Part shown: positions 1 through 64,000 of the stretch, piece after piece | Numbering within the stretch: the stretch's first letter is position 1 | How the letters are laid out: the number at the start of each line of letters is the position of its first letter | NCBI RefSeq assembly: GCF_000473205.1 | Contig: NZ_AXBF01000005.1 | Location: 164,924 to 228,923, forward strand | DNA from: Pseudophaeobacter arcticus DSM 23566 | GTDB lineage: Bacteria > Pseudomonadota > Alphaproteobacteria > Rhodobacterales > Rhodobacteraceae | Direction of reading: 5' to 3' | Length of the DNA stretch: 64,000 nucleotides | Made by a program: the position numbers and the translations under genes | Notes under the pieces: model-generated | Database searches by the model: none | What the model saw: only the letters and a program-made list of their open reading frames with translations | What the model was told of the DNA's origin: nothing

Positions 1-8
1 TTCTCTCT

Positions 9-236
9 TCAATTCGTGCGTTGGCGCCGCCAGAGCGCAAAAATGGTGATGCCGATGAACACTGCCAGCGCCGGCAGGAGCACGAAGTCGAGCCAGCCCA
101 GCATGGCCGAGAGCCCGACCGCGCCCAGCAGGACCACAAGGACCGGGGTGAAGCAGCACAGCGCCACCAGGACGGTGCCGATCAGCCCGTATTTCAGCAT
201 GCGGTCGTCCTTGGGGTTTGTCTCGCGCTCGCTCAC
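9..236 (-). CDS. merF: Mercury transport protein MerF
   Basis: A 75-residue inner-membrane protein with two predicted membrane segments and a vicinal cysteine pair (C27-C28, in ALCCFTP) in the first one, as in MerF, which passes Hg(II) from the periplasm to the cytoplasmic mercuric reductase. Its start overlaps the stop of the preceding merP-like gene by 4 nt (ATGA), so the two are probably translationally coupled. It is the last mer gene before the left edge, and a merA would be expected just outside. Length is near the family's usual 70-80 residues. Confidence 0.9.
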   Translation of the reverse strand: MSERETNPKDDRMLKYGLIGTVLVALCCFTPVLVVLLGAVGLSAMLGWLDFVLLPALAVFIGITIFALWRRQRTN

Positions 237-529
237 GAGACGTCTTCCTGGGCCACTGTTGCTCCATAGCCCACTCCGGTGACGGCGGCGATCAGCTGGT
301 CCGGGCCGGTGGCGAGATCGTCATAGTGCAGGACGTAAACGCCATCCTCGGCCTCGCCCTCGAGGAATTCCGCGATCTCCACAGTCTCCACGCGCTTGAG
401 CGCAGTGGCGACGATATAGCTGCACGAGGGGCAGGTCAGACCAGTGACGTGCAGGCGGGTCTCGGCTTCGGCTGCAAAGATCGCGGTCGGCGAGATCCAG
501 AGGATGGCAGCGAGTAACACTTGTCTCAT
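233..529 (-). CDS. merP: Periplasmic mercury-binding protein, MerP-like
   Basis: A 98-residue protein with an N-terminal signal peptide (about residues 1-20, ending IFAA) followed by one heavy-metal-associated domain. The metal site is GLTCPSC (C33 and C36) in place of the usual GMTCxxC. MerP captures Hg(II) in the periplasm and hands it to MerT. I chose the ATG at 529 because the signal peptide begins there, although the frame stays open further upstream into merT. It lies 14 nt after merT and overlaps merF by 4 nt. Confidence 0.85.
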   Translation of the reverse strand: MRQVLLAAILWISPTAIFAAEAETRLHVTGLTCPSCSYIVATALKRVETVEIAEFLEGEAEDGVYVLHYDDLATGPDQLIAAVTGVGYGATVAQEDVS

Positions 530-543
530 GATGGGCTCCGATA

Positions 544-942
544 TCAGAAGGTTAGGATGCGCGGCGCGACATAGGGAAAGACCAAGGCCAGCAGCACCAC
601 GGCCAGCGCACCCCAAAGCAGTCCGCGCATCAGGCCGCGATCCACCGGGCGCGCGCAGACCCCGGTGCCACAGTCCTCGGCAGACACAGGTCGGTAAGCC
701 TTCCAGAATCCATAGCCGAGCGCCGCCAAGGCGAAGGAGAGGGTTATCCACTTGTAGGAGTAGAGCGCTGTAAGTTGGCCGATGAAGACCCCGGTGACGC
801 CAAGGCTAACCAGGACCAGCGGCAGGATGCAGCAGGAGGTCATCGCCAGCGCCCCGAGCACCCCGGCGCCAGTGGCGGTCCATCCGGTCCTGTCGGGGCT
901 GTCGCCCTCCCAACGTTCGGTATCGTTCGTCTCGATCGTCAT
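544..942 (-). CDS. merT: Mercuric ion transport protein MerT
   Basis: A 132-residue inner-membrane protein, slightly longer than typical MerT (about 116). The first membrane segment holds the vicinal pair C37-C38 (MTSCCILP). A second pair, C91 and C96, sits in the loop after the next segment, matching the two-site relay of MerT. The last third contains another hydrophobic helix. It is the first gene of the mer operon, reading away from merR from a promoter with MerR geometry. The ATG at 942 fits the promoter position; an upstream in-frame start would lie inside the operator. Confidence 0.9.
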   Translation of the reverse strand: MTIETNDTERWEGDSPDRTGWTATGAGVLGALAMTSCCILPLVLVSLGVTGVFIGQLTALYSYKWITLSFALAALGYGFWKAYRPVSAEDCGTGVCARPVDRGLMRGLLWGALAVVLLALVFPYVAPRILTF

Positions 943-973
943 CGTGTCACCCTGTTGTCGTTCGATGACTGAC

Positions 974-1004
974 AAGATAGGGTCTGTAGCAGCTACAGGA
1001 TCAA
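974..1004 (-). promoter_or_regulatory. MerR-type promoter/operator of the mer operon
   Basis: Reading on the minus strand there is TTGATC (999-1004), a 19-bp spacer and TATCTT (974-979). The spacer contains the perfect dyad CTGTAGC-N-GCTACAG (984-998). An overlong 19-bp spacer over a dyad is the hallmark of MerR-family promoters. It lies between divergent merT and merR and should serve both activation of merT and control of merR. Confidence 0.88.
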
Positions 1005-1015
1005 GGAGAAATTTC

Positions 1016-1450
1016 ATGTCGGCTGATCACGCCCCCGCGAGCGAGCTCAAACGCTCCGATCTGGCCAGGCTGACCGGCTGCAACCTCGAGACGATCCGTT
1101 ATTACGAAAATGTCGGCCTGGTGCCTGATCCGCCACGCACCGCATCGGGCCATCGCCGCTACAGCACGGCACATGTGGAGCGGCTGAACTTCGTGATGCG
1201 CGCGCGGGACCTTGGCTTTACTATGGAAGAGATCCGCGGGCTGCTATCTCTCGTCGATCGCGGCAGCCACACTTGTGCCGAGGTCGAGCGGATGGGGCGC
1301 CACCATCTCGAGGTAGTGCGCGACAAGATCCGCGATCTCCAAGTGATCGAGACCGTGCTCGCTCAGACAATCGCACGCTGCACCGGCTCGGACACACCAG
1401 ATTGCCCCCTGCTCGACGTCCTTAGTGCGGGACAGACCAAGTCAGAGTAA
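1016..1450 (+). CDS. merR: MerR-family mercury-responsive regulator
   Basis: A 144-residue regulator. An N-terminal winged HTH (about residues 12-80, with the family motif TIRYYENVGL) is followed by a dimerization helix and a metal loop. Three cysteines, C87, C122 and C130, match the three thiols of Hg(II)-sensing MerR. The C-x7-C spacing of the last two is one residue shorter than in the Tn501 protein. An AAGGAG ribosome-binding site lies 7 nt before the ATG. It is divergent from merT across the operator at 974-1004. Confidence 0.88.
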   Translation: MSADHAPASELKRSDLARLTGCNLETIRYYENVGLVPDPPRTASGHRRYSTAHVERLNFVMRARDLGFTMEEIRGLLSLVDRGSHTCAEVERMGRHHLEVVRDKIRDLQVIETVLAQTIARCTGSDTPDCPLLDVLSAGQTKSE

Positions 1451-1542
1451 TCAGAAAGCTCGGTGGAATAGCTGTCATACACGCGAATTGCAGCGAATGG
1501 CCGTTGTCCGCCCTCTATGACCGTCAGACCATGCCCACCGCC

Positions 1543-3546
1543 CTACCGGTGAATTGGCTTTTTGCCACCCTCCTCCTCTCGCAGCATCTCTTCCATTTCA
1601 TCCAATCCATCGACAGCAGAGCGCATCTGCGCCTCATCATCCACGCCCACTGTCTCGGCATCCGCAACCTGGCCCCCAAAATCCATTTCCATCTGTCGCT
1701 GTTCCTCGGCGATTACGGCTTGAACGACAGGCGCAGTCTTCTTTGGGGTGACATCGGTTTGCCCTGACGATTGGCCATCAGCAGCGTGGCGTGCGGCCTC
1801 AACGTCGGCGTCGGGTCCGCCTGCTCCGTCCGAAGGCGGCGTCATCGGCATGGCGCGCACACTCAGCGGCAGCGTGCCCTGCGGCCCCCCTCCCCCCGGC
1901 TTCGGAAACGGCAACTCCCCCGTCTGCGCCGCGTGGATCGCCTTGAACAGCCGATCGTCAAAATATTGGATCCGCTTCGCGCGGACCGGCATCTGGGCAT
2001 CGATCACCATGACGATCTCGTCGAGCGGCAGGCGGCGCGCCTCATCCTCGGGCAGGAGAGAGCTTTCTTCGGTCCGGGTGGACTGGCTGCGTCCTTCAAA
2101 GGGGTTCTTGCCGATGGACTGGGAGCGCGTGATGACGGTCTTCGTGGTCTTGCCAACCGCCTTGCTCAGCTCTTCGACGGTCTTCTCATCAGAAGGCGTC
2201 AGGTAGAGCTTCACGCCCGCGTTGCCCTGCAGGGCGCGGCGGGTGTTCTCGCCGTAGATTTCATCGAGGGCGGGGATGGTTTGCGTGACCACAGCCAAAT
2301 GCCCGCGATAGGTGCGCAGGGTCTCGATGCTCTCGACCACGATGGGCATCTTGCCCAAGCGATTGAACTCGTCGAGCATGATCATCACTGGCCACGGCTC
2401 ATCCGGCCCGGGGTCCTTTTCCTGCATCGCCGAGAGGAGATCGGAGAAGAAGAGCCGGATCAGCGGCGCGAGGGGTTTCACCATCAGCGGCTGGACCACG
2501 AGATAGACCGAAAAAGGCTTCTTGCGGATCGTGCGGAAATCAAAGTCCGAGACTGCCGTCGCCTCATCGATGGCCGGGTTCTGCCATTGATCGAGCCCCG
2601 AGGTCATCAGGAGCGAGACGTAAGAGGTCAGCGTGTCATTATTGGTCGAGGCCAGCCGGGTGAAGATCAGCTTGGCGGCCCTGTTGTCGACCTCGTGGCC
2701 GCGCGCGAAGTATTCCTTCTGCTTGTTCCCGCCCGAGGCGGCGATCCGATAGATTTCGCCCAAGGTGGGGCGCTTGCGCTGGAAGGCCAAGAGCCCTGCC
2801 GCCACGAAGAGATCGATCCCGCCCTTGAGGAGGCCCTGCACCCGGTCATTGTCGCTCTGCAGGAACAGCGTCGCCAGGAGCTGCAGTTCCATCTGCTGGC
2901 GCGCGGGATCTTTCAGTTGATGGATGCGCAGGAGCGGGTTGTAGCGATGGGTGCGCTTGCCCTCCCAATCGGTGGGGGCAAAGCGATAGACCTTGTCGCC
3001 TTGGCCTGCGCGGTGCCGGGCCGTTGCCTCGAAACACTCGCCCTTCACATCGAGCGTCACGGCGGAGCCTTGCCAGGTCAGCAGGTTCGGAATGACGAAG
3101 CCCGTAGTCTTGCCGCGACCGGTGGGGGCCACGATCAGCGCATGCGGGAAAACCTTCGAGCAGATGTAATTGGCGCGGGAGCCCGGCGGCCCCAGCTTGC
3201 CGAGGATGAACCCGGTGCCGGGCGCCCCGAAGAACCCATTGGCCTTCATCTCGCGCGCGGTCTGCCAATGGGTCTGGCCAAAGCGTGTCAGGGCGGACCC
3301 CGAGAGGGCGAGGCTCAGCATCAGGCCGGCGGCAGCGAAGCTGCCGATGATCAGGTGAATAAGTTGCGCATCCTCCGGGCGGCGGTCCAGGATCGCCAGA
3401 TAGTTCTGCGCGATATATGCAAAGTCGATCTCGGCCCCGAAACCAAGGTCCTGGTAGGTCAGCACCGCCGAGGCGATGGTATAGCCCATCGCCCCGGTCA
3501 CCAGCGTCACCAGCAAGACGCCGGTTGCGATCCGCGCTTTTCCCAT
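1543..3546 (-). CDS. traG: Type IV coupling protein, VirD4/TraG family
   Basis: About 667 residues. It is the membrane ATPase that links the relaxosome to a conjugative type IV secretion channel. Two N-terminal membrane segments (about residues 6-30 and 60-90) precede a P-loop domain with Walker A APTGRGKT (about 141-148) and a Walker B region MIMLDEFNRLG. The C-terminal tail is Pro/Gly-rich and acidic. A TTG at 3558 would overlap the relaxase stop by 4 nt; I prefer the ATG at 3546. It follows the relaxase in the same transcript. No other T4SS gene is in the window, so the channel must be encoded elsewhere. Confidence 0.9.
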   Translation of the reverse strand: MGKARIATGVLLVTLVTGAMGYTIASAVLTYQDLGFGAEIDFAYIAQNYLAILDRRPEDAQLIHLIIGSFAAAGLMLSLALSGSALTRFGQTHWQTAREMKANGFFGAPGTGFILGKLGPPGSRANYICSKVFPHALIVAPTGRGKTTGFVIPNLLTWQGSAVTLDVKGECFEATARHRAGQGDKVYRFAPTDWEGKRTHRYNPLLRIHQLKDPARQQMELQLLATLFLQSDNDRVQGLLKGGIDLFVAAGLLAFQRKRPTLGEIYRIAASGGNKQKEYFARGHEVDNRAAKLIFTRLASTNNDTLTSYVSLLMTSGLDQWQNPAIDEATAVSDFDFRTIRKKPFSVYLVVQPLMVKPLAPLIRLFFSDLLSAMQEKDPGPDEPWPVMIMLDEFNRLGKMPIVVESIETLRTYRGHLAVVTQTIPALDEIYGENTRRALQGNAGVKLYLTPSDEKTVEELSKAVGKTTKTVITRSQSIGKNPFEGRSQSTRTEESSLLPEDEARRLPLDEIVMVIDAQMPVRAKRIQYFDDRLFKAIHAAQTGELPFPKPGGGGPQGTLPLSVRAMPMTPPSDGAGGPDADVEAARHAADGQSSGQTDVTPKKTAPVVQAVIAEEQRQMEMDFGGQVADAETVGVDDEAQMRSAVDGLDEMEEMLREEEGGKKPIHR

Positions 3547-3554
3547 GGAGGCGC

Positions 3555-5894
3555 TCAATGGACCTGACCCCGCTCGGTCTCGCCATCCACGTCTGTCGCG
3601 CGGTGTTTTTCATATTCGGTGTCGGCAAGATCATCGACCACCTGGCGCAAGGCCTCCGTGTTGGCCGTCGCTGCATCCGATTGCAGGTAAACCTTGGCGA
3701 CATAGAGCCGGTCGAGACGGTCCTCGAGAACCTTCTCCAGCGCATCGGCATCGCCGGATGTGAGCCGCTCAAGTTGACGGTTATCAAGCACCCGCGCGAT
3801 CTCGTCGCGGAAGGCGTCCCGCTCCGCCTCGGTCTCGAAGGGCGCGGACAACTCCCCCGCCCGCTCATGGTCCAGGACACCCGCAATATCGTCTGCGAGG
3901 CGGTCGGCACTGCCAGACTGCGGCGCAGTTTCACCACGGGCTGCGAGGAGTGCGTCGCGCATGCCAGACCCGAGCCCGTCGCGCATCTCGGTTTCGCGGC
4001 GGACCTGATTGATGACCTCCGTGTCGCGTATCTCGACGACGGCCGCATAGGTCGCGCCAAGCCCGCGGGCGAGGTGGGACGGCATGTCCGGATAGCGCGC
4101 GCGCAAATCATCCGTAACTGCATCTGCAACGGGCGTGCGGATGTCGCGTCCCTCCATGATCCGGTCGACCTCGCGGGTGATCTCGCTGGCGCGGGCCGCA
4201 TCGGTGATGGTCTCCCTGTAGGGCTCAGACCGATCGATCACATCGCCAGGACGTGCGAGCAAGTCCGGGTGTGCCTCGAGATAAGCGCGCTGCTCCGTCT
4301 CGATCCGGCGCTCCGCCCGTGAGACAACCTCCCAGTCCCGGTCCTCGATCTGCTGCGCTGTCAGGCCGTCTGCGCGCATTTCCTGACGGATTGTCCCTTC
4401 CATCGCCCGGACCGCGCCCTCATGATAATGGAACCGCTCGCAAACCGCTTCTGCTTCCACGACGCCATCCCGGCGCAGCACGTTCTCGCGCTCCAACAGC
4501 GTACCAAGCTCGACATGCACATCGTTGAGAATGGCTCGCGCCTGTTCCAGATCGGCGCGGCGTTCGAGGTTCAGATCGCGCGTCTCGGCCACTTTGGAGA
4601 GATCATTGGCGATCCATTGATGCTCGAGCGCGGCGCTCGAGGCCCCGGTCTCGATCCGGGCCACCACTTCCGATGTGCTGATCCCGGTGCCCCGTAGTGC
4701 TACGTCAATGCGCGATCTCAGGTCGGGCTCGGCCAGTCGCTCGCGCTGGCTGGCATCGATATTGGCCTCGGAATAGATCCCGCCTTCCGAGGGGGTCTCT
4801 GACAGCGTGGATGATCGCAAACCGAGAGGCTGCATGTGCTGGACCTGCGTCTGGATCTCGATGAGGCGTTTTTCCAGCACGGGGCGTTCCGCGTCAGGCT
4901 TCTCGGCGATCATGCCCTGCACCCGCGCGAGCTTCTCGGCATAGAGGCTTCTCAGATCCTCGAAACTTTGATCCTCGGCCATATACACATCTCCTGTTCG
5001 GTCCACCTGCCCGCCGCGCGCCAGCACCTCGCCCGCGCGGAAGAGTGCCGCGGCGATGTCTTCCCGGGCCTCCCGGGAGGCCTCTGCGGCAAGCGAATGG
5101 TAGACGGTTCTGGTGTTGACGATCTCCGCCAGCGTCCGGGTCAGGTCCTGCCCCACGCGTTCGCGCTCGCGGGGCGCGCGACCCTCTTCTTTCGCCGCAT
5201 AAACCTCGCTGGTGCGGGCCGGGTAATGCACGACGCCGCGCTCCACCCGCCGCGTGGCTTCCAGCCGCACGCCGTACTTCTCCGCCTCCTCGACCATGGC
5301 GAGGCGGAAATCGTCGTAGTTGAAGCGGTGGTTGCGCCCCAGAAAGAAGAACTCGCCTTCCTGCGAGCGGCGGTTCAGCACCAGATGCGCATGGGGGTGA
5401 TCGCGGTCCTCATGCACCGCGATGATGTAGTCGAAATGCCCCGCATCGGTCTGGAAGAACCGCTCGGCCACATCCGTCGCAATGTCGCGCACATCCTCCC
5501 CGCGCGTGCCGATGGGGAAGGACATGAGCATGTGGGTGGTCTGTCCGAGCTTGGGCTTAAAGCCCGCATCCCACCGCTTGGCAAAGCGCTCCGTCAGGTC
5601 CTTGATGTCACCCGCCTCGAGCTTCGCCTTGCCATCCAAGAACCCGCTCGAGTCGACAATATGGGTGGACTTGGTGGTGAGGTAATCGAGCTGGTTTGCG
5701 AGCTGCGATTTGGTATGCGTGCCGCCGCCCCGGATCGCCTTGAAGACCGCTGGCCGATGCCCTGCTGCCGCACGCGTAAGCTGGGTCTGCTTGGCCACGT
5801 GCAAACCTTGCATCGAGCCCCGGACGCGGCTCCAGCCATCCCGGAAGACCTCGCCCGTGACGGCATGGACGGCATCATTCAGCCGCATGGGCAA
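3555..5894 (-). CDS. Conjugative relaxase (VirD2-like, histidine-triad type)
   Basis: A 779-residue relaxase that would nick oriT and pilot the transferred strand. The N-terminal third carries the metal-binding motif HEDRDHPHAH (H161, H166, H168, H170). It also has an upstream candidate nucleophile, Tyr71 (LDYLTTK), and H121 in HMLMSFP. The rest is long, charged and probably coiled-coil, without a helicase motif I recognise. Its start overlaps the mobC-like gene by 20 nt, and its stop abuts the coupling protein. The family is MOBP/MOBQ-like; the exact MOB class needs a profile search. Confidence 0.88.
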   Translation of the reverse strand: MPMRLNDAVHAVTGEVFRDGWSRVRGSMQGLHVAKQTQLTRAAAGHRPAVFKAIRGGGTHTKSQLANQLDYLTTKSTHIVDSSGFLDGKAKLEAGDIKDLTERFAKRWDAGFKPKLGQTTHMLMSFPIGTRGEDVRDIATDVAERFFQTDAGHFDYIIAVHEDRDHPHAHLVLNRRSQEGEFFFLGRNHRFNYDDFRLAMVEEAEKYGVRLEATRRVERGVVHYPARTSEVYAAKEEGRAPRERERVGQDLTRTLAEIVNTRTVYHSLAAEASREAREDIAAALFRAGEVLARGGQVDRTGDVYMAEDQSFEDLRSLYAEKLARVQGMIAEKPDAERPVLEKRLIEIQTQVQHMQPLGLRSSTLSETPSEGGIYSEANIDASQRERLAEPDLRSRIDVALRGTGISTSEVVARIETGASSAALEHQWIANDLSKVAETRDLNLERRADLEQARAILNDVHVELGTLLERENVLRRDGVVEAEAVCERFHYHEGAVRAMEGTIRQEMRADGLTAQQIEDRDWEVVSRAERRIETEQRAYLEAHPDLLARPGDVIDRSEPYRETITDAARASEITREVDRIMEGRDIRTPVADAVTDDLRARYPDMPSHLARGLGATYAAVVEIRDTEVINQVRRETEMRDGLGSGMRDALLAARGETAPQSGSADRLADDIAGVLDHERAGELSAPFETEAERDAFRDEIARVLDNRQLERLTSGDADALEKVLEDRLDRLYVAKVYLQSDAATANTEALRQVVDDLADTEYEKHRATDVDGETERGQVH

Positions 5895-6468
5895 ACTCCC
5901 TCAGCGCGGCCGTGGCCTGCAGCTGCATCGCATCACGACGGCGGCGCAGAAGCAGATCGATCTCGTCAGCAGAATCCAGGATGAACCGCGCCAGCCCGCG
6001 CATCTGCGCAAGGCGCAATTCGGTGAACTCGGCACTCGTGCCCCCCACGGCCCCCTGCCCCTGCCGGTTGGCCTGCGTCATCTGCTTGGCAATCTGCGCG
6101 ACCCCATTGCCGACCTCGTGCAGAGAGGCGCGGTAGCGCGCCATCTCTGCTGCCATCTGCGCGTCCGGAACGAACACCCCGCCTGCCGCCTGAATGAGCC
6201 GCCTGAGCCCCTCGGCACGGCTCTCGATCCCGGCCTCGGCCAGCACCTCGTCGAGCGCCGCAAGCTCCGCAGCCGTGACCTTCACACTGACTGCTGAGAC
6301 CGGAATAGCGGTATCGGTCTGGCGCTCGGCATCAGCTTTGAGCGTGTACTGGATCGCCCGCACCGACACGCCAAACCGTTCCGCCAGCACTGAAGTGGAA
6401 ACGCCTTCCGCAGCTTCGCGAACGATCTCCATGCGCTCCGCATCGATGAGGCGTTTTGAGCGAGACAT
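5875..6468 (-). CDS. mobC: MobC-like relaxosome accessory protein
   Basis: A 197-residue protein. The N-terminal HTH-like segment (about residues 1-45, SVLAERFGVSVRAIQYTLK) is followed by a ribbon-helix-helix/MobC-like region. Such proteins bind and melt oriT for the relaxase. It is the first gene of the three-gene mobilization operon (mobC-relaxase-coupling protein) and overlaps the relaxase start by 20 nt. Family assignment rests on context and the general look of the sequence; DNA binding is likely, the exact family less sure. Confidence 0.75.
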   Translation of the reverse strand: MSRSKRLIDAERMEIVREAAEGVSTSVLAERFGVSVRAIQYTLKADAERQTDTAIPVSAVSVKVTAAELAALDEVLAEAGIESRAEGLRRLIQAAGGVFVPDAQMAAEMARYRASLHEVGNGVAQIAKQMTQANRQGQGAVGGTSAEFTELRLAQMRGLARFILDSADEIDLLLRRRRDAMQLQATAALREFAHAAE

Positions 6469-6986
6469 GCGAAGAAAGACCCCCTATTTCCTGCCACCTT
6501 CCACCAAGGCTGCCCCTACCTTACGATAATATACCAAGCTGTCAATTATATACTTACGTCGCAATCAGGCTCAGGCAGCCTTGGTGTCCGCTTCACGCCG
6601 CGGCCCGCAGGGACGCGGCTCTGCCGCCCTCACCACCGGGCGACCCACCTGTCCCAGGGGTCCCGTCCGCCAGCCCCGCCCGAGGGTCTGGCCGAACACC
6701 CATGTGTTCGGACGGAACCGCGGGCGGGCGCAAACCCCTCCGACAGGGCGGACAGGCAGGGTCAAGGAGGGCCAGATTTGGGCCCCCAAATCTCTGCCGC
6801 AAAAACCGGGAGGCCCTGGCCGATAGGTTTTTGTGGATGGCCCCCTTGAGGCTGACTGGCCGGTCTGTCGCGGCCTGTTCATTCCGGGCGGAGTGCGTCC
6901 GTTGAACGCGCAGGGACCGGCATCCCTGGAACAGGGATCGGGCCGCCCCAAGATCGTCCTGGGGCGGCCCATCCTCGTCAGAGGAT
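6469..6986. other. Non-coding region upstream of mobC: candidate oriT and a GC-rich spacer
   Basis: This 518-bp gap contains an AT-rich stretch at about 6520-6560. There CTTACG occurs twice as a direct repeat, and a TTGACA-like box (minus strand, 6540-6545) points toward mobC. Position directly before mobC and the relaxase is the usual place for oriT, but no nic site could be matched. The remaining 6590-6940 is GC-rich, open in several frames on both strands, and I see no convincing gene. Confidence 0.35.
6922..6970 (-). terminator. Hairpin pair after the small gene at 6987-7193
   Basis: A perfect 10-bp stem GGGCCGCCCC / GGGGCGGCCC (6940-6949 and 6961-6970, loop 11 nt) lies 16 nt downstream of the stop of the minus-strand gene. 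It is followed by a second stem ATCCCTG / CAGGGAT (6922-6938). There is no T-tract, so it may be a weak terminator or a transcript-stabilizing structure. Confidence 0.5.
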
Positions 6987-7193
6987 TTAGTCCTGGGGAT
7001 CTTTCGCGCTCGGTGGGAACATCACCAGCTCCGAGACCGCGACCGGGAAGTCGAGCTTGAGGCTGAAGAACTCCGAGCCGTCCCCGTTGCGGGTGTTGCG
7101 GAACATCGCGCCCACGCGCTGAAAACGGGTGCGCTCCTGGCCATCGGTATCGGTGAACTTGACGGGGACGGTGGCGATGTAGTGGTTGGTCAT
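6987..7193 (-). CDS. Small conserved plasmid protein, DUF736-like C-terminal half
   Basis: A 68-residue protein of unknown function. The stretch VGAMFRNTRNGDGSEFFSLK resembles the 'GAAWxKTSxxGxDYLSVKLD' part of DUF736 proteins, one of which (tandem) is encoded at 13822-14550. That is a family-level impression, not a proof. A good ribosome-binding site (AAGGAGAGACCC) precedes the ATG. The same leader and a broken copy of the gene occur in opposite orientation at 7367-7555. It is encoded alone upstream of mobC. Confidence 0.6.
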   Translation of the reverse strand: MTNHYIATVPVKFTDTDGQERTRFQRVGAMFRNTRNGDGSEFFSLKLDFPVAVSELVMFPPSAKDPQD

Positions 7194-7731
7194 TTGGGTC
7201 TCTCCTTGTTGCGATGGGGATCACCCGGCACGGGGGCAAGAGGGCCGGTCGCAAGCGCAAATGCGGAGGGTCCGCGGCTAGCCGTGGAAGCCGTATTTGT
7301 GCTTGCCGAAGCGTGAGCTGAGGGCACGATTGGGCCGACCCCGTGCGATCCACATCTATGAGCAAAAAGGAGAGACCCGGATGACCCTTGCTATCACGCA
7401 GCCGCCACCATCCGCGTCCGCGTCCCGCCGAGCCTTGCCGGGGTGCTGACGGAGCCCGCCCGCGTGGATGCGATGTTCCGAAACATGCCCCGAGGGACGT
7501 GCAGGTCTTCAGCCTCATGTGCGACGTCTCGACCCCTCGCGTCTTGCGCTGCTGACGATGTGCGTGTGGTGCGCGCCATCCCCAGCCCGTACCGATGCGG
7601 ATGGGCCGCACGCTGACGTAACGGGTAGAAGGATGACGGTGCTGGCTGCTGCGAGCTGCCGATTACGCGTGACCGACCGCACGCGCCATGAGACATGACG
7701 AAAGGGCCGCGCCAAGCGCGCCCCCCTCTCT
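7194..7731. other. Intergenic region holding a degenerate inverted gene copy
   Basis: A 538-bp stretch with no intact gene. It contains the broken plus-strand copy at 7381-7555 and GC-rich sequence on either side. Frames open on both strands here lack a supporting ribosome-binding site or recognisable domain. Confidence 0.5.
7381..7555 (+). pseudogene. Frameshifted inverted paralogue of the small DUF736-like gene
   Basis: The 12 nt AAGGAGAGACCC at 7367-7378, just before this ATG, are identical to the leader of the minus-strand gene at 6987-7193 (7196-7207 on the complement). The reading frame from this ATG stops after 22 codons. In the neighbouring frame the translation reads RVDAMFRNMPRG, matching RVGAMFRNTRNG of the intact gene. 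After a second shift it reads DVQVFSLMCDVS, matching the EFFSLKLDFP region. It therefore looks like an inverted, decayed duplicate. Confidence 0.5.
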
Positions 7732-8661
7732 TCAATCCTGCGACGCCTTCTTCGCCGGGTCCGCAACCCGCATGACCGTCAGACCTTTCGCTTCCGCCTT
7801 CTGCCCGAGGTTCAGCGCGACCCCGTTGCCGCCGAAGAGGACAACCCCCGTCGCCGCGAACTTGTCGTCGAGCATTTCGTCGTTGCATTTGAACGGTGCC
7901 GCCCGGCCATGCGCTGACCAGCGCGGATCGAAGCGCGCCTGCGCTACCCCGCGTGCCCGGGCCCACCGGGCCGCAATCATCTCCGCCCCGTGCTTGCCAC
8001 CCTTGTGGCAGAGGAAGATCTCCTGATTGCGGTTCTGCTTGATCCGTTCGCGAACCTTGTCGAGCGTGTTGAAGACCACATCGACATCGGTCCAGTCGGT
8101 AGCGCCTGAGACGATCAGGGGAACCCCCGCGACTTTCGACTTCTCGGCGGTTTCGCGGTCGTGCTGCTCGAGGAGCTGCCGTGCCTCGAAGACCGCCCCG
8201 GTCTCTTGCGCGCGGACGCTTGCGCGCGACCCGGCTGCCGGGATGAAGGCGTGACCGGTCTCGATCTCGTAGCATTCCGCCGCCGCCTCGCTCATCACCT
8301 CGATGGCGCCGACGATCTCGCGCAGTTGCACAAAGCGCGCCTGCGCCTCCTCAATGGCGGTCTCGGCGATCTCCGATCCATCGTGGGATTTTGCCAGGGC
8401 GCCGATCTTGTCGGCGGTGCGGTCGACCTCCTTGCCAAGCGCCAACTTGCGGCGCTGCAGGATCGTCGCGAGCCCGTGCGCGAGCGGTTCGATCTCCGCT
8501 TCGAGGCCGGTGTTGCGCAATTGCCCGAGCAAAGCCTCGAAGCTCTCGCGGATGATGCGGTCGGTCAGGACGTGATCCTCCGGGATCGGCAGCTGTGCGT
8601 CCTTCTCGGTCAGTCCGAAAAGCTCGATGGTCTCGTAGGTGTTTGCGGTGTCGTAAGCCAT
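7732..8661 (-). CDS. DUF2493 (SLOG superfamily) domain protein
   Basis: A 309-residue protein. The N-terminal half (about 1-170) is helical and charged. The C-terminal part (about 180-305) begins KVAGVPLIVSGATDWTD and continues with FLCHKGGKHGAEMIAARWA and VLFGGNGVALNLGQKA. This is the pattern of DUF2493, a cpYpsA-related SLOG domain thought to bind a nucleotide-derived ligand. The function on plasmids is unknown. I chose the ATG at 8661 because the conserved sequence starts there. It belongs to the minus-strand plasmid block and stands alone between two long intergenic regions. Confidence 0.8.
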   Translation of the reverse strand: MAYDTANTYETIELFGLTEKDAQLPIPEDHVLTDRIIRESFEALLGQLRNTGLEAEIEPLAHGLATILQRRKLALGKEVDRTADKIGALAKSHDGSEIAETAIEEAQARFVQLREIVGAIEVMSEAAAECYEIETGHAFIPAAGSRASVRAQETGAVFEARQLLEQHDRETAEKSKVAGVPLIVSGATDWTDVDVVFNTLDKVRERIKQNRNQEIFLCHKGGKHGAEMIAARWARARGVAQARFDPRWSAHGRAAPFKCNDEMLDDKFAATGVVLFGGNGVALNLGQKAEAKGLTVMRVADPAKKASQD

Positions 8662-9289
8662 GTCTGGTCTCCAGTGTTCGGTTATAGAGCCACCACGTGA
8701 GTGTGGGGGCATGGCCGAATGTCTGGTTTCCGAATCTGCCCGGGTCAGGGACGGCGCAGCCGCCGGCTTGCCGGGCGCAAAAGTTTTCCGCGCGCAGCAC
8801 CCGACACATGCGCGCGCTCACGCACGGGACCGCCCCGCACCACAAGCGCCGCCCTCGCCGAAAAGTTTTGCGATCCTTGACGCGGGCTGATTTGGGGGCC
8901 ATCCGGAGGATATGCTTCCGCACTCATGTGTGTGTGTTTTGACGGTAGGTTTGGCCGACCCGAGCAGGCAAACGGCCCGACCGGACGCGGGAGACGGATG
9001 CAGTGGCGGGATCGTTTTGGCCTCGGGCCAAAACAGACCAGAGCGCAATCCGGCGGAGCGGCCGGGGTGGGACGTGCTCGCGAGGCGGGCAAACCGGGAT
9101 GCCGGGTGCGACGCCGCGGTGAGGCCGCATGGCCGAATGCGCGACGGACCGAAGGGCCGTTCTCCCCTGCGACACGCGCAGCCGAGCGGGGAGGCCGCAA
9201 GGCTATTGACGCATTTCGCTCGGTCGGCCCGACCTGCTTGCCAGAAGCGGCAAAATTCGGTAGTCTATTGGAGCACCAAGGAGTTTGCC
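8662..9289. other. GC-rich intergenic region with short repeats
   Basis: A 628-bp region without a convincing gene. It contains the 13-bp direct repeat GCATGGCCGAATG (about 8710-8722 and 9127-9139) and two AAAAGTTTT blocks (about 8770 and 8859), and it has frames open on both strands. It could hold a regulatory or replication-related site, but nothing in it is diagnostic. Confidence 0.4.
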
Positions 9290-9565
9290 ATGAGCGTTCA
9301 AAAGCAATCTGTCAGTTTCACCGACACGGCCTACACATTTGCCAAGGAACTGGTCGAAGCTGGAGAGTACCCAAATATGAGCGCGGCTGTTTCGGGTGAA
9401 TTGGCGAAGGCCAAGGCAGAGCGAGATCGTGAACGGTCTTTGTTTGAGGCTGAATTGGAACGCCGCCTGTCTCTGCCACTCGACCAATGGGAACCCGTCG
9501 GCGAAGCGTCCGACGTCACGGCCAGCGCACGGGCCCATCTTGCGGCGATGGCCAAAAAGACCTGA
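9290..9565 (+). CDS. ParD-like antitoxin
   Basis: A 91-residue protein with an N-terminal ribbon-helix-helix look (KQSVSFTDTAYTFAKELVEAG, then an S-A-A-V helix) and a charged C-terminal tail, as in ParD/CopG-type antitoxins that bind both the operator and the toxin. The ATG at 9290 follows an AAGGAG site. It overlaps the downstream toxin gene by one base (TGATG), the usual coupling of toxin-antitoxin pairs. Confidence 0.82.
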   Translation: MSVQKQSVSFTDTAYTFAKELVEAGEYPNMSAAVSGELAKAKAERDRERSLFEAELERRLSLPLDQWEPVGEASDVTASARAHLAAMAKKT

Positions 9566-9897
9566 TGCGATTTATCAGGCATCCGTTCTTCGAACGGGAC
9601 CTTATCGGTATCGTTGATCATATTGTCGACGTGACTGACGGTGACCTTGCAGCGGCGAGCCGTCGACTAGATGAAATCGATGCCCTTATCCAGAACATTG
9701 CCGCAAACCCAAAATCTGGTGCTCGCCTCAGCGGCAAGTTGGACGGATGGCTGGTGCGCCATGGCGGCACCGGTCAGCGACTGACCATCGTATTCAAACC
9801 GCATGTAGACGCCGCACAGATATATCTCGCTCTTGTCGCGTTCGGCGGCCGGGATTGGATGAGACTGGCGTCAGCGAGACAGGTCTTCACTGACTAG
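9565..9897 (+). CDS. ParE/RelE-family toxin
   Basis: A 110-residue protein of the ParE/RelE superfamily. It begins RFIRHPFFERDLIGIVDHI, contains the conserved 'ANPKSGARL' turn (near residue 50), and has strands ending TIVFKPHVDAAQIYLALVAFGGRDW. ParE members poison gyrase and RelE members cut mRNA; which applies here cannot be read from the sequence. Its start codon shares one base with the antitoxin stop. The pair is on the plus strand inside an otherwise minus-strand block, consistent with insertion as a unit. Confidence 0.8.
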   Translation: MRFIRHPFFERDLIGIVDHIVDVTDGDLAAASRRLDEIDALIQNIAANPKSGARLSGKLDGWLVRHGGTGQRLTIVFKPHVDAAQIYLALVAFGGRDWMRLASARQVFTD

Positions 9898-10090
9898 CCT
9901 TAGAGCCATGGAGTGGCCGGGAAGTTGTAGACCGGACCTTCGCTGCGCCGTGCGCGAACTGGTAGGATGCGGGACAAAGTGCCCTTTCGCTGCGGTTGCG
10001 CCAACGGCTGCTATGGGAAGGTTGCATTGAGGTTGGTGGGCACGGCAGCCTTCAAAATAGCACGATTTGGTAAGGTCATTGCCCCACATC

Positions 10091-10756
10091 CTATTGCAGG
10101 ATTTCGACCATTTCGGCGTAGCCGCGCGACGTGGCGTGTTGCAGCGGTGTGACGCCATCGCGATCACCGATGGATTTATCTGCTCCTGCATCAACGAGGA
10201 TTTGCAACGCCTTGATATGATCTGGGCCGCCGTCTCCTAAAACGACAGCCTCTATCAAAGCCGTCCACGCCAGATTGTTGATATGATCCAGTGGTGCGCC
10301 GCCATCCACCAAACGTGCAACAACGTCGTGATGCCCGAGGTGGGCGGCCGCGATAAGGGCTGTCCCGTCGTAGACACTGGTGATCAGGTCAGGGGCGTTC
10401 CCGAGTTCCATTGCAAGTGACACCATTTCAGGATCGTTCGCGACAGCGGCGATGGTCAGCACGTCATAGACGCGGTTTTCCAGCGCATTCATATCCGCGC
10501 CTCCGTTTGCAAGTGCCGTCAGCGCGTCATCGTGTGATGCGAACGCCGCGACATGAGCAGGCGTGCGCTGGGATCGATCTCGGATGTCCACATCGGCACC
10601 TGCTCCGATCAGTCGGTTAATTACATCCACGTCGCCTTCGTGGGCGGCAAGATGCAGACCTGTGTAGGACGCAATGTCTGATGCTGACGGGGCTGTCTGC
10701 GCATGGGCAGACCCAAAAGAACCAATTACCAAAGCGAGCAGCAGGAAACGAAACAT
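10091..10756 (-). CDS. Secreted ankyrin-repeat protein
   Basis: A 221-residue protein with a signal peptide (residues 1-19, cleavage after SAHA) followed by five or six ankyrin repeats (for example GLHLAAHEGDVDVINRLIGA and RTPAHVAAFASHDDALTALA). Ankyrin repeats mediate protein-protein contact, and the signal peptide places it in the periplasm or outside. It is the last of four genes reading the same way (kinase, regulator, HbpS-like, ankyrin). An alternative start at 10804 would bury the signal peptide, so I used the ATG at 10756. Confidence 0.85.
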   Translation of the reverse strand: MFRFLLLALVIGSFGSAHAQTAPSASDIASYTGLHLAAHEGDVDVINRLIGAGADVDIRDRSQRTPAHVAAFASHDDALTALANGGADMNALENRVYDVLTIAAVANDPEMVSLAMELGNAPDLITSVYDGTALIAAAHLGHHDVVARLVDGGAPLDHINNLAWTALIEAVVLGDGGPDHIKALQILVDAGADKSIGDRDGVTPLQHATSRGYAEMVEILQ

Positions 10757-10809
10757 GATGTTGCCTTTCAGAAAGAGGGGCCCGCCCCCCGAGGGACGGG
10801 CCATGTACT

Positions 10810-11292
10810 TTACTCAGCACCGATTGCGTCAAGACCTGCGCGGGCACATGTCTCGTCAATTGCGCCAGATGGTGCGCCACCGACACCGATGCCACCGACC
10901 AATGCGCCACCGATCCGGATGGGCAGGCCGCCAGCCTGGATCACCAGACGGCTGTCCATATCGCGCAGACCACCGTTTTCAGGGTTACCACCGATAAACC
11001 CCGCAAGACCTGCCGTGTCACGGCCCATACTGGCGGATGTGAACGCTTTGCCTGTGCTGGACCCAACGGTATGCGGGCCCGCGTTGTCGGCACGCAATAG
11101 CACTTTGGTCTCGCCGCTGCGCGCAACGATTGCGACGCTGACATTGTGACCTTCGGCAGAACATGCAGCGACGGCAGCCTGTGTTGCTGTGGTTGCCATA
11201 TCGAGCGGCAAGTAAGGAGCTGTGGGCAGGTCTTGGGCGAAGGCTGCAGCGGGTGTCAGCAGAGCTGTGGCAAGTGCGATGGAACGGATCAT
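10810..11292 (-). CDS. Exported heme-binding-like protein, GlcG/HbpS family
   Basis: A 160-residue protein with a cleavable signal peptide (residues 1-19, AAAFA) and a GlcG/HbpS (DUF336) domain. Landmarks are the KAFTSASMGRDTAGL segment and the glycine-rich LPIRIGGALVGGIGVGGAPSG near the end. HbpS of Streptomyces binds heme outside the cell and acts on the sensor kinase SenS. Here a histidine kinase and response regulator lie directly upstream on the same strand. Heme binding itself is inferred from family, not seen. Confidence 0.82.
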   Translation of the reverse strand: MIRSIALATALLTPAAAFAQDLPTAPYLPLDMATTATQAAVAACSAEGHNVSVAIVARSGETKVLLRADNAGPHTVGSSTGKAFTSASMGRDTAGLAGFIGGNPENGGLRDMDSRLVIQAGGLPIRIGGALVGGIGVGGAPSGAIDETCARAGLDAIGAE

Positions 11293-11398
11293 TGTGTATT
11301 TCCTTTTGTTGAACTGATGCTCCAGTTCTAATTCGCCGCTGTGATCGGCGATATTCGTAGCATCCGCAAAGGTGTCCGTAGTTCTACTGATAAGTGTG

Positions 11399-12004
11399 TT
11401 AGTCTGCCTGTGCATCCAACCAATAACGGGTCAATTCCGCCGCCGAGGACGTGCCCGCTTTGGCCGCAATAGCCGCGCGGTGACTTTCAACTGTGCGGGG
11501 TGACAGGGTCAGCGCGTCAGCGATTTGCTTGGTCGTCAGACCCTTTGCGATCATCTCAAGAACCTGTTGTTCGCGTGTGGACAGATTGCGCACCAATGCC
11601 ACCGCTTCTGCGCGTTCTTCCAAAGCCTGCTGGTTAGCTTCCAGCTCTGCATGACCCTTCTGGATTGCGTCGATCAGGTTTTGTTCGTCGACGGGCTTGC
11701 TCAGAAAATCAATCGCCCCATTGCGAAACGCGCGCCTGCACGCCTCGATATCGCCGTGTCCGCTGATAATGACGGTGGGCCATGACACGCCTTTCTCGGT
11801 TAGCTTTTCTTGCAGTTTCAGCCCCGAAATAGCAGGCATCCTGATGTCAAGGATCAGGCATCCCGGCGTCAAGTCTGCCACTTGGCTCAGGAATTTCTCG
11901 GGCGAGGCAAAACTGCACACATTCAGCCCGACGGTTTCCAACAAAAGGCTCAGCGCGTTGCGAACAGCCTCATCATCATCAACGAGGTAAACATGGTTGG
12001 TCAT
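11399..12004 (-). CDS. FixJ/NarL-type response regulator
   Basis: A 201-residue regulator. The receiver domain (about 1-120) has acidic residues D10-D12, the phosphoacceptor D53 in LILDIRMP and the lysine in FLSKPVDE. It is followed by a LuxR-type HTH (about 135-200, LSTREQQVLEMIAKGLTTKQIADAL). It should activate transcription when phosphorylated by the kinase whose stop codon it overlaps by 4 nt. The likeliest target is the HbpS-like gene 106 nt downstream. Confidence 0.9.
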   Translation of the reverse strand: MTNHVYLVDDDEAVRNALSLLLETVGLNVCSFASPEKFLSQVADLTPGCLILDIRMPAISGLKLQEKLTEKGVSWPTVIISGHGDIEACRRAFRNGAIDFLSKPVDEQNLIDAIQKGHAELEANQQALEERAEAVALVRNLSTREQQVLEMIAKGLTTKQIADALTLSPRTVESHRAAIAAKAGTSSAAELTRYWLDAQAD

Positions 12005-13521
12005 GGTCTCACCGTCTTGATTGAGCGCGGCAGGGACAAACGGAACGTGGTCTGGTCGGTGTCGTCGAGCAGCTTGATATCACCGCCCATTTCCTCAATC
12101 AGCCTTTGACACAGCGCAAGGCCAAGCCCCGTTCCATCCGGTTTGCCTGTCACGAAAGGCTCAAAGACGCGAGGCCTAAGGTCGTCAGACACCCCCGGCC
12201 CGGTATCGCTGACATCCAAAATGACCGACGGGCCATCGACATACGTGCGGATCGTGACCTGTGCCTCGTCCGAGGCATCAAGCGCGTTGCGCATCAGATT
12301 AAACACAACCTGTTCCAACTCGACCGGATCGGCGTCAATGAAAAGTGGGTGATCATACAGCGACAGGGTAATGCCAGCCCCCTTCGTCTTGGCCTCCAAT
12401 GCCAACAGATTTTTAACGCTTTGCGCGGCTTCATGGACGGAACAGGCCTCAGACGGGGCACGGTTCGGTTTGCTCCACCTTCGCAGGCGATCAAGGAGAT
12501 TTGCCGCGCGCTGTGCTTGGGATACCGTGTCGTCCAACACAGTGCCAAGACGTGCGACCTCACCACGCCGCGCCAAATGGCGGCCAGCCTGCGCTTGACT
12601 CAGGATTGCGGTCAGAGGTTGCGCCAGTTCATGCGCCATGCCGCTGGCCATTTCGCCCATTGCATTCACGCGGGAGGCGTGGGCTAGCCGCGTTTCCTGC
12701 GCGCTCAGCTTGGCGCGGTCTTCTGCATCTTTGGTGCGCGCGCGTTGCTTTAGACCGAAGGCTGACAGCAAAAAGAGGGCCGTGACCAGTGCGATAACAA
12801 AGACCACTGTCTCGACCGGCAACAGGTCAGACAGCCCAATTGTCAAAGAGGTCTCAAACACCAAAGGCTGAGACGCACTGCCGAGCGGTTTGGAAAACCC
12901 AGTCTCACCCGATGAAACCTCACCGACCAATGCCGTTTGACCATCAGGCGTCGACAGACGCAAAGAAGCTGATGGCGTGTCCCAAAACGGATCATCTGTG
13001 GCAATCAGCGCGCGGGCGTCAATCACCAGCGCTAAACCGTGCCGTGCCGCATCAGAATTAGGGGTGCGTTTCACTAGCAGATAGTGATCCGGCAGGTCCG
13101 GCATTGGCCCAATTTGCAAAGCCCCGGTCGAGCGGCGGGCCAATTCAATGACGCGTTCCCTCGCCTGTAACGAAAGACCGGGCTGCGTTTCTATGGCGGT
13201 TTGGGACGGAACGTATGGGACAACATTCACCGACGTAATACGTGGGTAAAACCGCCTGATCGTCGCGGCCACGTCTAACAGTAAGTCCTGCCGCTCCATC
13301 CCACCAGCCACAAAAATTGCAGACAACGATGTCAGATGCGCATCGTGCTGATCAGCCCGCTGTGAGGCCAGACGATGCAGCGTTTCACTTTTGATCGTCA
13401 GTTCACGCACCAAGTTCTGTCGTTCAAAAAACGCCACCCCGCCGAGAGCGAGCATGACGGCAAGCGCCCATAGCAAAGTGTTCCGCCAGAAGTTTGTTGG
13501 ATATGAGACGGCCATTTGCAT
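12001..13521 (-). CDS. Membrane sensor histidine kinase
   Basis: A 506-residue kinase. There is a membrane helix near 14-30, an extracytoplasmic sensor region (about 35-230, partly resembling CHASE-type domains) and a second helix near 236-256. The cytoplasmic part has a HisKA box with H297 (GMAHELAQPL) and an ATPase domain with N-box NLMRNALDASD and G-box DVSDTGPGV. Start at 13521 or 13515 (adjacent ATGs) cannot be separated. With the regulator it forms a two-component pair (ATGA overlap). Confidence 0.9.
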   Translation of the reverse strand: MQMAVSYPTNFWRNTLLWALAVMLALGGVAFFERQNLVRELTIKSETLHRLASQRADQHDAHLTSLSAIFVAGGMERQDLLLDVAATIRRFYPRITSVNVVPYVPSQTAIETQPGLSLQARERVIELARRSTGALQIGPMPDLPDHYLLVKRTPNSDAARHGLALVIDARALIATDDPFWDTPSASLRLSTPDGQTALVGEVSSGETGFSKPLGSASQPLVFETSLTIGLSDLLPVETVVFVIALVTALFLLSAFGLKQRARTKDAEDRAKLSAQETRLAHASRVNAMGEMASGMAHELAQPLTAILSQAQAGRHLARRGEVARLGTVLDDTVSQAQRAANLLDRLRRWSKPNRAPSEACSVHEAAQSVKNLLALEAKTKGAGITLSLYDHPLFIDADPVELEQVVFNLMRNALDASDEAQVTIRTYVDGPSVILDVSDTGPGVSDDLRPRVFEPFVTGKPDGTGLGLALCQRLIEEMGGDIKLLDDTDQTTFRLSLPRSIKTVRP

Positions 13522-13756
13522 TCATCGCAGGTGTCGGCGCAAACACCAATCCGTATTTCTACGGGCAAAAAGCTTTGCGTCAATGCCAACCGGCTTGAGA
13601 TTCCTTAACAAAAAGACCTACATTTTCATCTGCGCAAAAGAGCGGACATTGATGCAACGTGCAGCATTGGATCTTCTGGGCTCTTCGGTAGCATTAGCTG
13701 CGGGCGACACGAACGTCAGCAATGTACGCCGGGTTCATTCAACCACACCAGTACAG
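13522..13756. other. Intergenic region upstream of the kinase
   Basis: About 235 bp of lower-GC sequence between the kinase start and the terminator of the DUF736 gene. It should hold the promoter of the kinase operon. I see no confident promoter or gene. Confidence 0.4.
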
Positions 13757-13790
13757 AAAAAGGGGAACCGTGGTCCCACGGCTCCCCTTT
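13757..13790 (-). terminator. Intrinsic terminator of the tandem DUF736 gene
   Basis: A 15-bp stem (AAAGGGGAGCCGTGG on the minus strand, paired with 13759-13773) with a 2-nt loop, followed on the minus strand by five T. The single mismatch becomes a G-U pair only in the minus-strand RNA. This supports termination of the gene ending at 13822. Confidence 0.8.
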
Positions 13791-13821
13791 CGGTTCAGAT
13801 CGTCTCCCCCTCGCGCGCCGA

Positions 13822-14550
13822 TTAGGCAACCAGCGACAGCCCCGCGCCTGCGTCCTGCGGTTGCTCACCGCTGTCGATGAACGGGATGATCGAGAAGGTC
13901 TGCCCGCCGCGCTGTTTTTCGTTCTGCACGGCGTTGACGCGCAGATCGCCATCGGGCGTGTTGATCAGCAGCGACAGGTAGTCATTGCCCGTGCGGCTGC
14001 TTTTGGCCATCCACGCCGATCCGACGCGGATCGGTGTGCCCCGGGGCGAGCTGACCTCGACGCGGTAATCCGGGTGGGTCTCCTCGGATTTGTAGCTGTT
14101 CTCGATCAGCATGAACTCCAGATCGAACATCATGTTGGCGATGTAGCCGGTGAAGGCGTTGTCAGCGTCCATGGCGGTCAACTCGCCCGAGATCGAGCCG
14201 GACTTCATCAGGCCGTTCGAGACCAGCGGGATGATCTCGAAGTCGCCGCTTTGGGTCGCGCGCGCCTCTTTCGTCTGCACCGCGTTGACCCGGAACGGGC
14301 CCAAGCCGACATCGATCTGCATCGAGACGTAGGGGTTGCCGCTGGTATTGCCGGTCTCGTTCCAGGCCGTGCCGATGCGCACCTTGCGACCGGATTTGTT
14401 GACTGCCGTCACGTCAAAATCCGGGCTGCGTTCGGACATCTTGGCCCGCGCCTCCAACTGGATGGCGATGTCAAAGCGCGTCGAGTGGATCATGCCGGTG
14501 TACTGAGCGGCTGCGGTCTCGACATTGCGGGTGAGGGTTCCTGCGAACAT
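13822..14550 (-). CDS. Tandem DUF736 protein
   Basis: A 242-residue protein made of two DUF736-like halves, each with the pattern '(I/V)GxAW...GN(P/D)Y(V/L)S(M/L)xI..., (F/L)RVNAVQ'. The first has VRIGTAWNETGNTSGNPYVS near residues 59-78, the second IRVGSAWMAKSSRTGNDYLS near 177-196. Single DUF736 proteins of about 100 residues are common on alphaproteobacterial plasmids and have no known function. The ATG at 14550 follows an AAAAGGA site. A leader palindrome AAAGCTCGCTTT lies 92 nt upstream. Confidence 0.8.
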   Translation of the reverse strand: MFAGTLTRNVETAAAQYTGMIHSTRFDIAIQLEARAKMSERSPDFDVTAVNKSGRKVRIGTAWNETGNTSGNPYVSMQIDVGLGPFRVNAVQTKEARATQSGDFEIIPLVSNGLMKSGSISGELTAMDADNAFTGYIANMMFDLEFMLIENSYKSEETHPDYRVEVSSPRGTPIRVGSAWMAKSSRTGNDYLSLLINTPDGDLRVNAVQNEKQRGGQTFSIIPFIDSGEQPQDAGAGLSLVA

Positions 14551-14642
14551 GGGATGGTTCCTTTTCAGATTGTTCGGTGCCTGACGTTCTTGCCAGCGCA
14601 TCCGGGATTGCTTTCTCGACCCCTTGAGGGATCACAAACCAG

Positions 14643-14654
14643 AAAGCTCGCTTT
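14643..14654. promoter_or_regulatory. Leader palindrome AAAGCTCGCTTT
   Basis: A 5+2+5 palindrome upstream of the tandem DUF736 gene, followed on the plus strand by a pyrimidine run (CCTTTCTTCC). Related copies stand before the genes at 14996-19270 and 24312-24701. Function unknown. Confidence 0.4.
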
Positions 14655-14675
14655 CCTTTCTTCCCAACCTTCAGT

Positions 14676-14981
14676 TTAGCGCTGACGCCTGAAAGACTGT
14701 GCCACCTTCCCGCCGGGTACGACGCCCCTCCCCTGCCCGTCTGGCCTCGGATGGCTGTCCTGGGTATTCTCGTCGCCCTCCTCCGATCCCGCAATGAAGA
14801 ACTCTGCTTCCTCCCCGTTCAACCGCTGCCCGCTCCGGTCGGTCAGCCCGATGGTGCTACCGTTCGGCTCAAACGTGATCAGGTATTGGCCGAGGCTGTC
14901 CTTGTGCACGCGGTAGCCGGTGTTGGCCCAATGTACGGTCTGACCTGCATCGATGGCGGCTTTGATCTCTCCGAGAGTCAT
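14676..14981 (-). CDS. Small conserved plasmid protein of unknown function
   Basis: A 101-residue protein. The first 65 residues look folded (MTLGEIKAAIDAGQTVHWAN, then VHKDSLGQYLITFEPNGSTI). The tail is hydrophilic and arginine-rich. An ATG at 14981 with a GAGGGG site is used. It begins 14 nt after the stop of the strawberry-notch gene and is probably cotranscribed with it. I do not recognise the family. Confidence 0.6.
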   Translation of the reverse strand: MTLGEIKAAIDAGQTVHWANTGYRVHKDSLGQYLITFEPNGSTIGLTDRSGQRLNGEEAEFFIAGSEEGDENTQDSHPRPDGQGRGVVPGGKVAQSFRRQR

Positions 14982-14995
14982 GATCGTCCCCTCGC

Positions 14996-17900
14996 CTATT
15001 CTGCTGCCACTGAAGTTACGTCCCAAGTGGCGTCTGGTCCGGTTCCAACAATCCGGGAGAGGATGCCCGCTGTGTCGATCCCGTCCCCGTGCGGCAGAAA
15101 CACCCGCAACTGAAAGGCGATGATCTCCGTGAAGCAGCCGAGGGCCTTGAGGCCGTCGATCATGCCCCGATCCGCACCGCCCAACTCAAGGCGCATCTCG
15201 CCTGCGACACGACGACGGGTCAGAGTCAGACCCCGGCCCAGATCGACCGGCGCGGTGGTGCCGAGGGCGGCGGTCAGCATCTCCTGCGGTGTTTGCGGAT
15301 TGGAGACGAGGAAGCGGGCGCGCAGCGCGGCCGCCCCTTCTTCGCTCAGCGTCCGCCCGATCATCGCGGTCGCCCCGTCGGGCGTGACCCGGTAGATGCG
15401 CTCATTGGTGGTCGGAATGTCCTTCCAGATAGGCAACAAGAGCCCGGTCAGCAGGTAGAGCTTGATCGTGGTGGTTTTTGGCAGGGACGCAGCCTCGGCA
15501 TCCCAAAGCCTTGCAAACTCAGGCCTTCCGATGTCTTCCCAGGCCGAGGACTCGAACCGCGTCTCCTCCAGATAGCTGGACCCGTTTGGCCGCACCGCCT
15601 TGCGCATCAGCGTGACAATGTCCTCGTCATACATCTGCATGGGGCGCGCCGAGATGAGCGCTGCGCGTCCCGAAGCACGGTTAACCATCGGTAGCTTGTC
15701 GGGATTGCGCGACAGGGCGTCATCCGCCGACAGCACGTGGACCGGGTCCGTCACCTCAAGTCCGATGATCCGCGTCACCGCCCCGGATTTCGGGCAGGTC
15801 CAGAGATCCTCGGTGGAGACCTGCTCGATCTTTTCGCCGCGCAGGGTTTCCACGCCGAGATCGAGCGTGCCCGCCGCGCGCGCCCGTTCCGTCTGATCAG
15901 CGATCCGACGCATGAACTCGGCAAAGAGCGCGTTCTGCATGTGGATGGGAAGGGCAAGCACCCGGTTGAGAAACCGCTGGATCGGCGGCAGCTCCTCGAG
16001 CAGCACCCCGTCCTTGTCGATCAGCCGCAGGGCCGTCCAGTCGGTGAAGCTCTCGTAGCTCATCGCCTCAGCGCGTCCGGCGGCAAGATCGGCGAAATAC
16101 CCACGTAGTGCGGCCCGCGCGATCGGGCTTTCCAGATTGTCCTCCTCGCGGAACATGCCCTGCGAGCCGGTTTCGCGCTGACCCTTGGTCAAGGCCCCCA
16201 GCTGGTCGAGGCGTTTGGCAATCGTCGAGGTGAAACGCTTTTCGCCATGCACATCCGAGGTGCAGACGCGGAAGAAGGGCGCGCTGACCTGGGCCGAGCG
16301 ATGGGTGCGGCCCAGCCCCTGGATGGCCGCATCGGCGCGCCAGCCGGGTTCCAACAGGTAGTGCCGGCGCCGTTTCTGGTTCTTCGCCGTTTGCGCCGCG
16401 TGATAGGACCGGCCCGTACCGCCTGCATCGGAGAAGATAAGGATATCCTTCTCGCCGTCCATGAAGGCTTGGGTCTCGGATGAATTACTGCTGGCGGCGC
16501 GCTTTTCGATGAAGAGATGACCATCCTCGGACTTGAGGGGCCGGATGGACCGCCCCGTGACTTCTGCCACGGCCTCGTCGCCAAAGGCCCAGAGGATCTG
16601 ATCCAGCGCCGAAGGGATCGGGGCGAGCGTCATCAACTCCATCATGGCCGCATCTCGCAGGGCGAGCGCCTCGCGCGAGACAACGAGCGCGCCGGTCTCA
16701 TCCCGCAAAGGTTCGGCCACCATGTTGCCGTCGATCTCGACCAGCTTTTGCGCATGAATCGGGAAGGCCTGTTCGAGGTAGCCCAGAACATAGTCGCGCG
16801 GCGTCAAGGCCCCCTCAACGAGTTCATCCTCCGGGTCCATTGTCTCAAGTCGACGTTTCAGCAGGCTCTCACCTGTCGAAACCACCTGGATGACGCAAGC
16901 CTTGCCCGTTGCCAGATCGTCCTTGATGGCGTGGATGATGCTTGGAGCCTTCATGCCCATCAGGAGATGGTTGAAGAAGCGCTGCTTCGTGCTCTCGAAG
17001 CGAGATTTGGCCGAGGCGCGTGCTGCCGACGCATTGGTCTCGCCCGAGGCATCGTTGACGCCGGTCGCAGTCAACGCCGCTTCGAGATTGTGGTGGATCG
17101 TCCGAAACGCACCCGCGTATGCGTCGTAGATCTCGATCTGGGCCGGGGTGAGCGCGTGTTCGAGCACGTCATACTCCACGCCATCAAAGCTGAGGGCGCG
17201 CGCCGTGTAGAGGCCGAGCGTCTTAAGATCACGCGCGACCACCTCCATGGCAGCCACGCCGCCGGCTTCCATCGCAGAAACGAAACTCTCGCGGCTTGGG
17301 AAGGGGTATTCGGGGCCCTGCCCCCAGAGCCCCAGCCGCGCGGCATAGGCGAGATTGTGCACGCTCGTGGCACCCGTGGCCGAGATGTAGAAGACGCGGG
17401 CGCGGGGTGCTGCCAGTTGCAGCCGCAGGCCAGCAAGGCCCTGCTGGGAGGGTTTGACCCCCCTGCCCTGCTCGGACCCTGCTGCGTTCTGCATGGCATG
17501 GGCCTCATCAAAGGCCAGCACGCCTTCGAACTCCGCGCCCATCCATTCGAGGATCTGGCTCAGTCGCGTGGTGCCGCATTTGCCCGCGGACCGCAGCGTG
17601 GCGTAGGTGACGAAGAGGATACCGTCGCCCATCGGGACCGGCTGGTCCGATTTCCATTTGGAAAGCGGCTGAATGTCGGCAGGCGAGCCGCCGAGATCGG
17701 TCCAGTCGCGGATCGCGTCCTCAATAAGCGTGGCGGATTTGGAGACCCAGATCGCCTTTCTGCGCCCGGCCAGCCAGTTGACAAGGATGAGCCCCGCGCA
17801 TTCGCGGCCCTTGCCGCAACCGGTGCCGTCGCCGAGGAAATAGCCAAGGCGATAGGCACGTGCATCCTGGTCATCATCGGCGCGCGTCAGCTTGGTCTGG

Positions 17901-19270
17901 TCGTAATCGATAGTGAACCGACCGGGCAGGTCGCGCCCATGGGCGTCATGCGCCATGATGATGGTTTCCAGCTGCGCCTCGGAGAGGTGACCCTCCTCGA
18001 TCAGCTTCGCGGGCAGTCGCAAGTCATCACTGCCCGTGTTTGAGGGCATGGGCGGGGCAACCGAGGCCATTGCGATGCTTTCAACGAGCGGCGTGGGATG
18101 TTCCTGCGCACTCGCAATCTCGATCCGTTGCGGACGGTAGCGCGCATAGATGTCCGAGATGGGCGTGTTGTCGCGCGGGGTCTGAAGGCTTGTGAAGCTG
18201 AGCGGGACAACGGCCTTGGCCCGGGGTTTGGAGGGGGCGACAGGCGCAGCGGCGGCCTTGCGCGGGGCAGATGATGGAACGCTCGACCGAGTATGAGGGA
18301 TCGCTGCCGCCCGTTGGACTGGGCGCATCTCGGTCCGGGTCGCGGCCACGGCGTCAACGAAAGGAAGGACTTCCTCCAGATCCTGAACCGCGGCGCGGAT
18401 CATTTCGCCGTCCTCCTGCACCTTGTCGAAGACCATCAGCTGGGTTTCGACAGAGGTGCCGAGCTTGCGGTAGACCTGCCCCGGCATCGTCAGCGCCAAG
18501 CGTGGCGTCAGGAGACCGCAGGCGCGGGACCAATGCGCGGCATCGCGTTCGGGCGTGAATCCCGGCGGCATGATCGCCACCAGCCGCCCGCCGGGCGCGA
18601 GACGCTTTGCAGCCCCGATGAGATGTTTTGCAGCGATGTGCTTGTCGCGGGAACGATCGACCGAGGAGGCGAAGGGCGGGTTCATCACCACGACGTCGGG
18701 TAGAACCGGCGTCTGCAGCAGATCGTCGATATGCTCACCGTCATGGCCCGTCACATCGCCACCGAAGAGGGCCCGCAGGAGGCACTGGCGAAAGGGGTCG
18801 ATGTCGTTGAGCAAAAGCGTGGCACCAGCCCGGGCGGCGAAAGCTGCCAGGGCACCGGTGCCAGCCGAGGGCTCCAGAACGGTCTCGCCCTTGCGGATCG
18901 CCGCGGCCCGCAAGACCAGCGCCGCAAATGGCAGCGGCGTGGAAAACTGCTGCAGCCGGATCTGCTGCTCGGAGCGGCGGGTTTCCGTCAGCAGCCGTGA
19001 GGCAAGCAGCTTTGCAGCAGCGAAGTCACCTGCCGCGCCGTCCCCACGCAGCACAACCTGGATGGCTGCGGCCTGCATCAGGTCATAGGCTATGCGCCAG
19101 TCCCAGGCGCCCCCGGCATCGCTGCCATGAAACGTCTCGCGCATGATGCGCGCCAGCGCTGAACTGCGCAGGGGTTGATGGTCGATCTCCGCGCCGATCT
19201 GCGCCAGCGCAGAGGTGAAATCAGCGTCGGAGGTTGAGAGAGCCGGGCTTGCCGGATTGGGCTTGGACAT
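14996..19270 (-). CDS. Strawberry-notch-type helicase with N-terminal methyltransferase domain
   Basis: A 1424-residue multidomain protein. Residues about 105-290 form a Rossmann methyltransferase-like domain, with EPSAGTGAL (133-141) and NPPF (197-200) as in N6-adenine methyltransferases. A superfamily-2 helicase follows, with the strawberry-notch P-loop GDGTGCGKGR (about 475), a DEAH box FDEAHAM (about 585) and motif VI IQGLGRTHRS (about 990). A C-terminal helicase extension follows. The role is unknown; plasmid and phage homologues are suspected to act in anti-restriction or DNA processing. The ATG at 19270 has an AAGGAAAA site, and an AAAGCCCGCTTT palindrome lies 42 nt upstream. Confidence 0.85.
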   Translation of the reverse strand: MSKPNPASPALSTSDADFTSALAQIGAEIDHQPLRSSALARIMRETFHGSDAGGAWDWRIAYDLMQAAAIQVVLRGDGAAGDFAAAKLLASRLLTETRRSEQQIRLQQFSTPLPFAALVLRAAAIRKGETVLEPSAGTGALAAFAARAGATLLLNDIDPFRQCLLRALFGGDVTGHDGEHIDDLLQTPVLPDVVVMNPPFASSVDRSRDKHIAAKHLIGAAKRLAPGGRLVAIMPPGFTPERDAAHWSRACGLLTPRLALTMPGQVYRKLGTSVETQLMVFDKVQEDGEMIRAAVQDLEEVLPFVDAVAATRTEMRPVQRAAAIPHTRSSVPSSAPRKAAAAPVAPSKPRAKAVVPLSFTSLQTPRDNTPISDIYARYRPQRIEIASAQEHPTPLVESIAMASVAPPMPSNTGSDDLRLPAKLIEEGHLSEAQLETIIMAHDAHGRDLPGRFTIDYDQTKLTRADDDQDARAYRLGYFLGDGTGCGKGRECAGLILVNWLAGRRKAIWVSKSATLIEDAIRDWTDLGGSPADIQPLSKWKSDQPVPMGDGILFVTYATLRSAGKCGTTRLSQILEWMGAEFEGVLAFDEAHAMQNAAGSEQGRGVKPSQQGLAGLRLQLAAPRARVFYISATGATSVHNLAYAARLGLWGQGPEYPFPSRESFVSAMEAGGVAAMEVVARDLKTLGLYTARALSFDGVEYDVLEHALTPAQIEIYDAYAGAFRTIHHNLEAALTATGVNDASGETNASAARASAKSRFESTKQRFFNHLLMGMKAPSIIHAIKDDLATGKACVIQVVSTGESLLKRRLETMDPEDELVEGALTPRDYVLGYLEQAFPIHAQKLVEIDGNMVAEPLRDETGALVVSREALALRDAAMMELMTLAPIPSALDQILWAFGDEAVAEVTGRSIRPLKSEDGHLFIEKRAASSNSSETQAFMDGEKDILIFSDAGGTGRSYHAAQTAKNQKRRRHYLLEPGWRADAAIQGLGRTHRSAQVSAPFFRVCTSDVHGEKRFTSTIAKRLDQLGALTKGQRETGSQGMFREEDNLESPIARAALRGYFADLAAGRAEAMSYESFTDWTALRLIDKDGVLLEELPPIQRFLNRVLALPIHMQNALFAEFMRRIADQTERARAAGTLDLGVETLRGEKIEQVSTEDLWTCPKSGAVTRIIGLEVTDPVHVLSADDALSRNPDKLPMVNRASGRAALISARPMQMYDEDIVTLMRKAVRPNGSSYLEETRFESSAWEDIGRPEFARLWDAEAASLPKTTTIKLYLLTGLLLPIWKDIPTTNERIYRVTPDGATAMIGRTLSEEGAAALRARFLVSNPQTPQEMLTAALGTTAPVDLGRGLTLTRRRVAGEMRLELGGADRGMIDGLKALGCFTEIIAFQLRVFLPHGDGIDTAGILSRIVGTGPDATWDVTSVAAE

Positions 19271-19311
19271 GGGATTTTCCTTTGGATCAGGGTCTGAGTT
19301 CCAAAGGACAA

Positions 19312-19323
19312 AAAGCCCGCTTT
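19312..19323. promoter_or_regulatory. Leader palindrome AAAGCCCGCTTT
   Basis: Palindrome with pyrimidine tail (CGCTTTTC) in the leader of the strawberry-notch gene. It is the same 12-mer as at 24738-24749. Confidence 0.45.
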
Positions 19324-19372
19324 CGCTTTTCATGGTGACGGGGGTCAGACCGCGCTGACCTCCAAGGCTTGG

Positions 19373-19525
19373 TCAGGACTTGGCTTCGACCTCCCGTTTC
19401 GCATCAATCAATGCCTGTGCGGCCTGCATCACCTGAACCTGAGATGTTCCCGAGCGTGCATCCTCCAGCGCGGCCTGCACCTGCGCGCAAAACCAGGCGT
19501 CATAAGAATTCGCTTCAGCGGCCAT
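19373..19525 (-). CDS. Orphan antitoxin-like 'stability determinant' protein
   Basis: A 50-residue protein beginning MAAEANSYDAWFCAQVQAAL and continuing with an acidic/basic helix. The YDAWFxxxVxxAL pattern is that of the PaaA2/'stability determinant' antitoxins, which normally precede a ParE toxin. No toxin follows here: the next gene is the strawberry-notch helicase. A GAGGAG site lies 8 nt before the ATG. It overlaps the end of the small gene at 19515-19679. Confidence 0.6.
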   Translation of the reverse strand: MAAEANSYDAWFCAQVQAALEDARSGTSQVQVMQAAQALIDAKREVEAKS

Positions 19526-19679
19526 GGAAATGCTCCTCGAGAGCTTTATCCAGAAGCTTGCCAAGGCCATGGGGCATGTCTGCAACGTGCACCGCGACTG
19601 GCAAACGGCCCCGCTTCATCTGGGACGCGCATTGCTCATCGAGACCAAGAAGTGGCCCTTCCTTTCCCGTTTCGTCCAT
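19515..19679 (-). CDS. Possible small protein upstream of the orphan antitoxin
   Basis: A 54-residue frame (MDETGKEGPLLGLDEQCASQ...) with a GGAG site about 8 nt before the ATG and an 11-nt overlap with the antitoxin-like gene, suggesting coupling. The sequence matches nothing I know. The call rests on ribosome-binding site and overlap only. Confidence 0.4.
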   Translation of the reverse strand: MDETGKEGPLLGLDEQCASQMKRGRLPVAVHVADMPHGLGKLLDKALEEHFHGR

Positions 19680-19779
19680 TGCGTTTTCTCCAACCGTGTT
19701 AAGGCGTGAGGTTACATCACCTTGCGTGATACCGTAAACGGCGGTGCCGTTAGGGTCGCAGAAAATCATCCTAGGCCAC

Positions 19780-20298
19780 TTACCGATCGGGCGCCGCTTC
19801 AAGGGAAGTTTCGAACCGCTTGTCCGCCGCCGCGGCTTCTTTCAGGAGCGCGTCAAAATTGTCAGGTGGGTTGCCATCTTCCAGCATCCCTTTGAACGTC
19901 GCATAGGTATCCGTCTTGCTGCCATAGGCGCGCAGGGTCTTGTCGTCGTTCACCCAGGCCACCACGATGACCTTCGCATCGCTGTTGAACCGATAGAACA
20001 ACCGATACTGTTGGAAGAATTTCGCCCGGAACCAGTGCTTGCGGTGATCGCCGAGTGTGCCGCCTTGCCGGAAGGCGGCGGCACCCGGATCTGCCGGTAT
20101 GGCCTCGGTGACCAGCTTGAAGATGGCGGCCAGCCGTTTCGTGGAATTCTTCTTGCGCCAGGTCTTGGGATCGCGTGCCTTACGCGCCTCGACCTCCAGG
20201 GTCAGCCCTTCGAGCTGGTCCAGAAAGAGCGGATGCGCATAAATCGACCATCCGTTTACGACAAGGGGCGCTTGAGCGGGCACGCTATCGCCGCTCAT
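19780..20298 (-). CDS. yhaV: YhaV-family type II toxin
   Basis: A 172-residue protein of the YhaV family, ribosome-dependent ribonucleases of the RelE fold. Diagnostic stretches are VNGWSIYAHPLFLDQLEGL (14-32), the KNSTKRLAAIFKL helix, and FRAKFFQQYRLFYRFNSD with the VVAWVNDDKTLRAYG strand. Its start overlaps the PrlF antitoxin stop by 4 nt (ATGA). The pair probably stabilizes the plasmid. Confidence 0.9.
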   Translation of the reverse strand: MSGDSVPAQAPLVVNGWSIYAHPLFLDQLEGLTLEVEARKARDPKTWRKKNSTKRLAAIFKLVTEAIPADPGAAAFRQGGTLGDHRKHWFRAKFFQQYRLFYRFNSDAKVIVVAWVNDDKTLRAYGSKTDTYATFKGMLEDGNPPDNFDALLKEAAAADKRFETSLEAAPDR

Positions 20299-20621
20299 TC
20301 ATCCTCGAGCGATAGCGGCGCATCGAGATCGACGTCAACGTCTCCGACCAGTGCTGCAAGACGGTCATGCAAAGCCCCATCGAACGCCCGAATGCGGTCC
20401 GGATGCGCCTTGATATCGGCCTCGACAAAATCGAGAAAGGCGCCGAGCACAGGATCTTCCTCGTCGCTGCGCACGGGCTCAATATAGACCCTGCCACTCG
20501 GCTCGGTGCAGTAGCGAATCTGGTCGCCCTTGCCCAGCTTGAGCTGCTTGCGCACACCCGCCGGCACGGTCGTCTGATACCGATCCGTGAGTTTCGAGAC
20601 ATCTTGTGCGAGCGCTGTCAT
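20295..20621 (-). CDS. prlF: PrlF-family antitoxin
   Basis: A 108-residue protein with an AbrB-like swapped-hairpin domain at the N-terminus (LTDRYQTTVPAGVRKQLKL, residues 11-29) and an acidic C-terminal toxin-binding tail. PrlF neutralizes YhaV, and the complex usually represses its own promoter. The ATG at 20621 was chosen because the domain starts right after it; upstream in-frame codons read through the promoter region. Confidence 0.88.
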   Translation of the reverse strand: MTALAQDVSKLTDRYQTTVPAGVRKQLKLGKGDQIRYCTEPSGRVYIEPVRSDEEDPVLGAFLDFVEADIKAHPDRIRAFDGALHDRLAALVGDVDVDLDAPLSLEDE

Positions 20622-20747
20622 GGCAGTCTCCTGAAAGAATGGGGGTCTTTGCTGCCTGCGATAGGTAATGCATTTGCATTGCTCTGTCAAGATAAGCCGC
20701 AGGATCTGCTGTCGCCGGGCAGGTCGATGAACCGTCCGGCGCAGCAC

Positions 20748-21401
20748 CTAGTCTCGCCCCGCGAGATACTCCGCCAGCACAGGACTGGCCGCACCCTTCG
20801 CGAAACTGAGCAGCTCCGAGCCCGCAAGCGAGGCCTTCGACAGGCGTACGAGCCCACCGGTTTCCTCGATGCGGTAGCAGCGGCGTTTTTGCCGCCCACG
20901 CCTGTAGTGCGTCGCGGTCACGATCTGGCAAGTGCTGCCATCGGTGAGCGTCACAGGGGTGGCGAGCCTGATCTTGTCGCCTTCCTCGTAGTCCGGGATC
21001 GCAGCCCAATCCCGGCAGCGCTGGCGCCAGTCCTGGGCGTAGCTGTCCGGGTCTTTCAGGTTGGAGAGGAGCCCGATCAACGCAAGGGGAGCACGAGACT
21101 CGTTCGGGCCAGCGCTTTCCTCCATGTCCTTGTAGCCCCAGCAGCCGTCATCATATCGGGTGAGGAAGACAGCCCCGAACGTGATGGAGCCATCCACATC
21201 GGTCACATAGGTCGCGTCTTCGACAGCGGTGCCGTCGAGATTGGTGACCCTTGCCGCCGCATACCAGGTGGAGCCGACCTTGCAGGCTTTGACCAGTTCG
21301 GTTTTGCGCGTGTCGCCATGAGAGGTGCAGAGCCGGGCGATTTCCGCTTTCTCATCCGCGTAGGTTTTGACGCGGCGGTCGGTGTAGAAGAGCCATCCCA
21401 T
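20748..21401 (-). CDS. Conserved plasmid protein, possibly DUF6927
   Basis: A 217-residue protein beginning MGWLFYTDRRVKTYADEK, with TWYAAARVTNLDGT and GAVFLTRYDDGCWGYKDMEE in the middle. This layout is reminiscent of DUF6927 proteins of rhizobial and rhodobacteral plasmids, which have no known function. The assignment is from memory and tentative. An AAAGGA site precedes the ATG. It lies between the DUF3085-like gene and the PrlF/YhaV pair. Confidence 0.65.
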   Translation of the reverse strand: MGWLFYTDRRVKTYADEKAEIARLCTSHGDTRKTELVKACKVGSTWYAAARVTNLDGTAVEDATYVTDVDGSITFGAVFLTRYDDGCWGYKDMEESAGPNESRAPLALIGLLSNLKDPDSYAQDWRQRCRDWAAIPDYEEGDKIRLATPVTLTDGSTCQIVTATHYRRGRQKRRCYRIEETGGLVRLSKASLAGSELLSFAKGAASPVLAEYLAGRD

Positions 21402-21503
21402 CTCAGAGTCCTTTCTCTAATTGGGGGAATTGTTGTCGCCAATGTCCCGAGAAGGCCGCAGGCCTGGCAGGGTATTGGCGATGCTTGTTTGAGAAAGGGC
21501 GCG

Positions 21504-22097
21504 TTACGCCGCCCTCCGGTCATCGATTTCCATCAGCGCATCGAGCGGCACGCGGTAGGGCTGCATGGCGTCGAAATCCTCGCAATTGCCGCAGTTCTGC
21601 ACGATCGCGAAGGTGTCGCAGGCATCCTCGAGGATGACCCGGAAGGTGCCGCCGAGGCCCGAGGGCACCTCGTAGGTCCCGCCGATGAGATAGTCCGAGG
21701 CCCGGCGCACGAAGACGCGGATGCTGTGGCCATCGGTGGCCAGCCGGATGGCCCCCCGCCCCCGGTCGATGAGCACCTGCACGTCATCCAGGGTGTCGGT
21801 GTAGAACTGGCCGGTCAGATCGCGAAACGCCATGCGGCGCTGCGCCATCCAGTCGGTGTCCCGAAACGGGTTCATGCCGTCGGCGAAGGCGAAGGACGGA
21901 TCGGCCTGTTCGGTGGTGACGATACGGGTGGTCGTGCCATCGATGCCGTTTGAGCGCAGATGCACACCATTGCCGACGATCAGGATCAGGGCGGGCCTGT
22001 CCACGGGCCCGTTCCAGTTGGGCAGGAAGGTTTTGCAGGCGCGCGCATGGGCGATCTGCGCCGCAACTGCGGAGGCAGAGAACTTGAGAATAGCCAT
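21504..22097 (-). CDS. Conserved plasmid protein, DUF3085-like N-terminus
   Basis: A 197-residue protein. The segment PALILIVGNGVHLRSNGIDG (about 35-54) recalls the 'LxLVGDxGVYLMSNG' core of DUF3085. The rest (TFRVILEDACDTFAIVQNCG and so on) I do not recognise. The ATG at 22097 was chosen as the start of the conserved part. It follows the ParB-like gene, separated by a terminator-like hairpin at 22129-22164, so it may have its own promoter or be attenuated. Confidence 0.65.
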   Translation of the reverse strand: MAILKFSASAVAAQIAHARACKTFLPNWNGPVDRPALILIVGNGVHLRSNGIDGTTTRIVTTEQADPSFAFADGMNPFRDTDWMAQRRMAFRDLTGQFYTDTLDDVQVLIDRGRGAIRLATDGHSIRVFVRRASDYLIGGTYEVPSGLGGTFRVILEDACDTFAIVQNCGNCEDFDAMQPYRVPLDALMEIDDRRAA

Positions 22098-22128
22098 GGG
22101 GATGTCTTTCTGTTCGGTTTGGAAGGGT

Positions 22129-22164
22129 CGACCCGCGCGGGCGACGTGGTCCACGCGCGGGTCG
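22129..22164 (-). terminator. Hairpin after the ParB-like gene
   Basis: An 11-bp perfect stem CGACCCGCGCG / CGCGCGGGTCG with a 14-nt loop, 9 nt past the stop at 22174. No T-tract, so termination may be partial. Confidence 0.5.
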
Positions 22165-22173
22165 CGTAATGGC

Positions 22174-24156
22174 TCAGGCCGCTTGCGCGACCTCGCTGTC
22201 AGGCTCCGGGGTTTCCGCAGTGGGCTCCGCCTCATCACAGGCGACACCGGCGGTCTGCATCATCGGCGGGCACCAGGCGGCCACGGCAGCGCGCTGCGCG
22301 TCGGTGAGCGTGGCGAAGGGTTCAGCGAAGAGTTTGTCGCAGAAGGCGACGATCTCCTTCTTGCTCGACGAGGCGAGCGTCACAGCCTCCTGGGCGAGAC
22401 CCAGATCCTCACCGAGGATCTTCAGGAGCCAGGCCTTCTTGAAGCGGTTGAAGAGCGCCGCATTCGGCGTCCAGTGGGCGCGGATGTCGGGCATGATCTC
22501 GATCTCGAACGCATGCATCAGGCTGTCGCGCTGGCGGTCCCGCGCGAAGCAGGACTGCGTGGTGCTGGCCGTGGCATAGGCCACGAGCTTGGCCTTCTCC
22601 CCAGTCTTCAGCGCGCGAAACGCCGCGAACTGATCGGCGGGCGGGCGGGTATCATCGAGCCAGGAGAGGTCAAGCGCATCATGCGCCGCCGCCACCTGCT
22701 CAAGCGAGGTCTCGTCGATCTCGTCCATCTTGGCATGGCTGCGGTATTCCTTGCGGGCATCGATCTTGATCGCCTGTGTGACACTCATGCCGCTGGCCAG
22801 AACGTCACTGACCAGCTTGAAGAGCGTCAGATCGAGCGTGGCTTCCGGATGCAGCGCCATCGCGGCGCCAAGGGCCATGGCCCGCTCGGTCTTGAGGTCC
22901 TCTGCCAGCGAGGCTGGATAGGTGATTTCTCCGGCGTCTGGGGCCTCCTCCCCAGTCGGGTTAGCCGAGGAGCCGCGCGCACCCTCCTCTTTGACGGTGT
23001 CCTCCGGGCGCACGAGGCCAATATGGAGCGTGATCTGCCCACCCTGCCACGAGGCAATCACACCAGCGCGGGCGAGGTCCTCGGCGCTGTAGGCCTCCTG
23101 CAGATCGCGGGCTTCCTCTTCCAAGGCGTCCACGCGCTCGTAAAGGGCGTTGTAGGCACCGTCCTCGAGCCCCTCATCCTCCATCTCGAGCTGCAGTTTC
23201 TCAAGCTCGGCGGTGATTTCATCCACGCGCTTTTGCGCAGCCTCATCAGGCTCGATCGGGCCGGGATAGACGCGGCCGTAATCGGCCATGGTCGCGTAAT
23301 CATAGCGGACCATCGCATCGGCCCAAGCAAAGCCCAGCCTCATACGGGCGTCCTCGGCGGCTGCACCAAGCTTCTCGAGCAAGATGGTCTCGACCAGAGC
23401 CGCATCCTCAAGCACGGAATGCTCATCCAGCAGATCGGCTGCGACGGCACCGCCACGCGCCTCGTAGTCCACGCGCACGAAAGCCCCGATATCGTCGCTG
23501 ACCTGCACGCCGCGGGATTTGAGGGCCTGACGGACGGTATAGGCCTGCAGATAGCCGCCGTCCTTCGTGAGCGCCTCGAAGACCTCGCGCTGCGCCTCCT
23601 GGCTTGGATGCTCAGCAAAGGCCTTCATCGTGTCGAGCGTGATCACCTTGCCCCGGGCCGCGGCGCGGATGTCGGGGTGGATAAGGCCATAGCGCAACCG
23701 GCCTTTCACGGCGGCCACCGTGGTGCCGAAGGTCTTTGCGATCGTCTCGGGCGTTTGGCCATCGACCTCCATCATCCGGGCGAAAGCCTCGAACTCGTCA
23801 ATGGCGTTCATCGGCGCCTGGGTGACGTTCTCGGCGAGCGACAGCGCCGTGGTGACGTCGCAGTCTTCTGGCACAAGGCGGCAGTCCACCTTGGTCTTCG
23901 CCGTGAAGCCCTTGATGGCCTTGTCAGCGACCAGCTCCTTCAGCGCGGCATGCCGCCGGCCACCGGCCAGCACGGCGTATTTGCCGTCGAACTTCTGGAC
24001 CAGGATCGGCTGCAAGAGGCCCAGAACGGCGATGCTGGCCTTCAGATGCGCGATGTTCTCGGGATCATAGGTTTCCGGCGAGTTGCTGCGCACATTGGCG
24101 GGATGCGGGACCAGATCGCCGATGGCGACGGTGAGAGGGGCAAAGTTCGTGGTCAT
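22174..24156 (-). CDS. ParB-like nuclease/partition-fold protein (not the replicon's RepB)
   Basis: A 660-residue protein. The N-terminal ParB/Srx domain has HPANVRSNS (18-26), GGRRHAAL (about 64-71) and ENVTQAPMNAIDEFEAF (about 108-124). An HTH follows (TPETIAKTFGTTVAAVKGRLR), then a long helical C-terminus unlike canonical ParB. Proteins of this size and layout accompany DUF736/ArdC/strawberry-notch genes on alphaproteobacterial plasmids. True partition is covered by repA/repB at 30.9-33.1 kb, so this one likely does something else. The ATG has a GGAAGGA site. Confidence 0.82.
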   Translation of the reverse strand: MTTNFAPLTVAIGDLVPHPANVRSNSPETYDPENIAHLKASIAVLGLLQPILVQKFDGKYAVLAGGRRHAALKELVADKAIKGFTAKTKVDCRLVPEDCDVTTALSLAENVTQAPMNAIDEFEAFARMMEVDGQTPETIAKTFGTTVAAVKGRLRYGLIHPDIRAAARGKVITLDTMKAFAEHPSQEAQREVFEALTKDGGYLQAYTVRQALKSRGVQVSDDIGAFVRVDYEARGGAVAADLLDEHSVLEDAALVETILLEKLGAAAEDARMRLGFAWADAMVRYDYATMADYGRVYPGPIEPDEAAQKRVDEITAELEKLQLEMEDEGLEDGAYNALYERVDALEEEARDLQEAYSAEDLARAGVIASWQGGQITLHIGLVRPEDTVKEEGARGSSANPTGEEAPDAGEITYPASLAEDLKTERAMALGAAMALHPEATLDLTLFKLVSDVLASGMSVTQAIKIDARKEYRSHAKMDEIDETSLEQVAAAHDALDLSWLDDTRPPADQFAAFRALKTGEKAKLVAYATASTTQSCFARDRQRDSLMHAFEIEIMPDIRAHWTPNAALFNRFKKAWLLKILGEDLGLAQEAVTLASSSKKEIVAFCDKLFAEPFATLTDAQRAAVAAWCPPMMQTAGVACDEAEPTAETPEPDSEVAQAA

Positions 24157-24241
24157 GGGGTATCCTTCCAGGTGGGTGAGGTGTGGCCCGCGCCTTCACC
24201 CGCGTGACCAATCCCCGGCTTCAGGGATCACCACGACAAAA

Positions 24242-24281
24242 GGCCCACTCTCCCTTTGAGGGGTCAGTGGGCCTTCATCGC
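24242..24281 (-). promoter_or_regulatory. Leader hairpin before the ParB-like gene
   Basis: On the complement, AAGGCCCACT and AGTGGGCCTT form a 10-bp stem about 85-125 nt upstream of the ParB-like start. Its distal arm carries a CTCTCCCTTT pyrimidine stretch like the leader palindromes elsewhere. It could be a terminator of the DUF3768 gene, which ends at 24312, or a leader element; both fit. Confidence 0.45.
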
Positions 24282-24311
24282 CTGGGGTTTCAGCAGGGGG
24301 TGTCCCCTGCC

Positions 24312-24701
24312 CTACCAGTCGCGCGCCAGCATGATGGTCAGCACGCGCATGGTGGTGGCGGGATTGTCCGGGGTCTCAGCCCCGTAGCGGAAATCCGAGT
24401 CTGCTTCATAGAGATCGATTTTCCAGAACACGGTCTCGCCCCGGATCTCGACCGCGCCAAAATCGTGCCATCCCTCGGGATCATTCTCAGGCTCGAATGT
24501 GGCAAACTCACCGGTCGCCTTCACCGCCTCGGCCATGAAGCCGTCACCGGCCTCCATAAGCGCGCGGGTGACATGCATCCGGCCCTGGATGGGCCGCGCG
24601 GGCGGCACTCCAAGGCATGCGAGCTTGCGAAACGCGTCGTTCTGCGCCGCGATCACGGTCGGATCCGGACGGTCTGGCAGGGGTTGAACGGTCATGGACA
24701 T
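24312..24701 (-). CDS. DUF3768 protein
   Basis: A 129-residue protein with the DUF3768 pattern: an N-terminal helix AAQNDAFRKLACLGVPP, then ENDPEGWHDFGAVEIRGETVFWKIDLYE and a C-terminal TMRVLTIMLARDW. Function unknown; it is frequent on plasmids of Rhodobacterales and Sphingomonadales. A GGAG site sits 7 nt from the ATG at 24701. The AAAGCCCGCTTT palindrome is 37 nt upstream. Confidence 0.85.
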   Translation of the reverse strand: MSMTVQPLPDRPDPTVIAAQNDAFRKLACLGVPPARPIQGRMHVTRALMEAGDGFMAEAVKATGEFATFEPENDPEGWHDFGAVEIRGETVFWKIDLYEADSDFRYGAETPDNPATTMRVLTIMLARDW

Positions 24702-25289
24702 GGGGATCTCCTTTGAGAAGTTAAAACACCCTTCTCAAAGCCCGCTTTTTCTTTTCCGCATGTCGGAAAACCCGGTCCAAACCTGCCCGAACCAAACAGT
24801 TCCGACAGTCCGCTCAGCGGGACGAAACTGCGGTTCGCGTCACCAATTCGATTGTCCGCTTCGGCAATGACAATGCCTATGATTTCCTCGCCAATATGCA
24901 ACCGGCTCAAAAAGAAAAGATCATGGCGATGACAAGATCCTAGGCACGGCCCTCTACACCTCATTGAGATCCGACGGGATGACGAAAATCTAGGCTGGAA
25001 CAAAGAGGGGTGGCGCAATGTGCTGTTTTGTTTTCGTGAATTTGAAAAATCTGACATCTCTGACAGGGCATTTTCTCGTGCCCGAACCCTTGGGAACCAA
25101 TCGCGCGGGTTGTCAGCATGATGTCGCCCTAGTAGCGCTGTCGGACAAATTGGAATTGGTCCGACAGCGCCATTCAGCAGGCGTAGCGTGTCCGGTTCGT
25201 CATCTTCGCCGAGGTCTTGAGTAGCTACCTAAGTGTAACGACCGGTCCGAAAATCCGCGACCAGCTCTCAGCTTGGTGGGACGACTGCT
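24702..25289. other. Intergenic region with leader palindrome and a 12-bp inverted repeat
   Basis: A 588-bp gap. It holds the palindrome AAAGCCCGCTTT (24738-24749) near the DUF3768 gene and, near the other end, a perfect 12-bp inverted repeat GCGCTGTCGGAC / GTCCGACAGCGC (25135-25170, 12-nt loop). Short open frames on the plus strand have no ribosome-binding site or domain. The lower GC suggests inserted or degraded DNA next to the MBL gene. Confidence 0.45.
24738..24749. promoter_or_regulatory. Leader palindrome AAAGCCCGCTTT
   Basis: Identical to the 12-mer at 19312-19323, also followed by a pyrimidine tail (TTCTTTTCC), in the DUF3768 leader. Confidence 0.45.
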
Positions 25290-26261
25290 TTATATGTGCT
25301 GCCATTCTTCTGGAACCCAAGCGTAGGCCCCGTCTTTTTCTTCGACATGACCGATACCAGGGAACGGCAAATGGGTGCCCGCAACGGCGATCTTGTCGGC
25401 AACCACCATATCCAAGACACGGCGGCGCGTCTCGGCGGCCTGCACGCCATCTGCGTCAAAGGCGATACCGGCATCAGGGTGGCTAAACTGCAGCGACGCC
25501 ACAGCTGTGCTGTCTCCCCATATGATCAACTGATCAGAGCCATCCGACACACGGACCCCACTGTGTCCTGGGGTATGCCCCGGCATTGCCAAAGTGGTGA
25601 GGCCGCCACCAAGATCGGTATTGTCGCCAAACATTTCGGTCCGCTGAGTGTAGGCCTCGCTGACAGCACGTGCCAAGGCAAAGAAACCTTGCGAAGACTC
25701 CGGCGCACCCGATGCGATCATCTCGTCCGTCCAGAAGGCATGATCGGTTTCGCTGACATGCAACGATGCATTCGGGAAGACCGGGCCATTATCTGCGATC
25801 AATCCCCCGATGTGATCCGGATGCATGTGCGTCAACACAATGCGCGTCACGTCTTCAGGTGCAACGCCAAGCAACTCCAGCGATGTGCGCAACCTGCCTG
25901 CTGTTGGTCCAAAGGCACTGCCCGCACCAGCATCGACCAAGCTGACCTGGTCTCCTTGGCGAATGACGTGAGTACTGATTGCCAGCGGAATCGGATTCGC
26001 GGGGTCAAGATAGGCCGCCTTCATTCCTTCCGCGATTTGCTCGTCCCCGAGGTTCGTCACAAGATTCTGATCGAGCTTGAAATACCCGTCCAGCAATGTC
26101 GTCACGCGCAGATTGCCTACCATACGATCATAGAAGGTTGGAAGTGGTGCCGTTGCATGGCCCGCGGCTTGCAGGGGGTGTGGGCGTCCGGCGGCAAGAA
26201 GGGCGGCGCCACCCGCGGCGCCCAGAATCAATCCACGGCGCGAAAGATCAAAAGAAGTCAT
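25290..26261 (-). CDS. Exported MBL-fold metallo-hydrolase
   Basis: A 323-residue metallo-beta-lactamase-fold enzyme. It begins with a Tat-like signal (LSRRGLILGAAGGAALLAAG, residues 6-25). It has the zinc motif HMHPDH (145-150), a later metal ligand histidine in MPGHTPGHSG, the aspartate in IIWGDSTA, and the terminal histidine in AGTHLPFPGIGH. The substrate cannot be told; quorum-quenching lactonase, sulfatase-like and other hydrolases share this fold. An AAGGAAAA site precedes the ATG. It is isolated between non-coding stretches inside the plasmid block, hence probably cargo. Confidence 0.87.
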   Translation of the reverse strand: MTSFDLSRRGLILGAAGGAALLAAGRPHPLQAAGHATAPLPTFYDRMVGNLRVTTLLDGYFKLDQNLVTNLGDEQIAEGMKAAYLDPANPIPLAISTHVIRQGDQVSLVDAGAGSAFGPTAGRLRTSLELLGVAPEDVTRIVLTHMHPDHIGGLIADNGPVFPNASLHVSETDHAFWTDEMIASGAPESSQGFFALARAVSEAYTQRTEMFGDNTDLGGGLTTLAMPGHTPGHSGVRVSDGSDQLIIWGDSTAVASLQFSHPDAGIAFDADGVQAAETRRRVLDMVVADKIAVAGTHLPFPGIGHVEEKDGAYAWVPEEWQHI

Positions 26262-26465
26262 GAGTTTTTCCTTGTTTCATATGCAGAACTTCAATTCTGC
26301 GTTTTGTATGCTTTTAGTTAAATAGGTCCAAATTTCAGATGACCACCCACCGAGAGCATGAACAGACCAACGGCCCACGGACGAGCAGCGGACATCTTAC
26401 GGATTTGCAGCACACCACAACTCGGGCTCACAGCTGCCATTTTCTGCTTTGCGGCAAAGCATAGG

Positions 26466-27407
26466 TCAAGCGGCCTTGGCGCTGCGCTCTGCCCTGCCCG
26501 CCTCTGATCTGGCGATCAGATAATTACATGCGCGCTGCGCATCGGCGGCGTGCTTGAAGATCGCGTTCTTGTCAGAGCGCAGAACGCGCAGCCAGTTGTA
26601 GAGATAGGCCGCGTTCATCTCGAGCGTATGCGCCGTAAAGCCGAGCGTCTGCCCAAGAAACACCGAGGTCAGTTCGGCGACGATCTCCTCGCGCGCGTAT
26701 GAGGTGTTACCGAACTTTGAGAGACCGAAATCACGCTTCAGTCGATGGGGAGCTTTTGTGGCATGAGCCAGCTCATGCGCCCAGACCCCGTAGAAGTTCC
26801 GCGGGTTCTCGAACCGCGCGATCGACGGCATGAACACCTTGTCCACGGGCGGCAGGTAGTAGGCTTCCGTCCCCGTGAAGACGGTCGTGATATCGAGGGC
26901 ATCGAAAAACGCCTGCATATGCGGGATGGGCTCGGACGGCGGATGCTCGGGCGCGGGCTCCGGGTCGGGGAAGAAGCTATCGGGCAGGCCATCGATCTGG
27001 CAGGCATTGAACACGCGGTAGGATTTCTGAAAGCGAAAGATGCGGGCTTCCTCGGAGTGATCATCCCCGTCGCTGCGGTCATGCTCATCGCCGCCCGCGT
27101 CTTTCCGGCTTTGACCGTAATAGACGACGACAGAGGATTTCTCGCCCTTGCGGACCTTTGCGTCCAAGGCATTGGCCTGCGGCAACGTCATCCAGAAGGG
27201 AGAGCTGTGGCCCGCCATCACGGTCCGCATCGTCAGCAGGAAGTTGTTCACTCCCTGGTAGGGTTCTCCGCCCACGCGCAGGGGACGAGAGCTGCCACCT
27301 GCGGTCCATGGCTTGCGCCACGGCAGGACGCCGCGCTCGATGATGCGGATGATTTCGTTTGTGATGACCTCGGAGGCATCGAATTTGGGCGTGCGGGATC
27401 GGGCCAT
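26466..27407 (-). CDS. ardC: ArdC-type antirestriction protein
   Basis: A 313-residue protein. The N-terminal ssDNA-binding ArdC domain (about 10-130; ERGVLPWRKPW, YQGVNNFLL) is followed by a zincin-like metallopeptidase domain with HELAH (211-215) and a downstream glutamate in REEIVAELTSVFL. ArdC of other plasmids protects incoming DNA against host restriction during transfer. The AAAGGA site fits the ATG at 27407. Its place upstream of the relaxase block agrees with a role early in conjugation. Confidence 0.9.
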   Translation of the reverse strand: MARSRTPKFDASEVITNEIIRIIERGVLPWRKPWTAGGSSRPLRVGGEPYQGVNNFLLTMRTVMAGHSSPFWMTLPQANALDAKVRKGEKSSVVVYYGQSRKDAGGDEHDRSDGDDHSEEARIFRFQKSYRVFNACQIDGLPDSFFPDPEPAPEHPPSEPIPHMQAFFDALDITTVFTGTEAYYLPPVDKVFMPSIARFENPRNFYGVWAHELAHATKAPHRLKRDFGLSKFGNTSYAREEIVAELTSVFLGQTLGFTAHTLEMNAAYLYNWLRVLRSDKNAIFKHAADAQRACNYLIARSEAGRAERSAKAA

Positions 27408-27447
27408 GGCTGGCGTCCTTTCGAGTGTTGATGAGAGGGAGTGGTGA

Positions 27448-27918
27448 TCAGATTGACTGACGGGGCCTCGGATCGTTGATGATCCTGGCGCCGAGCCCTT
27501 CGACCATGTCGATGTAGGTGGTCAGCGAGACGGACCTGCCAGGACCGCAAGGGTCAGGGTCGACCGATCCGTCCCGCGCCACGCACGGCAAGTTCGCGAA
27601 GGCGGTGACATCGGTGACGGATCGGATATCGATGAACGGCGTTCCTCGTGCGACCGCGAGGGCGGCCAAGGGAAAGCGCTCGATGGGCGCGAGAGTCGAA
27701 ACGGTGGTCCAACCGAGATGGAGGAATGTCCCGCCATCCCCGCAGATCACATGCGCGTTTGGCAATGACGCCGCCTGCTTCAGATAGCCGAGATCACGCA
27801 GGACGGTCTGGCGTTCGAGACGCTGTGCCAGCGCCGTCTGGCCAGTTCGGCGCAGCCCTCTATGCCGCCACCAGGAGGCGGCGGTTGCGCGGAGCACGCG
27901 CAAGACACCTGTTTGCAT
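27448..27918 (-). CDS. Conserved plasmid protein of unknown function
   Basis: A 156-residue protein beginning MQTGVLRVLRATAASWWRHR, with a middle segment HVICGDGGTFLHLGWTTVST and a C-terminus STYIDMVEG-like region. I do not recognise the family. I used the ATG at 27918 because AAGGG lies 9 nt upstream of it, while the in-frame ATG at 27933 has no such site. It is the first gene of the minus-strand block, 40 nt before ardC. Confidence 0.6.
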   Translation of the reverse strand: MQTGVLRVLRATAASWWRHRGLRRTGQTALAQRLERQTVLRDLGYLKQAASLPNAHVICGDGGTFLHLGWTTVSTLAPIERFPLAALAVARGTPFIDIRSVTDVTAFANLPCVARDGSVDPDPCGPGRSVSLTTYIDMVEGLGARIINDPRPRQSI

Positions 27919-28211
27919 GGGAGCGCCCTTCATCCGGAACGGCAGACCGGAACCCGGCCCGGACCCATCTGAGGGACCCCAAAGGCCCTCATCCGTCAGT
28001 CACAAAACCCGAAGAACACTTTCTCTTTTTCCGGCCCCTTTGGGCACACAACAAAACCGAAAAGCCCGGCCCTTCTGCCGAAGCCATTGATTTCATGCAG
28101 CAATTCCAGATCGGCAGGCAAGATCGGCAACGCATATCGGCAAAACCTTGCTTGAAAGTACGAAATGTGTTTATTTTTCAATTACTTTGCAAACATGGAA
28201 GATCGGCAAAA
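27919..28211. other. Divergent intergenic region before the Fic gene
   Basis: A 293-bp region between the minus-strand block and the plus-strand Fic gene. It contains AT-rich sequence (TTTATTTTTC at about 28170) and the direct repeats listed separately. Promoters for both directions should lie here. Confidence 0.5.
28108..28146 (+). repeat. Three tandem 13-bp repeats (AGATCGGCA) upstream of the Fic gene
   Basis: AGATCGGCA occurs at 28108 and 28121, and ATATCGGCA at 28134, with exact 13-bp periodicity. A fourth AGATCGGCA lies at 28200, just before the Fic start codon. Such spacing suggests an operator bound cooperatively, perhaps by the winged HTH of the Fic protein itself. Confidence 0.6.
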
Positions 28212-29414
28212 ATGCTGGAAACACCCGCCAGGATCGAACCCTGCTTCTTCGAGGAGCATATTCCTACAGAACTGGCAGACCTTTCGGTCGACATCCAGAG
28301 GGAAGCCACTGGGCTGGGACAAGGGTTGCATCCTGACAGCGCAGCCGAACTTGCCGATCTCGTCCGTGTGATGAACTGCTACTACTCCAACCTGATCGAA
28401 GGACACAACACGCGCCCCCGCGACATCGAAAGGGCGCTGGCTGGTGCCGAGCTTGAGGAAGAAACCCGTCCCCTCGCCCTTGAGGCCCGGGCGCACGTCA
28501 TCGTTCAACGGGCCATCGACGAGATGCATCGCAAGGGCACCCTGCCCCGCCCCACATCCGTCGAATTCCTGACTTGGGTCCATAAGAGCTTCTACGACGA
28601 GATGCCGGATGAGTTTCGGGTCATCGAACATCCCGACGGCACACAAGAGCCCATCGTTCCGGGACGCATGCGCCAGGATGATGATCGGGAAGTTGCGGTC
28701 GGGCGCCACCTACCTCCTTCATCGTCGCGCGTCGCCGCATTCATGGACCATTTCGACAAACGATTTCAGATTGCGGCGCGGTCTTCGAGCGGACGGATCA
28801 TCGCGATCGCCTCTGCGCATCACCGGCTCAACTACATCCACCCTTTCCCGGATGGTAACGGCCGTGTCAGCAGACTGATGTCTCATGCCATGGGCCTCAC
28901 AGCGGGGATTGGTGGCCAAGGGCTCTGGTCCGTATCACGTGGGCTGGCCCGCGGGTTAACCGATCGGGGCGAGTACAAACGGATGATGGATCTGGCCGAC
29001 AGTCCACGCCGCGGAGACCGCGACGGACGGGGGAACCTGTCAGAAGCGGCACTGAAGACGTTTAGTGAATGGTTCCTAAAGGTGACGCTCGACCAGATCA
29101 GCTTCTCAGCAAGATTGTTCGATCTCGGCGGATTGGACCAACGGTATCGTCGTCTTGTTGCAGATACCATCGATGACAAGCGAGCGCCGGAACTAATCTC
29201 GGCGGTTCTTCGTCATGGGGCACTGGAACGAGGCGATGCGCAGATTGTGCTCAAGACGTCCGAGCGTACTGCTCGCAACACGCTGAGTAAACTGACCGCC
29301 GCCGGATACATGACGTCCGCCTCGCCGAAGACGCCGGTTCGGTTGGCGTTTCCGTTGGATTATCGAGAGCGGCTCTTTCCAAACCTCTTTGGAGACGGTG
29401 ACCTTCCACAATAA
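28212..29414 (+). CDS. Fic-domain protein with autoinhibitory motif and C-terminal winged HTH
   Basis: A 400-residue protein. The N-terminal helix carries the inhibition motif SNLIEG (59-64, S/T-x3-E-G). The Fic core has the complete active site HPFPDGNGRVSR (210-221), so it should transfer AMP or a similar group to a target hydroxyl. The C-terminus (about 330-385; ALERGDAQIVLKTSERTARN) is a winged HTH-like domain. The ribosome-binding site is weak. No separate antitoxin is adjacent, which fits self-inhibited class II Fic proteins. Confidence 0.87.
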   Translation: MLETPARIEPCFFEEHIPTELADLSVDIQREATGLGQGLHPDSAAELADLVRVMNCYYSNLIEGHNTRPRDIERALAGAELEEETRPLALEARAHVIVQRAIDEMHRKGTLPRPTSVEFLTWVHKSFYDEMPDEFRVIEHPDGTQEPIVPGRMRQDDDREVAVGRHLPPSSSRVAAFMDHFDKRFQIAARSSSGRIIAIASAHHRLNYIHPFPDGNGRVSRLMSHAMGLTAGIGGQGLWSVSRGLARGLTDRGEYKRMMDLADSPRRGDRDGRGNLSEAALKTFSEWFLKVTLDQISFSARLFDLGGLDQRYRRLVADTIDDKRAPELISAVLRHGALERGDAQIVLKTSERTARNTLSKLTAAGYMTSASPKTPVRLAFPLDYRERLFPNLFGDGDLPQ

Positions 29415-29500
29415 CTTTAGGCATTTAGGGTGTAATGCCTGGCCGCCGATTTCTTCCATGAGCGGCCAGATTTTCATCAAGGCTTGCTCGTGTGTCACTT

Positions 29501-29516
29501 GTCCACCGCGGTGGAC
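29501..29516. promoter_or_regulatory. parS-like palindrome, copy 1
   Basis: GTCCACCGCGGTGGAC, a perfect 16-bp palindrome with GC at its centre. It differs from the repABC parS consensus GTTNNNNGCNNNNAAC only by one symmetric base pair. It lies downstream of repC and is probably the RepB binding site. Confidence 0.7.
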
Positions 29517-29609
29517 ATCTGCTGGTCTGAGATAAACTGAAGAACCACCACGCGCCGCTATGTGCGTTTGGACAGTTTTGGTTGCCACAAGCGCCGCTTC
29601 TCGCTCGAA

Positions 29610-29625
29610 GTCCACCGCGGTGGAC
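29610..29625. promoter_or_regulatory. parS-like palindrome, copy 2
   Basis: Identical to the copy at 29501-29516, 109 bp away, directly after the repC stop codon. Repetition of a 16-bp perfect palindrome next to repABC supports a centromere role. Confidence 0.7.
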
Positions 29626-29626
29626 A

Positions 29627-30682
29627 TTAGACAGTTCGCTCATTGTTTTCGGACAGTCGCTTGATCAAAGCTAATGGATCAAATTGGTTTTGCCTTTGAC
29701 CCAGGGTGATACTGTGAAAATACGCTCCAAAATCCCTGATGCGTTTTCCAAGCTGTAGCATGATGAAGATCGCGCATGACGCTTTCTGAGCTCCTACAGC
29801 ATTCTTGGCTTTCTCGAAAGTCTCTGGGTGAATGCCCATCATGGGTGCAAGTGTTCGAGCATGGTTTTCAATGTCCAACCAGTTTCTAAGTCTCTCTGTG
29901 GAGAACGATGTCGCCTGATCGCAGACTGAGGTCAGCAAGTCTGGTTTCAGGGCCTCAAGGCCTATGTTGCTATCTAAATCTTTTTTTTCTTCTTCAGACT
30001 TAGATTGATGCCGGACAGTTTGTCCGTCATTGGCGGGCAATTCCATAGTTTCAGGCGGGTCATCCGGGGTAGACAAACTCTGGCATTCTGCATCTGTATT
30101 GGCGAGCAGAGCGTGGTATTCGGGGAGGCTCAGCTTCCTGCGTAGAGCTTTCCGTGCGTGGTTGATGAATGCGTTGCTAGGATCGTGCTCTTCCAAATGG
30201 GCGAGCTTTGTAAGGATCTGTTTGCGGACAAATATCCGATCTCGCCGGTTATTCTCCATCTCTTGCGCGATGGCTATAAGCTCGCTCGCACGTTGGAGCA
30301 GGGGGGTGAGAGACAATCCATAACTGATGCACTCCCCGCCGGATGAGCGAACGCGGTAGCGCTTTCGGTTCGAGCTGTCATTGCGCTTGATGAATCCGAG
30401 TTCAACGAAGCGGTTGATGTGCCTCCGGAGTGTCCGTTCGTCGATTCCGCCAACGCGCTGGCAAAGTGAATTGTTAGACGCAAAAACCGTTTCGCCATGG
30501 CCAGGTTTCAGAAAACTGAGCATTGCTTGAAGTGTCTGTATGTGGCCAGGACGTAGACCAAACACGCTGCGTGCATCTCTCAGGGCTCTGAAGATGGTCC
30601 AGACGTCGGTTTCAGATGGGGGAAATGAGCCGCGGGTTGCATCAGCACCTGCGGCTTCGATCGAGAGTTTTGTAAATGCCAT
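29627..30682 (-). CDS. repC: Replication initiator RepC
   Basis: A 351-residue protein of the RepC family, the initiator of repABC plasmids. Landmarks are WTIFRALRDARSVFGLRPGH (about 24-43), the winged-helix stretch NNSLCQRVGGIDERTLRRHI, and GFIKRNDSSNRKRYRVRSSG with GLSLTPLLQRA after it. The origin usually lies inside repC. The ATG at 30682 is preferred: an upstream alternative at 30754 falls inside the leader terminator. Expression should be limited by the antisense RNA encoded opposite the leader. Confidence 0.9.
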   Translation of the reverse strand: MAFTKLSIEAAGADATRGSFPPSETDVWTIFRALRDARSVFGLRPGHIQTLQAMLSFLKPGHGETVFASNNSLCQRVGGIDERTLRRHINRFVELGFIKRNDSSNRKRYRVRSSGGECISYGLSLTPLLQRASELIAIAQEMENNRRDRIFVRKQILTKLAHLEEHDPSNAFINHARKALRRKLSLPEYHALLANTDAECQSLSTPDDPPETMELPANDGQTVRHQSKSEEEKKDLDSNIGLEALKPDLLTSVCDQATSFSTERLRNWLDIENHARTLAPMMGIHPETFEKAKNAVGAQKASCAIFIMLQLGKRIRDFGAYFHSITLGQRQNQFDPLALIKRLSENNERTV

Positions 30683-30752
30683 GGCTTGTTCACGACGACC
30701 GTTCGGCCCACAACTTCCCCGTCTCTTTCCTCGAATTTTCGCGGAAAAAGGC

Positions 30753-30782
30753 AAAAAATATCAGTCCACCGAATCGGTGACT
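30753..30782 (-). terminator. repC leader attenuator (S-element-like)
   Basis: On the minus strand AGTCACCG and CGGTGGACT form a hairpin (30763-30782), followed two bases later by six T (30753-30758). It sits in the repC leader, where repABC plasmids terminate the repC transcript when the antisense RNA binds. Confidence 0.65.
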
Positions 30783-30783
30783 C

Positions 30784-30872
30784 TTGACCGGTATGCTGGA
30801 GGTTGCTACATCAAAGATGCTAATCAGATGATGAGGGCTCTCCAGGGGAAACTTTGGGGGGCTCTTTTCTTT
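30784..30872 (+). ncRNA. Counter-transcribed RNA between repB and repC
   Basis: On the plus strand there is TTGACC (30784-30789), 17 bp, then an extended -10 TGCTACATC (TACATC at 30807-30812). About 50 nt further a terminator follows: GGGCTCTCC (30835-30843) pairs with GGGGGGCTC (30856-30864) through several G-U pairs, followed by TTTTCTTT. Those G-U pairs exist only in the plus-strand RNA. Location and orientation match the incompatibility antisense RNA of repABC plasmids. Confidence 0.7.
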
Positions 30873-30920
30873 CGGGTCTTCGCTTTTCTCCTCTGCTCGT
30901 GTTGCTCTGTGTGGCCTGGG

Positions 30921-31889
30921 TTAGGACCCAGAGCCTCTCTCATTCCGCCACTGTACGAAGAGTTGCAAAAGCGTAGCTTCCGCGTGCTCTTCGAGCCATT
31001 GGCCGAATTCTGGATTGTCCTTCTTGGTGACCTTGAGCGCGATCGCCTTCTCATCGATTGTCAGCGTGCCCAATGAACTGCCGTTCTCATCATTGATGAC
31101 CGAAGTCAGCCCACGATTGGGCGGCTTCTTGTCGCTACGTGCTTTGCTCGAGCAAGCCGAATAGACCGCTTGGAACTTTTCGGAACTAGGAGTGTCGTCG
31201 GGCAGGGCGGCGAGCGCCTCTTTGGCGATGTCCACCAAATCTACCTTCACCGACAAGGCAGCTAGATCACCCCACTGCCGTCGTCCGATCCCATGTGCTG
31301 GCCCGATGAGTTGAACAAGACCGTCTGGCAGTTGTTCTATGACGACCCTGTGGTTGGATACGCCTTGCCGGGTCAGACCTAGAGCATCTTGAATGACACC
31401 GGGTTTGTACCCGGATTCTTGCATCTCTTTGATAAAAAGAGACTTTTCTATAAAAGACGGATCAAGCCTGAGGTTGTTCTCCTGGCCTTGAGCGATCAGA
31501 GATGCGTCATCGTCCAAGGTTCGAACAATTGCCTTGACCGTTCCACCGACCTTACGGATCGCCGCAAGCCTGCGGCGGCCGTAGATGATGCGGTATCTGT
31601 CCGGTTGGGCTGATGGACGGACCATGATGGGCACTTGTTGGCCATGCTTGCGAATGCTCTCGGCCAACTCATCGATACTGGAATCTTCCAGCACCAACCG
31701 ATCGCGCAGCCCATCCATGTCAATCTGATCGGGTTCGATATCGCGAATCGAGTTTGCTGTGATCTCGCGCAAAGAGTCGCGCAATCCTCCAACAGATCCC
31801 GGCAGCTTTGCCGCTTTTGGCGGGGTAGGGGAGGGGGCTCCGCTCTCCGTCTCATTCCTTGGAGGCTGGTTGAAGATGTTTCGGGCCAT
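30921..31889 (-). CDS. repB: Partition protein RepB (ParB family)
   Basis: A 322-residue ParB-family protein. The ParB N-terminal domain has IRKHGQQVPIMVRPS (about 78-92) and GRRRLAAIRKVG (about 103-114). A central HTH follows (GVIQDALGLTRQGVSNHRVV), then a C-terminal dimerization part. It should bind the two parS palindromes at 29.5-29.6 kb. The ATG at 31889 shares its A with the repA stop (TGATG), so repA and repB are coupled. Confidence 0.9.
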   Translation of the reverse strand: MARNIFNQPPRNETESGAPSPTPPKAAKLPGSVGGLRDSLREITANSIRDIEPDQIDMDGLRDRLVLEDSSIDELAESIRKHGQQVPIMVRPSAQPDRYRIIYGRRRLAAIRKVGGTVKAIVRTLDDDASLIAQGQENNLRLDPSFIEKSLFIKEMQESGYKPGVIQDALGLTRQGVSNHRVVIEQLPDGLVQLIGPAHGIGRRQWGDLAALSVKVDLVDIAKEALAALPDDTPSSEKFQAVYSACSSKARSDKKPPNRGLTSVINDENGSSLGTLTIDEKAIALKVTKKDNPEFGQWLEEHAEATLLQLFVQWRNERGSGS

Positions 31890-33088
31890 CAGCGACGCCC
31901 CCATGCCATTTGGATCGTCTGCTCTAGCTCATCGCCAACGCCATTCACGCTGGTCAGGGCGCGATCAATTGTCTTTCTGATGAATTGGCTTGGATCGACT
32001 TCGTAGACGGTCTGCTGGGTCATCCCCGCGTCGGAGATCGCCGTAGACTTCAGCATTGGCTCTGTCATGACCTGACCTGCCAGAATTGATCTCAGGTAGC
32101 CTGCCATTTGGGTCTGCGGACCGTCCGACGGTTCATATCTGGTAATCAGGAACTTGACAAAATCCCATGTGACACGCCGACCGATGGCTTCCTCCACGGC
32201 CTTGACCGTTTCTGAAGCAAGCTTCAGGAATTGGCTCATGGATGCGATGTCAAGCATGCCAGGTACCACGGTAACCAAAAGCCCCGTCGAGGCTGCCAGC
32301 GCAGTCAGGGTTAGAAACCCAAGCTGAGGCGGGCAGTCGATCAGGACGATGTCGTAGTTTGCCTCAACCTCTTCAAGCGCCAAGGCGAGGCGCTCTGCAA
32401 AGATGGGCTGTACGCGACGGGCGAGAGCGTTTGCGGTCTCGGTTTCGTACTCCGAGAGCATCAAACCGGCGGGCACCATGTCGAGCTTATGGAAGTAGGT
32501 CTTTTGGATGACGTTCGAGAGAGGAACTTGGTCCTCATATCTCAAAGCATCATAGATTGTGCCGCCATCGGCGAACTCAAGCTCGGGCCGAAAGCCGAAA
32601 AACGTGGTCAAACTTGCTTGCGGATCGAGGTCTAGGACCAGCACGCGGTAACCGCGCAAGGCATACCTTTGCGCAAGATGAATCGTTGCAGTAGTCTTTG
32701 ATGAGCCGCCTTTGAAGTTGACGACGGATATCACCTGGAGACGATCGCCATCACGTCGACCTGGGCGGTAGCTTTCTGCGTTCTTTCCAGTGCGTCCAAG
32801 AACATCGCGCAACTCATCAATCTCTTGGGCTGTGTAGAACCGGTGTCCGCGGTTGTCTGTATGCACTTCCGGGAAGCTGCCGTCCTTGTGCCGGTTGCGC
32901 AGGTTAGATGTGCTTACGCGCAGGAGGCCGGCGACTTCGGTGGAACTGAAGCGACGTAGGGACTTTCGTTCTTCGGGTTCGAAAGCGATCTTCATCTGGC
33001 GATCCAAAGACTCAGCCAGATTGTCGGCAAATGCTCCGATATCGGAAGAGCCTATGCCTTGCGTGTATCCAATGTTACGATCATCCAT
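31889..33088 (-). CDS. repA: Partition ATPase RepA (ParA family)
   Basis: A 399-residue ParA-family protein. An N-terminal DNA-binding domain (about 40-110; LLRVSTSNLRNRHKDGSFP) precedes the deviant Walker A motif KGGSSKTT (126-133), the DLDPQAS segment and VLIDCPPQLG. With RepB it segregates the plasmid and represses the repABC promoter. The inverted repeats immediately upstream (33129-33175) are likely its operator. Confidence 0.92.
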   Translation of the reverse strand: MDDRNIGYTQGIGSSDIGAFADNLAESLDRQMKIAFEPEERKSLRRFSSTEVAGLLRVSTSNLRNRHKDGSFPEVHTDNRGHRFYTAQEIDELRDVLGRTGKNAESYRPGRRDGDRLQVISVVNFKGGSSKTTATIHLAQRYALRGYRVLVLDLDPQASLTTFFGFRPELEFADGGTIYDALRYEDQVPLSNVIQKTYFHKLDMVPAGLMLSEYETETANALARRVQPIFAERLALALEEVEANYDIVLIDCPPQLGFLTLTALAASTGLLVTVVPGMLDIASMSQFLKLASETVKAVEEAIGRRVTWDFVKFLITRYEPSDGPQTQMAGYLRSILAGQVMTEPMLKSTAISDAGMTQQTVYEVDPSQFIRKTIDRALTSVNGVGDELEQTIQMAWGRR

Positions 33089-33128
33089 GTCCTGCCGCCC
33101 ACTCTCGGCCTCTGTTGAGGCTCTTAGT

Positions 33129-33175
33129 CATTCTGACGGTGTACAGCGTGTCTGACGCGTTTTGCCGTCAGAATG
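33129..33175. promoter_or_regulatory. Probable RepA operator
   Basis: The perfect 11-bp inverted repeat CATTCTGACGG (33129-33139) / CCGTCAGAATG (33165-33175), with a further TCTGACG between the arms, lies 40-90 nt upstream of the repA start, the expected site of autorepression. Confidence 0.6.
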
Positions 33176-33230
33176 GGAATGCCACGATCCAGTGAGTCCG
33201 GCAAGAAGAATCTAAATGTAGTGTGAAAGT

Positions 33231-33256
33231 TATCCACAACACCTATAGGTGTTGTC
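33231..33256. promoter_or_regulatory. DnaA box overlapping a 20-bp palindrome
   Basis: TTATCCACA (33231-33239) is a perfect consensus DnaA box. It overlaps ACAACACCTA / TAGGTGTTGT, a perfect 20-bp palindrome (33237-33256). AT-rich sequence follows. A further partition or regulatory site is likely. Confidence 0.55.
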
Positions 33257-33429
33257 GTGTAAAAAACTCAGCAAGTCATTGATATAGATATATTAAATGC
33301 AGATCTAACCAAATCGAGCCGCTACTCTGTTGAGTTGGCACATTAGCAGCTAACCCCAAGCAACTAATGGCACTTTCTGCCTCCTGCGGAGTTTTCTCCC
33401 GGTGAAATTTTTTGGATTCGGGTCAGAAG

Positions 33430-34338
33430 CTACATCTGATTTTGGCTCGATTCGTACGGCATGAGGCCAAGTCGTTCCGCCCGCTCCAACAGCATTTTCA
33501 CCGAAGACGGCTGCCATCTTGTTCGGCCACGAGGCGTGCGTTCGCGCATCGCTTCCAGCCGGGTGCAGATCGCCTGAAGCGTGATGTCGGGGTCCGCGCC
33601 CTTGATGCCGGCGACGATGGCGGGCAGACGGTCGTCGGTTTCGCGGCGCCCGGCGCGGGCCAGCACCTCGGCCGGCAGGAAGCCGTCGCCGACATAGGCC
33701 TTCACAGCGCGCAAGAGACGGCTTTGGGTCCAGCGACGCGCCTCGGGCAAGGGGCCGTTGATGATGCGCACCACGTCTTCCCAGGCCAAGTCGGGTCGCA
33801 ACCGGCGCACATGGGGCACCCAATCTTGTGCCGTCTCGTTCAGACGCTCCATGTAGCCGTCTTGTCGCGCCAGCCGTACTTTGCGAAGAGCAGCAGGGTC
33901 TTTGGCCCGCAGTCCAGGGTTCCCGCCGACCCGGCCCTTGGTACGGGCGCTCGCCAGCCCTGCTTTGGTACGTTCCCGGATCAGCGCCCGCTCGAACTCG
34001 GCCGCGGCGCCCAGAACCTGCAGCGTGAACTTGCCTTGCGGGGATCCGGTGTCGATCGGGTCCTGAATGGAACGAAAGAACGCCCCCCTGGCCTCCAACC
34101 GTTCGATCACCTCGAGAAGGTGCGACAGAGACCGTGCGAGCCGGTCGATCCGTACGACAACCAGCGTGTCGCCCTTGCTAATGCGCTCCAGCAAGCGGGC
34201 AAGCACCGGCCGGGCACGATTGCCGCCTGAGGCGTGCTCTTCGAAGATCTCGACGCATCCCGCAGTTTGCAGGGCCTCAGACTGGGGCAGGGGGGTCTGA
34301 TCCTCTGTGGATACGCGCGCATAGCCTATCAGGGGCAT
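33430..34338 (-). CDS. Serine recombinase (resolvase/invertase family)
   Basis: A 302-residue serine recombinase. The catalytic domain begins PLIGYARVSTEDQ with Ser10 and includes RIDRLARSLSHLLEVIE and GAAAEFERALIRERT. The C-terminus is longer than in small resolvases and contains helices I cannot assign. It probably resolves plasmid multimers. The ATG at 34338 is used. The upstream region holds the candidate res palindrome CTGTTTGTAAACAG (34381-34394). Confidence 0.87.
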   Translation of the reverse strand: MPLIGYARVSTEDQTPLPQSEALQTAGCVEIFEEHASGGNRARPVLARLLERISKGDTLVVVRIDRLARSLSHLLEVIERLEARGAFFRSIQDPIDTGSPQGKFTLQVLGAAAEFERALIRERTKAGLASARTKGRVGGNPGLRAKDPAALRKVRLARQDGYMERLNETAQDWVPHVRRLRPDLAWEDVVRIINGPLPEARRWTQSRLLRAVKAYVGDGFLPAEVLARAGRRETDDRLPAIVAGIKGADPDITLQAICTRLEAMRERTPRGRTRWQPSSVKMLLERAERLGLMPYESSQNQM

Positions 34339-34380
34339 GAAAATCGGCCGTTTGCAATTTCATATACCGTTACTAAACGA

Positions 34381-34394
34381 CTGTTTGTAAACAG
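34381..34394. promoter_or_regulatory. Candidate resolvase site CTGTTTGTAAACAG
   Basis: A 6+2+6 perfect palindrome 43 bp upstream of the resolvase start, in an AT-rich patch. Position suggests part of a res site or the resolvase operator. Confidence 0.35.
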
Positions 34395-34539
34395 ATGCAA
34401 GGGCGTGCTCTGTGGCGCTGTTCATCATAAAGCCGTTGGTTTCCATACGCTGAGCGCGATCAGAGAAATCTCGCAGACCACCGAGCGCGCGTGCTATATA
34501 AGGTATGCAGGCGCACTCTGACAAAACACTTGGGTAAAA

Positions 34540-34561
34540 TGCAAAAGTGCCGTATTTTGCA
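34540..34561. promoter_or_regulatory. Inverted repeat at the start of the HTH gene
   Basis: TGCAAAA (34540-34546) and TTTTGCA (34555-34561) frame the start region of the plus-strand HTH gene, with the ATG 3 bp further. It is a probable operator for that protein's own regulation. Confidence 0.45.
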
Positions 34562-34564
34562 CAT

Positions 34565-35644
34565 ATGAAGCCTCAAGTTTCCACGCAGTATGATATTTTT
34601 GACGACCCTCTAGTGGATGCGGAGGGGCTCGAAGAGGCGTCTGAGGACGACCTGTGGTTCCTGCCCGGTCCGATGGAAGTGGAGCCGGAATATCTGCCGC
34701 CCGGACCGAGGGCAGAGCTGCGTGAAACCGCAGTCCTCGACGATTGGCGGAAGGCAGAGGCAGGCAATGCCGCCCATCTCGCCCGTGTGGCTGGCCGGAT
34801 TGGCGCACTGGATGACCGTCTGCACCGTGGTCCGGAGGGCTGGCGGCACAGGCTCGCGCTGATGGAGGCGGCAGACCTCAGCTGGTTTGCAGGCGACCGA
34901 ATTGGCCCGGATCGGCTGGCGCTCTGGATATCCATGCGCTTGTCCGGCGTGCAGGACGACACCGCAGCGCTCGCGCGTGTCGGATGGGCAGTGCGGCGTC
35001 TGACAGGCGGTCCCGGCCCAGGGGTGGACCTGTCCGCTTTCCTCGATCGCCGTGACCCCGAAAACATGGCGGATGAAGCCGAGCCCTTTGCGGATCGCGC
35101 GGGCGGTTGGCTTGACCTGATGGCGCAAGCCGCCGACCTGCACCCGATCACACGCGCCTGCATGGGGTTTCACCTCTGGAGCCTTGCGGGCCTCGGGCAA
35201 CAGGGCGACCGGATGGAAGCGGCGGTTACCGCCGCACGCATTGCCGCCAGCGAAGGCCCGAGTTCGAATGGGGGGGCCATCTTTGCGCCTCTGGCTACAC
35301 GCGGGGCAGGGGGGCTGCGCGCCAGTGGCCCATCGGCTGAGCGCTTAGAGCGTTGGCTCGAGGGAATGGAAACAGCATGCCTGACAGCAATGCGACACCT
35401 CGACGATATCCAGGCATGGTCAGCTCGGGCGGAAACCATGATGGCCCCGCTCTCTGGGAAGACACCACCAGCATTGCGCGCCGTGCTGACCGAATGGCCC
35501 GTCGTCTCCGCCCCAATGGCCGAGACCCTGACCGGTGCCAGCCGCGCCGCCGTCCAGCGAAACCTCGCCTGGATGGAAACGCGAGGCCTGATCCGCGAGG
35601 TGACTGGGCAGGGACGATATCGGATGTGGCGCACCACGACCTAA
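34565..35644 (+). CDS. Plasmid HTH protein (RHE_PE00001/DUF1612-like)
   Basis: A 359-residue protein. The N-terminus is acidic and mostly helical (DDWRKAEAGNAAHLARVAGR). The last 50 residues form a winged HTH-like element (LTGASRAAVQRNLAWMETRG, then GRYRMWR). The C-terminal helix-turn-helix resembles that of RHE_PE00001/DUF1612 plasmid proteins; this is a tentative family match. A GTG at 34547 would add six residues; neither start has a clear ribosome-binding site. An inverted repeat covers the start region. Confidence 0.65.
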   Translation: MKPQVSTQYDIFDDPLVDAEGLEEASEDDLWFLPGPMEVEPEYLPPGPRAELRETAVLDDWRKAEAGNAAHLARVAGRIGALDDRLHRGPEGWRHRLALMEAADLSWFAGDRIGPDRLALWISMRLSGVQDDTAALARVGWAVRRLTGGPGPGVDLSAFLDRRDPENMADEAEPFADRAGGWLDLMAQAADLHPITRACMGFHLWSLAGLGQQGDRMEAAVTAARIAASEGPSSNGGAIFAPLATRGAGGLRASGPSAERLERWLEGMETACLTAMRHLDDIQAWSARAETMMAPLSGKTPPALRAVLTEWPVVSAPMAETLTGASRAAVQRNLAWMETRGLIREVTGQGRYRMWRTTT

Positions 35645-35924
35645 GAGATGAGCGTCATCGCTCGGTATCCTGACGGGTGCGTGCCAGTCGGCCAAAGTTC
35701 CGGTAGGAGGAGGCAAAGCCCGCCGGAACCTTGGTAATCAAGGTGCTCGAAGTTGGAGATACTCCTCGCCAGTGCGCAAGGTCGCTGTGGCCGGCGCTTC
35801 CGTGCGGTTGTGCCTTCACCATCTATGATTACTGGTGAAGGCGGCGAGCAAGACGCCCGGTATTTTGAACACCGCGCGGCCCTGTTTGTCGTTGCTGCTT
35901 TGCTTGCCCCCGTCACCGTGCAAG

Positions 35925-36119
35925 TCAAAGTTCACCATACTGCCGTTCGCGGCTCAGGCGAAGCGGGCGATATGGCCCTCCTCCATCGCCAGCTTCGACA
36001 GGATCTGACTCTGCAGCAACCGTGGACTCGGGAACAGGCCGGGTCAGGCTGGGCGCCGCGCGGATCTTTTCGTAGTAGCGGATGGTAAATTGCGGATCAC
36101 AAGGATCGTGTGTGTTCAC
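35925..36119 (-). pseudogene. Possible remnant of a MerR-family gene
   Basis: A 64-codon minus-strand frame contains PQFTIRYYEKIRAAPSLTRP, similar to the 'TIRYYExIGLLPxPxR' recognition segment of MerR regulators. Everything after it diverges, and another frame continues differently. Short, broken, and adjacent to MerR-controlled genes; probably a fragment. Confidence 0.4.
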
Positions 36120-36131
36120 GAAAATATGTCC

Positions 36132-36162
36132 TTGAACCTCTAGCCACTAGAAGTCTTATCTA
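36132..36162 (+). promoter_or_regulatory. MerR-type promoter of the L,D-transpeptidase gene
   Basis: TTGAAC (36132-36137), a 19-bp spacer, TATCTA (36157-36162). The dyad CCTCTAG-CCA-CTAGAAG (36137-36153) matches the operator of the ten-gene operon at 47847-47863 with one arm mismatch. Confidence 0.75.
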
Positions 36163-36223
36163 ATCAAAGTGAACAGATACCGTTCTTGCCATAGATTGCT
36201 GGTGGGAACCGAAAGGGTAAGAC

Positions 36224-36886
36224 ATGCTGACAAGACGACACTTCATTCAAACAACAACGGCGCTATTCTCCGCGTCTGTTTCCAGCCCCCTGTTGGCCGA
36301 TACCTGGCCCGCCGAGGCACAGAAAGCTGAATGGGACGCGCAAGTCACGCCGCCCGGATTCGATCCGGCTACGTCAAACCCTTGGGGCCTACACCCGCGC
36401 TTTTTGCCCCAGCGCGTGGTCGCGAAACCCGGACTCGTGCCAGGAGACATCCATGTCGATGCAGTCGCGCGGTATCTCTATCATATCGAGGAGAGCGGGA
36501 CCGCAATGCGCTACGGTGTGGCCATTGCCCGGGGCAACCTATATGAGCCCGGGGTCTACACGATCAAACGCAAGGTGAGGTGGCCGCATTGGACGCCGAC
36601 CCAGAACATGATCGAGCGGGATCCGGAAAACGCACGATGGGCCGACGGGATGGAACCCGGCCCCGAAAACGCTTTGGGATCACGAGCCATCTATCTGTAC
36701 GTCGGAGACCGCGACACTTATCTTCGAATACACGGCACGCCCTATCCGCGAAGTATCGGCGGTCGAGCCAGTTCGGGTTGCGTGCGGATGGTCATGGCTC
36801 ACATTAACGAACTTTATCCCAACGTTGAGATCGAATCGACGGCACATTTGTACTCAGCGGAGGACAGTGTCACCGCGCGAAGTTGA
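36224..36886 (+). CDS. Exported L,D-transpeptidase (YkuD)
   Basis: A 220-residue protein with an N-terminal export signal (TRRHFIQTTTALFSASVSSP, residues 3-22; twin arginine). Its YkuD domain has the catalytic motif H170-G-T-P-Y-P, SIGGRASSG, C186-V-R188. Such enzymes form 3-3 cross-links or attach lipoproteins in peptidoglycan. It has its own MerR-type promoter 62 nt upstream, so it probably belongs to the metal-induced set. Confidence 0.9.
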   Translation: MLTRRHFIQTTTALFSASVSSPLLADTWPAEAQKAEWDAQVTPPGFDPATSNPWGLHPRFLPQRVVAKPGLVPGDIHVDAVARYLYHIEESGTAMRYGVAIARGNLYEPGVYTIKRKVRWPHWTPTQNMIERDPENARWADGMEPGPENALGSRAIYLYVGDRDTYLRIHGTPYPRSIGGRASSGCVRMVMAHINELYPNVEIESTAHLYSAEDSVTARS

Positions 36887-36934
36887 GTGTGGTGCGTAGG
36901 TCTGAGGCGCGTTGATGCAACGTGTGGCGCGTCC

Positions 36935-37219
36935 TCAAGCTTCGCGTGCCACGCAGATCGGATTACCGTTCGCCGTACGCAACGGCAGCAGCGTCGTTTC
37001 GACCGGCCCGCTGTGTTCGTACCAATAGCAGCCGTCTTCCGGCATGAGGCGCGCCGTTGCAACATCCTGATCCGGAGCAGCCATCGCAACCACGGCTTCG
37101 GGAACGTTGCCCGTCTGGTCTGCCGTGTCGTTCGGCCCTGTCGGCTGGATGGCGCATCCTGTCGTGAGCAAAAGCGCCACCGCAACCATCATTTTTTGCT
37201 TCAGCATCAAAACCTGCAT
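36935..37219 (-). CDS. Small lipoprotein of unknown function
   Basis: A 94-residue protein with a lipoprotein signal ending in the lipobox LLTTGC (Cys about 22). After it come an acidic linker and a C-terminal domain (PEDGCYWYEHSGPVETTLLP) with two more cysteines. A GAAAGGA site precedes the ATG at 37219. It lies convergent to the L,D-transpeptidase and divergent from the ATPase. I do not recognise the family; an envelope role is plausible. Confidence 0.7.
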   Translation of the reverse strand: MQVLMLKQKMMVAVALLLTTGCAIQPTGPNDTADQTGNVPEAVVAMAAPDQDVATARLMPEDGCYWYEHSGPVETTLLPLRTANGNPICVAREA

Positions 37220-37338
37220 CGAGTTTCCTTTCTTTTCTGTTTTTCTTCGTATCGGCTTTCTATGCCTAACGCCGTGATTGAGGCTGTCGTCGGACCGTCT
37301 AGCAAGAAAACAAACGGAAATACCACCGAACTTTTCTC

Positions 37339-37369
37339 TTGAAGCTCTAGCTACTGTAGGGGCTATGTC
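37339..37369 (+). promoter_or_regulatory. MerR-type promoter of the metal ATPase gene
   Basis: TTGAAG (37339-37344), 19-bp spacer, TATGTC (37364-37369). The spacer holds CTCTAG-CTA-CTGTAG, a variant of the operator seen at 36137 and 47847. It lies 33 nt from the ATPase start. Confidence 0.75.
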
Positions 37370-37401
37370 ATGACAAAGCACCCGAATCCAGAGGTCCGTT
37401 C

Positions 37402-39756
37402 ATGCCGTCCGACACCCACCGCCACGATCACGATCACGCCGAAGACGCCCAGGCAAGCGGCGGCAGTTGCTGTGGTAGCGCCGGAACGTGCGGCGACATC
37501 GCACCGACGACGCCCGCCCCAACCGGCGGGCGCAGTTTTCAGGTGTCCGGCCTCGATTGCGCCGAGGAGGTCGCGATCTTGAATAAGGTAATCGGCCCGC
37601 AGATCGGCGGGGCCGAGCATCTCGCGTTCGATGTGATCAACGGGAGGATGACCATTCTCGACAGCGCAAAGAGTGTATCGGACGACGAAGTTGCGGAACT
37701 TGTCGCGAGCACCGGCATGACCGCGAAGCCGTGGAATGCCGAGAACGCGTCGGTCGACCAAGCGGCCCATCTTGCACGACAGCGGCTGTTTACGGCTCTC
37801 AGCGGCGGCTTCTGGGCGGCGGGTTTTCTCTGGCACATCGTCGAGACAGGTATGGGCGGGGCGCTCGGCCTCTTCGCGGGGCACGGCGAAGCGCCGATGC
37901 CGCTGGCCGAGGCAGGGCTTTTTGCAGTTGCTATCCTATTCGGCGTTTGGCTTGTGGCACCGAAGGCATGGTCGTCCGCACGTCGGCTGTCGCCCGACAT
38001 GAACCTGCTGATGGTTGTCGCAGTCGCCGGAGCCATCGGGCTCGGTGAATTCTTCGAGGCAGCGACAGTGGCTTTTTTCTTTTCGCTGTCCCTCTTTCTC
38101 GAAAGCTGGAGCGTTGGGCGCGCGCGGAACGCGGTGTCGGCGCTCCTGGATCTTGCGCCACCCACCGCGCGCGTGATCCGCGATGACGGAAGCGAGACCG
38201 ACATGCCGGCGGCGCAAGTCGCCGTAGGCTCAAGCTTTATTGTACGCGGTGGCGACCGTATCCCGCTCGACGGCCTGGTGACGGGTGGCGCGGGCGCGGT
38301 CGACCAGGCGCCGATCACTGGCGAAAGTGCTTTGATACCCAAAGAGGCCGGAGACGAGGTCTATGCGGGCACGATCAACGGCGAAGGTACACTAACGGTG
38401 CGCGCCACGAAGGCCGCCTCGGATACCGTCTTGGCCAAGATCATCCGCATGGTCGGCGACGCTCATGCCCGCCGCGCGCCCGTGGAACAGTGGGTGGCAA
38501 AGTTCGCCCGCATCTACACGCCTATCGTCATGGCTCTCGCCGTCGCAATTGCGCTACTGCCGCCGCTTATCTTCGGCGGAGCCTGGGATTACTGGTTCTA
38601 CAATGCCCTCGTGCTGCTGGTGATCGCTTGCCCATGTGCTCTGGTCATCTCGACCCCTGTCTCCATCGTCGCAGCGCTCACCGCTTCGGCGCGGGCGGGC
38701 GTCCTCATCAAGGGCGGTGCCTATGTAGAGGCGCCGGGCAGGACGACGGCGCTGGCCATGGACAAGACCGGCACAATCACCATGGGCCAGCCGGAAGTGG
38801 CGGCGGTGCACCCGCTGGGCGGGGCTTCAGCGCAAGATCTGATGACCCTCGCCGCAGGACTGGAGGCACGTTCGTCGCACCCTTTGGCGCGTGCCATTCT
38901 CGCGCGGGCGGAGGCCGACGGCGTCAAGGTGTCCGCCGCAGAGGATACCCGCACCATTCCCGGCAGGGGGCTTGAAGGACGCACTGACGGACGGTCGATC
39001 TGGCTGGGGTCGGACCGGTTTGCCGAGGAGAAGGGTTTCGGCGACGCCATTCCGAAGGATCTGCGGGAGCGGATCGAAGGCGCCGGCAGCACCCTTGTCG
39101 CTGTCGGCGATGAATCCGGTGTGACGGGCATTCTTGAACTGCGCGATCGCATCCGCCCTGATGCCAAGGGCATCGTGGCGCAACTTCACGCGCAGGGCGT
39201 GAAGACCATCGTCATGCTGACCGGTGACAACGAGCGAACAGCGCGCGCCGTTGCCGCCGAGGTCGGTATCGACGAGGTGCGCGCTGAGCTTCTGCCCGAA
39301 GACAAGGTGACAGCCATCGAAGACCTGGTCAAAACTCACGACATGGTTGCCATGATCGGCGACGGGGTGAACGATGCACCCGCAATGGCGCGCGCGCATT
39401 ATGCCATCGCGATGGGTGCGGTTGGTTCTGACGCGGCAATCGAGACGGCGGACATTGCCCTTATGACCGACGACCTCGGCAAGGTGCCTTGGCTGATCGG
39501 TCATTCGCGCCGGACAATGTCGATTATCCATCAGAACATCGGTATTTCCTTGGCGACCAAGGGAGTTTTCGTTGTCGCTACCGCGTTCGGAATGGCATCG
39601 ATGTGGGGCGCTATTGCAGCCGACGTGGGTGTGTCATTGCTGGTGGTGGCGAACGCCCTGCGCCTGCTCAACAGCCAAGAGGCCAAGGCACCGCCGTCCG
39701 GTGGCGAGCAGGTTGGGCCACAGATCGCAAAGGCCGCGCTTGCCCACGGACATTGA
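37402..39756 (+). CDS. PIB-type heavy-metal-exporting ATPase (Zn/Cd/Pb class)
   Basis: A 784-residue ATP-driven metal exporter. The His/Cys-rich N-terminus (HRHDHDH, SCCG) is followed by a metal-binding domain with GLDCAEEV (C53). Eight membrane segments carry the translocation motif CPC (410-412). The catalytic motifs are TGES (306-309), DKTGT with the phosphorylated D454, SSHPL and GDGVNDAP (653-660). CPC with a zinc-type core points to Zn/Cd/Pb. It is controlled by its own MerR-type promoter, so PbrA/CadA-like function is likely; the exact metal is not readable. Confidence 0.92.
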   Translation: MPSDTHRHDHDHAEDAQASGGSCCGSAGTCGDIAPTTPAPTGGRSFQVSGLDCAEEVAILNKVIGPQIGGAEHLAFDVINGRMTILDSAKSVSDDEVAELVASTGMTAKPWNAENASVDQAAHLARQRLFTALSGGFWAAGFLWHIVETGMGGALGLFAGHGEAPMPLAEAGLFAVAILFGVWLVAPKAWSSARRLSPDMNLLMVVAVAGAIGLGEFFEAATVAFFFSLSLFLESWSVGRARNAVSALLDLAPPTARVIRDDGSETDMPAAQVAVGSSFIVRGGDRIPLDGLVTGGAGAVDQAPITGESALIPKEAGDEVYAGTINGEGTLTVRATKAASDTVLAKIIRMVGDAHARRAPVEQWVAKFARIYTPIVMALAVAIALLPPLIFGGAWDYWFYNALVLLVIACPCALVISTPVSIVAALTASARAGVLIKGGAYVEAPGRTTALAMDKTGTITMGQPEVAAVHPLGGASAQDLMTLAAGLEARSSHPLARAILARAEADGVKVSAAEDTRTIPGRGLEGRTDGRSIWLGSDRFAEEKGFGDAIPKDLRERIEGAGSTLVAVGDESGVTGILELRDRIRPDAKGIVAQLHAQGVKTIVMLTGDNERTARAVAAEVGIDEVRAELLPEDKVTAIEDLVKTHDMVAMIGDGVNDAPAMARAHYAIAMGAVGSDAAIETADIALMTDDLGKVPWLIGHSRRTMSIIHQNIGISLATKGVFVVATAFGMASMWGAIAADVGVSLLVVANALRLLNSQEAKAPPSGGEQVGPQIAKAALAHGH

Positions 39757-39819
39757 TCACGCGGCATTTGCAAGGTAACATTATTTCCATATCAGACCTC
39801 ACGAAAGAGGCATCGAGCA

Positions 39820-40332
39820 GTGAAAACCATCCGATTTCCCCGCCGCGCCGTCCTGTTGGGTGGCTTAGCGGCCTTTTTGTCGGGCTGTGCCGGCAAGTTC
39901 CGCAGCTATGACGGACCCGAAGTGACGCGACTTCGGCTCTACAAGGGACAGCGTTTGCTTGTTCTCGACGGATCCGATCGCGTGCTGCAAACCTATCCGA
40001 TCGGGCTGGGCTTCGCTCCTCAGGGTCACAAGCAATTCGAGGGAGACGGTCGGACCCCGGAGGGCACCTACATAGTCGATAAGCGCAACCCTGAAAGTAC
40101 GTATCATCTTTCAGTTGGCATCTCTTATCCGAATGAGGCCGACATCGCCTTTGCCGAAGCGCAGGGCCTTTCCCCCGGCGGCGACATCTTCATCCATGGT
40201 GGTCCACGCCCCGGCATCGACCCGACGGACATCCGCGACTGGACAGCTGGCTGCATCGCGGTCACAGATCGGCAGATCGAGGACATCTATGCAATGGTGA
40301 AGGACGGAACGCCTATCCACATCTATGCATGA
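39820..40332 (+). CDS. Lipoprotein L,D-transpeptidase (YkuD family)
   Basis: A 170-residue protein with a lipobox LSGCAG (Cys about 22) and a YkuD domain. The catalytic part is HGGPRPG with a histidine near 126 and DWTAGCIAVTD with the active cysteine near 145. The start is a GTG at 39820 with an AAAGAGG site. Its 3' end overlaps the convergent lnt gene by 20 nt. It follows the ATPase by 63 nt and may share its transcript. Confidence 0.87.
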   Translation: MKTIRFPRRAVLLGGLAAFLSGCAGKFRSYDGPEVTRLRLYKGQRLLVLDGSDRVLQTYPIGLGFAPQGHKQFEGDGRTPEGTYIVDKRNPESTYHLSVGISYPNEADIAFAEAQGLSPGGDIFIHGGPRPGIDPTDIRDWTAGCIAVTDRQIEDIYAMVKDGTPIHIYA

Positions 40333-41890
40333 CGGTCTTTCTCATGCGGCGGTAGTTAGCCGTCGCATTGGCCGCCAGAGCCCAGCTCCACGAAGCCAAG
40401 ATGAGCGCCAGCAACATCCAGTCCCCAAAAAGCGCATATGGCGTAGGCGGCCGCGCAGAGGGAAGATCAGCGTCGACTATGCCCCTTTCCCCGGTATCGA
40501 GCCGCGCAACGATCTCTCCGTTCGCGTCGATGACGGCAGAGATGCCCGTATTCGCGGCTCGGATGACAGGAAGGCCTTCCTCTACGGCGCGCATACGTGC
40601 GGAAGCCAGATGCTGCTCGGGTCCGATGCTGGTTCCAAACCAGGCATCGTTTGTCGCGTTAAAAATCCAGTCGGGTCGGAACAGGTCGTCGACCACATGG
40701 CCTGGGAAGATGATCTCATAGCAGATCGCCACGGCGACCAGCGGCACACCCGGAAGCGCAAGCGTTCGCAGGCCCGGTCCAGGCGTAAAATCGCCCAGCC
40801 CCGCTGTCAGCCGCTCGATCGGCAACCAGCCGCGGAATGGAGTGTATTCGCCAAAGGGCACGAGATGGTGTTTCGCGTATCCGGTCAGGATCTCACTGTT
40901 ATCGTCAAAAGCCTGGACGGTGTTGAAATATCGGGTGCCATCCTCACTCGGTACACGGTCCGGCACTCCGGTGAGCAGCACGCTGCCGTCCGGAAGCGCA
41001 GCCGCGATACGGGATCGCGCCTGGGCATCCTCATCGAGGAAACCGGGAAAGGCAGTTTCCGGCCAGAGAAGAACGTCGAAATCGCCGGGCTGGGTTGAAA
41101 GCTCGATATAGCGCGCGAAGGTCGCCTCGCGGTTCTCGGGCGCCCATTTCTCCTCTTGGGGTACGTTGCCCTGAACGATGCGCAGGTCGACATCCGGTGG
41201 CTGTGGTGCATCCGACTGGAGGCGAAGCGTGCCGATGGCCCACATCGTTACGATGCCGGCCAGCGGCATGAGCGAGATGATCAATCGTTGTCGCCCGACC
41301 GCCATGAGAGCCGCGCCGGGGAGTGCCGCTACGAACACGGTGAGAAAGCTTAGCCCATAACTTCCCACCCAGGCGGCGGGCTGGCGAAGGGCGGCGTAAT
41401 CAACAAGAGCGTAGCCGGCGAGGTTCCACGGAAAACCTGTCAGAACGTGACCGCGCAACCACTCGGCCGCGGTCCATGAGGTCGCGAACAGGAGGCAGGC
41501 CAGGAGACTGCCCATGGCTCCGCGCCGCGCGATTTCGACGAAGAGCACGGCGGCAATGGCCGGGAAAATCGCGAGACCTGCGGACAATCCCGCGACGGCC
41601 GGGATCGCCAGCGCCCCGAAACGCTCGGCCTCGACGTAGAAACTTTCCGCGATCCACGAAATCCCGAAACCGAACTGGCCGAGACCAAACGCCCAGCCGA
41701 CGAGAAAAGCACGCCCGAAGGAGAGGTCGCGAAGACCGACAAACAACGCAGAATAGGCAACGGGAACAAGCAGGAGAATCGAGAAAGGCGGGAAGGTTAG
41801 AACGGTCAGCGCCCCGGCGGCGAAACCAAGCGTCATCCGCGAGAGCAGACGTTTGCGCAGAGCGAAGCAGTTCAGAATTACCGGCTTCAC
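40313..41890 (-). CDS. lnt: Apolipoprotein N-acyltransferase
   Basis: A 525-residue inner-membrane enzyme that adds the third acyl chain to lipoproteins. Several N-terminal membrane helices precede a nitrilase-like domain with the triad glutamate (WPETAFP), lysine (AKHHLVPFGEY) and cysteine (ICYEIIFP). I place the start at the GTG at 41890, which overlaps the lspA stop (GTGA) and gives the usual length. A downstream ATG at 41836 would remove the first residues. It is the last gene of the ten-gene operon. Confidence 0.9.
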   Translation of the reverse strand: MKPVILNCFALRKRLLSRMTLGFAAGALTVLTFPPFSILLLVPVAYSALFVGLRDLSFGRAFLVGWAFGLGQFGFGISWIAESFYVEAERFGALAIPAVAGLSAGLAIFPAIAAVLFVEIARRGAMGSLLACLLFATSWTAAEWLRGHVLTGFPWNLAGYALVDYAALRQPAAWVGSYGLSFLTVFVAALPGAALMAVGRQRLIISLMPLAGIVTMWAIGTLRLQSDAPQPPDVDLRIVQGNVPQEEKWAPENREATFARYIELSTQPGDFDVLLWPETAFPGFLDEDAQARSRIAAALPDGSVLLTGVPDRVPSEDGTRYFNTVQAFDDNSEILTGYAKHHLVPFGEYTPFRGWLPIERLTAGLGDFTPGPGLRTLALPGVPLVAVAICYEIIFPGHVVDDLFRPDWIFNATNDAWFGTSIGPEQHLASARMRAVEEGLPVIRAANTGISAVIDANGEIVARLDTGERGIVDADLPSARPPTPYALFGDWMLLALILASWSWALAANATANYRRMRKTVMHRCG

Positions 41891-42369
41891 GACTTGATCG
41901 GACGCCGCGCACTGATCCAGGGTGCGGCGAGCAAGAGCCCCACGCCACTGACGACAAACACATCGGCCATGTTGAAGGCAGGCCAATGCGTTGAGTTGAT
42001 GTAGAAATCCAGGAAGTCCGTTACAGCCCGATACCGCACACGATCAAAGACATTGCCCAAGGCCCCACCAATAATCGCGCCATAGGCAAGCGTTTCAACC
42101 GCATTTTCGGCGCGAAACAGCATAACCCCCAGCCAGCCGCAGATGGCAAGAGCGAGAGCTATGAGGCTCCACCATGGTGCGCCGCCAAGTAGTCCGAAAG
42201 TGACGCCATCATTGCGATAAAAGACAAGGTTAAAACCTGGAAACACGGCGATTCCAGTGCTTAAGGAGGCCGCATTCGCCACAACAATGGCTTTTGTGAT
42301 CTGATCGATTACGAAAGCGGTAAGCGCCGCAAAAATACCGATCACCGGAGATAGTTTATGCACTGGCAT
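41887..42369 (-). CDS. lspA: Lipoprotein signal peptidase (LspA; PbrC-like context)
   Basis: A 160-residue inner-membrane aspartyl protease that cleaves lipoprotein signal peptides. Four membrane helices carry the family motifs GNVFDRVRYRAVTDFLDF (first Asp) and FNMADVF (second Asp). lspA genes occur in lead-resistance operons as pbrC, and the neighbours here (ATPase, MerR, ZIP) fit that. It begins 4 nt after the ZIP gene, with GGGGTGA as a likely ribosome-binding site. Confidence 0.92.
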   Translation of the reverse strand: MPVHKLSPVIGIFAALTAFVIDQITKAIVVANAASLSTGIAVFPGFNLVFYRNDGVTFGLLGGAPWWSLIALALAICGWLGVMLFRAENAVETLAYGAIIGGALGNVFDRVRYRAVTDFLDFYINSTHWPAFNMADVFVVSGVGLLLAAPWISARRPIKS

Positions 42370-42373
42370 TGCG

Positions 42374-43156
42374 TCACCCCAACCAAACATCGAGAAAAAG
42401 CATCAAAACGAGCCCGACGGCCAAGCCGAGCGTTGCCTTGTTCTGATGGCCGCTGCGATGGGTTTCGGGGATGATTTCGTGGCTGATGACATAAAGCATG
42501 GCGCCTGCGGCAAAGGCCAAGCCCCATGGCAGCAGCGGTTCCGACAGTGTGATGATGCCAGCCCCGAGCAAACCGCCAATCGGCTCGACCATTCCCGTTA
42601 GCGCGGCGATGCCCCAGGCGCGCAGCTTCGGATATCCTTCGCCCAACAGGGATACCGCAACGGCCAGCCCTTCAGGCGCATTCTGAAGCCCGATGCCGAT
42701 GGCGAGTGGCAGACCGCCTTCCATACCTCCGGAACCGAAGCCAACTCCGACCGCGAGGCCTTCCGGGAAGTTGTGGATCGTGATTGCGATGATGAACAGC
42801 CAGACCCGCCGTAAGGACGCCGCTTCGGGCCCTTCGCGTCCCGTTCTGAAATGCTCGTGCGGCAGCCTTTCATTCATCAATGCAACGGCCCCCATGCCCA
42901 AAAGGATCGAGACGCAAACGATGGCCGCAGGCATCGCGCCGTTCTCGAACATCGGCTCCGCCGCATCCAACGCCGGGATGATCAGAGAAAAGAACGAGGC
43001 TGAGAGCATGACGCCGGCAGCGAAGCCGAGCGACAGATCGCGCGTCGCCCGCGACGGGATGCGCCCGAACAGCACGGGAATTGCTCCGACTGCCGTGAGC
43101 GATCCGGCGGCAAGGCTTCCGAGAAAGCCGAGCATTATCGGAGACAGGTTTTCCAT
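42374..43156 (-). CDS. ZIP-family metal transporter
   Basis: A 260-residue membrane protein with eight predicted helices. The ZIP metal motif HNFPEGLAVGVG lies in one helix and QNAPEGLAVAVS in the next. A histidine-bearing loop (LPHEHF) lies between. ZIP proteins carry zinc and related divalent metals, in bacteria usually inward. Its presence in a resistance operon is unusual in direction and may serve lead or zinc balance, or vesicle-like efflux. It is translated from within the operon, 12 nt after DUF411. Confidence 0.88.
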   Translation of the reverse strand: MENLSPIMLGFLGSLAAGSLTAVGAIPVLFGRIPSRATRDLSLGFAAGVMLSASFFSLIIPALDAAEPMFENGAMPAAIVCVSILLGMGAVALMNERLPHEHFRTGREGPEAASLRRVWLFIIAITIHNFPEGLAVGVGFGSGGMEGGLPLAIGIGLQNAPEGLAVAVSLLGEGYPKLRAWGIAALTGMVEPIGGLLGAGIITLSEPLLPWGLAFAAGAMLYVISHEIIPETHRSGHQNKATLGLAVGLVLMLFLDVWLG

Positions 43157-43168
43157 AAGCGGGCCAGA

Positions 43169-43624
43169 TTATCCTTCGGCGTAGCTTGAAAAGACTTCGG
43201 TCGACCCGTCCTCGCGGATGAGGAAGACATCATAAGCTTCACGGTTTTCTTCCGGCCCCATGCCGGGCGAGCCATAGGGCATTCCCGGAACGGCGAGGCC
43301 GACGGCGTCCGGGCGTTCCTCAAGAAGGCGGCGGATATCAGCGGCCGGGACATGGCCTTCAATCACGTAGCCCTCTATGAGCGCGGTATGGCAGGAGACC
43401 ATGCGCTGCGGCACGCCGTTGTCGAGCTTGAAACGAACCAGCGACCCGCCAAACATGTTCTCGCCCGTCGGCGCGAATCCGTTTTCCTCGAGATGGTTCA
43501 TCCAGGACAGGCAGCAGCCGCATCCGTTGGTCTTGCGGACGTCTATCGCTGTTGCCTCTGCGAGGGCCTGGGCCGCCGGGAACAGGGCGAGCGCGATGGT
43601 CAGAGCTTGGGTCATGCGTTTCAT
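43169..43624 (-). CDS. Periplasmic DUF411 copper/metal-binding protein
   Basis: A 151-residue protein with a signal peptide (residues 1-22, AQALA) and a DUF411 domain. Metal-site candidates are C-G-C-C in TNGCGCCLSW, the MVSCHTALIEG segment, and VPGMPYGSPGM near the end. DUF411 proteins accompany copper resistance genes (CopG-like). It starts 3 nt after the M23 gene and precedes the ZIP gene in the same operon. Confidence 0.88.
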   Translation of the reverse strand: MKRMTQALTIALALFPAAQALAEATAIDVRKTNGCGCCLSWMNHLEENGFAPTGENMFGGSLVRFKLDNGVPQRMVSCHTALIEGYVIEGHVPAADIRRLLEERPDAVGLAVPGMPYGSPGMGPEENREAYDVFLIREDGSTEVFSSYAEG

Positions 43625-43627
43625 GGG

Positions 43628-45001
43628 TCAGAGCCTTTCGGTTGTCGTCTGGGCAATTTCGCTGTCAAGGTTTTCAGTCAGAAGCGCGCGCGCCTCGGTC
43701 AGACGCAACAGCGCGGCGGTATCATCCACCTCGTTCTCTGCGGCTTCGGCGAGCCTGTCGTCAGAGAGAGGGTCAGTCGGACGCCCATCTACGAGGACTT
43801 CGTAGTGCAGGTTGGGACCTGTTGCTGTGCCGGTTGCGCCAACGCGGCCGATCAAATCTCCCGCCGCCACGCGTTGGCCCTGTGTTAGGCCCTCCGACAC
43901 GGCGCTGAGATGCGCGTAGCGCGTCATGGTCTCGGAGCCATGGGAGATTTCGACCACGCGTCCATAACCGCCTCGCCAGCCGATGAAGCTGACCCGGCCC
44001 GGTGCCGTCGTCCGTACCGGCGTCCCGCTTGCCGCGGCAAAATCGACGCCGGTGTGCATCCGGACGTTTCCGTAGACCGGATGTGTGCGGCGCCCGAACA
44101 CCGAGCTGAGGCGCGCGCCCTCGACTGGCTGTGCAAAGACGCGAAGCACCTCGCCATCGACGTAGATCGTCGCCTGACCGCTGCCGTCGTCCGGCCAAAC
44201 GATCTCGTAAAGCGAATCGCCGATTTCCAGTGCGGCGAAGGCGAGGTCCGGCTGTCCGATCTTGTCATCGCCGACGCGCGTCTCGCGCCAGAGAAGCCTT
44301 AGTGTCTCGCCTCCAGCCATCTCACGGCGGAAATCCACGGTTCCACCCAGCATTTGCGCAAGGTCCACGGCAAATCGGGCGGGGATGCCGGCATTGTCGA
44401 GTGCCGCGAAGATCGAGGTGTCGATCACGGCCTCCCCAGCAAGGGTTACGATCTCCGGATCCGGCGCCACGACCTGCGTGGACACCTGCTCGCCAAAAAG
44501 CACCTCGATCCGCACCCCGTCCTCGACGGCGAGCGAGACGGTGCGGGGGCTGCCATCCATAGTCGAAACAACAGTGACCGAATTCCCCGGCCGCAACCGT
44601 CGCAGATCGTATTCCGCGCCAAGTGCAAGGGCGACTTCCGCCCGGTCGTCTCCCGCAAGACCGGCTTCGGAAAGCAAGGAGTCGAGCGTTTCACCAGAAG
44701 AGATGTCGCGAGACCAAGTCAACAGGGGCGGTTCGATGGCCTGCATCGGCCTGTCAACAACAGCGGCCTGCAGCAGGGGCAAGGGGCCGAAGCCGGGTGT
44801 ATCTTCCACCCACGCCGTAGCTGGCAGCGACAACGGAATATCCAGGCTCCGGGGAGCTTCAGGACGCTGGGGCATCCAGCTACCTGCCTGGGCAAGTTCT
44901 GGCGGCACGGGTTCTTTCGACAGAACATCGAAGAATGCGATAGCCGCCCCCGAAACGGTCCCCGCAAGCGCGACACCTGCCGCAAAAGTTCTGAGCCTCA
45001 T
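43628..45001 (-). CDS. M23-family peptidoglycan endopeptidase
   Basis: A 457-residue protein with an N-terminal signal or anchor, a long N-terminal region containing a LysM/opacity-like fold, and a C-terminal M23 domain. The zinc residues are in HTGVDFAA, HLSA and HYEVLVDG. Such enzymes cut peptide cross-links or activate amidases. The ATG at 45001 overlaps the SCO gene by 4 nt. Its placement with thiol and lipoprotein enzymes suggests envelope maintenance under metal stress. Confidence 0.87.
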   Translation of the reverse strand: MRLRTFAAGVALAGTVSGAAIAFFDVLSKEPVPPELAQAGSWMPQRPEAPRSLDIPLSLPATAWVEDTPGFGPLPLLQAAVVDRPMQAIEPPLLTWSRDISSGETLDSLLSEAGLAGDDRAEVALALGAEYDLRRLRPGNSVTVVSTMDGSPRTVSLAVEDGVRIEVLFGEQVSTQVVAPDPEIVTLAGEAVIDTSIFAALDNAGIPARFAVDLAQMLGGTVDFRREMAGGETLRLLWRETRVGDDKIGQPDLAFAALEIGDSLYEIVWPDDGSGQATIYVDGEVLRVFAQPVEGARLSSVFGRRTHPVYGNVRMHTGVDFAAASGTPVRTTAPGRVSFIGWRGGYGRVVEISHGSETMTRYAHLSAVSEGLTQGQRVAAGDLIGRVGATGTATGPNLHYEVLVDGRPTDPLSDDRLAEAAENEVDDTAALLRLTEARALLTENLDSEIAQTTTERL

Positions 45002-45624
45002 GTCGCTCCCTCCGTTTCTTCTTCCAACGCGCGGCGGATCTTCGGTACCGCGAATTCCCTCGGTTCATGATAGTCAATCATGGTGACGAACCGTCCAGCG
45101 GCACCGAACAGGAAGACGCTGGCCGTGTGGTTCATCGTGTAGTCGCCGCCTTCCGTGGGCACCCGCTCGTAGGCAGCGCGGAAGCCGTCCGCGATGCGCG
45201 CAATCTGCCCCTCCGGTCCCGTCCAGCCGCGGATCGCTGGGTGGAAATAACTGACATATTCTGCCATCGCCTCGACGGTATCGCGCTCGGGATCGACCGT
45301 GATGAAAACCACGTTCAACTGTTTGGCTTCGTCTCCTAAATCGTCGAGCCAACCTGAAATGTCCGAGAGCGTGGTCGGGCAGACATCGGGGCAGTAAGTG
45401 AAACCGAAGAACGCCATCGTCGGTCGCCCGATCAGGGTTTCCGGCCCGACCTCGTTGCCTTCATGGTCAGTCAGGCGGAAATCCATCTCGGTCAGAGCCA
45501 TAGGCCGCTGCTCAATAGGTTCGGGCGCACCGGGTCCGTCGACCCGCCACCAACCGACGAAGAGCGTCAAGGCAATTGCACCGGCACCGGCCGCGCCGTA
45601 TCCTGCGATCGTCCTTCGTCGCAT
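44998..45624 (-). CDS. SCO1/SenC-family copper protein
   Basis: A 208-residue membrane-anchored thioredoxin-fold protein. One N-terminal helix precedes the FTYCPDVCPTTLSDI motif, whose two cysteines bind copper or act in thiol exchange. The third ligand is a histidine in YTMNHTASVFLFG. SCO proteins deliver copper to cytochrome oxidase or reduce its ligands. Start and end overlap neighbours by 1 and 4 nt. Confidence 0.9.
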   Translation of the reverse strand: MRRRTIAGYGAAGAGAIALTLFVGWWRVDGPGAPEPIEQRPMALTEMDFRLTDHEGNEVGPETLIGRPTMAFFGFTYCPDVCPTTLSDISGWLDDLGDEAKQLNVVFITVDPERDTVEAMAEYVSYFHPAIRGWTGPEGQIARIADGFRAAYERVPTEGGDYTMNHTASVFLFGAAGRFVTMIDYHEPREFAVPKIRRALEEETEGAT

Positions 45625-46091
45625 TAGTCTTCCGGTCCGCGTGCGGCGATGCCAAGGATCGGCACCTCGACTGTCACCTCGCCCCCGTCGACAAAAAGTA
45701 GGGTCAGCGGAAAGGTTTCCCCTTCCGTCATGGGTTGTTGTAGCCGCATCAACATCGCGTGGAGGCCGCCCGGCTCAAGCGCGACGCTCTCGCCCGGGGC
45801 GATCGCGATCTCACCTGCCGCGCTCATGGAACTCACACCTTCGGCATTGGTCTTCGTCTCGTGGATCTCGGGCATCATCGCGAGGGGTGTTGAAAGACCA
45901 ATCAGCGTCACCGGCTCGTCGCCAGTGTTGCGGATCGTCATGTAGACGGCCCCGGGGCGGTTCATCCCTATGGAGGCGCGGGACCAGGCGCTTTCGACGA
46001 CGACATCCACGGGTCCGGCTAGTGCGGGTACTGAGAGCCCTCCAAAGGTCAAGAGCGCGGCCAGTGTGCCCGTCATAATAATCTTTTTCAT
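45624..46091 (-). CDS. PCu(A)C-type periplasmic copper chaperone
   Basis: A 155-residue protein with a signal peptide (residues 1-25) and a cupredoxin-like PCuAC domain. The Met/His copper ligands are in MPEIHETK, VSSM and GGLHAMLM, the H(M)-x10-M-x21-H-x-M pattern. It passes copper to SCO or the CuA site. The ATG shares one base with the next SCO gene. Confidence 0.88.
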   Translation of the reverse strand: MKKIIMTGTLAALLTFGGLSVPALAGPVDVVVESAWSRASIGMNRPGAVYMTIRNTGDEPVTLIGLSTPLAMMPEIHETKTNAEGVSSMSAAGEIAIAPGESVALEPGGLHAMLMRLQQPMTEGETFPLTLLFVDGGEVTVEVPILGIAARGPED

Positions 46092-46114
46092 CGTTTTGGT
46101 CCTGCCTTTTCCAT

Positions 46115-46774
46115 TCAGCTTTGCACGGCGGCAACTTCCGCGGCCACTAATCGACGCAGTTCTGCCTCCCCGAATGGATCGAGCGACTTGCCGTTTACAA
46201 AGAAAGTAGGAGTCTGGCGAACTCCCACGGTTTCGACGTCCGCACGATCCTGATTCAGGATCGCAACGACATCCGGTGCCAGCATTTGCGTGCGCGCGGC
46301 CTCTGCATCGAGTCCGGCAGTGGCGGCGATCTGGAGGATCAGACCGGGCTCAGGCGCGCCGTGCGACGCCCATCTCGGCTGATCCCGCAGAACGGCTTCG
46401 AGCACCGGCTCGTAAACGCCTTGCATGCGTGCTGCCTCGAGCACGCGGATCGCTTCCTCGGATGCCTCGCCATGAAACGCGGTGTAGCGGACAACGACGC
46501 GGACGGCATCTCCATGCTGTGCCATGATGTCCTTCACGATCGGATGGAAGGCGCGGCAAGCCTCGCAGGCCGGGTCAAAGAATTCGACAATCGTGACGGG
46601 CGCGTCGGCAGGTCCGAGGATGGGCGAGTAAGAGCGGATCATCGCGTCCGCGAGTTCCGGCGCAACGGTTTTTGCTTCGGCCGCGGGGCCGGGGCGAGTC
46701 GCGTACCAAGTGGCTCCGCCGAAACCGGCAACGCCGAGGGCGAGAACGGACAGGATTAAGCCGCGTCGATTCAT
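46115..46774 (-). CDS. DsbA-like thiol oxidoreductase
   Basis: A 219-residue protein with an N-terminal anchor or signal (residues 1-25) and a thioredoxin fold. The active site is DPACEACRAF (CEAC) and the cis-proline is in VRQTPTFFVNG. It probably introduces or isomerizes disulfides in the periplasm, with the DsbB partner encoded immediately upstream (4-nt overlap). It precedes the copper chaperone genes in the operon. Confidence 0.88.
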   Translation of the reverse strand: MNRRGLILSVLALGVAGFGGATWYATRPGPAAEAKTVAPELADAMIRSYSPILGPADAPVTIVEFFDPACEACRAFHPIVKDIMAQHGDAVRVVVRYTAFHGEASEEAIRVLEAARMQGVYEPVLEAVLRDQPRWASHGAPEPGLILQIAATAGLDAEAARTQMLAPDVVAILNQDRADVETVGVRQTPTFFVNGKSLDPFGEAELRRLVAAEVAAVQS

Positions 46775-47193
46775 GTTTGTGTTTCCTTCAATGAAAGTGC
46801 CGACAGGAACCCGATCAGTGCGAAGGCGACCAGCGCCATCAGCGGGATCGGAATGCCGAAGACCAATTGGTTATCATCGGTGCAAGAGGGGCCGGTGGCC
46901 GTGCAGGGCTGGATGCGTTCGGGGATCAGGCCCGCGTAGAGGCCCATGTGCCACAGGGCGACCACGCCACCACCAAGCGCCAGAGCGATGCCATAGCGCC
47001 CGACGCTGCCGTCTCGCCACCAAAGGCCGAGGCCGAGAATGATCGCGAGCGGGAACATGAAGGCGCGCTGGAACCAGCACAGCACGCAGGGTGTCTGCCC
47101 CATCACTTCGCCGATGAAAAGTACAGCAAGCGAGGCGACGAGGGCAACGATCCATGCCAGCCCGAGGGCGGTTTCTGCGGGTACGCGGTTCAT
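46771..47193 (-). CDS. dsbB: Disulfide bond formation protein DsbB
   Basis: A 140-residue four-helix inner-membrane protein that reoxidizes DsbA with quinone. The first cysteine pair is PCVLCWFQRAF, the second PCTATGPSC. It begins 5 nt after the first SCO gene and overlaps the DsbA-like gene by 4 nt, so the pair is expressed together. Confidence 0.9.
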   Translation of the reverse strand: MNRVPAETALGLAWIVALVASLAVLFIGEVMGQTPCVLCWFQRAFMFPLAIILGLGLWWRDGSVGRYGIALALGGGVVALWHMGLYAGLIPERIQPCTATGPSCTDDNQLVFGIPIPLMALVAFALIGFLSALSLKETQT

Positions 47194-47198
47194 GTCGG

Positions 47199-47801
47199 TC
47201 AGATCCTCTCTTCCAGATCGGCGAGAATCTCTTCAGCGGACGTGCCATAGGGCCATGAGTCTGCAAAGCCTGCCTCGGGATCGAATAGAGACAGATGTGA
47301 CGTGTGGCCCATTGTGTAGCCATCCGGAGCTGTAGCCTCTTCGATGCGTTCAAAGAAGATCGGAAACGTTTCGGATGTAGCGGCGATCTGTTCGGGCGTA
47401 CCTGTCAGCCCGATGATGTTCGCATCGAACAGCGGAACGAATTCGGCGAGTGCCATGGGCGTGTCCCGTTCGGGGTCGATGGTTATGAAAATCGGCTGGA
47501 CCCTCGCGGCATTGTCGCCCAGACCGTCCATCACCGCCGCGACCTCAGACAGTGTCGTCGGGCAGACATCGGGGCAGTTGCTGAAGCCGAAAAATACCAA
47601 CATCCAACGCCCCGAAAAGTCTTCTTCCGTGCGAACCACACCTTGGTGGTCCGTCAATTCGAATGCAGCGACAAACGCTGGATCGTTGTCGGTTCGGGCG
47701 CGGTCAGCGCGATAGTCCGACCAGAGCAAAAGCCATACGAAGGCAAGCGACGCGACGCCTGCCAAAACCCAAAGAAATTTCTGTGCCGATGTAAGGGACA
47801 A
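47199..47801 (-). CDS. SCO1/SenC-family copper protein, first copy of the operon
   Basis: A 200-residue membrane-anchored thioredoxin-fold protein with FSNCPDVCPTTLSE and the ligand histidine in YTMGHTSHLSLFD. It is paralogous to the SCO protein at 44998-45624 but diverged. As the first gene of the ten-gene operon it lies 37 nt from the -10 of the MerR-type promoter. Confidence 0.9.
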   Translation of the reverse strand: MSLTSAQKFLWVLAGVASLAFVWLLLWSDYRADRARTDNDPAFVAAFELTDHQGVVRTEEDFSGRWMLVFFGFSNCPDVCPTTLSEVAAVMDGLGDNAARVQPIFITIDPERDTPMALAEFVPLFDANIIGLTGTPEQIAATSETFPIFFERIEEATAPDGYTMGHTSHLSLFDPEAGFADSWPYGTSAEEILADLEERI

Positions 47802-47837
47802 ACCTGCGCGCCTGATTTTGATTCTTGATTATTGTCG

Positions 47838-47868
47838 CGTTTACATCCTCTAGCTACTAGAGGTTCAA
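47838..47868 (-). promoter_or_regulatory. MerR-type promoter of the ten-gene operon
   Basis: On the minus strand: TTGAAC (47863-47868), 19-bp spacer, TAAACG (47838-47843). The spacer holds the perfect dyad CCTCTAG-CTA-CTAGAGG (47847-47863), the best copy of this operator in the window, next to the divergent merR-like gene. Confidence 0.82.
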
Positions 47869-47972
47869 GCGCGAAATCACGTTGTGGCTTAAACTCACGC
47901 GTCTGTGAATCCGGCACTTGTCTATTGAGGCGGCAAAACCTACACAGACTGTAACTTTTCATGGAGGCGAAG

Positions 47973-48401
47973 ATGCTCACGATCGGCACTCTGTCAAAGA
48001 AGACCGGCACAAAGGTGCAGACCATTCGGTACTACGAGCAGATCGGGCTCATGCCCGAACCTGGCCGGACTGAAGGCGGACAGAGGCGCTATGACAATGC
48101 ACAGCTCGACCGACTGTCCTTCATCCGCCATTCGCGACAACTCGGCTTCTCGCTTGATGCGATCCGCGAGCTGCTCGACCTCAGCGACCAGCCCAATCGG
48201 CCCTGCGAAGAAGTCGACGCGATTGCGCGTCGCCAGCTAAAGCAGGTGGAGCAGCGCATGGCCCGTCTGAAGGCGCTGCGCACCGAACTGAAACGCATGG
48301 TTCACGAATGCAGCGGTGGACGTACCGCCGATTGCAAGGTGCTTGAGGTGTTGCGGGATCATTCCGAATGTTTGACCGAACACGACGAGATCGGTGCCTG
48401 A
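47973..48401 (+). CDS. MerR-family heavy-metal regulator (Cd/Pb/Zn type)
   Basis: A 142-residue regulator with a MerR HTH ([17 protein letters not shown] near 18-34), a dimerization helix and cysteines in [10 protein letters not shown] and CSGGRTADC, plus a further one in HSEC. The arrangement resembles CadR/PbrR-type sensors of soft divalent metals. The ATG at 47973 has GGAGG 7 nt upstream and is preferred to the ATG at 47961. It is divergent from the ten-gene operon and is the likely regulator of all CTCTAG-type promoters here. Confidence 0.88.
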
Positions 48402-48402
48402 G

Positions 48403-48720
48403 ATGCCTGCCGCGCTTGCCTATCCGCTTGCGGCCTTGGCCGAGATCGCCGGGTGTTTCGCGATCTGGAGTTGGTGGCGCCTCGGCGCATCCGCGGCCTG
48501 GCTCGTACCCGGTATTGTAGCCTTGGTGGTATTCGGGTGGCTTCTGGCGCAAGTCGAAACGGTTGCTGCGGGCCGCGCGTTTGCCGCCTATGGCGGAGTC
48601 TACATTGCGGCTTCGATACTGTGGATGTGGCTTGCAGAGGGTCACAGACCGGACAGGTGGGATACGCTTGGCACAGCCGTTTGCTTGCTCGGCGCAGCTA
48701 TAATACTGGCCGCGCCATGA
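48403..48720 (+). CDS. YnfA-family small membrane protein
   Basis: A 105-residue protein with four membrane helices and the family signatures [19 protein letters not shown] and [20 protein letters not shown] (UPF0060). Function unknown; small-multidrug-like transport has been suggested. The ATG lies just after the merR-like stop, so the two are cotranscribed. Confidence 0.88.
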
Positions 48721-48927
48721 ACCAATTGAACTTTATGGTTTGAACTTGAAACCGTCTCAAATCGCGATCTCATCGCCCCATAAAAAGGGCTATACTCTAC
48801 TTTGGTTGAGACGCCTGACTGACAGCTCCCGGCGGTCGTAAATGGAACTGACCATTATTAATCAATCCGGAACTCTGATCTGCCCGAGAGGTTGAAGGAT
48901 CATAGTCGACCAAGCGGAATGGGAAGT
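48721..48927. other. Intergenic region before the CDF-like gene
   Basis: A 207-bp region with AT-rich sequence (about 48770-48800). It could hold a promoter for the transporter gene. I see no gene and no MerR-type dyad in it. Confidence 0.4.
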
Positions 48928-49527
48928 ATGACTGCAGGAAAAGGAGCAAGCGAAAGACGCACCCTTTGGATTGTTCTCGGTCTAAACGTGGGTCTTGCCA
49001 TGGCCTTTTTTGCGACCGGGGCCTTCGGGGATTCCAGTGCCCTGATCGCAAACGGGCTCGACAACCTTTCAGACAGCTTGGTCTACGCAATCAGTCTGTT
49101 TGCATTGTCGCGGTCTGCGAAATGGAAACGTGGTGCGGCGAATGTCTCGGGCTGCTTGCTGATCGTGTTCGCCATCGGGATCCTTTATGATGCTTGGCGC
49201 CGCTATGTCGGTGGGTCGGATCCCCTTGGCACCGTTATGATCGTCATGGCGCTGAGCGCGGCGGCCATCAACTCAGTTTGTGTCTGGTTGCTCGCTCGGC
49301 TCAAAGATCCGGACGTCAACATCCGCGCGGCCAATACTTTCAGCTGGAACGACTTTGCGGCAAACCTCGGAATCGTGGTCGCAGGTGGCCTCGTTGCCTG
49401 GCTGGGAACGAACTGGCCCGACCTAGTCGTCGGTGTGATTATCGCCGGGATCGCGGCCTGGGGCGGCGTCAATATCCTACGCGACGCACACGGTGAACAC
49501 CACAAAGCAGTTCACACGGACAAGTAG
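48928..49527 (+). CDS. Cation transporter, short CDF-like protein
   Basis: A 199-residue membrane protein with five or six helices and the CDF-like segment LIANGLDNLSDSLVYAIS and later LGTVMIVMALSAAAIN. It lacks the C-terminal cytoplasmic domain of ordinary cation-diffusion facilitators (about 300 residues). The start could also be the ATG at 48919 or a TTG at 48892. It probably exports divalent metal, fitting the island. Confidence 0.75.
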   Translation: MTAGKGASERRTLWIVLGLNVGLAMAFFATGAFGDSSALIANGLDNLSDSLVYAISLFALSRSAKWKRGAANVSGCLLIVFAIGILYDAWRRYVGGSDPLGTVMIVMALSAAAINSVCVWLLARLKDPDVNIRAANTFSWNDFAANLGIVVAGGLVAWLGTNWPDLVVGVIIAGIAAWGGVNILRDAHGEHHKAVHTDK

Positions 49528-49556
49528 TTGCGAGAGATCGTTTCTAAAAGAAGGGG

Positions 49557-49587
49557 TTGAAGCTGCAGTAACTATAGAGACTAGTCT
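49557..49587 (+). promoter_or_regulatory. MerR-type promoter interrupted by IS630
   Basis: TTGAAG (49557-49562), 19-bp spacer with the dyad CTGCAGTAACTATAGAG, then the -10 hexamer beginning TA at 49582. The IS630 element starts inside this hexamer. Without it the box would read TAGGTA, continuing at 50754. It belongs to the CTCTAG-type series by -35 and spacing; the dyad is more degenerate. Confidence 0.6.
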
Positions 49588-50753
49588 TCCACGCCTGACG
49601 CAAGATTCCCAAGTATGCTCAGTTGTGGCATGGTCGGCGGATGAGACGCTCCGACATCTGCCTTTACCTTGGCCCCGCCGACCGCACCGAGCTGCAAGCC
49701 CTGATCGCCAACCGCAACACGCCGCGCAAGCTCGTCTGGCGGGCCGAGATCGTGCTGGCCACGGCCGATGGGAGTGGCACCACCGAGATCATGCGGCAGA
49801 CGGGCATGTCGAAGCCGACGGTCTGGCGCTGGCAGGAGCGGTATCTCGATGAGGGCGTGGCGGGGCTCAAGCGGGACAAGACGCGGCCCTCTCGGGTGCC
49901 GCCGTTGCCTCGGGAGGTCCGGCTGAAGGTGATCGCGAAGACCGTGCAGGAGGCCCCGCCCAATGCCACGCACTGGAGCCGCGCGTCGATGGCAGAGGCG
50001 GTGGGAATTTCGGCTTCGAGCGTGGGGCGCATCTGGGCCGATGCCGGGCTGAAGCCGCATATCGTGAAGGGCTTCAAGGTCTCGAACGACCCGATGTTCG
50101 AGGAGAAGGTCACCGAGATCGTCGGCCTCTACCTCGACCCGCCGGACCGCGCGGTCGTGCTCTGCGTCGACGAGAAGTCCCAGATCCAGGCGCTCGACCG
50201 GACCCAGCCGGGGCTGCCGCTCAAGAAGGGACGCGCTGCCACGATGACCCACGACTACAAGCGCCACGGCACCACCACGCTCTTCGCCGCGCTGGACGTG
50301 AAGTCGGGCCTGGTCATCGGAGAATGCATGCCGCGCCACCGCGCCAGGGAGTTCCTGAGTTTCCTCCGCCGTATCGACCGGGCGGTGAAGAAGCCCCGCG
50401 ACATCCATCTCGTGCTCGACAACTACGCCACCCACAAGACGCCCGAGGTGCAGGCCTGGCTGGAGAAGCATCCCCGCTTCAAGCTGCATTTCACGCCCAC
50501 AAGCGCGTCCTGGATGAACCTCGTCGAGCGCTTCTTCGCCGAGATCACCGCCAAGCGCATCCGCCGCGGCAGCTACTCCAGCGTCGACGACCTCGAGGAC
50601 GCAATCTACGATTACCTGCTGCAGCACAACGCCAAGCCGAAGCCCTTCGTCTGGAGCAAGACCGCCGAAGACATCCTCGCCCGGGAGCGGCGCGCACTCG
50701 ACGCGCTCGACCTTATCAGAGGAAATCGGTAGCAAATGTCAGACTCGGAACAC
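49584..50753. mobile_element. IS630-family insertion sequence
   Basis: About 1170 bp, flanked by TA on both sides (49582-49583 and 50754-50755), the target duplication of IS630/Tc1-type elements. The ends carry related terminal inverted repeats: reading inward from the flanking TA, left TAGTCTTCCACGCCTGAC against right TAGTGTTCCGAGTCTGAC, 13 of 18 matching. It contains one transposase gene. Confidence 0.8.
49641..50732 (+). CDS. IS630-family transposase
   Basis: A 363-residue transposase. An N-terminal HTH pair (GTTEIMRQTGMSKPTVWRWQ near 46-65) precedes a DDE catalytic domain with D177 (CVDEKS), D260 (LVLDNYATHK) and E296 (LVERFFAEI). It appears intact and complete. The start ATG at 49641 gives the usual family N-terminus. 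Confidence 0.93.
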   Translation: MRRSDICLYLGPADRTELQALIANRNTPRKLVWRAEIVLATADGSGTTEIMRQTGMSKPTVWRWQERYLDEGVAGLKRDKTRPSRVPPLPREVRLKVIAKTVQEAPPNATHWSRASMAEAVGISASSVGRIWADAGLKPHIVKGFKVSNDPMFEEKVTEIVGLYLDPPDRAVVLCVDEKSQIQALDRTQPGLPLKKGRAATMTHDYKRHGTTTLFAALDVKSGLVIGECMPRHRAREFLSFLRRIDRAVKKPRDIHLVLDNYATHKTPEVQAWLEKHPRFKLHFTPTSASWMNLVERFFAEITAKRIRRGSYSSVDDLEDAIYDYLLQHNAKPKPFVWSKTAEDILARERRALDALDLIRGNR

Positions 50754-50803
50754 TAGGTATGAGGGGGGCGTTGAAAGATCGGGCATTATTGCTTGATTGT
50801 TTT

Positions 50804-50819
50804 TCTAACGCGCGTTAGA
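50804..50819. promoter_or_regulatory. TetR-type operator candidate TCTAACGCGCGTTAGA
   Basis: A perfect 16-bp palindrome 45 bp upstream of the first gene of the catabolic operon, in the position of an operator. Its AACG/CGTT core is common to TetR-family sites controlling acyl-CoA genes. No such regulator is in the window. Confidence 0.5.
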
Positions 50820-50863
50820 TTATCGGGGATAACCTCGAACGAGGGACAAAGGGAGGAGGCGTC

Positions 50864-51718
50864 ATGAGTGAGACGCAATTCGGGTCTTCGCGAGAAGACC
50901 TACGGGAACGCTCGACCGTTTTTTCAAGCGATTTGTTCGCGGGTAAAACGGTTGTCGTAACTGGCGCAGGTGGTGGCCTGGGCCTGGCGATCGCGGCCCT
51001 GTTCGCCAAACTGGGTGCCAATCTTGCAATCAATGGACGTAACGAGGAAAAGCTGGCTTCGGCCAAGGCATTTCTCGAAGACTTGGGCGCCAAAGTCTTT
51101 GCCATGCCGATGACCATCCGCGACCCCGAACAGGTCGAGGATTTCGTCAGCAAGGTGAATCAGGAATACGGATCGATTGACGTTCTGGTCAATAATGCGG
51201 GCGGGCAGTTTCCACAGGCTGCTCTGGATTTCACCCCTAAGGGCTGGAACGCGGTGATCGATACCAATCTCAATGGCACCTGGTGGATGATGCAATCCAC
51301 GGCGCGCCATTGGGAAAAGAACAAACAACCGGGCTCAATCGTGAATATCGTTGCCGACATCTGGCGCGGTATGCCGGGCATCGCACATACCTGTGCGGCG
51401 CGGGCAGGGGTGATATACCTGTCCAAATCGGTTGCCGTGGAGTGGGCACCGCATAATATCCGGGTGAACTGCGTGGCGCCGGGCTGCTGTGAAAGCAACG
51501 GCTTTGGAAACTATCCCGCAGAAGGCTCGGCAACCTTTCAGGATTCCAATCCGATGCGGCATGCAGGTGACGAATGGGATGTTGCGGAAGGTGTCGTCTA
51601 TATGGCGGCTAATTCGGGGAAATTCGTAACTGGCGAAGTTCTAAATATCGACGGCGGGCAGCAGCTGTGGGGGGATCCCTGGCCAACAGGGCGACCGGAC
51701 TACTTCCGGATTTCCTAA
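50864..51718 (+). CDS. SDR-fold oxidoreductase lacking the classical catalytic residues
   Basis: A 284-residue short-chain dehydrogenase-fold protein with the nucleotide motif TGAGGGLG (33-40) and VNNAGG (109-114). The usual YxxxK is replaced: T176 stands at the tyrosine and R180 at the lysine position, and the serine region reads IVADIWRG. The context and the VEWAPHNIRVN segment resemble 2,4-dienoyl-CoA reductases, which also depart from the classical triad. It heads the catabolic operon after a GGGAGGAGG ribosome-binding site. Confidence 0.8.
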   Translation: MSETQFGSSREDLRERSTVFSSDLFAGKTVVVTGAGGGLGLAIAALFAKLGANLAINGRNEEKLASAKAFLEDLGAKVFAMPMTIRDPEQVEDFVSKVNQEYGSIDVLVNNAGGQFPQAALDFTPKGWNAVIDTNLNGTWWMMQSTARHWEKNKQPGSIVNIVADIWRGMPGIAHTCAARAGVIYLSKSVAVEWAPHNIRVNCVAPGCCESNGFGNYPAEGSATFQDSNPMRHAGDEWDVAEGVVYMAANSGKFVTGEVLNIDGGQQLWGDPWPTGRPDYFRIS

Positions 51719-51754
51719 CACAAGCTACGAACATAGGGGGACAACAGAATCTAG

Positions 51755-52561
51755 ATGATGACGAACAAACAAACAGCAAACAGCGCCGGAGATGGGGCTA
51801 TACTGGAATGCAGTGGGATCGAACGCCGGTTTGGTGGGATCGTCGCTGTTACCGGTGTTGACCTTGTTATTCAGCAGGGTGAAATTTTTGGTCTCGTTGG
51901 CCCAAACGGCAGCGGCAAAACAACACTGACAAACGCAATCACCGGGTTTTACCCGCCAAACGTCGGGACTGTCCGGCTGGCAGGAAAAGACATCACGGGC
52001 ACCGCACCGCATAAGGTTGCGACGCTCGGGGTGGCCCGGACGTTCCAAAACCTCGCCCTGTTCAACGGGATGAGCGTTCTGGATAACATTCTTCTCGGGC
52101 GACACATCCACATGAAGCCGGGCGTTATGCGCACCGCGCTTTATTGGTTGGCAGCACAACGCGAAGAGATCGAGAACCGCAAAATCGTCGAGGAAGTGAT
52201 CGAGTTTCTACAACTTGAAAGCATCCGCCACGAGTTGGTCGATGGTCTTCCGATCGGGTTGAAAAAACGGGTCGAGCTGGCGCGCGCGCTGGTGGCGGAA
52301 CCGCAAATGCTGATCCTTGACGAACCGATGGCCGGTATGAACCAGGAAGAGAAGGGATATATGTCCCGCTTTATTCTGGATGCGCGTGCCGAACGTGGTG
52401 TCAGCGTCCTGCTGATTGAACACCACATGGATGTCATCACCGGCATTTGCGATCGGATGCTTGCATTGAACTACGGCGAAATGATCGCCAGCGGCATTCC
52501 GAAAGAAGTTGTAAAAGACCCAAGGGTCATCGAAGCATATATTGGAGGGTCCCATGGCTGA
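51755..52561 (+). CDS. ABC transporter ATP-binding protein (LivG-like)
   Basis: A 268-residue ATPase of the branched-chain amino-acid/organic-acid importer class. Walker A is GPNGSGKTT (about 50-58) and Walker B LILDEPMAG. The signature region reads VDGLPIGLKKRVELARAL, without a recognisable LSGGQ. It pairs with the LivF-like ATPase at 56448-57260. It overlaps the following acyl-CoA ligase by 8 nt, which links import to activation of the substrate. Confidence 0.9.
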   Translation: MMTNKQTANSAGDGAILECSGIERRFGGIVAVTGVDLVIQQGEIFGLVGPNGSGKTTLTNAITGFYPPNVGTVRLAGKDITGTAPHKVATLGVARTFQNLALFNGMSVLDNILLGRHIHMKPGVMRTALYWLAAQREEIENRKIVEEVIEFLQLESIRHELVDGLPIGLKKRVELARALVAEPQMLILDEPMAGMNQEEKGYMSRFILDARAERGVSVLLIEHHMDVITGICDRMLALNYGEMIASGIPKEVVKDPRVIEAYIGGSHG

Positions 52562-54470
52562 AGGAGCAAAATTGCATTCTGCCAGCGAGACGATCGGCGC
52601 TTTGTTGGCGCGGAACGCGTCTAGCCACGGGTCGAGTATTGCGGTTCGCGAGAAAGAGCGCGGCATCTGGAAGGAAACAACCTGGGCCGATTACGCAGAA
52701 GAAATCTTGGCCTGTGCGGCAGGTCTGGAGAAACTTGGCGTAAAGCCGGGCAAGGCTGTGCTCATTTTGGGCGACAACCGCGCGCGGCTTTATGGCGGCA
52801 TGCTGGCGATTTCGCTGCTTGGTGCCTACGCAATGCCGGCCTATCCGGGGGCAACGCTTGACGAGCTGCAGCATTTCCTCGGCGAAGTTGAAATTGTTGC
52901 GGCCATCGCGGAAGATCAGGAACAGGTCGACAAGATCCTTGAGCTTCGGGACGCTGGCGCAAGCGGCATCGCACATATCATCTATGATGAGACGCGCGGG
53001 CTCGGGTTCTACGAAGACGAAGGTCTGATGTCGTGGGACCACTTGGTTGAGGTTGGTACACACCATCTGAACGAAGATCCGAAGCGTCGCGAAGAACTTT
53101 CAAAGAGAGCAACGCCTGACGATCCGGCGATCTTCTTGCACTCGTCGGGTACAACCGGCGCGCCAAAGGGTATTGTTCTGAGCCAGAAGAATGTTTTGGC
53201 GGCGGCCAAGAATGGCCATGACGCCGGGGCATATGGAGAGGGTGAGGAAATTCTTGCCTATCTTCCGATGGCTTGGGTCGGGGACTATGCCATTACAGTG
53301 GCTGCTGCGCTTTTGTACCGCTTTACCGTGAACGTGCCGGAACGGCAGGAAACGGTCGTTCGGGACATGCGCGAAATCGCACCGACATTCTATTTGGCGG
53401 CGCCCAGAAGTTGGGACCAGATGCTGACCACAATTCAGGTCGGTATGGAAGATTCCACCCGGTTGAAAAAGTGGTTGTACCATTTCTTCATGGATCGGGC
53501 CACGGCAGCCGAAACCCGCAAGCTGAATGGTAAGACCGGCGGCATGCTGGAACCTTTGGGCCGGATGCTGGGCGAGTTGCTCGTCTTCGGGCCGGTCAAG
53601 GACCAATTCGGCATGAGCCGTTTGAAGAATGCCTTCACCGGCGGTGAAGCTATCGGCGAAGACACCTTTGTGTTTTACCGCGCCCTTGGCATCAAACTGC
53701 GTCAGTTCTACGGTCAAACCGAGATCAGCGCGATCAGTGCGATGCAAGCACCGGACGAAGTGCGCCTGCATACTGTTGGCAAACCGGCACCGGGTGTTGA
53801 CGTCAAGATTGACGACAGCGGCGAGATCCTGCTGCGCTCGGACAGCGTGTTCGAAGGCTATTTCAACAAGCCCGAAGCAAGCGCCGAGGCCCTCGAAGGG
53901 GGCTGGTTGCGTACTGGCGATGCCGGGTATCTTGAAGATAACGGCCAGCTGGTGGTTCTCGGGCGTGTGTCCGAGGTCATGTATACGGCCGGCGGCGAAC
54001 GCTATGTTCCCAACTACATCGAGAACCGTCTGAAGTTCAGCCCGTACATCAAAGATGCGGCTGTTCTGGGTGCGGGACTGGATGAGTTGACAGCCATGGT
54101 TTGCGTCGATTTCGAAGCGGTGGGTCACTGGGCCGAAGTGAATGGCGTGCCTTACGTCTCTTATGCCGATTTGTCTCAGCGCGATGAAGTTTCCAAGCTG
54201 CTGCACCAGGCGTTCGAGCGGGTGAACAAGGCCGTCACGGAGCCTTTGCAGTTGAAGCGTTTTGTCAGTTTGCCGAAAGAATTCGACCCGGATGATGGGG
54301 AAATCACACGGACCCGTAAACTACGTCGTAAAGTCGTTCAGGAACGTTATGCCGATGTTATCGCTGCGCTCTACGACGGTTCAAAAGAGGTCCATGTAAG
54401 CGCACAAGTGACTTACGAGACCGGGGAAGTAGGGAAGGTCGAAAAAAGCCTTCCCATCAGGGAGGTATAA
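52554..54470 (+). CDS. Acyl-CoA ligase (AMP-binding family)
   Basis: A 638-residue adenylate-forming enzyme of the long-chain acyl-CoA synthetase type. Motifs include the P-loop-like LHSSGTTGAPKG (near 198-209), YGQTEISA and GGWLRTGDAGYLED, with a C-terminal lysine region. It would activate the imported carboxylic acid as its CoA thioester at the membrane. The ATG at 52554 follows GGAGGG and lies inside the ATPase gene end. Confidence 0.9.
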   Translation: MAEGAKLHSASETIGALLARNASSHGSSIAVREKERGIWKETTWADYAEEILACAAGLEKLGVKPGKAVLILGDNRARLYGGMLAISLLGAYAMPAYPGATLDELQHFLGEVEIVAAIAEDQEQVDKILELRDAGASGIAHIIYDETRGLGFYEDEGLMSWDHLVEVGTHHLNEDPKRREELSKRATPDDPAIFLHSSGTTGAPKGIVLSQKNVLAAAKNGHDAGAYGEGEEILAYLPMAWVGDYAITVAAALLYRFTVNVPERQETVVRDMREIAPTFYLAAPRSWDQMLTTIQVGMEDSTRLKKWLYHFFMDRATAAETRKLNGKTGGMLEPLGRMLGELLVFGPVKDQFGMSRLKNAFTGGEAIGEDTFVFYRALGIKLRQFYGQTEISAISAMQAPDEVRLHTVGKPAPGVDVKIDDSGEILLRSDSVFEGYFNKPEASAEALEGGWLRTGDAGYLEDNGQLVVLGRVSEVMYTAGGERYVPNYIENRLKFSPYIKDAAVLGAGLDELTAMVCVDFEAVGHWAEVNGVPYVSYADLSQRDEVSKLLHQAFERVNKAVTEPLQLKRFVSLPKEFDPDDGEITRTRKLRRKVVQERYADVIAALYDGSKEVHVSAQVTYETGEVGKVEKSLPIREV

Positions 54471-55358
54471 ATGGACTGGATATTTTTATCGGAGCTTGCG
54501 ATCAACGGTGCCCTCACGGGTCTTCTGTATTCGCTTTTCGCCATCGGCTTGGTGCTGATTTACAAAGCTTCCTCGGTGCCCAACTTGGCACAGGGCGGGC
54601 TGACAATGCTCGGCGCCTATGTGGTTGTGGCTCTTTCGCATGACGCGGGTTTGCCTTTGTGGCTTGCGATCCCTCTGGCGGCATTGTTCATGTTCGCATT
54701 GGGATTTGGCATCGAGCGTGTCGCTCTGCGCCGTCTCGCGGGTCGTCCTGTTGTCATGATCCTGATGTTGACATTGGGCCTCGATATCTTCCTGCGCGGT
54801 ACAACGCTTGCCATCTGGGGCGGCACGTCGCGTTCGATGGAATTGGGCGTCAGCTATGATCCGTTGTTCTTGGGCGACATCTTCATCAGCCGTATCCATC
54901 TTGTCGGTGCTGCTGTGGCGATCGGTCTCTTTGTGGCCTTCATGCTGTTCTTCCGCAGCCGGATGGGCATCAAACTGCGCGCGATTGCGGATGATTATAC
55001 CGCTTCGTGGTCGGTCGGGATTTCGGTCGAACGTGGTGTCGGTTTGTCCTGGGCCCTGGCTTCGGTTGTTGCCGTCGCTGCGGGTGTCATCTGGGGCGAA
55101 GTTCAAGGTGTCGATCAATCCTTGTCGCTGTTGCTTCTTAAAGGTCTGACAGTTGCGGTTCTGGGTGGTCTCGACAGCATCCTCGGCGCGGTGATTGCGG
55201 GTATCATTCTCGGTATCATCGAAAACGTCGGTGCAGATTTCATCGATCCGCTCGTTGGTGGCGGTAGCCGTGAACTTATCGTCGCTGCGGTTCTCATTCT
55301 TACGGTCATGATCCGTCCACATGGATTGTTCGGCCGTCACGACATCGAAAGGGTATAA
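54471..55358 (+). CDS. ABC transporter permease (LivH-like)
   Basis: A 295-residue membrane protein with eight or so helices. It begins MDWIFLSELAINGALTGLLY and contains ASSVPNLAQGGLTMLGAYVV and LKGLTVAVLGGLDSILGAVI, typical of LivH permeases. Its start codon directly follows the acyl-CoA ligase stop. Confidence 0.92.
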   Translation: MDWIFLSELAINGALTGLLYSLFAIGLVLIYKASSVPNLAQGGLTMLGAYVVVALSHDAGLPLWLAIPLAALFMFALGFGIERVALRRLAGRPVVMILMLTLGLDIFLRGTTLAIWGGTSRSMELGVSYDPLFLGDIFISRIHLVGAAVAIGLFVAFMLFFRSRMGIKLRAIADDYTASWSVGISVERGVGLSWALASVVAVAAGVIWGEVQGVDQSLSLLLLKGLTVAVLGGLDSILGAVIAGIILGIIENVGADFIDPLVGGGSRELIVAAVLILTVMIRPHGLFGRHDIERV

Positions 55359-55361
55359 AAG

Positions 55362-56435
55362 ATGTTTTACCGACTTTCCGGTGTCCATCACGCCGATTAC
55401 ATTTCAGACAGTCGTATGTTCAAGGTCCCTGCGGACCGAAATCTGGCGGTCTTTTTCCTAATCATCGGGGTGGCGGCACCGTTCATTATCCCGTCGCTTT
55501 ACCTGAACAGCTACATGCTGCCTTGGCTCATCTGGACTGCGGCCGCACTTGGGCTGAACCTGGTGACAGGTTGGGCCGGTCAGCTTCACTTGGGCTATGC
55601 TGCGGTTATGGCCGTTGGGGCTTACTCCGCGATCCACGCCGCAAAGTTTGGCGTGCCTTGGGAGTTCGCTCTGATCATCGGGGGCCTGGCCTCTTCGGTG
55701 ATTGGTAGCCTCTTCGCCTTCGCCGCTCTGCGGGTCAAAGGTTTGTATCTGGCGCTCACCACCCTTGCGATGCAGTTCGTAATGGATTGGGTGTTGACCC
55801 ACTCGCCAGCAATCTCGGGCGGCTCGCATGCGTCGTTGCAATCTCCTACTCTGGCCTTGCTTGGGCAGGACATCACATCTGACGCCGGCTACTACTATGT
55901 CGCCTTCGGATGGTGTGTGTTGGTGACGATTTTCATGCTGAACCTGAAGCGCACCGGACTTGGGCGTGCTCTGGTCGCCGTGCGGGAAAAAGACTTCGCA
56001 GCCGCGATCTTGGGTGTGAACAGTTTCTACTACAAGATCCTGGCCTTTGCGACGTCGTCCTTTATCGCGGGCGTTAGCGGTGCATTGCTTGTCGCAACCT
56101 TCTTCTTCTTGGCTGCGCCTGAGCAGTTCTCAGTGAACGTTTCAATCCAGGTGCTTGCGATGGTGATCGTTGGCGGTCTTGGTAGCATCATCGGATCCTA
56201 CTTCGGGGTTGCTTTGATCCTGCTTGTTCCGGGTTTGGTGAATGGTCTGGTTGCCGCAGGCAGCGAGGCGATTGGAATGCAGATCAACGTTGAAACGCTC
56301 GCTCATATCCCGAACGCGGTCTATGGTGCGCTGATTGTCATCATTCTTTTGATCGAACCGCTGGGGCTTGGTAAGCTCTACGGCAACATCAGAGAATATT
56401 TGATGGTCTGGCCCTTCGATCAGCTCAGAAAATAA
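55362..56435 (+). CDS. ABC transporter permease (LivM-like)
   Basis: A 357-residue membrane protein with about ten helices. The core LNLVTGWAGQLHLGYAAVMAVGAY and the cytoplasmic coupling loop ALVAVREKDFAAAILGVN are LivM hallmarks. It starts 3 nt after livH and forms the second half of the channel. Confidence 0.92.
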   Translation: MFYRLSGVHHADYISDSRMFKVPADRNLAVFFLIIGVAAPFIIPSLYLNSYMLPWLIWTAAALGLNLVTGWAGQLHLGYAAVMAVGAYSAIHAAKFGVPWEFALIIGGLASSVIGSLFAFAALRVKGLYLALTTLAMQFVMDWVLTHSPAISGGSHASLQSPTLALLGQDITSDAGYYYVAFGWCVLVTIFMLNLKRTGLGRALVAVREKDFAAAILGVNSFYYKILAFATSSFIAGVSGALLVATFFFLAAPEQFSVNVSIQVLAMVIVGGLGSIIGSYFGVALILLVPGLVNGLVAAGSEAIGMQINVETLAHIPNAVYGALIVIILLIEPLGLGKLYGNIREYLMVWPFDQLRK

Positions 56436-56447
56436 AGAGAGATCCCG

Positions 56448-57260
56448 ATGCAAGATAAAGCAGAAGCCCAGCCCATTCTGTCGATGAACAGTGTCGAGGT
56501 GCTGTACGACAACGTGATGCTGGCAATCAAAGGTGTCTCCGTTCAAGTTCCAAAAGGCGAGATGATCGCGCTTTTGGGCTCGAACGGGGCGGGAAAAAGC
56601 ACAACCCTAAAAGCGATCAGCGGTCTTTTGAAAGCTGAACGTGGACGTATCAGCCGCGGGGAGATCAAGTTCGAAGGAGAAGATATTACCGACGCACTGG
56701 CTCAAAATCGCGTGCAGAAAGGTATCTGTCACGTCATCGAAGGGCGCCGTGTCTTTGAACATCTGTCTCCGGACGAGAACCTGACCGCTGCGGCGCCGAC
56801 GGGGATGTCCCGGTCGACGCTGAATGCGGAGAAGGAAAAGATCTACGCTTACTTCCCCCGGCTCGCCGAACGCCGCAATTCCCAAGCCGGGTATTTGTCC
56901 GGCGGCGAGCAGCAAATGCTCGCCATCGGCAGGGCGTTGGTGACGCAACCGAAGCTGTTGATGCTGGACGAACCGAGCCTCGGCCTTGCGCCGTTCTTGG
57001 TGGCCGAGATCTTCGGCATCCTTCAGAAGATCAACAAAGAAGAAGGCATGTCGGTTCTCCTTGTGGAACAGAATGCTCTGGCCGCTTTGGAGATCGTTTC
57101 GGAAGGATATCTGATTGAAAACGGTCGTGTCGTTATGAACGGCACTGCGGAAGCTCTCAAGTCCAACTCCGATATCCAAGAATTCTATCTTGGTGGCGGT
57201 GAAGGCACCGACTTCCACAATGTGAAGCATTACAGCCGGCGTAAGCGTTGGTTGAGCTGA
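56448..57260 (+). CDS. ABC transporter ATP-binding protein (LivF-like)
   Basis: A 270-residue ATPase with Walker A GSNGAGKST, signature LSGGEQQ and Walker B LLMLDEPSLGLAP. It has the classical features, unlike the LivG-like partner. A C-terminal extension ends YSRRKRWLS. It is part of the same importer operon. Confidence 0.93.
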   Translation: MQDKAEAQPILSMNSVEVLYDNVMLAIKGVSVQVPKGEMIALLGSNGAGKSTTLKAISGLLKAERGRISRGEIKFEGEDITDALAQNRVQKGICHVIEGRRVFEHLSPDENLTAAAPTGMSRSTLNAEKEKIYAYFPRLAERRNSQAGYLSGGEQQMLAIGRALVTQPKLLMLDEPSLGLAPFLVAEIFGILQKINKEEGMSVLLVEQNALAALEIVSEGYLIENGRVVMNGTAEALKSNSDIQEFYLGGGEGTDFHNVKHYSRRKRWLS

Positions 57261-57294
57261 GGTACTAAAAAAGACAACATCCAGGGAGGACAAC

Positions 57295-58533
57295 ATGAGA
57301 CAACTTACCAAGGCATTAGCCGTATTTTCGATGATGGGCGGCCTGATTACAGGGTCGCAGGCTCTGGCCGAGCCGTTCAAAGTGGGCGTTTGTTACGACC
57401 TCAGCAAAGCATATACATTTGCTTCGCCGCAGGTTTCGCAAGCGGCCATGGATCTGGCAAAGCTGGTCAACCTGAAGGGCGGCATCGGTGGGGAGCCGGT
57501 GGAAGTCATCGTACGTGACCACGGCAACGAGCCGCAGCGCGGGATTGAATGCTACTCCAAACTTAGCCGCGAGGGCGTCTTTGTCTTCGATACGTTGTCC
57601 ACCCCGGTGTCTTTGGCGATCCTGCCGCGGGCCATGGAAGACGGGCGCATCTTGATGCAGTCACTCGTCGGACGTGGTGACGCGGTGGATGGCACGGTTT
57701 TCGATTGGGTCTACCCGGTCGGACCGACCTATTGGGGGCAGGCCGCCAACGATGTTGCCTATCTCAAGCAATTGCATGATGGCGATCTGTCGGATGTAAA
57801 AGTCGGGTTTGTTTACTTCGATTATCCGTTTGGCCAAGAGCCGATCGAGATTCTCGAAACCCTGTCCGAGAAAGAGGGTTTCGACCTCGAACTCTATCCG
57901 GTGCCGCTTCCCGGCAGCGATCAGGCCAGCGTGTGGTCCAAGGTGCGTCGCGACAAGCCCGATCATGTCATCGTCTGGATGTTGGGCGGGGCACATGTTG
58001 TCGCGTCGAAAGAGATGCAGCGTAACCGCATCCCAATGGACAAGTACATTTCGGTCAACTGGTTGAACGAAGTTGATATTGCCAATATCGGCAACGAGGC
58101 CGCCATCGGTTTGAAGCGCGGCACCAATGTGGTGGGCGGTCTTGACGTGCCCCTGCGCCAAGAGATCCTTGCCGAGCTTTATGAAAAGGGTGAAGGCTCT
58201 GGCCCGCTGGAGAAAACAGAAGACGTTTTCTACAACACCGGGCTTGCGATGTATTCGATCGTGTTCGAAGCCGCGCGCAAGGCTGTTGAGCTCGAAGGGC
58301 TGCCGATCACGCCGCAGTCTTACAAGGCTGGCCTCGAAACTCTGAAGGATTTTGATGCAAACGGTCTGATGGCGCCGATTACCGTGACCGGAGAAGATCA
58401 CGGTGGCGGTGGCAAGACCCGCATCGAAATGTGGGACGGCGAAACCTGGGTTCCGCAAACTGACTGGATCTCCGCATACGGTGACGTTGTGTGGGACGTG
58501 GTCAAGGAAAGTTCCGAAAAATACGGAAAATGA
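57295..58533 (+). CDS. Periplasmic substrate-binding protein 1 of the ABC importer
   Basis: A 412-residue periplasmic-binding-protein type I protein. The signal peptide (about 1-25, ending QALA) is followed by FKVGVCYDLSKAYTFASPQV and a two-lobed ligand fold. It is paralogous to the protein encoded next (58628-59878) over its full length. The ligand is unknown, probably an organic acid given the ligase in the operon. AGGGAGG precedes the ATG. Confidence 0.9.
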   Translation: MRQLTKALAVFSMMGGLITGSQALAEPFKVGVCYDLSKAYTFASPQVSQAAMDLAKLVNLKGGIGGEPVEVIVRDHGNEPQRGIECYSKLSREGVFVFDTLSTPVSLAILPRAMEDGRILMQSLVGRGDAVDGTVFDWVYPVGPTYWGQAANDVAYLKQLHDGDLSDVKVGFVYFDYPFGQEPIEILETLSEKEGFDLELYPVPLPGSDQASVWSKVRRDKPDHVIVWMLGGAHVVASKEMQRNRIPMDKYISVNWLNEVDIANIGNEAAIGLKRGTNVVGGLDVPLRQEILAELYEKGEGSGPLEKTEDVFYNTGLAMYSIVFEAARKAVELEGLPITPQSYKAGLETLKDFDANGLMAPITVTGEDHGGGGKTRIEMWDGETWVPQTDWISAYGDVVWDVVKESSEKYGK

Positions 58534-58563
58534 CAGTTTGATTAACTGATCGTAAATTATCTG

Positions 58564-58602
58564 GCAGGGCGTTCCGTCGTCATAGAAGAACGAACGCCCT
58601 GC
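58564..58602 (+). terminator. Hairpin between the two binding-protein genes
   Basis: An 11-bp perfect stem GCAGGGCGTTC / GAACGCCCTGC with a 17-nt loop, without T-tract. It may stabilize the upstream message or attenuate transcription. Confidence 0.5.
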
Positions 58603-58627
58603 ATTCACTCAAAGGGAGAGAGTAAAG

Positions 58628-59878
58628 ATGAAAATCACTCAACACATCAAGGTGGCGGCTCTTACCGCTGCTTTGGCAACTGGCGCAGCGGTGGGCTCCG
58701 CCCAAGCCGAGGAACCGATCCGTTTCGGTCTGTGCTTCGACCTTAGCAAGTCGTACACATTCATTTCGCCCCAGGTGGCTCAAGCCGCGCAGGATCTCGC
58801 GATGTATGCCAACGACAATGGCGGCATCGAAGGCCATCCGGTTGAAATGGTCGTGCGTGACCACGGTAACGAACCGCAGCGTGGCGTTGAATGCTACGAG
58901 CAACTCAAGCGTGACGGGGTGTTTATTTTTAACTTCCTGTCCACGCCCGTCTCGAACGCTGCTTTGCCGCGTATCATGAAAGACGAGAACATCCTGATGC
59001 AATCTGCGGTTGGTCGTGGTGATGCGGTTGACGGCGAAGTCTTCGAATGGGTCTTCCCCATTGGCCCGACCTATTGGCAGCAAGCCGCCAACGACGTTGC
59101 CTTCATCAAGGAACAAATGGACGGCGACCTGAGCGATGCGAAGATCGGCTTCATCTATCTTGACTATCCGTTCGGTCAGGAACCGATCGAGATCCTGAAA
59201 ACCCTTGCCGAGAAAGAGGGCTTTCAACTTGACCTCTATCCCGTGCCGCTGCCCGGGTCGGACCAGTCCGGCGCATGGAGTAAAATCCGTCGCGACAAGC
59301 CTGACTATATGATCAGCTGGCTTCTGGCCGGTGGCCACGTTGTCGCATCCAAAGAAATGCGCCGTAATGGTTTCCCGATTGACCGCTACCTGTCGGTGAA
59401 CTGGATGAACGAAGTCGACATCAGCAACATCGGTGCAGCAGATGCCAAAGGCATTCTTCGCGGGACCAACGTTGCCGGCGGCCAAGAAGTGCCAATCATC
59501 AAAACGATGCTCGACACTTACTATGCCAACGACAAAGGCAACGGCCCGGAAGAAAAAGTCCGTGACGTGTATTACAACACCGGCATGAGCATGTACTCCG
59601 CCGCGTTCGAAGCCGCACGTATCGCCATCAAGGAAAATGGCTGGCCGCTGACCCCCGAAAGCATGAAAGCGGGTTACGAGTCGCTTGAAGGTTACGATGC
59701 CAATGGTCTGATGGCTCCGTTGACTGTGACCGGCGAAGATCACGGCGGCGGTGGTAAAACCCGCGTCGAGCAGTGGGACGGTGAAAACTGGGTTCCGCTG
59801 ACCGACTGGAGCGCCGAGTATCTCGACGTCGTGTGGGAAGTGATCAAGGAAAGCTCCGAGAAGTTCCACGTAGACTAA
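58628..59878 (+). CDS. Periplasmic substrate-binding protein 2 of the ABC importer
   Basis: A 416-residue binding protein with a signal peptide (about 1-27, ending AQA), closely paralogous to the protein before it (shared FGLCFDLSKSYTFISPQV and RDHGNEPQRGVECY segments). Two copies in one operon suggest a widened substrate range or different affinities for one transporter. A GGGAGAG site precedes the ATG. Confidence 0.9.
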   Translation: MKITQHIKVAALTAALATGAAVGSAQAEEPIRFGLCFDLSKSYTFISPQVAQAAQDLAMYANDNGGIEGHPVEMVVRDHGNEPQRGVECYEQLKRDGVFIFNFLSTPVSNAALPRIMKDENILMQSAVGRGDAVDGEVFEWVFPIGPTYWQQAANDVAFIKEQMDGDLSDAKIGFIYLDYPFGQEPIEILKTLAEKEGFQLDLYPVPLPGSDQSGAWSKIRRDKPDYMISWLLAGGHVVASKEMRRNGFPIDRYLSVNWMNEVDISNIGAADAKGILRGTNVAGGQEVPIIKTMLDTYYANDKGNGPEEKVRDVYYNTGMSMYSAAFEAARIAIKENGWPLTPESMKAGYESLEGYDANGLMAPLTVTGEDHGGGGKTRVEQWDGENWVPLTDWSAEYLDVVWEVIKESSEKFHVD

Positions 59879-59887
59879 AAAACCTAC

Positions 59888-59913
59888 CCCCCGCAGCATT
59901 CAAGCTGCGGGGG
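59888..59913 (+). terminator. Hairpin after binding protein 2
   Basis: A 10-bp perfect stem CCCCCGCAGC / GCTGCGGGGG with a 6-nt loop, 10 nt after the stop. No T-tract; probably a stabilizing or partial terminator. Confidence 0.55.
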
Positions 59914-59965
59914 ACTCCTGCTGGCTTAACAGCCGAAAATTTTACGACGAGAAGAGGCGTAGCTC

Positions 59966-60742
59966 ATGAACCCCATCGACGTGACGATTGAAGACGGCAT
60001 TGCAACAGTTTGTATCAACCGGCCCGAGCGCAAGAATGCTTTGTCCGTGGCAGCAACAAACGGGCTGACCGATGCTTGGGAAATGATCGAAGCCGACGAC
60101 ACTGTTCGCGTGGCCATTTTGACCTCAACCGACTGCGGTGTGTTTAGCGCCGGGCTCGATTTGAAGGAAGCAACGCAGATCGCCCGCGATGAGGGTGTCG
60201 ATATCCTCAGCAAGATGCGCGATCCGTTCCACGAAAAGATGCGCGATTGCAAAAAACCGATTATCGCCGCCATGACCGGATCCCTGATGGCAGGCGGCAT
60301 GATGCTGACGCTGAATTGTGATCTGCGCGTGGGCCTGAAGGGCACCAAGGTCGGGATTACCGAAGTTAAGATCGGCCGCGGTTCTCCGTGGGCGGCTCCG
60401 GCGCTGTCGATGCTGCCGCAACCGATCCTTATGGAAATCGTCCTGACCGGTGATCTGATGCCGATTGAACGGCTGCATGATTACGGCTTTACCAATTATA
60501 TCGAAGACACCCCGGACGCCGTGCGTGCGCGGGCGTATGATCTTGCCAAACGAATTGCCTCTGCGGCGCCGTTGTCCGTCGTTGCGGCCAAAGGCAGTGT
60601 GCGCGCGACCATGGATCTGGGCTGCGCGGGCGGTTTGGAAGAGGGCAAGCGCCTGCATGAGGTGGTGTATGCCAGCAATGATGGCGTCGAAGGCCCCAAA
60701 GCCTTTGCAGAGAAACGCGCGCCGGTTTGGACCGGCACCTGA
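59966..60742 (+). CDS. Enoyl-CoA hydratase/isomerase family protein 1
   Basis: A 258-residue crotonase-fold protein. It has the oxyanion segment CGVFSAGLDLKEATQIA and, later, KVGITEVKIGRGSPWAAPAL, where the glutamate region of hydratases lies. It probably hydrates or isomerizes an acyl-CoA from the imported acid. It is followed 10 nt later by the second crotonase gene. Confidence 0.88.
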   Translation: MNPIDVTIEDGIATVCINRPERKNALSVAATNGLTDAWEMIEADDTVRVAILTSTDCGVFSAGLDLKEATQIARDEGVDILSKMRDPFHEKMRDCKKPIIAAMTGSLMAGGMMLTLNCDLRVGLKGTKVGITEVKIGRGSPWAAPALSMLPQPILMEIVLTGDLMPIERLHDYGFTNYIEDTPDAVRARAYDLAKRIASAAPLSVVAAKGSVRATMDLGCAGGLEEGKRLHEVVYASNDGVEGPKAFAEKRAPVWTGT

Positions 60743-60752
60743 GGAGGCTGAA

Positions 60753-61535
60753 ATGAGCGAACTTATTCGTCTGGAGCGGGACGGGCCGATTGGCATCCTG
60801 CGCTTTCTTGAGGCCAAGAAACGCAATCCGTACAGCATGGCCTTCGTTGAAGAACTAGTGGCGCATCTGCGCGATGCCGAGCGCGACGATACGATCCGTG
60901 CCGTGGTCATGACCGGCGGCGATCATTTCAGCAGTGGCGGCGACCTTGTCGGGTTCCAAGCCGAGATCGCCAAGGGGGCACGCGCCACGTCCGAAATGGT
61001 CGATCGGGTGCATGATGGCGGCCGCGCGGCCTATTTGTTCAAAAAGCCTTTGATTTCTGCTGTATGCGGCGTCGCTTTTGGCGCGGGCCTGAGCTTGGCC
61101 TTGTCGGCAGATATCGTTGTGGCTGCCGAAGATGCGCGACTGTGCGAAGTCTTCGCCCGCGTTGGCGGATGTCCCGACACCGGATCGAGCTGGCTTTTGC
61201 AACAACGCGTCGGCGCCGGTGTGGCGCGGATGCTTGTTCTTACAGGTCGCGAGATCGACGGGATCACCGCAAAGGACCTGCGGGTTGTAGAAGAATGCGT
61301 GCCCGCCGACCAGGTCGAAGCGCGTGCGCTTGAAATCGCCCGCGAGATTGCCCAGCATCCGATGTTTGGTGTTCAAAGCGCCAAGCGGGTGATGCGCAGC
61401 ACCGCAGAGTGCAACTATATCGAAGCGCTCGACATTGAGCGCGACGTGCAAAGCGTTCTACTCTGCGCCCATGATTTTCCCGAGGCCATGAAAGCGTTCT
61501 CGGAAAAACGAAAGCCTGAATTCAACGACCAATAA
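60753..61535 (+). CDS. Enoyl-CoA hydratase/isomerase family protein 2 (PaaG-like features)
   Basis: A 260-residue crotonase-fold protein with [14 protein letters not shown] and [19 protein letters not shown]. The PDTG aspartate recalls PaaG-type isomerases rather than the two-glutamate hydratases. GAGGAGG precedes the ATG. Its presence beside another crotonase suggests a two-step rearrangement of the CoA thioester. Confidence 0.87.
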
Positions 61536-61575
61536 ACCGGTCGCAACCATATCAAGAACTTTAAGGAGACCGCAA

Positions 61576-62334
61576 ATGAAGGTGCTTGTGCCTGTCAAAC
61601 GCGTGATCGATTATAACGTGAAAGTTCGCGTCAAAGCGGACGGATCGGGTGTCGATCTTGCCAATGTAAAAATGTCGATGAACCCCTTCGACGAGATTGC
61701 CGTCGAAGAGGCGATCAGCCTGAAAGAAGCCGGCAAGGCCGATGAGGTGGTTGCCGTCTCGATCGGTGTGAAGCAAGCGCAGGAAACCCTGCGCACAGCT
61801 TTGGCCATGGGTGCGGATCGCGCGATTTTGGTCGTGGCCGCCGATGACGTCCATCAGGATATCGAACCTCTGGCCGTTGCCAAAATCCTCAAAGCCATTG
61901 TCGACGAAGAGCAGCCGGGCCTTGTGCTGTGCGGCAAACAGGCGATCGACAACGACATGAACGCCACCGGCCAAATGCTGTCGGCGCTTCTGGGCTGGTC
62001 GCAGGCGACCTTCGCCTCCGAAGTGGACATCGATGGCGACAATGCCAAGGTGACCCGTGAGGTTGACGGCGGCTTGCAAACTATTTCGGTCAAAATGCCC
62101 ACCATCGTGACCGTCGATCTGCGCTTGAACGAACCGCGCTATGCCTCCTTGCCCAACATCATGAAGGCCAAGAAAAAGCCGTTGGACGAGAAAACCGCCG
62201 CTGATTACGGTGTCGATGTTTCGCCGCGTCTCGAAGTCATCAAGACCGCAGAGCCCGCCGAACGCTCGGCCGGTATTATGGTGGAATCGGTCGATGAACT
62301 GATTACGAAACTTAAAGAAGCGGGGGCTGTGTAA
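61576..62334 (+). CDS. etfB: Electron transfer flavoprotein beta subunit
   Basis: A 252-residue EtfB, recognisable by [20 protein letters not shown], the [13 protein letters not shown] segment, and the C-terminal recognition loop. It forms a heterodimer with EtfA to take electrons from an acyl-CoA dehydrogenase. It overlaps etfA by one base (TAATG). Confidence 0.94.
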
Positions 62335-63260
62335 TGGCTGTTCTTCTCCTTGCCGAAGTGACCAATGGCGAACTGGCGATGGATGCCACCGCCAAGGCCG
62401 TGACCGCCGCCAAGGCGATCGGTGATGTAACCGTTTTGTGCGCGGGCGCGTCTGCTGCCGCTGCGGGCGACGCGGCGGCCACCATCGATGGCGTGTCGAA
62501 AGTGTTGGTCGCCGAAGACGAAAGTCTCGGCCACCGTTTGGCGGAGCCGACTGCGGCGTTGATCGTAAGCCTTGCAGGCGACTACGAGCACATCGTTGCA
62601 CCGGCCACTACGGACGCGAAAAACGTCATGCCGCGCGTCGCTGCGCTGTTGGATGTGATGGTATTGTCGGATGTGTCCGGTGTTGTGGATGGCACGACCT
62701 TCGAACGCCCGGTCTACGCGGGCAACGCGGTGCAGACCGTGAAATCGTCGGATGCCAAGAAAGTCATCACCTTCCGCACGTCGACCTTTGATGCGGCACC
62801 CACGGGCGGTTCGGCTTCGGTTGAAACCATTGGCGCCGCAGAGAATCCGGGCCTTTCGGAATGGGTTGAGGATAAAGTCGCCGAAAGCGACCGTCCCGAG
62901 CTCACCTCGGCCGGTATCGTTGTGTCGGGTGGCCGTGGCGTCGGCTCCGAAGAGGATTTCAAAATCATCGAAGCCTTGGCCGACAAGCTGGGCGCGGCAG
63001 TGGGTGCGTCCCGTGCGGCGGTCGATTCCGGCTATGCCCCGAACGATTGGCAAGTGGGACAGACCGGCAAAGTCGTTGCACCGGCTCTGTATATCGCGGC
63101 CGGTATTTCGGGAGCGATCCAGCACTTGGCAGGTATGAAAGATTCGAAAATCATCGTCGCGATCAACAAAGACGAAGAAGCCCCGATCTTTCAGGTTGCC
63201 GATTTCGGATTGGTCGCAGACCTCTTCGAAGCCGTGCCGGAATTGACCGAAAAACTCTAA
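62334..63260 (+). CDS. etfA: Electron transfer flavoprotein alpha subunit
   Basis: A 308-residue EtfA with the FAD-binding C-terminus ([45 protein letters not shown]). No acyl-CoA dehydrogenase is in the window, so its partner must lie elsewhere. It ends the operon just before an intrinsic terminator. Confidence 0.94.
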
Positions 63261-63298
63261 ATCGTGATGGGCAAATGGGCCCGCAACAACAGATCGAA

Positions 63299-63325
63299 GG
63301 CCCGCCAAACTGGCGGGCCTTTTTT
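63299..63325 (+). terminator. Intrinsic terminator of the catabolic operon
   Basis: GGCCCGCC (63299-63306), loop AAACT, GGCGGGCC (63312-63319), followed by six T. A textbook rho-independent terminator 38 nt after the etfA stop. Confidence 0.93.
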
Positions 63326-63498
63326 ATGGTTGGAGCGTTTTCGCCCTGGGGCCAACCGCGCGGCGCCGGGGGCCGGTTTTGCGCAATATGACGCTCCGTC
63401 AGAGAAGGTATGGAGTAAGCGGTGCGCCGCTCCCACACTTACGGCATGGCGCGTGATCTGCGATTCAGAGGCTTCTTTGGTTTGTGGGGAGTTTCTCG

Positions 63499-63879
63499 AT
63501 GGGAGCTATAAGCGAGTTTCTGGCAAGTGTGCCGCGTCGGGCGGATGGCAAGCGGAATTGGCCGTCGGAACTGAAGGCTCGGATCGTTGCGGAGACGTTG
63601 ATTGAGGGCGAGACGGTCAAAGCTGTTGCGAGGCGATACGAGCTAATTCCGAGCACAGTGTCTGACTGGCGGCGGATGGCGCGGCAGGGCAAGCTGGTTC
63701 TGCCCAACTTGGAGGGCATCGATTTTGTGCCGGTTGAGATTGAGGTGCCTGTGCCCCAGCCTTTGGCGGTGACATCGTCCAGCACCATTGATGTGATCAA
63801 GGACGACGTCGCCGTTCGTCTTGATGCGGCAACGCCTGCACGCCGGATCGCCGAGATCGTGCGGGCCATAGCCACGTGA
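63499..63879 (+). CDS. tnpA: IS66-family accessory protein TnpA
   Basis: A 126-residue protein with an HTH segment (ELKARIVAETLIEGETVKAV, ARRYELIPSTVSDWRRM) typical of IS66 Orf1. It overlaps tnpB by 4 nt (GTGA). The ATG at 63499, 8 nt after GGGGAG, is preferred to a GTG at 63484. Confidence 0.88.
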   Translation: MGAISEFLASVPRRADGKRNWPSELKARIVAETLIEGETVKAVARRYELIPSTVSDWRRMARQGKLVLPNLEGIDFVPVEIEVPVPQPLAVTSSSTIDVIKDDVAVRLDAATPARRIAEIVRAIAT

Positions 63880-64000
63880 TCACGCCATCCCACAAAGTCC
63901 GGATATTTGTTGCCAGTGATCCGGTGGACTTCCGTAAAGGCCATGATGGGCTGGCTGCTTTGGTGCAGAGCCAATTGCGCCAGAAGCCGTTTGATGGGTC
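63876..64000 (+). CDS. tnpB: IS66-family accessory protein TnpB (partial)
   Basis: A GTG start overlapping the tnpA stop opens a frame that runs off the window edge. It reads VRIFVASDPVDFRKGHDGLA, the signature of IS66 Orf2 (TnpB). Confidence 0.87.
   Translation, partial: MITPSHKVRIFVASDPVDFRKGHDGLAALVQSQLRQKPFDG

Follow-up and report, generated by a model that had tools for sequence, protein, structure and literature searches.

The sequence evidence points to a plasmid-borne metal regulon of the MerR type, of the general CadR/PbrR kind, in Pseudophaeobacter arcticus DSM 23566, which would cover metal pumps together with envelope enzymes, including the L,D-transpeptidase (LDT) LDT1; we put the probability of this reading at about 0.8. 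The window analyzed is a stretch of 64,000 nt (assembly GCF_000473205.1, contig NZ_AXBF01000005.1, positions 164,924-228,923 of the forward strand), whose gene identities were assigned with Pfam and NCBIfam profiles.

Predicted MerR-type promoters and their genes

An earlier note had proposed four promoters of the form TTGAA(C/G)-19 bp-TA over related dyads, and these can be read directly from the DNA. All four have a 19-bp spacer between the -35 and -10 boxes with the dyad (consensus CTnnAG-N3-CTnnAG) inside it, which is the architecture of MerR-family promoters, whose spacers measure 19-20 bp. Site 1 (36132..36162, + strand; TTGAAC-CTCTAGCCACTAGAAGTCT-TATCTA, -35 at 36132-36137 and -10 at 36157-36162) is the predicted promoter of LDT1, site 2 (37339..37369, +; TTGAAG-CTCTAGCTACTGTAGGGGC-TATGTC) that of a P1B-type ATPase, and site 3 (47838..47868, -; TTGAAC-CTCTAGTAGCTAGAGGATG-TAAACG) that of a ten-gene run divergent from merR. 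The dyad adjoining the MerR gene is perfect, as claimed, with 7+7 arms CCTCTAG/CTAGAGG at 47868-47838(-). Site 4 (49557..49587, +; TTGAAG-CTGCAGTAACTATAGAGAC-TAGTCT) runs into an IS630 copy, and a fifth site of the same architecture (978..1004, -) adjoins another MerR gene (about 1052-1426). A 27-nt pattern with at most one mismatch matched these five places in the window (36132 with one mismatch) and nothing in 100 dinucleotide shuffles of it, and a looser search (21-nt core, up to three mismatches) gave a weaker signal of 13 matches versus 5.3 expected. Across the whole genome, where the site lists come from pattern searches, the 21-nt core had 6 exact matches and, with one mismatch allowed, 12 versus 5 for the reversed control; the 27-nt form had 6 versus 0.

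LDT1 (36224..36886, +; 220 aa) is a YkuD-family L,D-transpeptidase by its domain (PF03734, 74.5 bits) and its HG...SxGC motif, with His170 and the catalytic Cys186 invariant in 14 aligned sequences. Its candidacy as a classical LdtE/ElsL equivalog was rejected, the LdtE score being 51 against a cut-off of 480. Convergent with LDT1, and kept beside it in relatives, is a small putative lipoprotein (36935..37231, -; 98 aa) that matched no Pfam family. The Zn/Cd/Pb-like heavy-metal ATPase (37402..39756, +) scores above the TIGR01525 and TIGR01512 cut-offs and is followed after 63 bp by a second YkuD protein, the YafK/DpaA-like LDT3 (39820..40332, +), with which it is likely co-transcribed. The ten-gene run (40313..47801, -), delineated from open reading frames and Pfam and with an uncertain Lnt start, reads SCO-DsbB-DsbA-PCuAC-SCO-M23-DUF411-ZIP-LspA-Lnt. 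On the other side of site 3, merR (47973..48401, +) is adjoined by a YnfA/UPF0060 membrane protein (48394..48720, +), and a CDF cation efflux protein (48892..49527, +) lies beyond; both were identified with Pfam/NCBIfam. For LDT1, the ATPase and the ten-gene run, the proposed MerR-type promoters fit the expected architecture, and all three recur in related genomes.

The assignment of site 4 to IS630 did not hold. The IS630-family element (49584..50753, +; 1170 bp) encodes a transposase with a DDE_3 domain (PF13358) and has imperfect terminal repeats (GTCTTCC../GTGTTCC..) with TA on both sides. There are three other copies in the genome, two of which, chromosomal, have the same terminal repeats and TA at both ends. 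The element is inserted at the TA of the -10 box (49582-49583), and what precedes it is half of a split promoter from another operon. An origin of site 4 as an IS630 promoter was rejected: in one relative (G003) the intact counterpart precedes a transglutaminase-like-CDF-methyltransferase-LDT2 series. Site 4 is an orphan because the insertion severed it from its original gene, and the transglutaminase-like/CDF operon, its former target, now has a chromosomal location.

Sites in related genomes

Among 194 relatives the motif gave 103 matches in 61 genomes, and the reversed control a single match. A MerR homologue (counted at E<=1e-40) and a site occurred together in 49 genomes, the site alone in 12, the homologue alone in 11 and neither in 122, a co-occurrence for which the Fisher test ignored kinship among the genomes. 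Distinct site contexts numbered 123, of which 111 lie 20-260 bp upstream of a gene of the reference set and 12 were matched to none. The targets were the ATPase (41), LDT1 (21), CDF (17), the transglutaminase-like gene (14), the SCO operon (12), LDT2 (4), DUF411 (1) and IS630 (1), with LDT1 over-represented since it was used to retrieve 79 of the 164 loci. Before the ATPase, CDF, SCO and transglutaminase-like genes the sites mostly lie about 60 bp upstream.

A matrix scan of relatives supported the site at LDT1. Trained on 66 non-LDT sites, with the LDT sites left out and a score >15 taken as a site, the matrix detected one before 75 of the 79 closest LDT1 relatives, 87-155 bp upstream and nearly all in metal islands; the best of 790 shuffled sequences scored -0.8. 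These 79 loci are mutually related, with 28 distinct 31-mers and 25 divergent upstream regions. An LDT1 90% identical is encoded on the 126,304-bp plasmid NC_009957 of Dinoroseobacter shibae DFL 12, and genome G046 has sites at LDT1, the ATPase, the SCO run and the transglutaminase-like gene. No site was found by matrix at L209, L213 and L215, and that of L208 was weak; of 39 further LDT1 relatives, including the second copy of P. arcticus itself (L267), none had a matrix site. In two distant relatives (L252 and L254), counted as having no site, a dyad stands in the gap that separates LDT1 from a divergent Lnt-SCO run and scores 4.3 and 2.6 toward LDT1. As the motif is a dyad, the opposite strand of the LDT1 upstream regions reaches scores of up to 19.5, and a score of 15 alone thus leaves the promoter direction unfixed. 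Across the 25 divergent regions (flanks <70% identical) mean identity reached 0.69 over the site and 0.90 over its -35 box, against 0.29 outside, a contrast that is raised by picking regions on score. Given that 75 of 79 loci carry a comparable site, the predicted MerR-type promoter of LDT1 is a strong assignment, and the wider assignment of several sites to a common MerR-type regulon is, at the level of sequence, largely supported.

LDT1 and LDT3 are accompanied by LDT2, another LDT elsewhere on the plasmid, and sites before LDT2 were found in four distinct contexts in relatives. A second plasmid copper cluster of P. arcticus carries two further LDTs. Upstream of these copies (L267) the matrix found no similar site (scores -28.9 and -23.5), and a generic MerR-promoter scan returned just one poor candidate.

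The regulator and competing explanations

The 142-aa product of 47973..48401 has MerR HTH and MerR-DNA-bind domains above cut-off (PF13411, PF00376, PF09278). It scores below the NCBIfam cut-offs for CadR-PbrR (TIGR02047; 116.7 versus 151.45 bits) and CueR (TIGR02044; 123.2 versus 147.4 bits), the latter being its top-scoring NCBIfam model. Among proteins of solved structure it is closest in sequence to 5gpe (E 5.3e-28) and CadR 6jgv (1.4e-25), followed by MerR 5crl; Cys78, Cys113 and Cys121 align with the metal-site cysteines of the first two, and the protein also has Cys133. Cu(I) sensors of the family have a Ser at the first of these positions, as does the CueR-like gene of the copper cluster in the same genome (SVQVK).

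Like the CadR/PbrR systems (cadR-cadA of Pseudomonas, pbr of Cupriavidus metallidurans), as described in PMC1526738 and PMC3431237, the system combines a MerR-family regulator bearing three metal-site cysteines, a 19-bp spacer with a dyad, and P1B ATPase and CDF targets; the pbr operon includes a signal peptidase II (PbrC), and the ten-gene run includes LspA. The -35 box differs, TTGAA(C/G) against the TTGACT given for PpbrA in PMC3431237, and unlike in those systems the predicted targets extend to three LDTs, an M23 endopeptidase, Lnt, SCO, DsbAB, PCuAC, DUF411 and a transglutaminase-like protein. The copper regulons of CueR/HmrR share the 19-bp spacer and likewise target an ATPase and copper proteins of the periplasm, but their dyad, given in PMC1526738 as ACCTTCC..GGAAGGT, is unlike CTnnAG-N3-CTnnAG, and the regulator differs from theirs in having a Cys at position 78.

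The earlier note had proposed one regulator for all four sites. This is the simplest reading of the sequences in relatives with a single such MerR; five of the six checked (G061, G083, G042, G077 and G056) have only one that is >45% identical, and at least G061 and G083 combine it with sites at LDT1, the ATPase, the SCO operon and the transglutaminase-like gene. In P. arcticus one regulator stays a candidate reading, because there are two further close paralogues, a chromosomal one (C6:3975970) and another at C3:188027, with identities to the plasmid regulator of 71-72% in one case and 62% in the other. The three proteins, 62-72% identical and sharing the stretch KVxTIRYYE within the DNA-binding domain, each adjoin a near-identical site, so that shared sites and cross-regulation, a network and not a one-protein regulon, come close to an even chance. 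Against such a network stand the single-MerR relatives, at least two of which keep multi-target sites, and the very low cross-regulation among the C. metallidurans PbrR paralogues reported in PMC3431237. Doubtful, but not negligible, is that the true signal is copper and not Cd/Zn/Pb. The SCO, PCuAC and DUF411 genes of the ten-gene run would suit copper, as would the poisoning of LDTs by this metal, but the ATPase is Zn/Cd-type and the regulator has cysteines at all three CadR/PbrR-type positions, where Cu(I) sensors and the CueR-like protein have Ser at the first. Such poisoning is documented in PMC11390936 for Vibrio cholerae and E. coli LDTs, which were inhibited by copper and by no other metal salt tested.

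The site at LDT1 might instead be a passenger, LDT1 having entered the metal islands with its promoter and its regulation having no role of its own. LDT1s with a site fall into what is essentially a single clade (SH-aLRT 99), which would allow for one ancient recruitment and later dispersal on plasmids, and at least 80% of a 15.4-kb segment containing the island is present in 53 plasmid records. This is nevertheless improbable, since the site persists where its flanks have diverged to background identity, LDT2 has sites too, and the copper cluster carries two more LDTs. Moreover, in G384 an LDT1 outside the clade of LDTs with their own sites joined the SCO operon separately; there it ends the run SCO-Dsb-PCuAC-SCO-M23-lipoprotein-LDT1, divergent from a MerR 82% identical, with the site TTGAACCTCTAGCTGCTAGAGCATGTA. 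Near-palindromes could also serve another dimeric factor, MerR binding here being predicted, or be repeats of a mobile element. We consider the former very improbable and rejected the latter: the 19-bp spacing and the TA box are fixed, the distances to genes are promoter-like, the flanks of the LDT1 sites are unrelated, and site presence tracks the MerR clade.

Proposed co-induction of metal export and envelope enzymes

In the favored reading, a MerR-type metal regulon of pumps and envelope enzymes, the plasmid regulator or its close paralogues would bind the dyads within the 19-bp spacers and, without metal, keep the promoters poorly active; the metal-bound form would distort the DNA, allowing RNA polymerase to open them. 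Repression without metal and DNA distortion on metal binding are the established mechanism of the MerR family. The targets in P. arcticus would be the ATPase together with LDT3, the whole ten-gene run, LDT1 by its own promoter, and LDT2. With shared sites at pumps and envelope enzymes, metal stress would induce export together with the replacement or reinforcement of envelope enzymes. More speculatively, this could be a regulon of 'spare thiol enzymes', where metal induces replacement copies of envelope enzymes whose reactive cysteines are prone to metal poisoning, and the cell survives by outproducing its poisoned machinery besides exporting the metal. The set would comprise the three LDTs, Lnt, the transglutaminase-like protein, DsbA/DsbB, two SCO proteins and the CGCC-type DUF411 protein, whose cysteine motifs are present in the sequences; in Lnt and transglutaminase-like proteins the cysteine has a catalytic role. 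Besides PMC11390936, Peters et al. (2018) is cited for inhibition of LDTs by copper.

The remark that an LDT had not been described in such a regulon agrees with the open-access literature searched, in which we found LDT genes nowhere described as controlled by a MerR-family regulator. The E. coli LdtD is comparable as an extra LDT produced under envelope stress, and the review on it names no MerR-family regulator ('MerR', 0 occurrences; PMC12729407). The plasmid genes of these marine bacteria suggest that metal-switch promoters are common to LDTs and pumps, with envelope maintenance co-induced with metal export. If this is true, cell-wall cross-linking by LDTs would be built into the response of a metal sensor carried by mobile plasmids, and metal resistance would be linked with envelope remodelling. 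LDTs can bypass penicillin-binding proteins, which would then also raise the question of whether metal exposure may alter beta-lactam tolerance in marine bacteria.

Promoter sites in the island and the genome

The four promoter sites described in the earlier note were found where it placed them: before a YkuD-family L,D-transpeptidase gene (LDT1; site 1, 36132), a metal ATPase gene (site 2, 37339), a ten-gene run (site 3, 47868-47838, minus strand) and an IS630 element (site 4, 49557). Direct reading of the sequence gives a spacing of 19 bp between TTGAA(C/G) and the TA box in each, and the site 3 dyad, adjoining the merR gene (47973-48401), is the perfect CCTCTAG/CTAGAGG. A 19-bp spacer is also given for PpbrA in excerpts of PMC3431237, which describe cysteine mutants. 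The pattern TTGAAS-CTNNAGNNNCTNNAG-NNNN-TA (27 nt, at most one mismatch) matched five times in the window, at the four sites and at 978-1004 (minus strand), and never in 100 dinucleotide-preserving shuffles of the window; a looser 21-nt pattern with up to three mismatches gave a far weaker signal (13 matches versus 5.3 expected). The fifth site (TTGATCCTGTAGCTGCTACAG, 19 bp, TA) has the same architecture and adjoins another MerR gene (about 1052-1426, plus strand), 40% identical to the main one, and the minus-strand ORF after it is mercuric transport protein-like, judged by eye.

Pfam and NCBIfam bore out the proposed gene products: the YkuD protein LDT1 (36224..36886), a P1B ATPase of Zn/Cd-like type and, in the run of ten genes, SCO, DsbB, DsbA, PCuAC, SCO, M23, DUF411, ZIP, LspA and Lnt. 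A second YkuD protein, LDT3 (39820..40332), is encoded 63 bp after the ATPase. Between LDT1 and the ATPase lies a small lipoprotein gene (36935-37231, minus strand) without a Pfam family; it accompanies LDT1 in nearly all relatives examined, in metal islands and also in LDT1 loci without metal genes, and is possibly a partner or substrate of the transpeptidase.

In the whole genome (5.05 Mb, six contigs) the exact 21-nt core occurs six times: three times in the window, at C2:98257 on the same contig, and at C3:188452 and C6:3973613, where it precedes ATPases; the MerR genes adjoining these share 62% and 71-72% identity with that of the window. The C2:98257 site lies 139 bp upstream of a truncated second YkuD gene, LDT2, so that a second L,D-transpeptidase carries a site even within one genome. 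LDT2 stops early (141 aa) at the identical point here and in a congeneric genome, G003 (L026:6397-6822, L108:18334-18759), apparently because of an inserted element. Three paralogous MerR proteins would thus compete for near-identical sites in this genome, where a single regulator is only a possibility. A second plasmid cluster (G000:C2:123000-139000) encodes CopA-like ATPases, a multicopper-oxidase-like protein and a CueR-like MerR whose first metal position is Ser. It lacks the dyad-type site but holds two more L,D-transpeptidase genes, so that these enzymes recur in metal clusters.

Site 4 is indeed present before IS630, but its original target, judging from G003, was a transglutaminase-like gene. 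There, the intact site lies 60 bp upstream of that gene; next in order come genes for a CDF protein and a PEMT/ICMT-type methyltransferase, and then LDT2, which carries a site of its own. In the window, the 1170-bp IS630 element (49584-50753) has imperfect terminal repeats and is flanked by TA on either side; its first base adjoins the TA of the -10 box. The promoter's other, right-hand half resides on the chromosome with the transglutaminase-like and CDF genes, immediately to the right of a further copy of this element (C6:2230219-2231394) and between two IS630 copies (G000:C6:2230219-2234288). Since the first bases of IS630 are GTCT, the insertion leaves TAGTCT intact as the -10 hexamer, and the resulting hybrid promoter may read into the transposase.

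The motif and its putative regulator across relatives

Among 194 relatives, the 27-nt pattern gave 103 matches in 61 genomes, and the reversed pattern one. Genes downstream of the matches were tabulated for 80 regions. The combined 164 loci held 279 sites in 123 contexts (<80% identical), 111 with the site 20-260 bp upstream of a reference gene and 12 with no reference gene so placed. The targets were ATPase (41), LDT1 (21, a share inflated by the 79 loci chosen through LDT1), CDF (17), transglutaminase-like (14), SCO operon (12), LDT2 (4), DUF411 (1) and IS630 (1). Distances to the start are promoter-like, clustering at ~60 bp for the ATPase, CDF, SCO and transglutaminase-like genes. Single sites precede a DctQ-like TRAP transporter gene pair amid other regulon members (G110, L091:2688-4719) and an ArsP_1-type permease gene (G176, L138:6044).

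The window's MerR protein combines a MerR HTH with a MerR-DNA-bind domain. In alignments its Cys78, Cys113 and Cys121 coincide with the metal cysteines in 5gpe and CadR 6jgv, and this set of three suggests that it senses divalent soft metals (Cd, Pb or Zn, perhaps Hg). It scores under the NCBIfam cut-offs for CueR (123.2 vs 147.4), CadR-PbrR (116.7 vs 151.45), ZntR and MerR, and is therefore not assigned to a named subfamily; the best model is CueR, contrary to the structure-based ranking. Copper-handling genes are mixed into the putative regulon of this three-cysteine protein. Of the 194 genomes, 49 have both such a MerR (E<=1e-40) and the strict site, 12 the site only, 11 the MerR only and 122 neither (Fisher p 8e-24, genomes treated as independent of kinship). 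A single MerR >45% identical to the window's is encoded in G061, G083, G042, G077 and G056; G110 encodes two, the second at 52%. Both G061 and G083 have sites before LDT1, the ATPase, the SCO operon and a transglutaminase-like gene.

LDT1 as a predicted regulon member

Sites before LDT1 or LDT2 were excluded when a position matrix was trained, which left 66 of the 90 distinct sites. In a scan of the closest relatives from named genomes, 75 of 79 LDT1 loci scored >15, 87-155 bp from the start codon; one scored 8.0 (L208) and three had no site (L209, L213, L215). The best score among 790 mononucleotide-shuffled sequences was -0.8, and opposite-strand scores reached 19.5 because the motif is a dyad. 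The 79 loci are not independent, comprising 28 distinct 31-mers and 25 upstream regions with flanks <70% identical; across these 25, mean pairwise identity was 0.29 in the flanks but 0.69 over the site, with 0.90 in its -35 box. None of 39 further LDT1 relatives had a site >15; this contrast set comprised 38 from other genomes (64-72% identity, most without nearby metal genes) and the copper-cluster copy (79%). Site and nearby ATPase (<=7 kb in the first set; within the 4-kb flanks examined and >50% identical in the second) were both present at 68 LDT1 loci and both absent at 40, with eight having the site only and three the ATPase only.

A tree of LDT1 proteins (119 sequences, quick method) places 76 site-bearing and five site-less members in one group (SH-aLRT 99). 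The LDT1 of G384 (L262) falls outside this group. In that genome, a site, TTGAACCTCTAGCTGCTAGAGCATGTA, heads SCO-DsbB-DsbA-PCuAC-SCO-M23-lipoprotein-LDT1 on one strand, and the divergent gene on its other side encodes a MerR with 82% identity to the window's. Together, the placement and gene order point to two entries: the transpeptidase seems to have joined the predicted regulon twice.

Of the 803 plasmid records that match LDT1 at all, 64 do so at >=90% identity, and 53 of 148 plasmid records matching a 15.4-kb query (35600-51000) contain at least 80% of its length. Of 394 family genomes, 153 encode LDT1 relatives (E<=1e-40).

Relation to known metal regulons

At the level of sequence, the MerR-type metal regulon holds up as a genuine pattern, one that includes the L,D-transpeptidase. 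The kind of system is already known: Permina et al. 2006 (PMC1526738) treat MerR-family metal regulons by comparative genomics. Among those covered are CadR/PbrR regulons, which target ATPase and CDF genes and also comprise the signal peptidase PbrC. Parts of an L,D-transpeptidase review (PMC12729407) leave MerR unmentioned, and, in line with the earlier note, no L,D-transpeptidase in a MerR metal regulon was found in the open-access literature, judged by listings that mostly exclude subscription journals. According to excerpts of PMC9426580, metal-resistance genes on a 102-kb D. shibae plasmid hardly changed the tolerance of copper, cobalt or zinc and conferred slightly more silver resistance. 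L,D-transpeptidases are inhibited by copper and by no other metal salt tested, according to portions of PMC11390936, which counts against simple poisoning by Cd, Zn or Pb. The cell-wall and lipoprotein branch of the regulon appears new, and one unifying idea is that the regulon would provide fresh cysteine-dependent envelope enzymes under metal stress.
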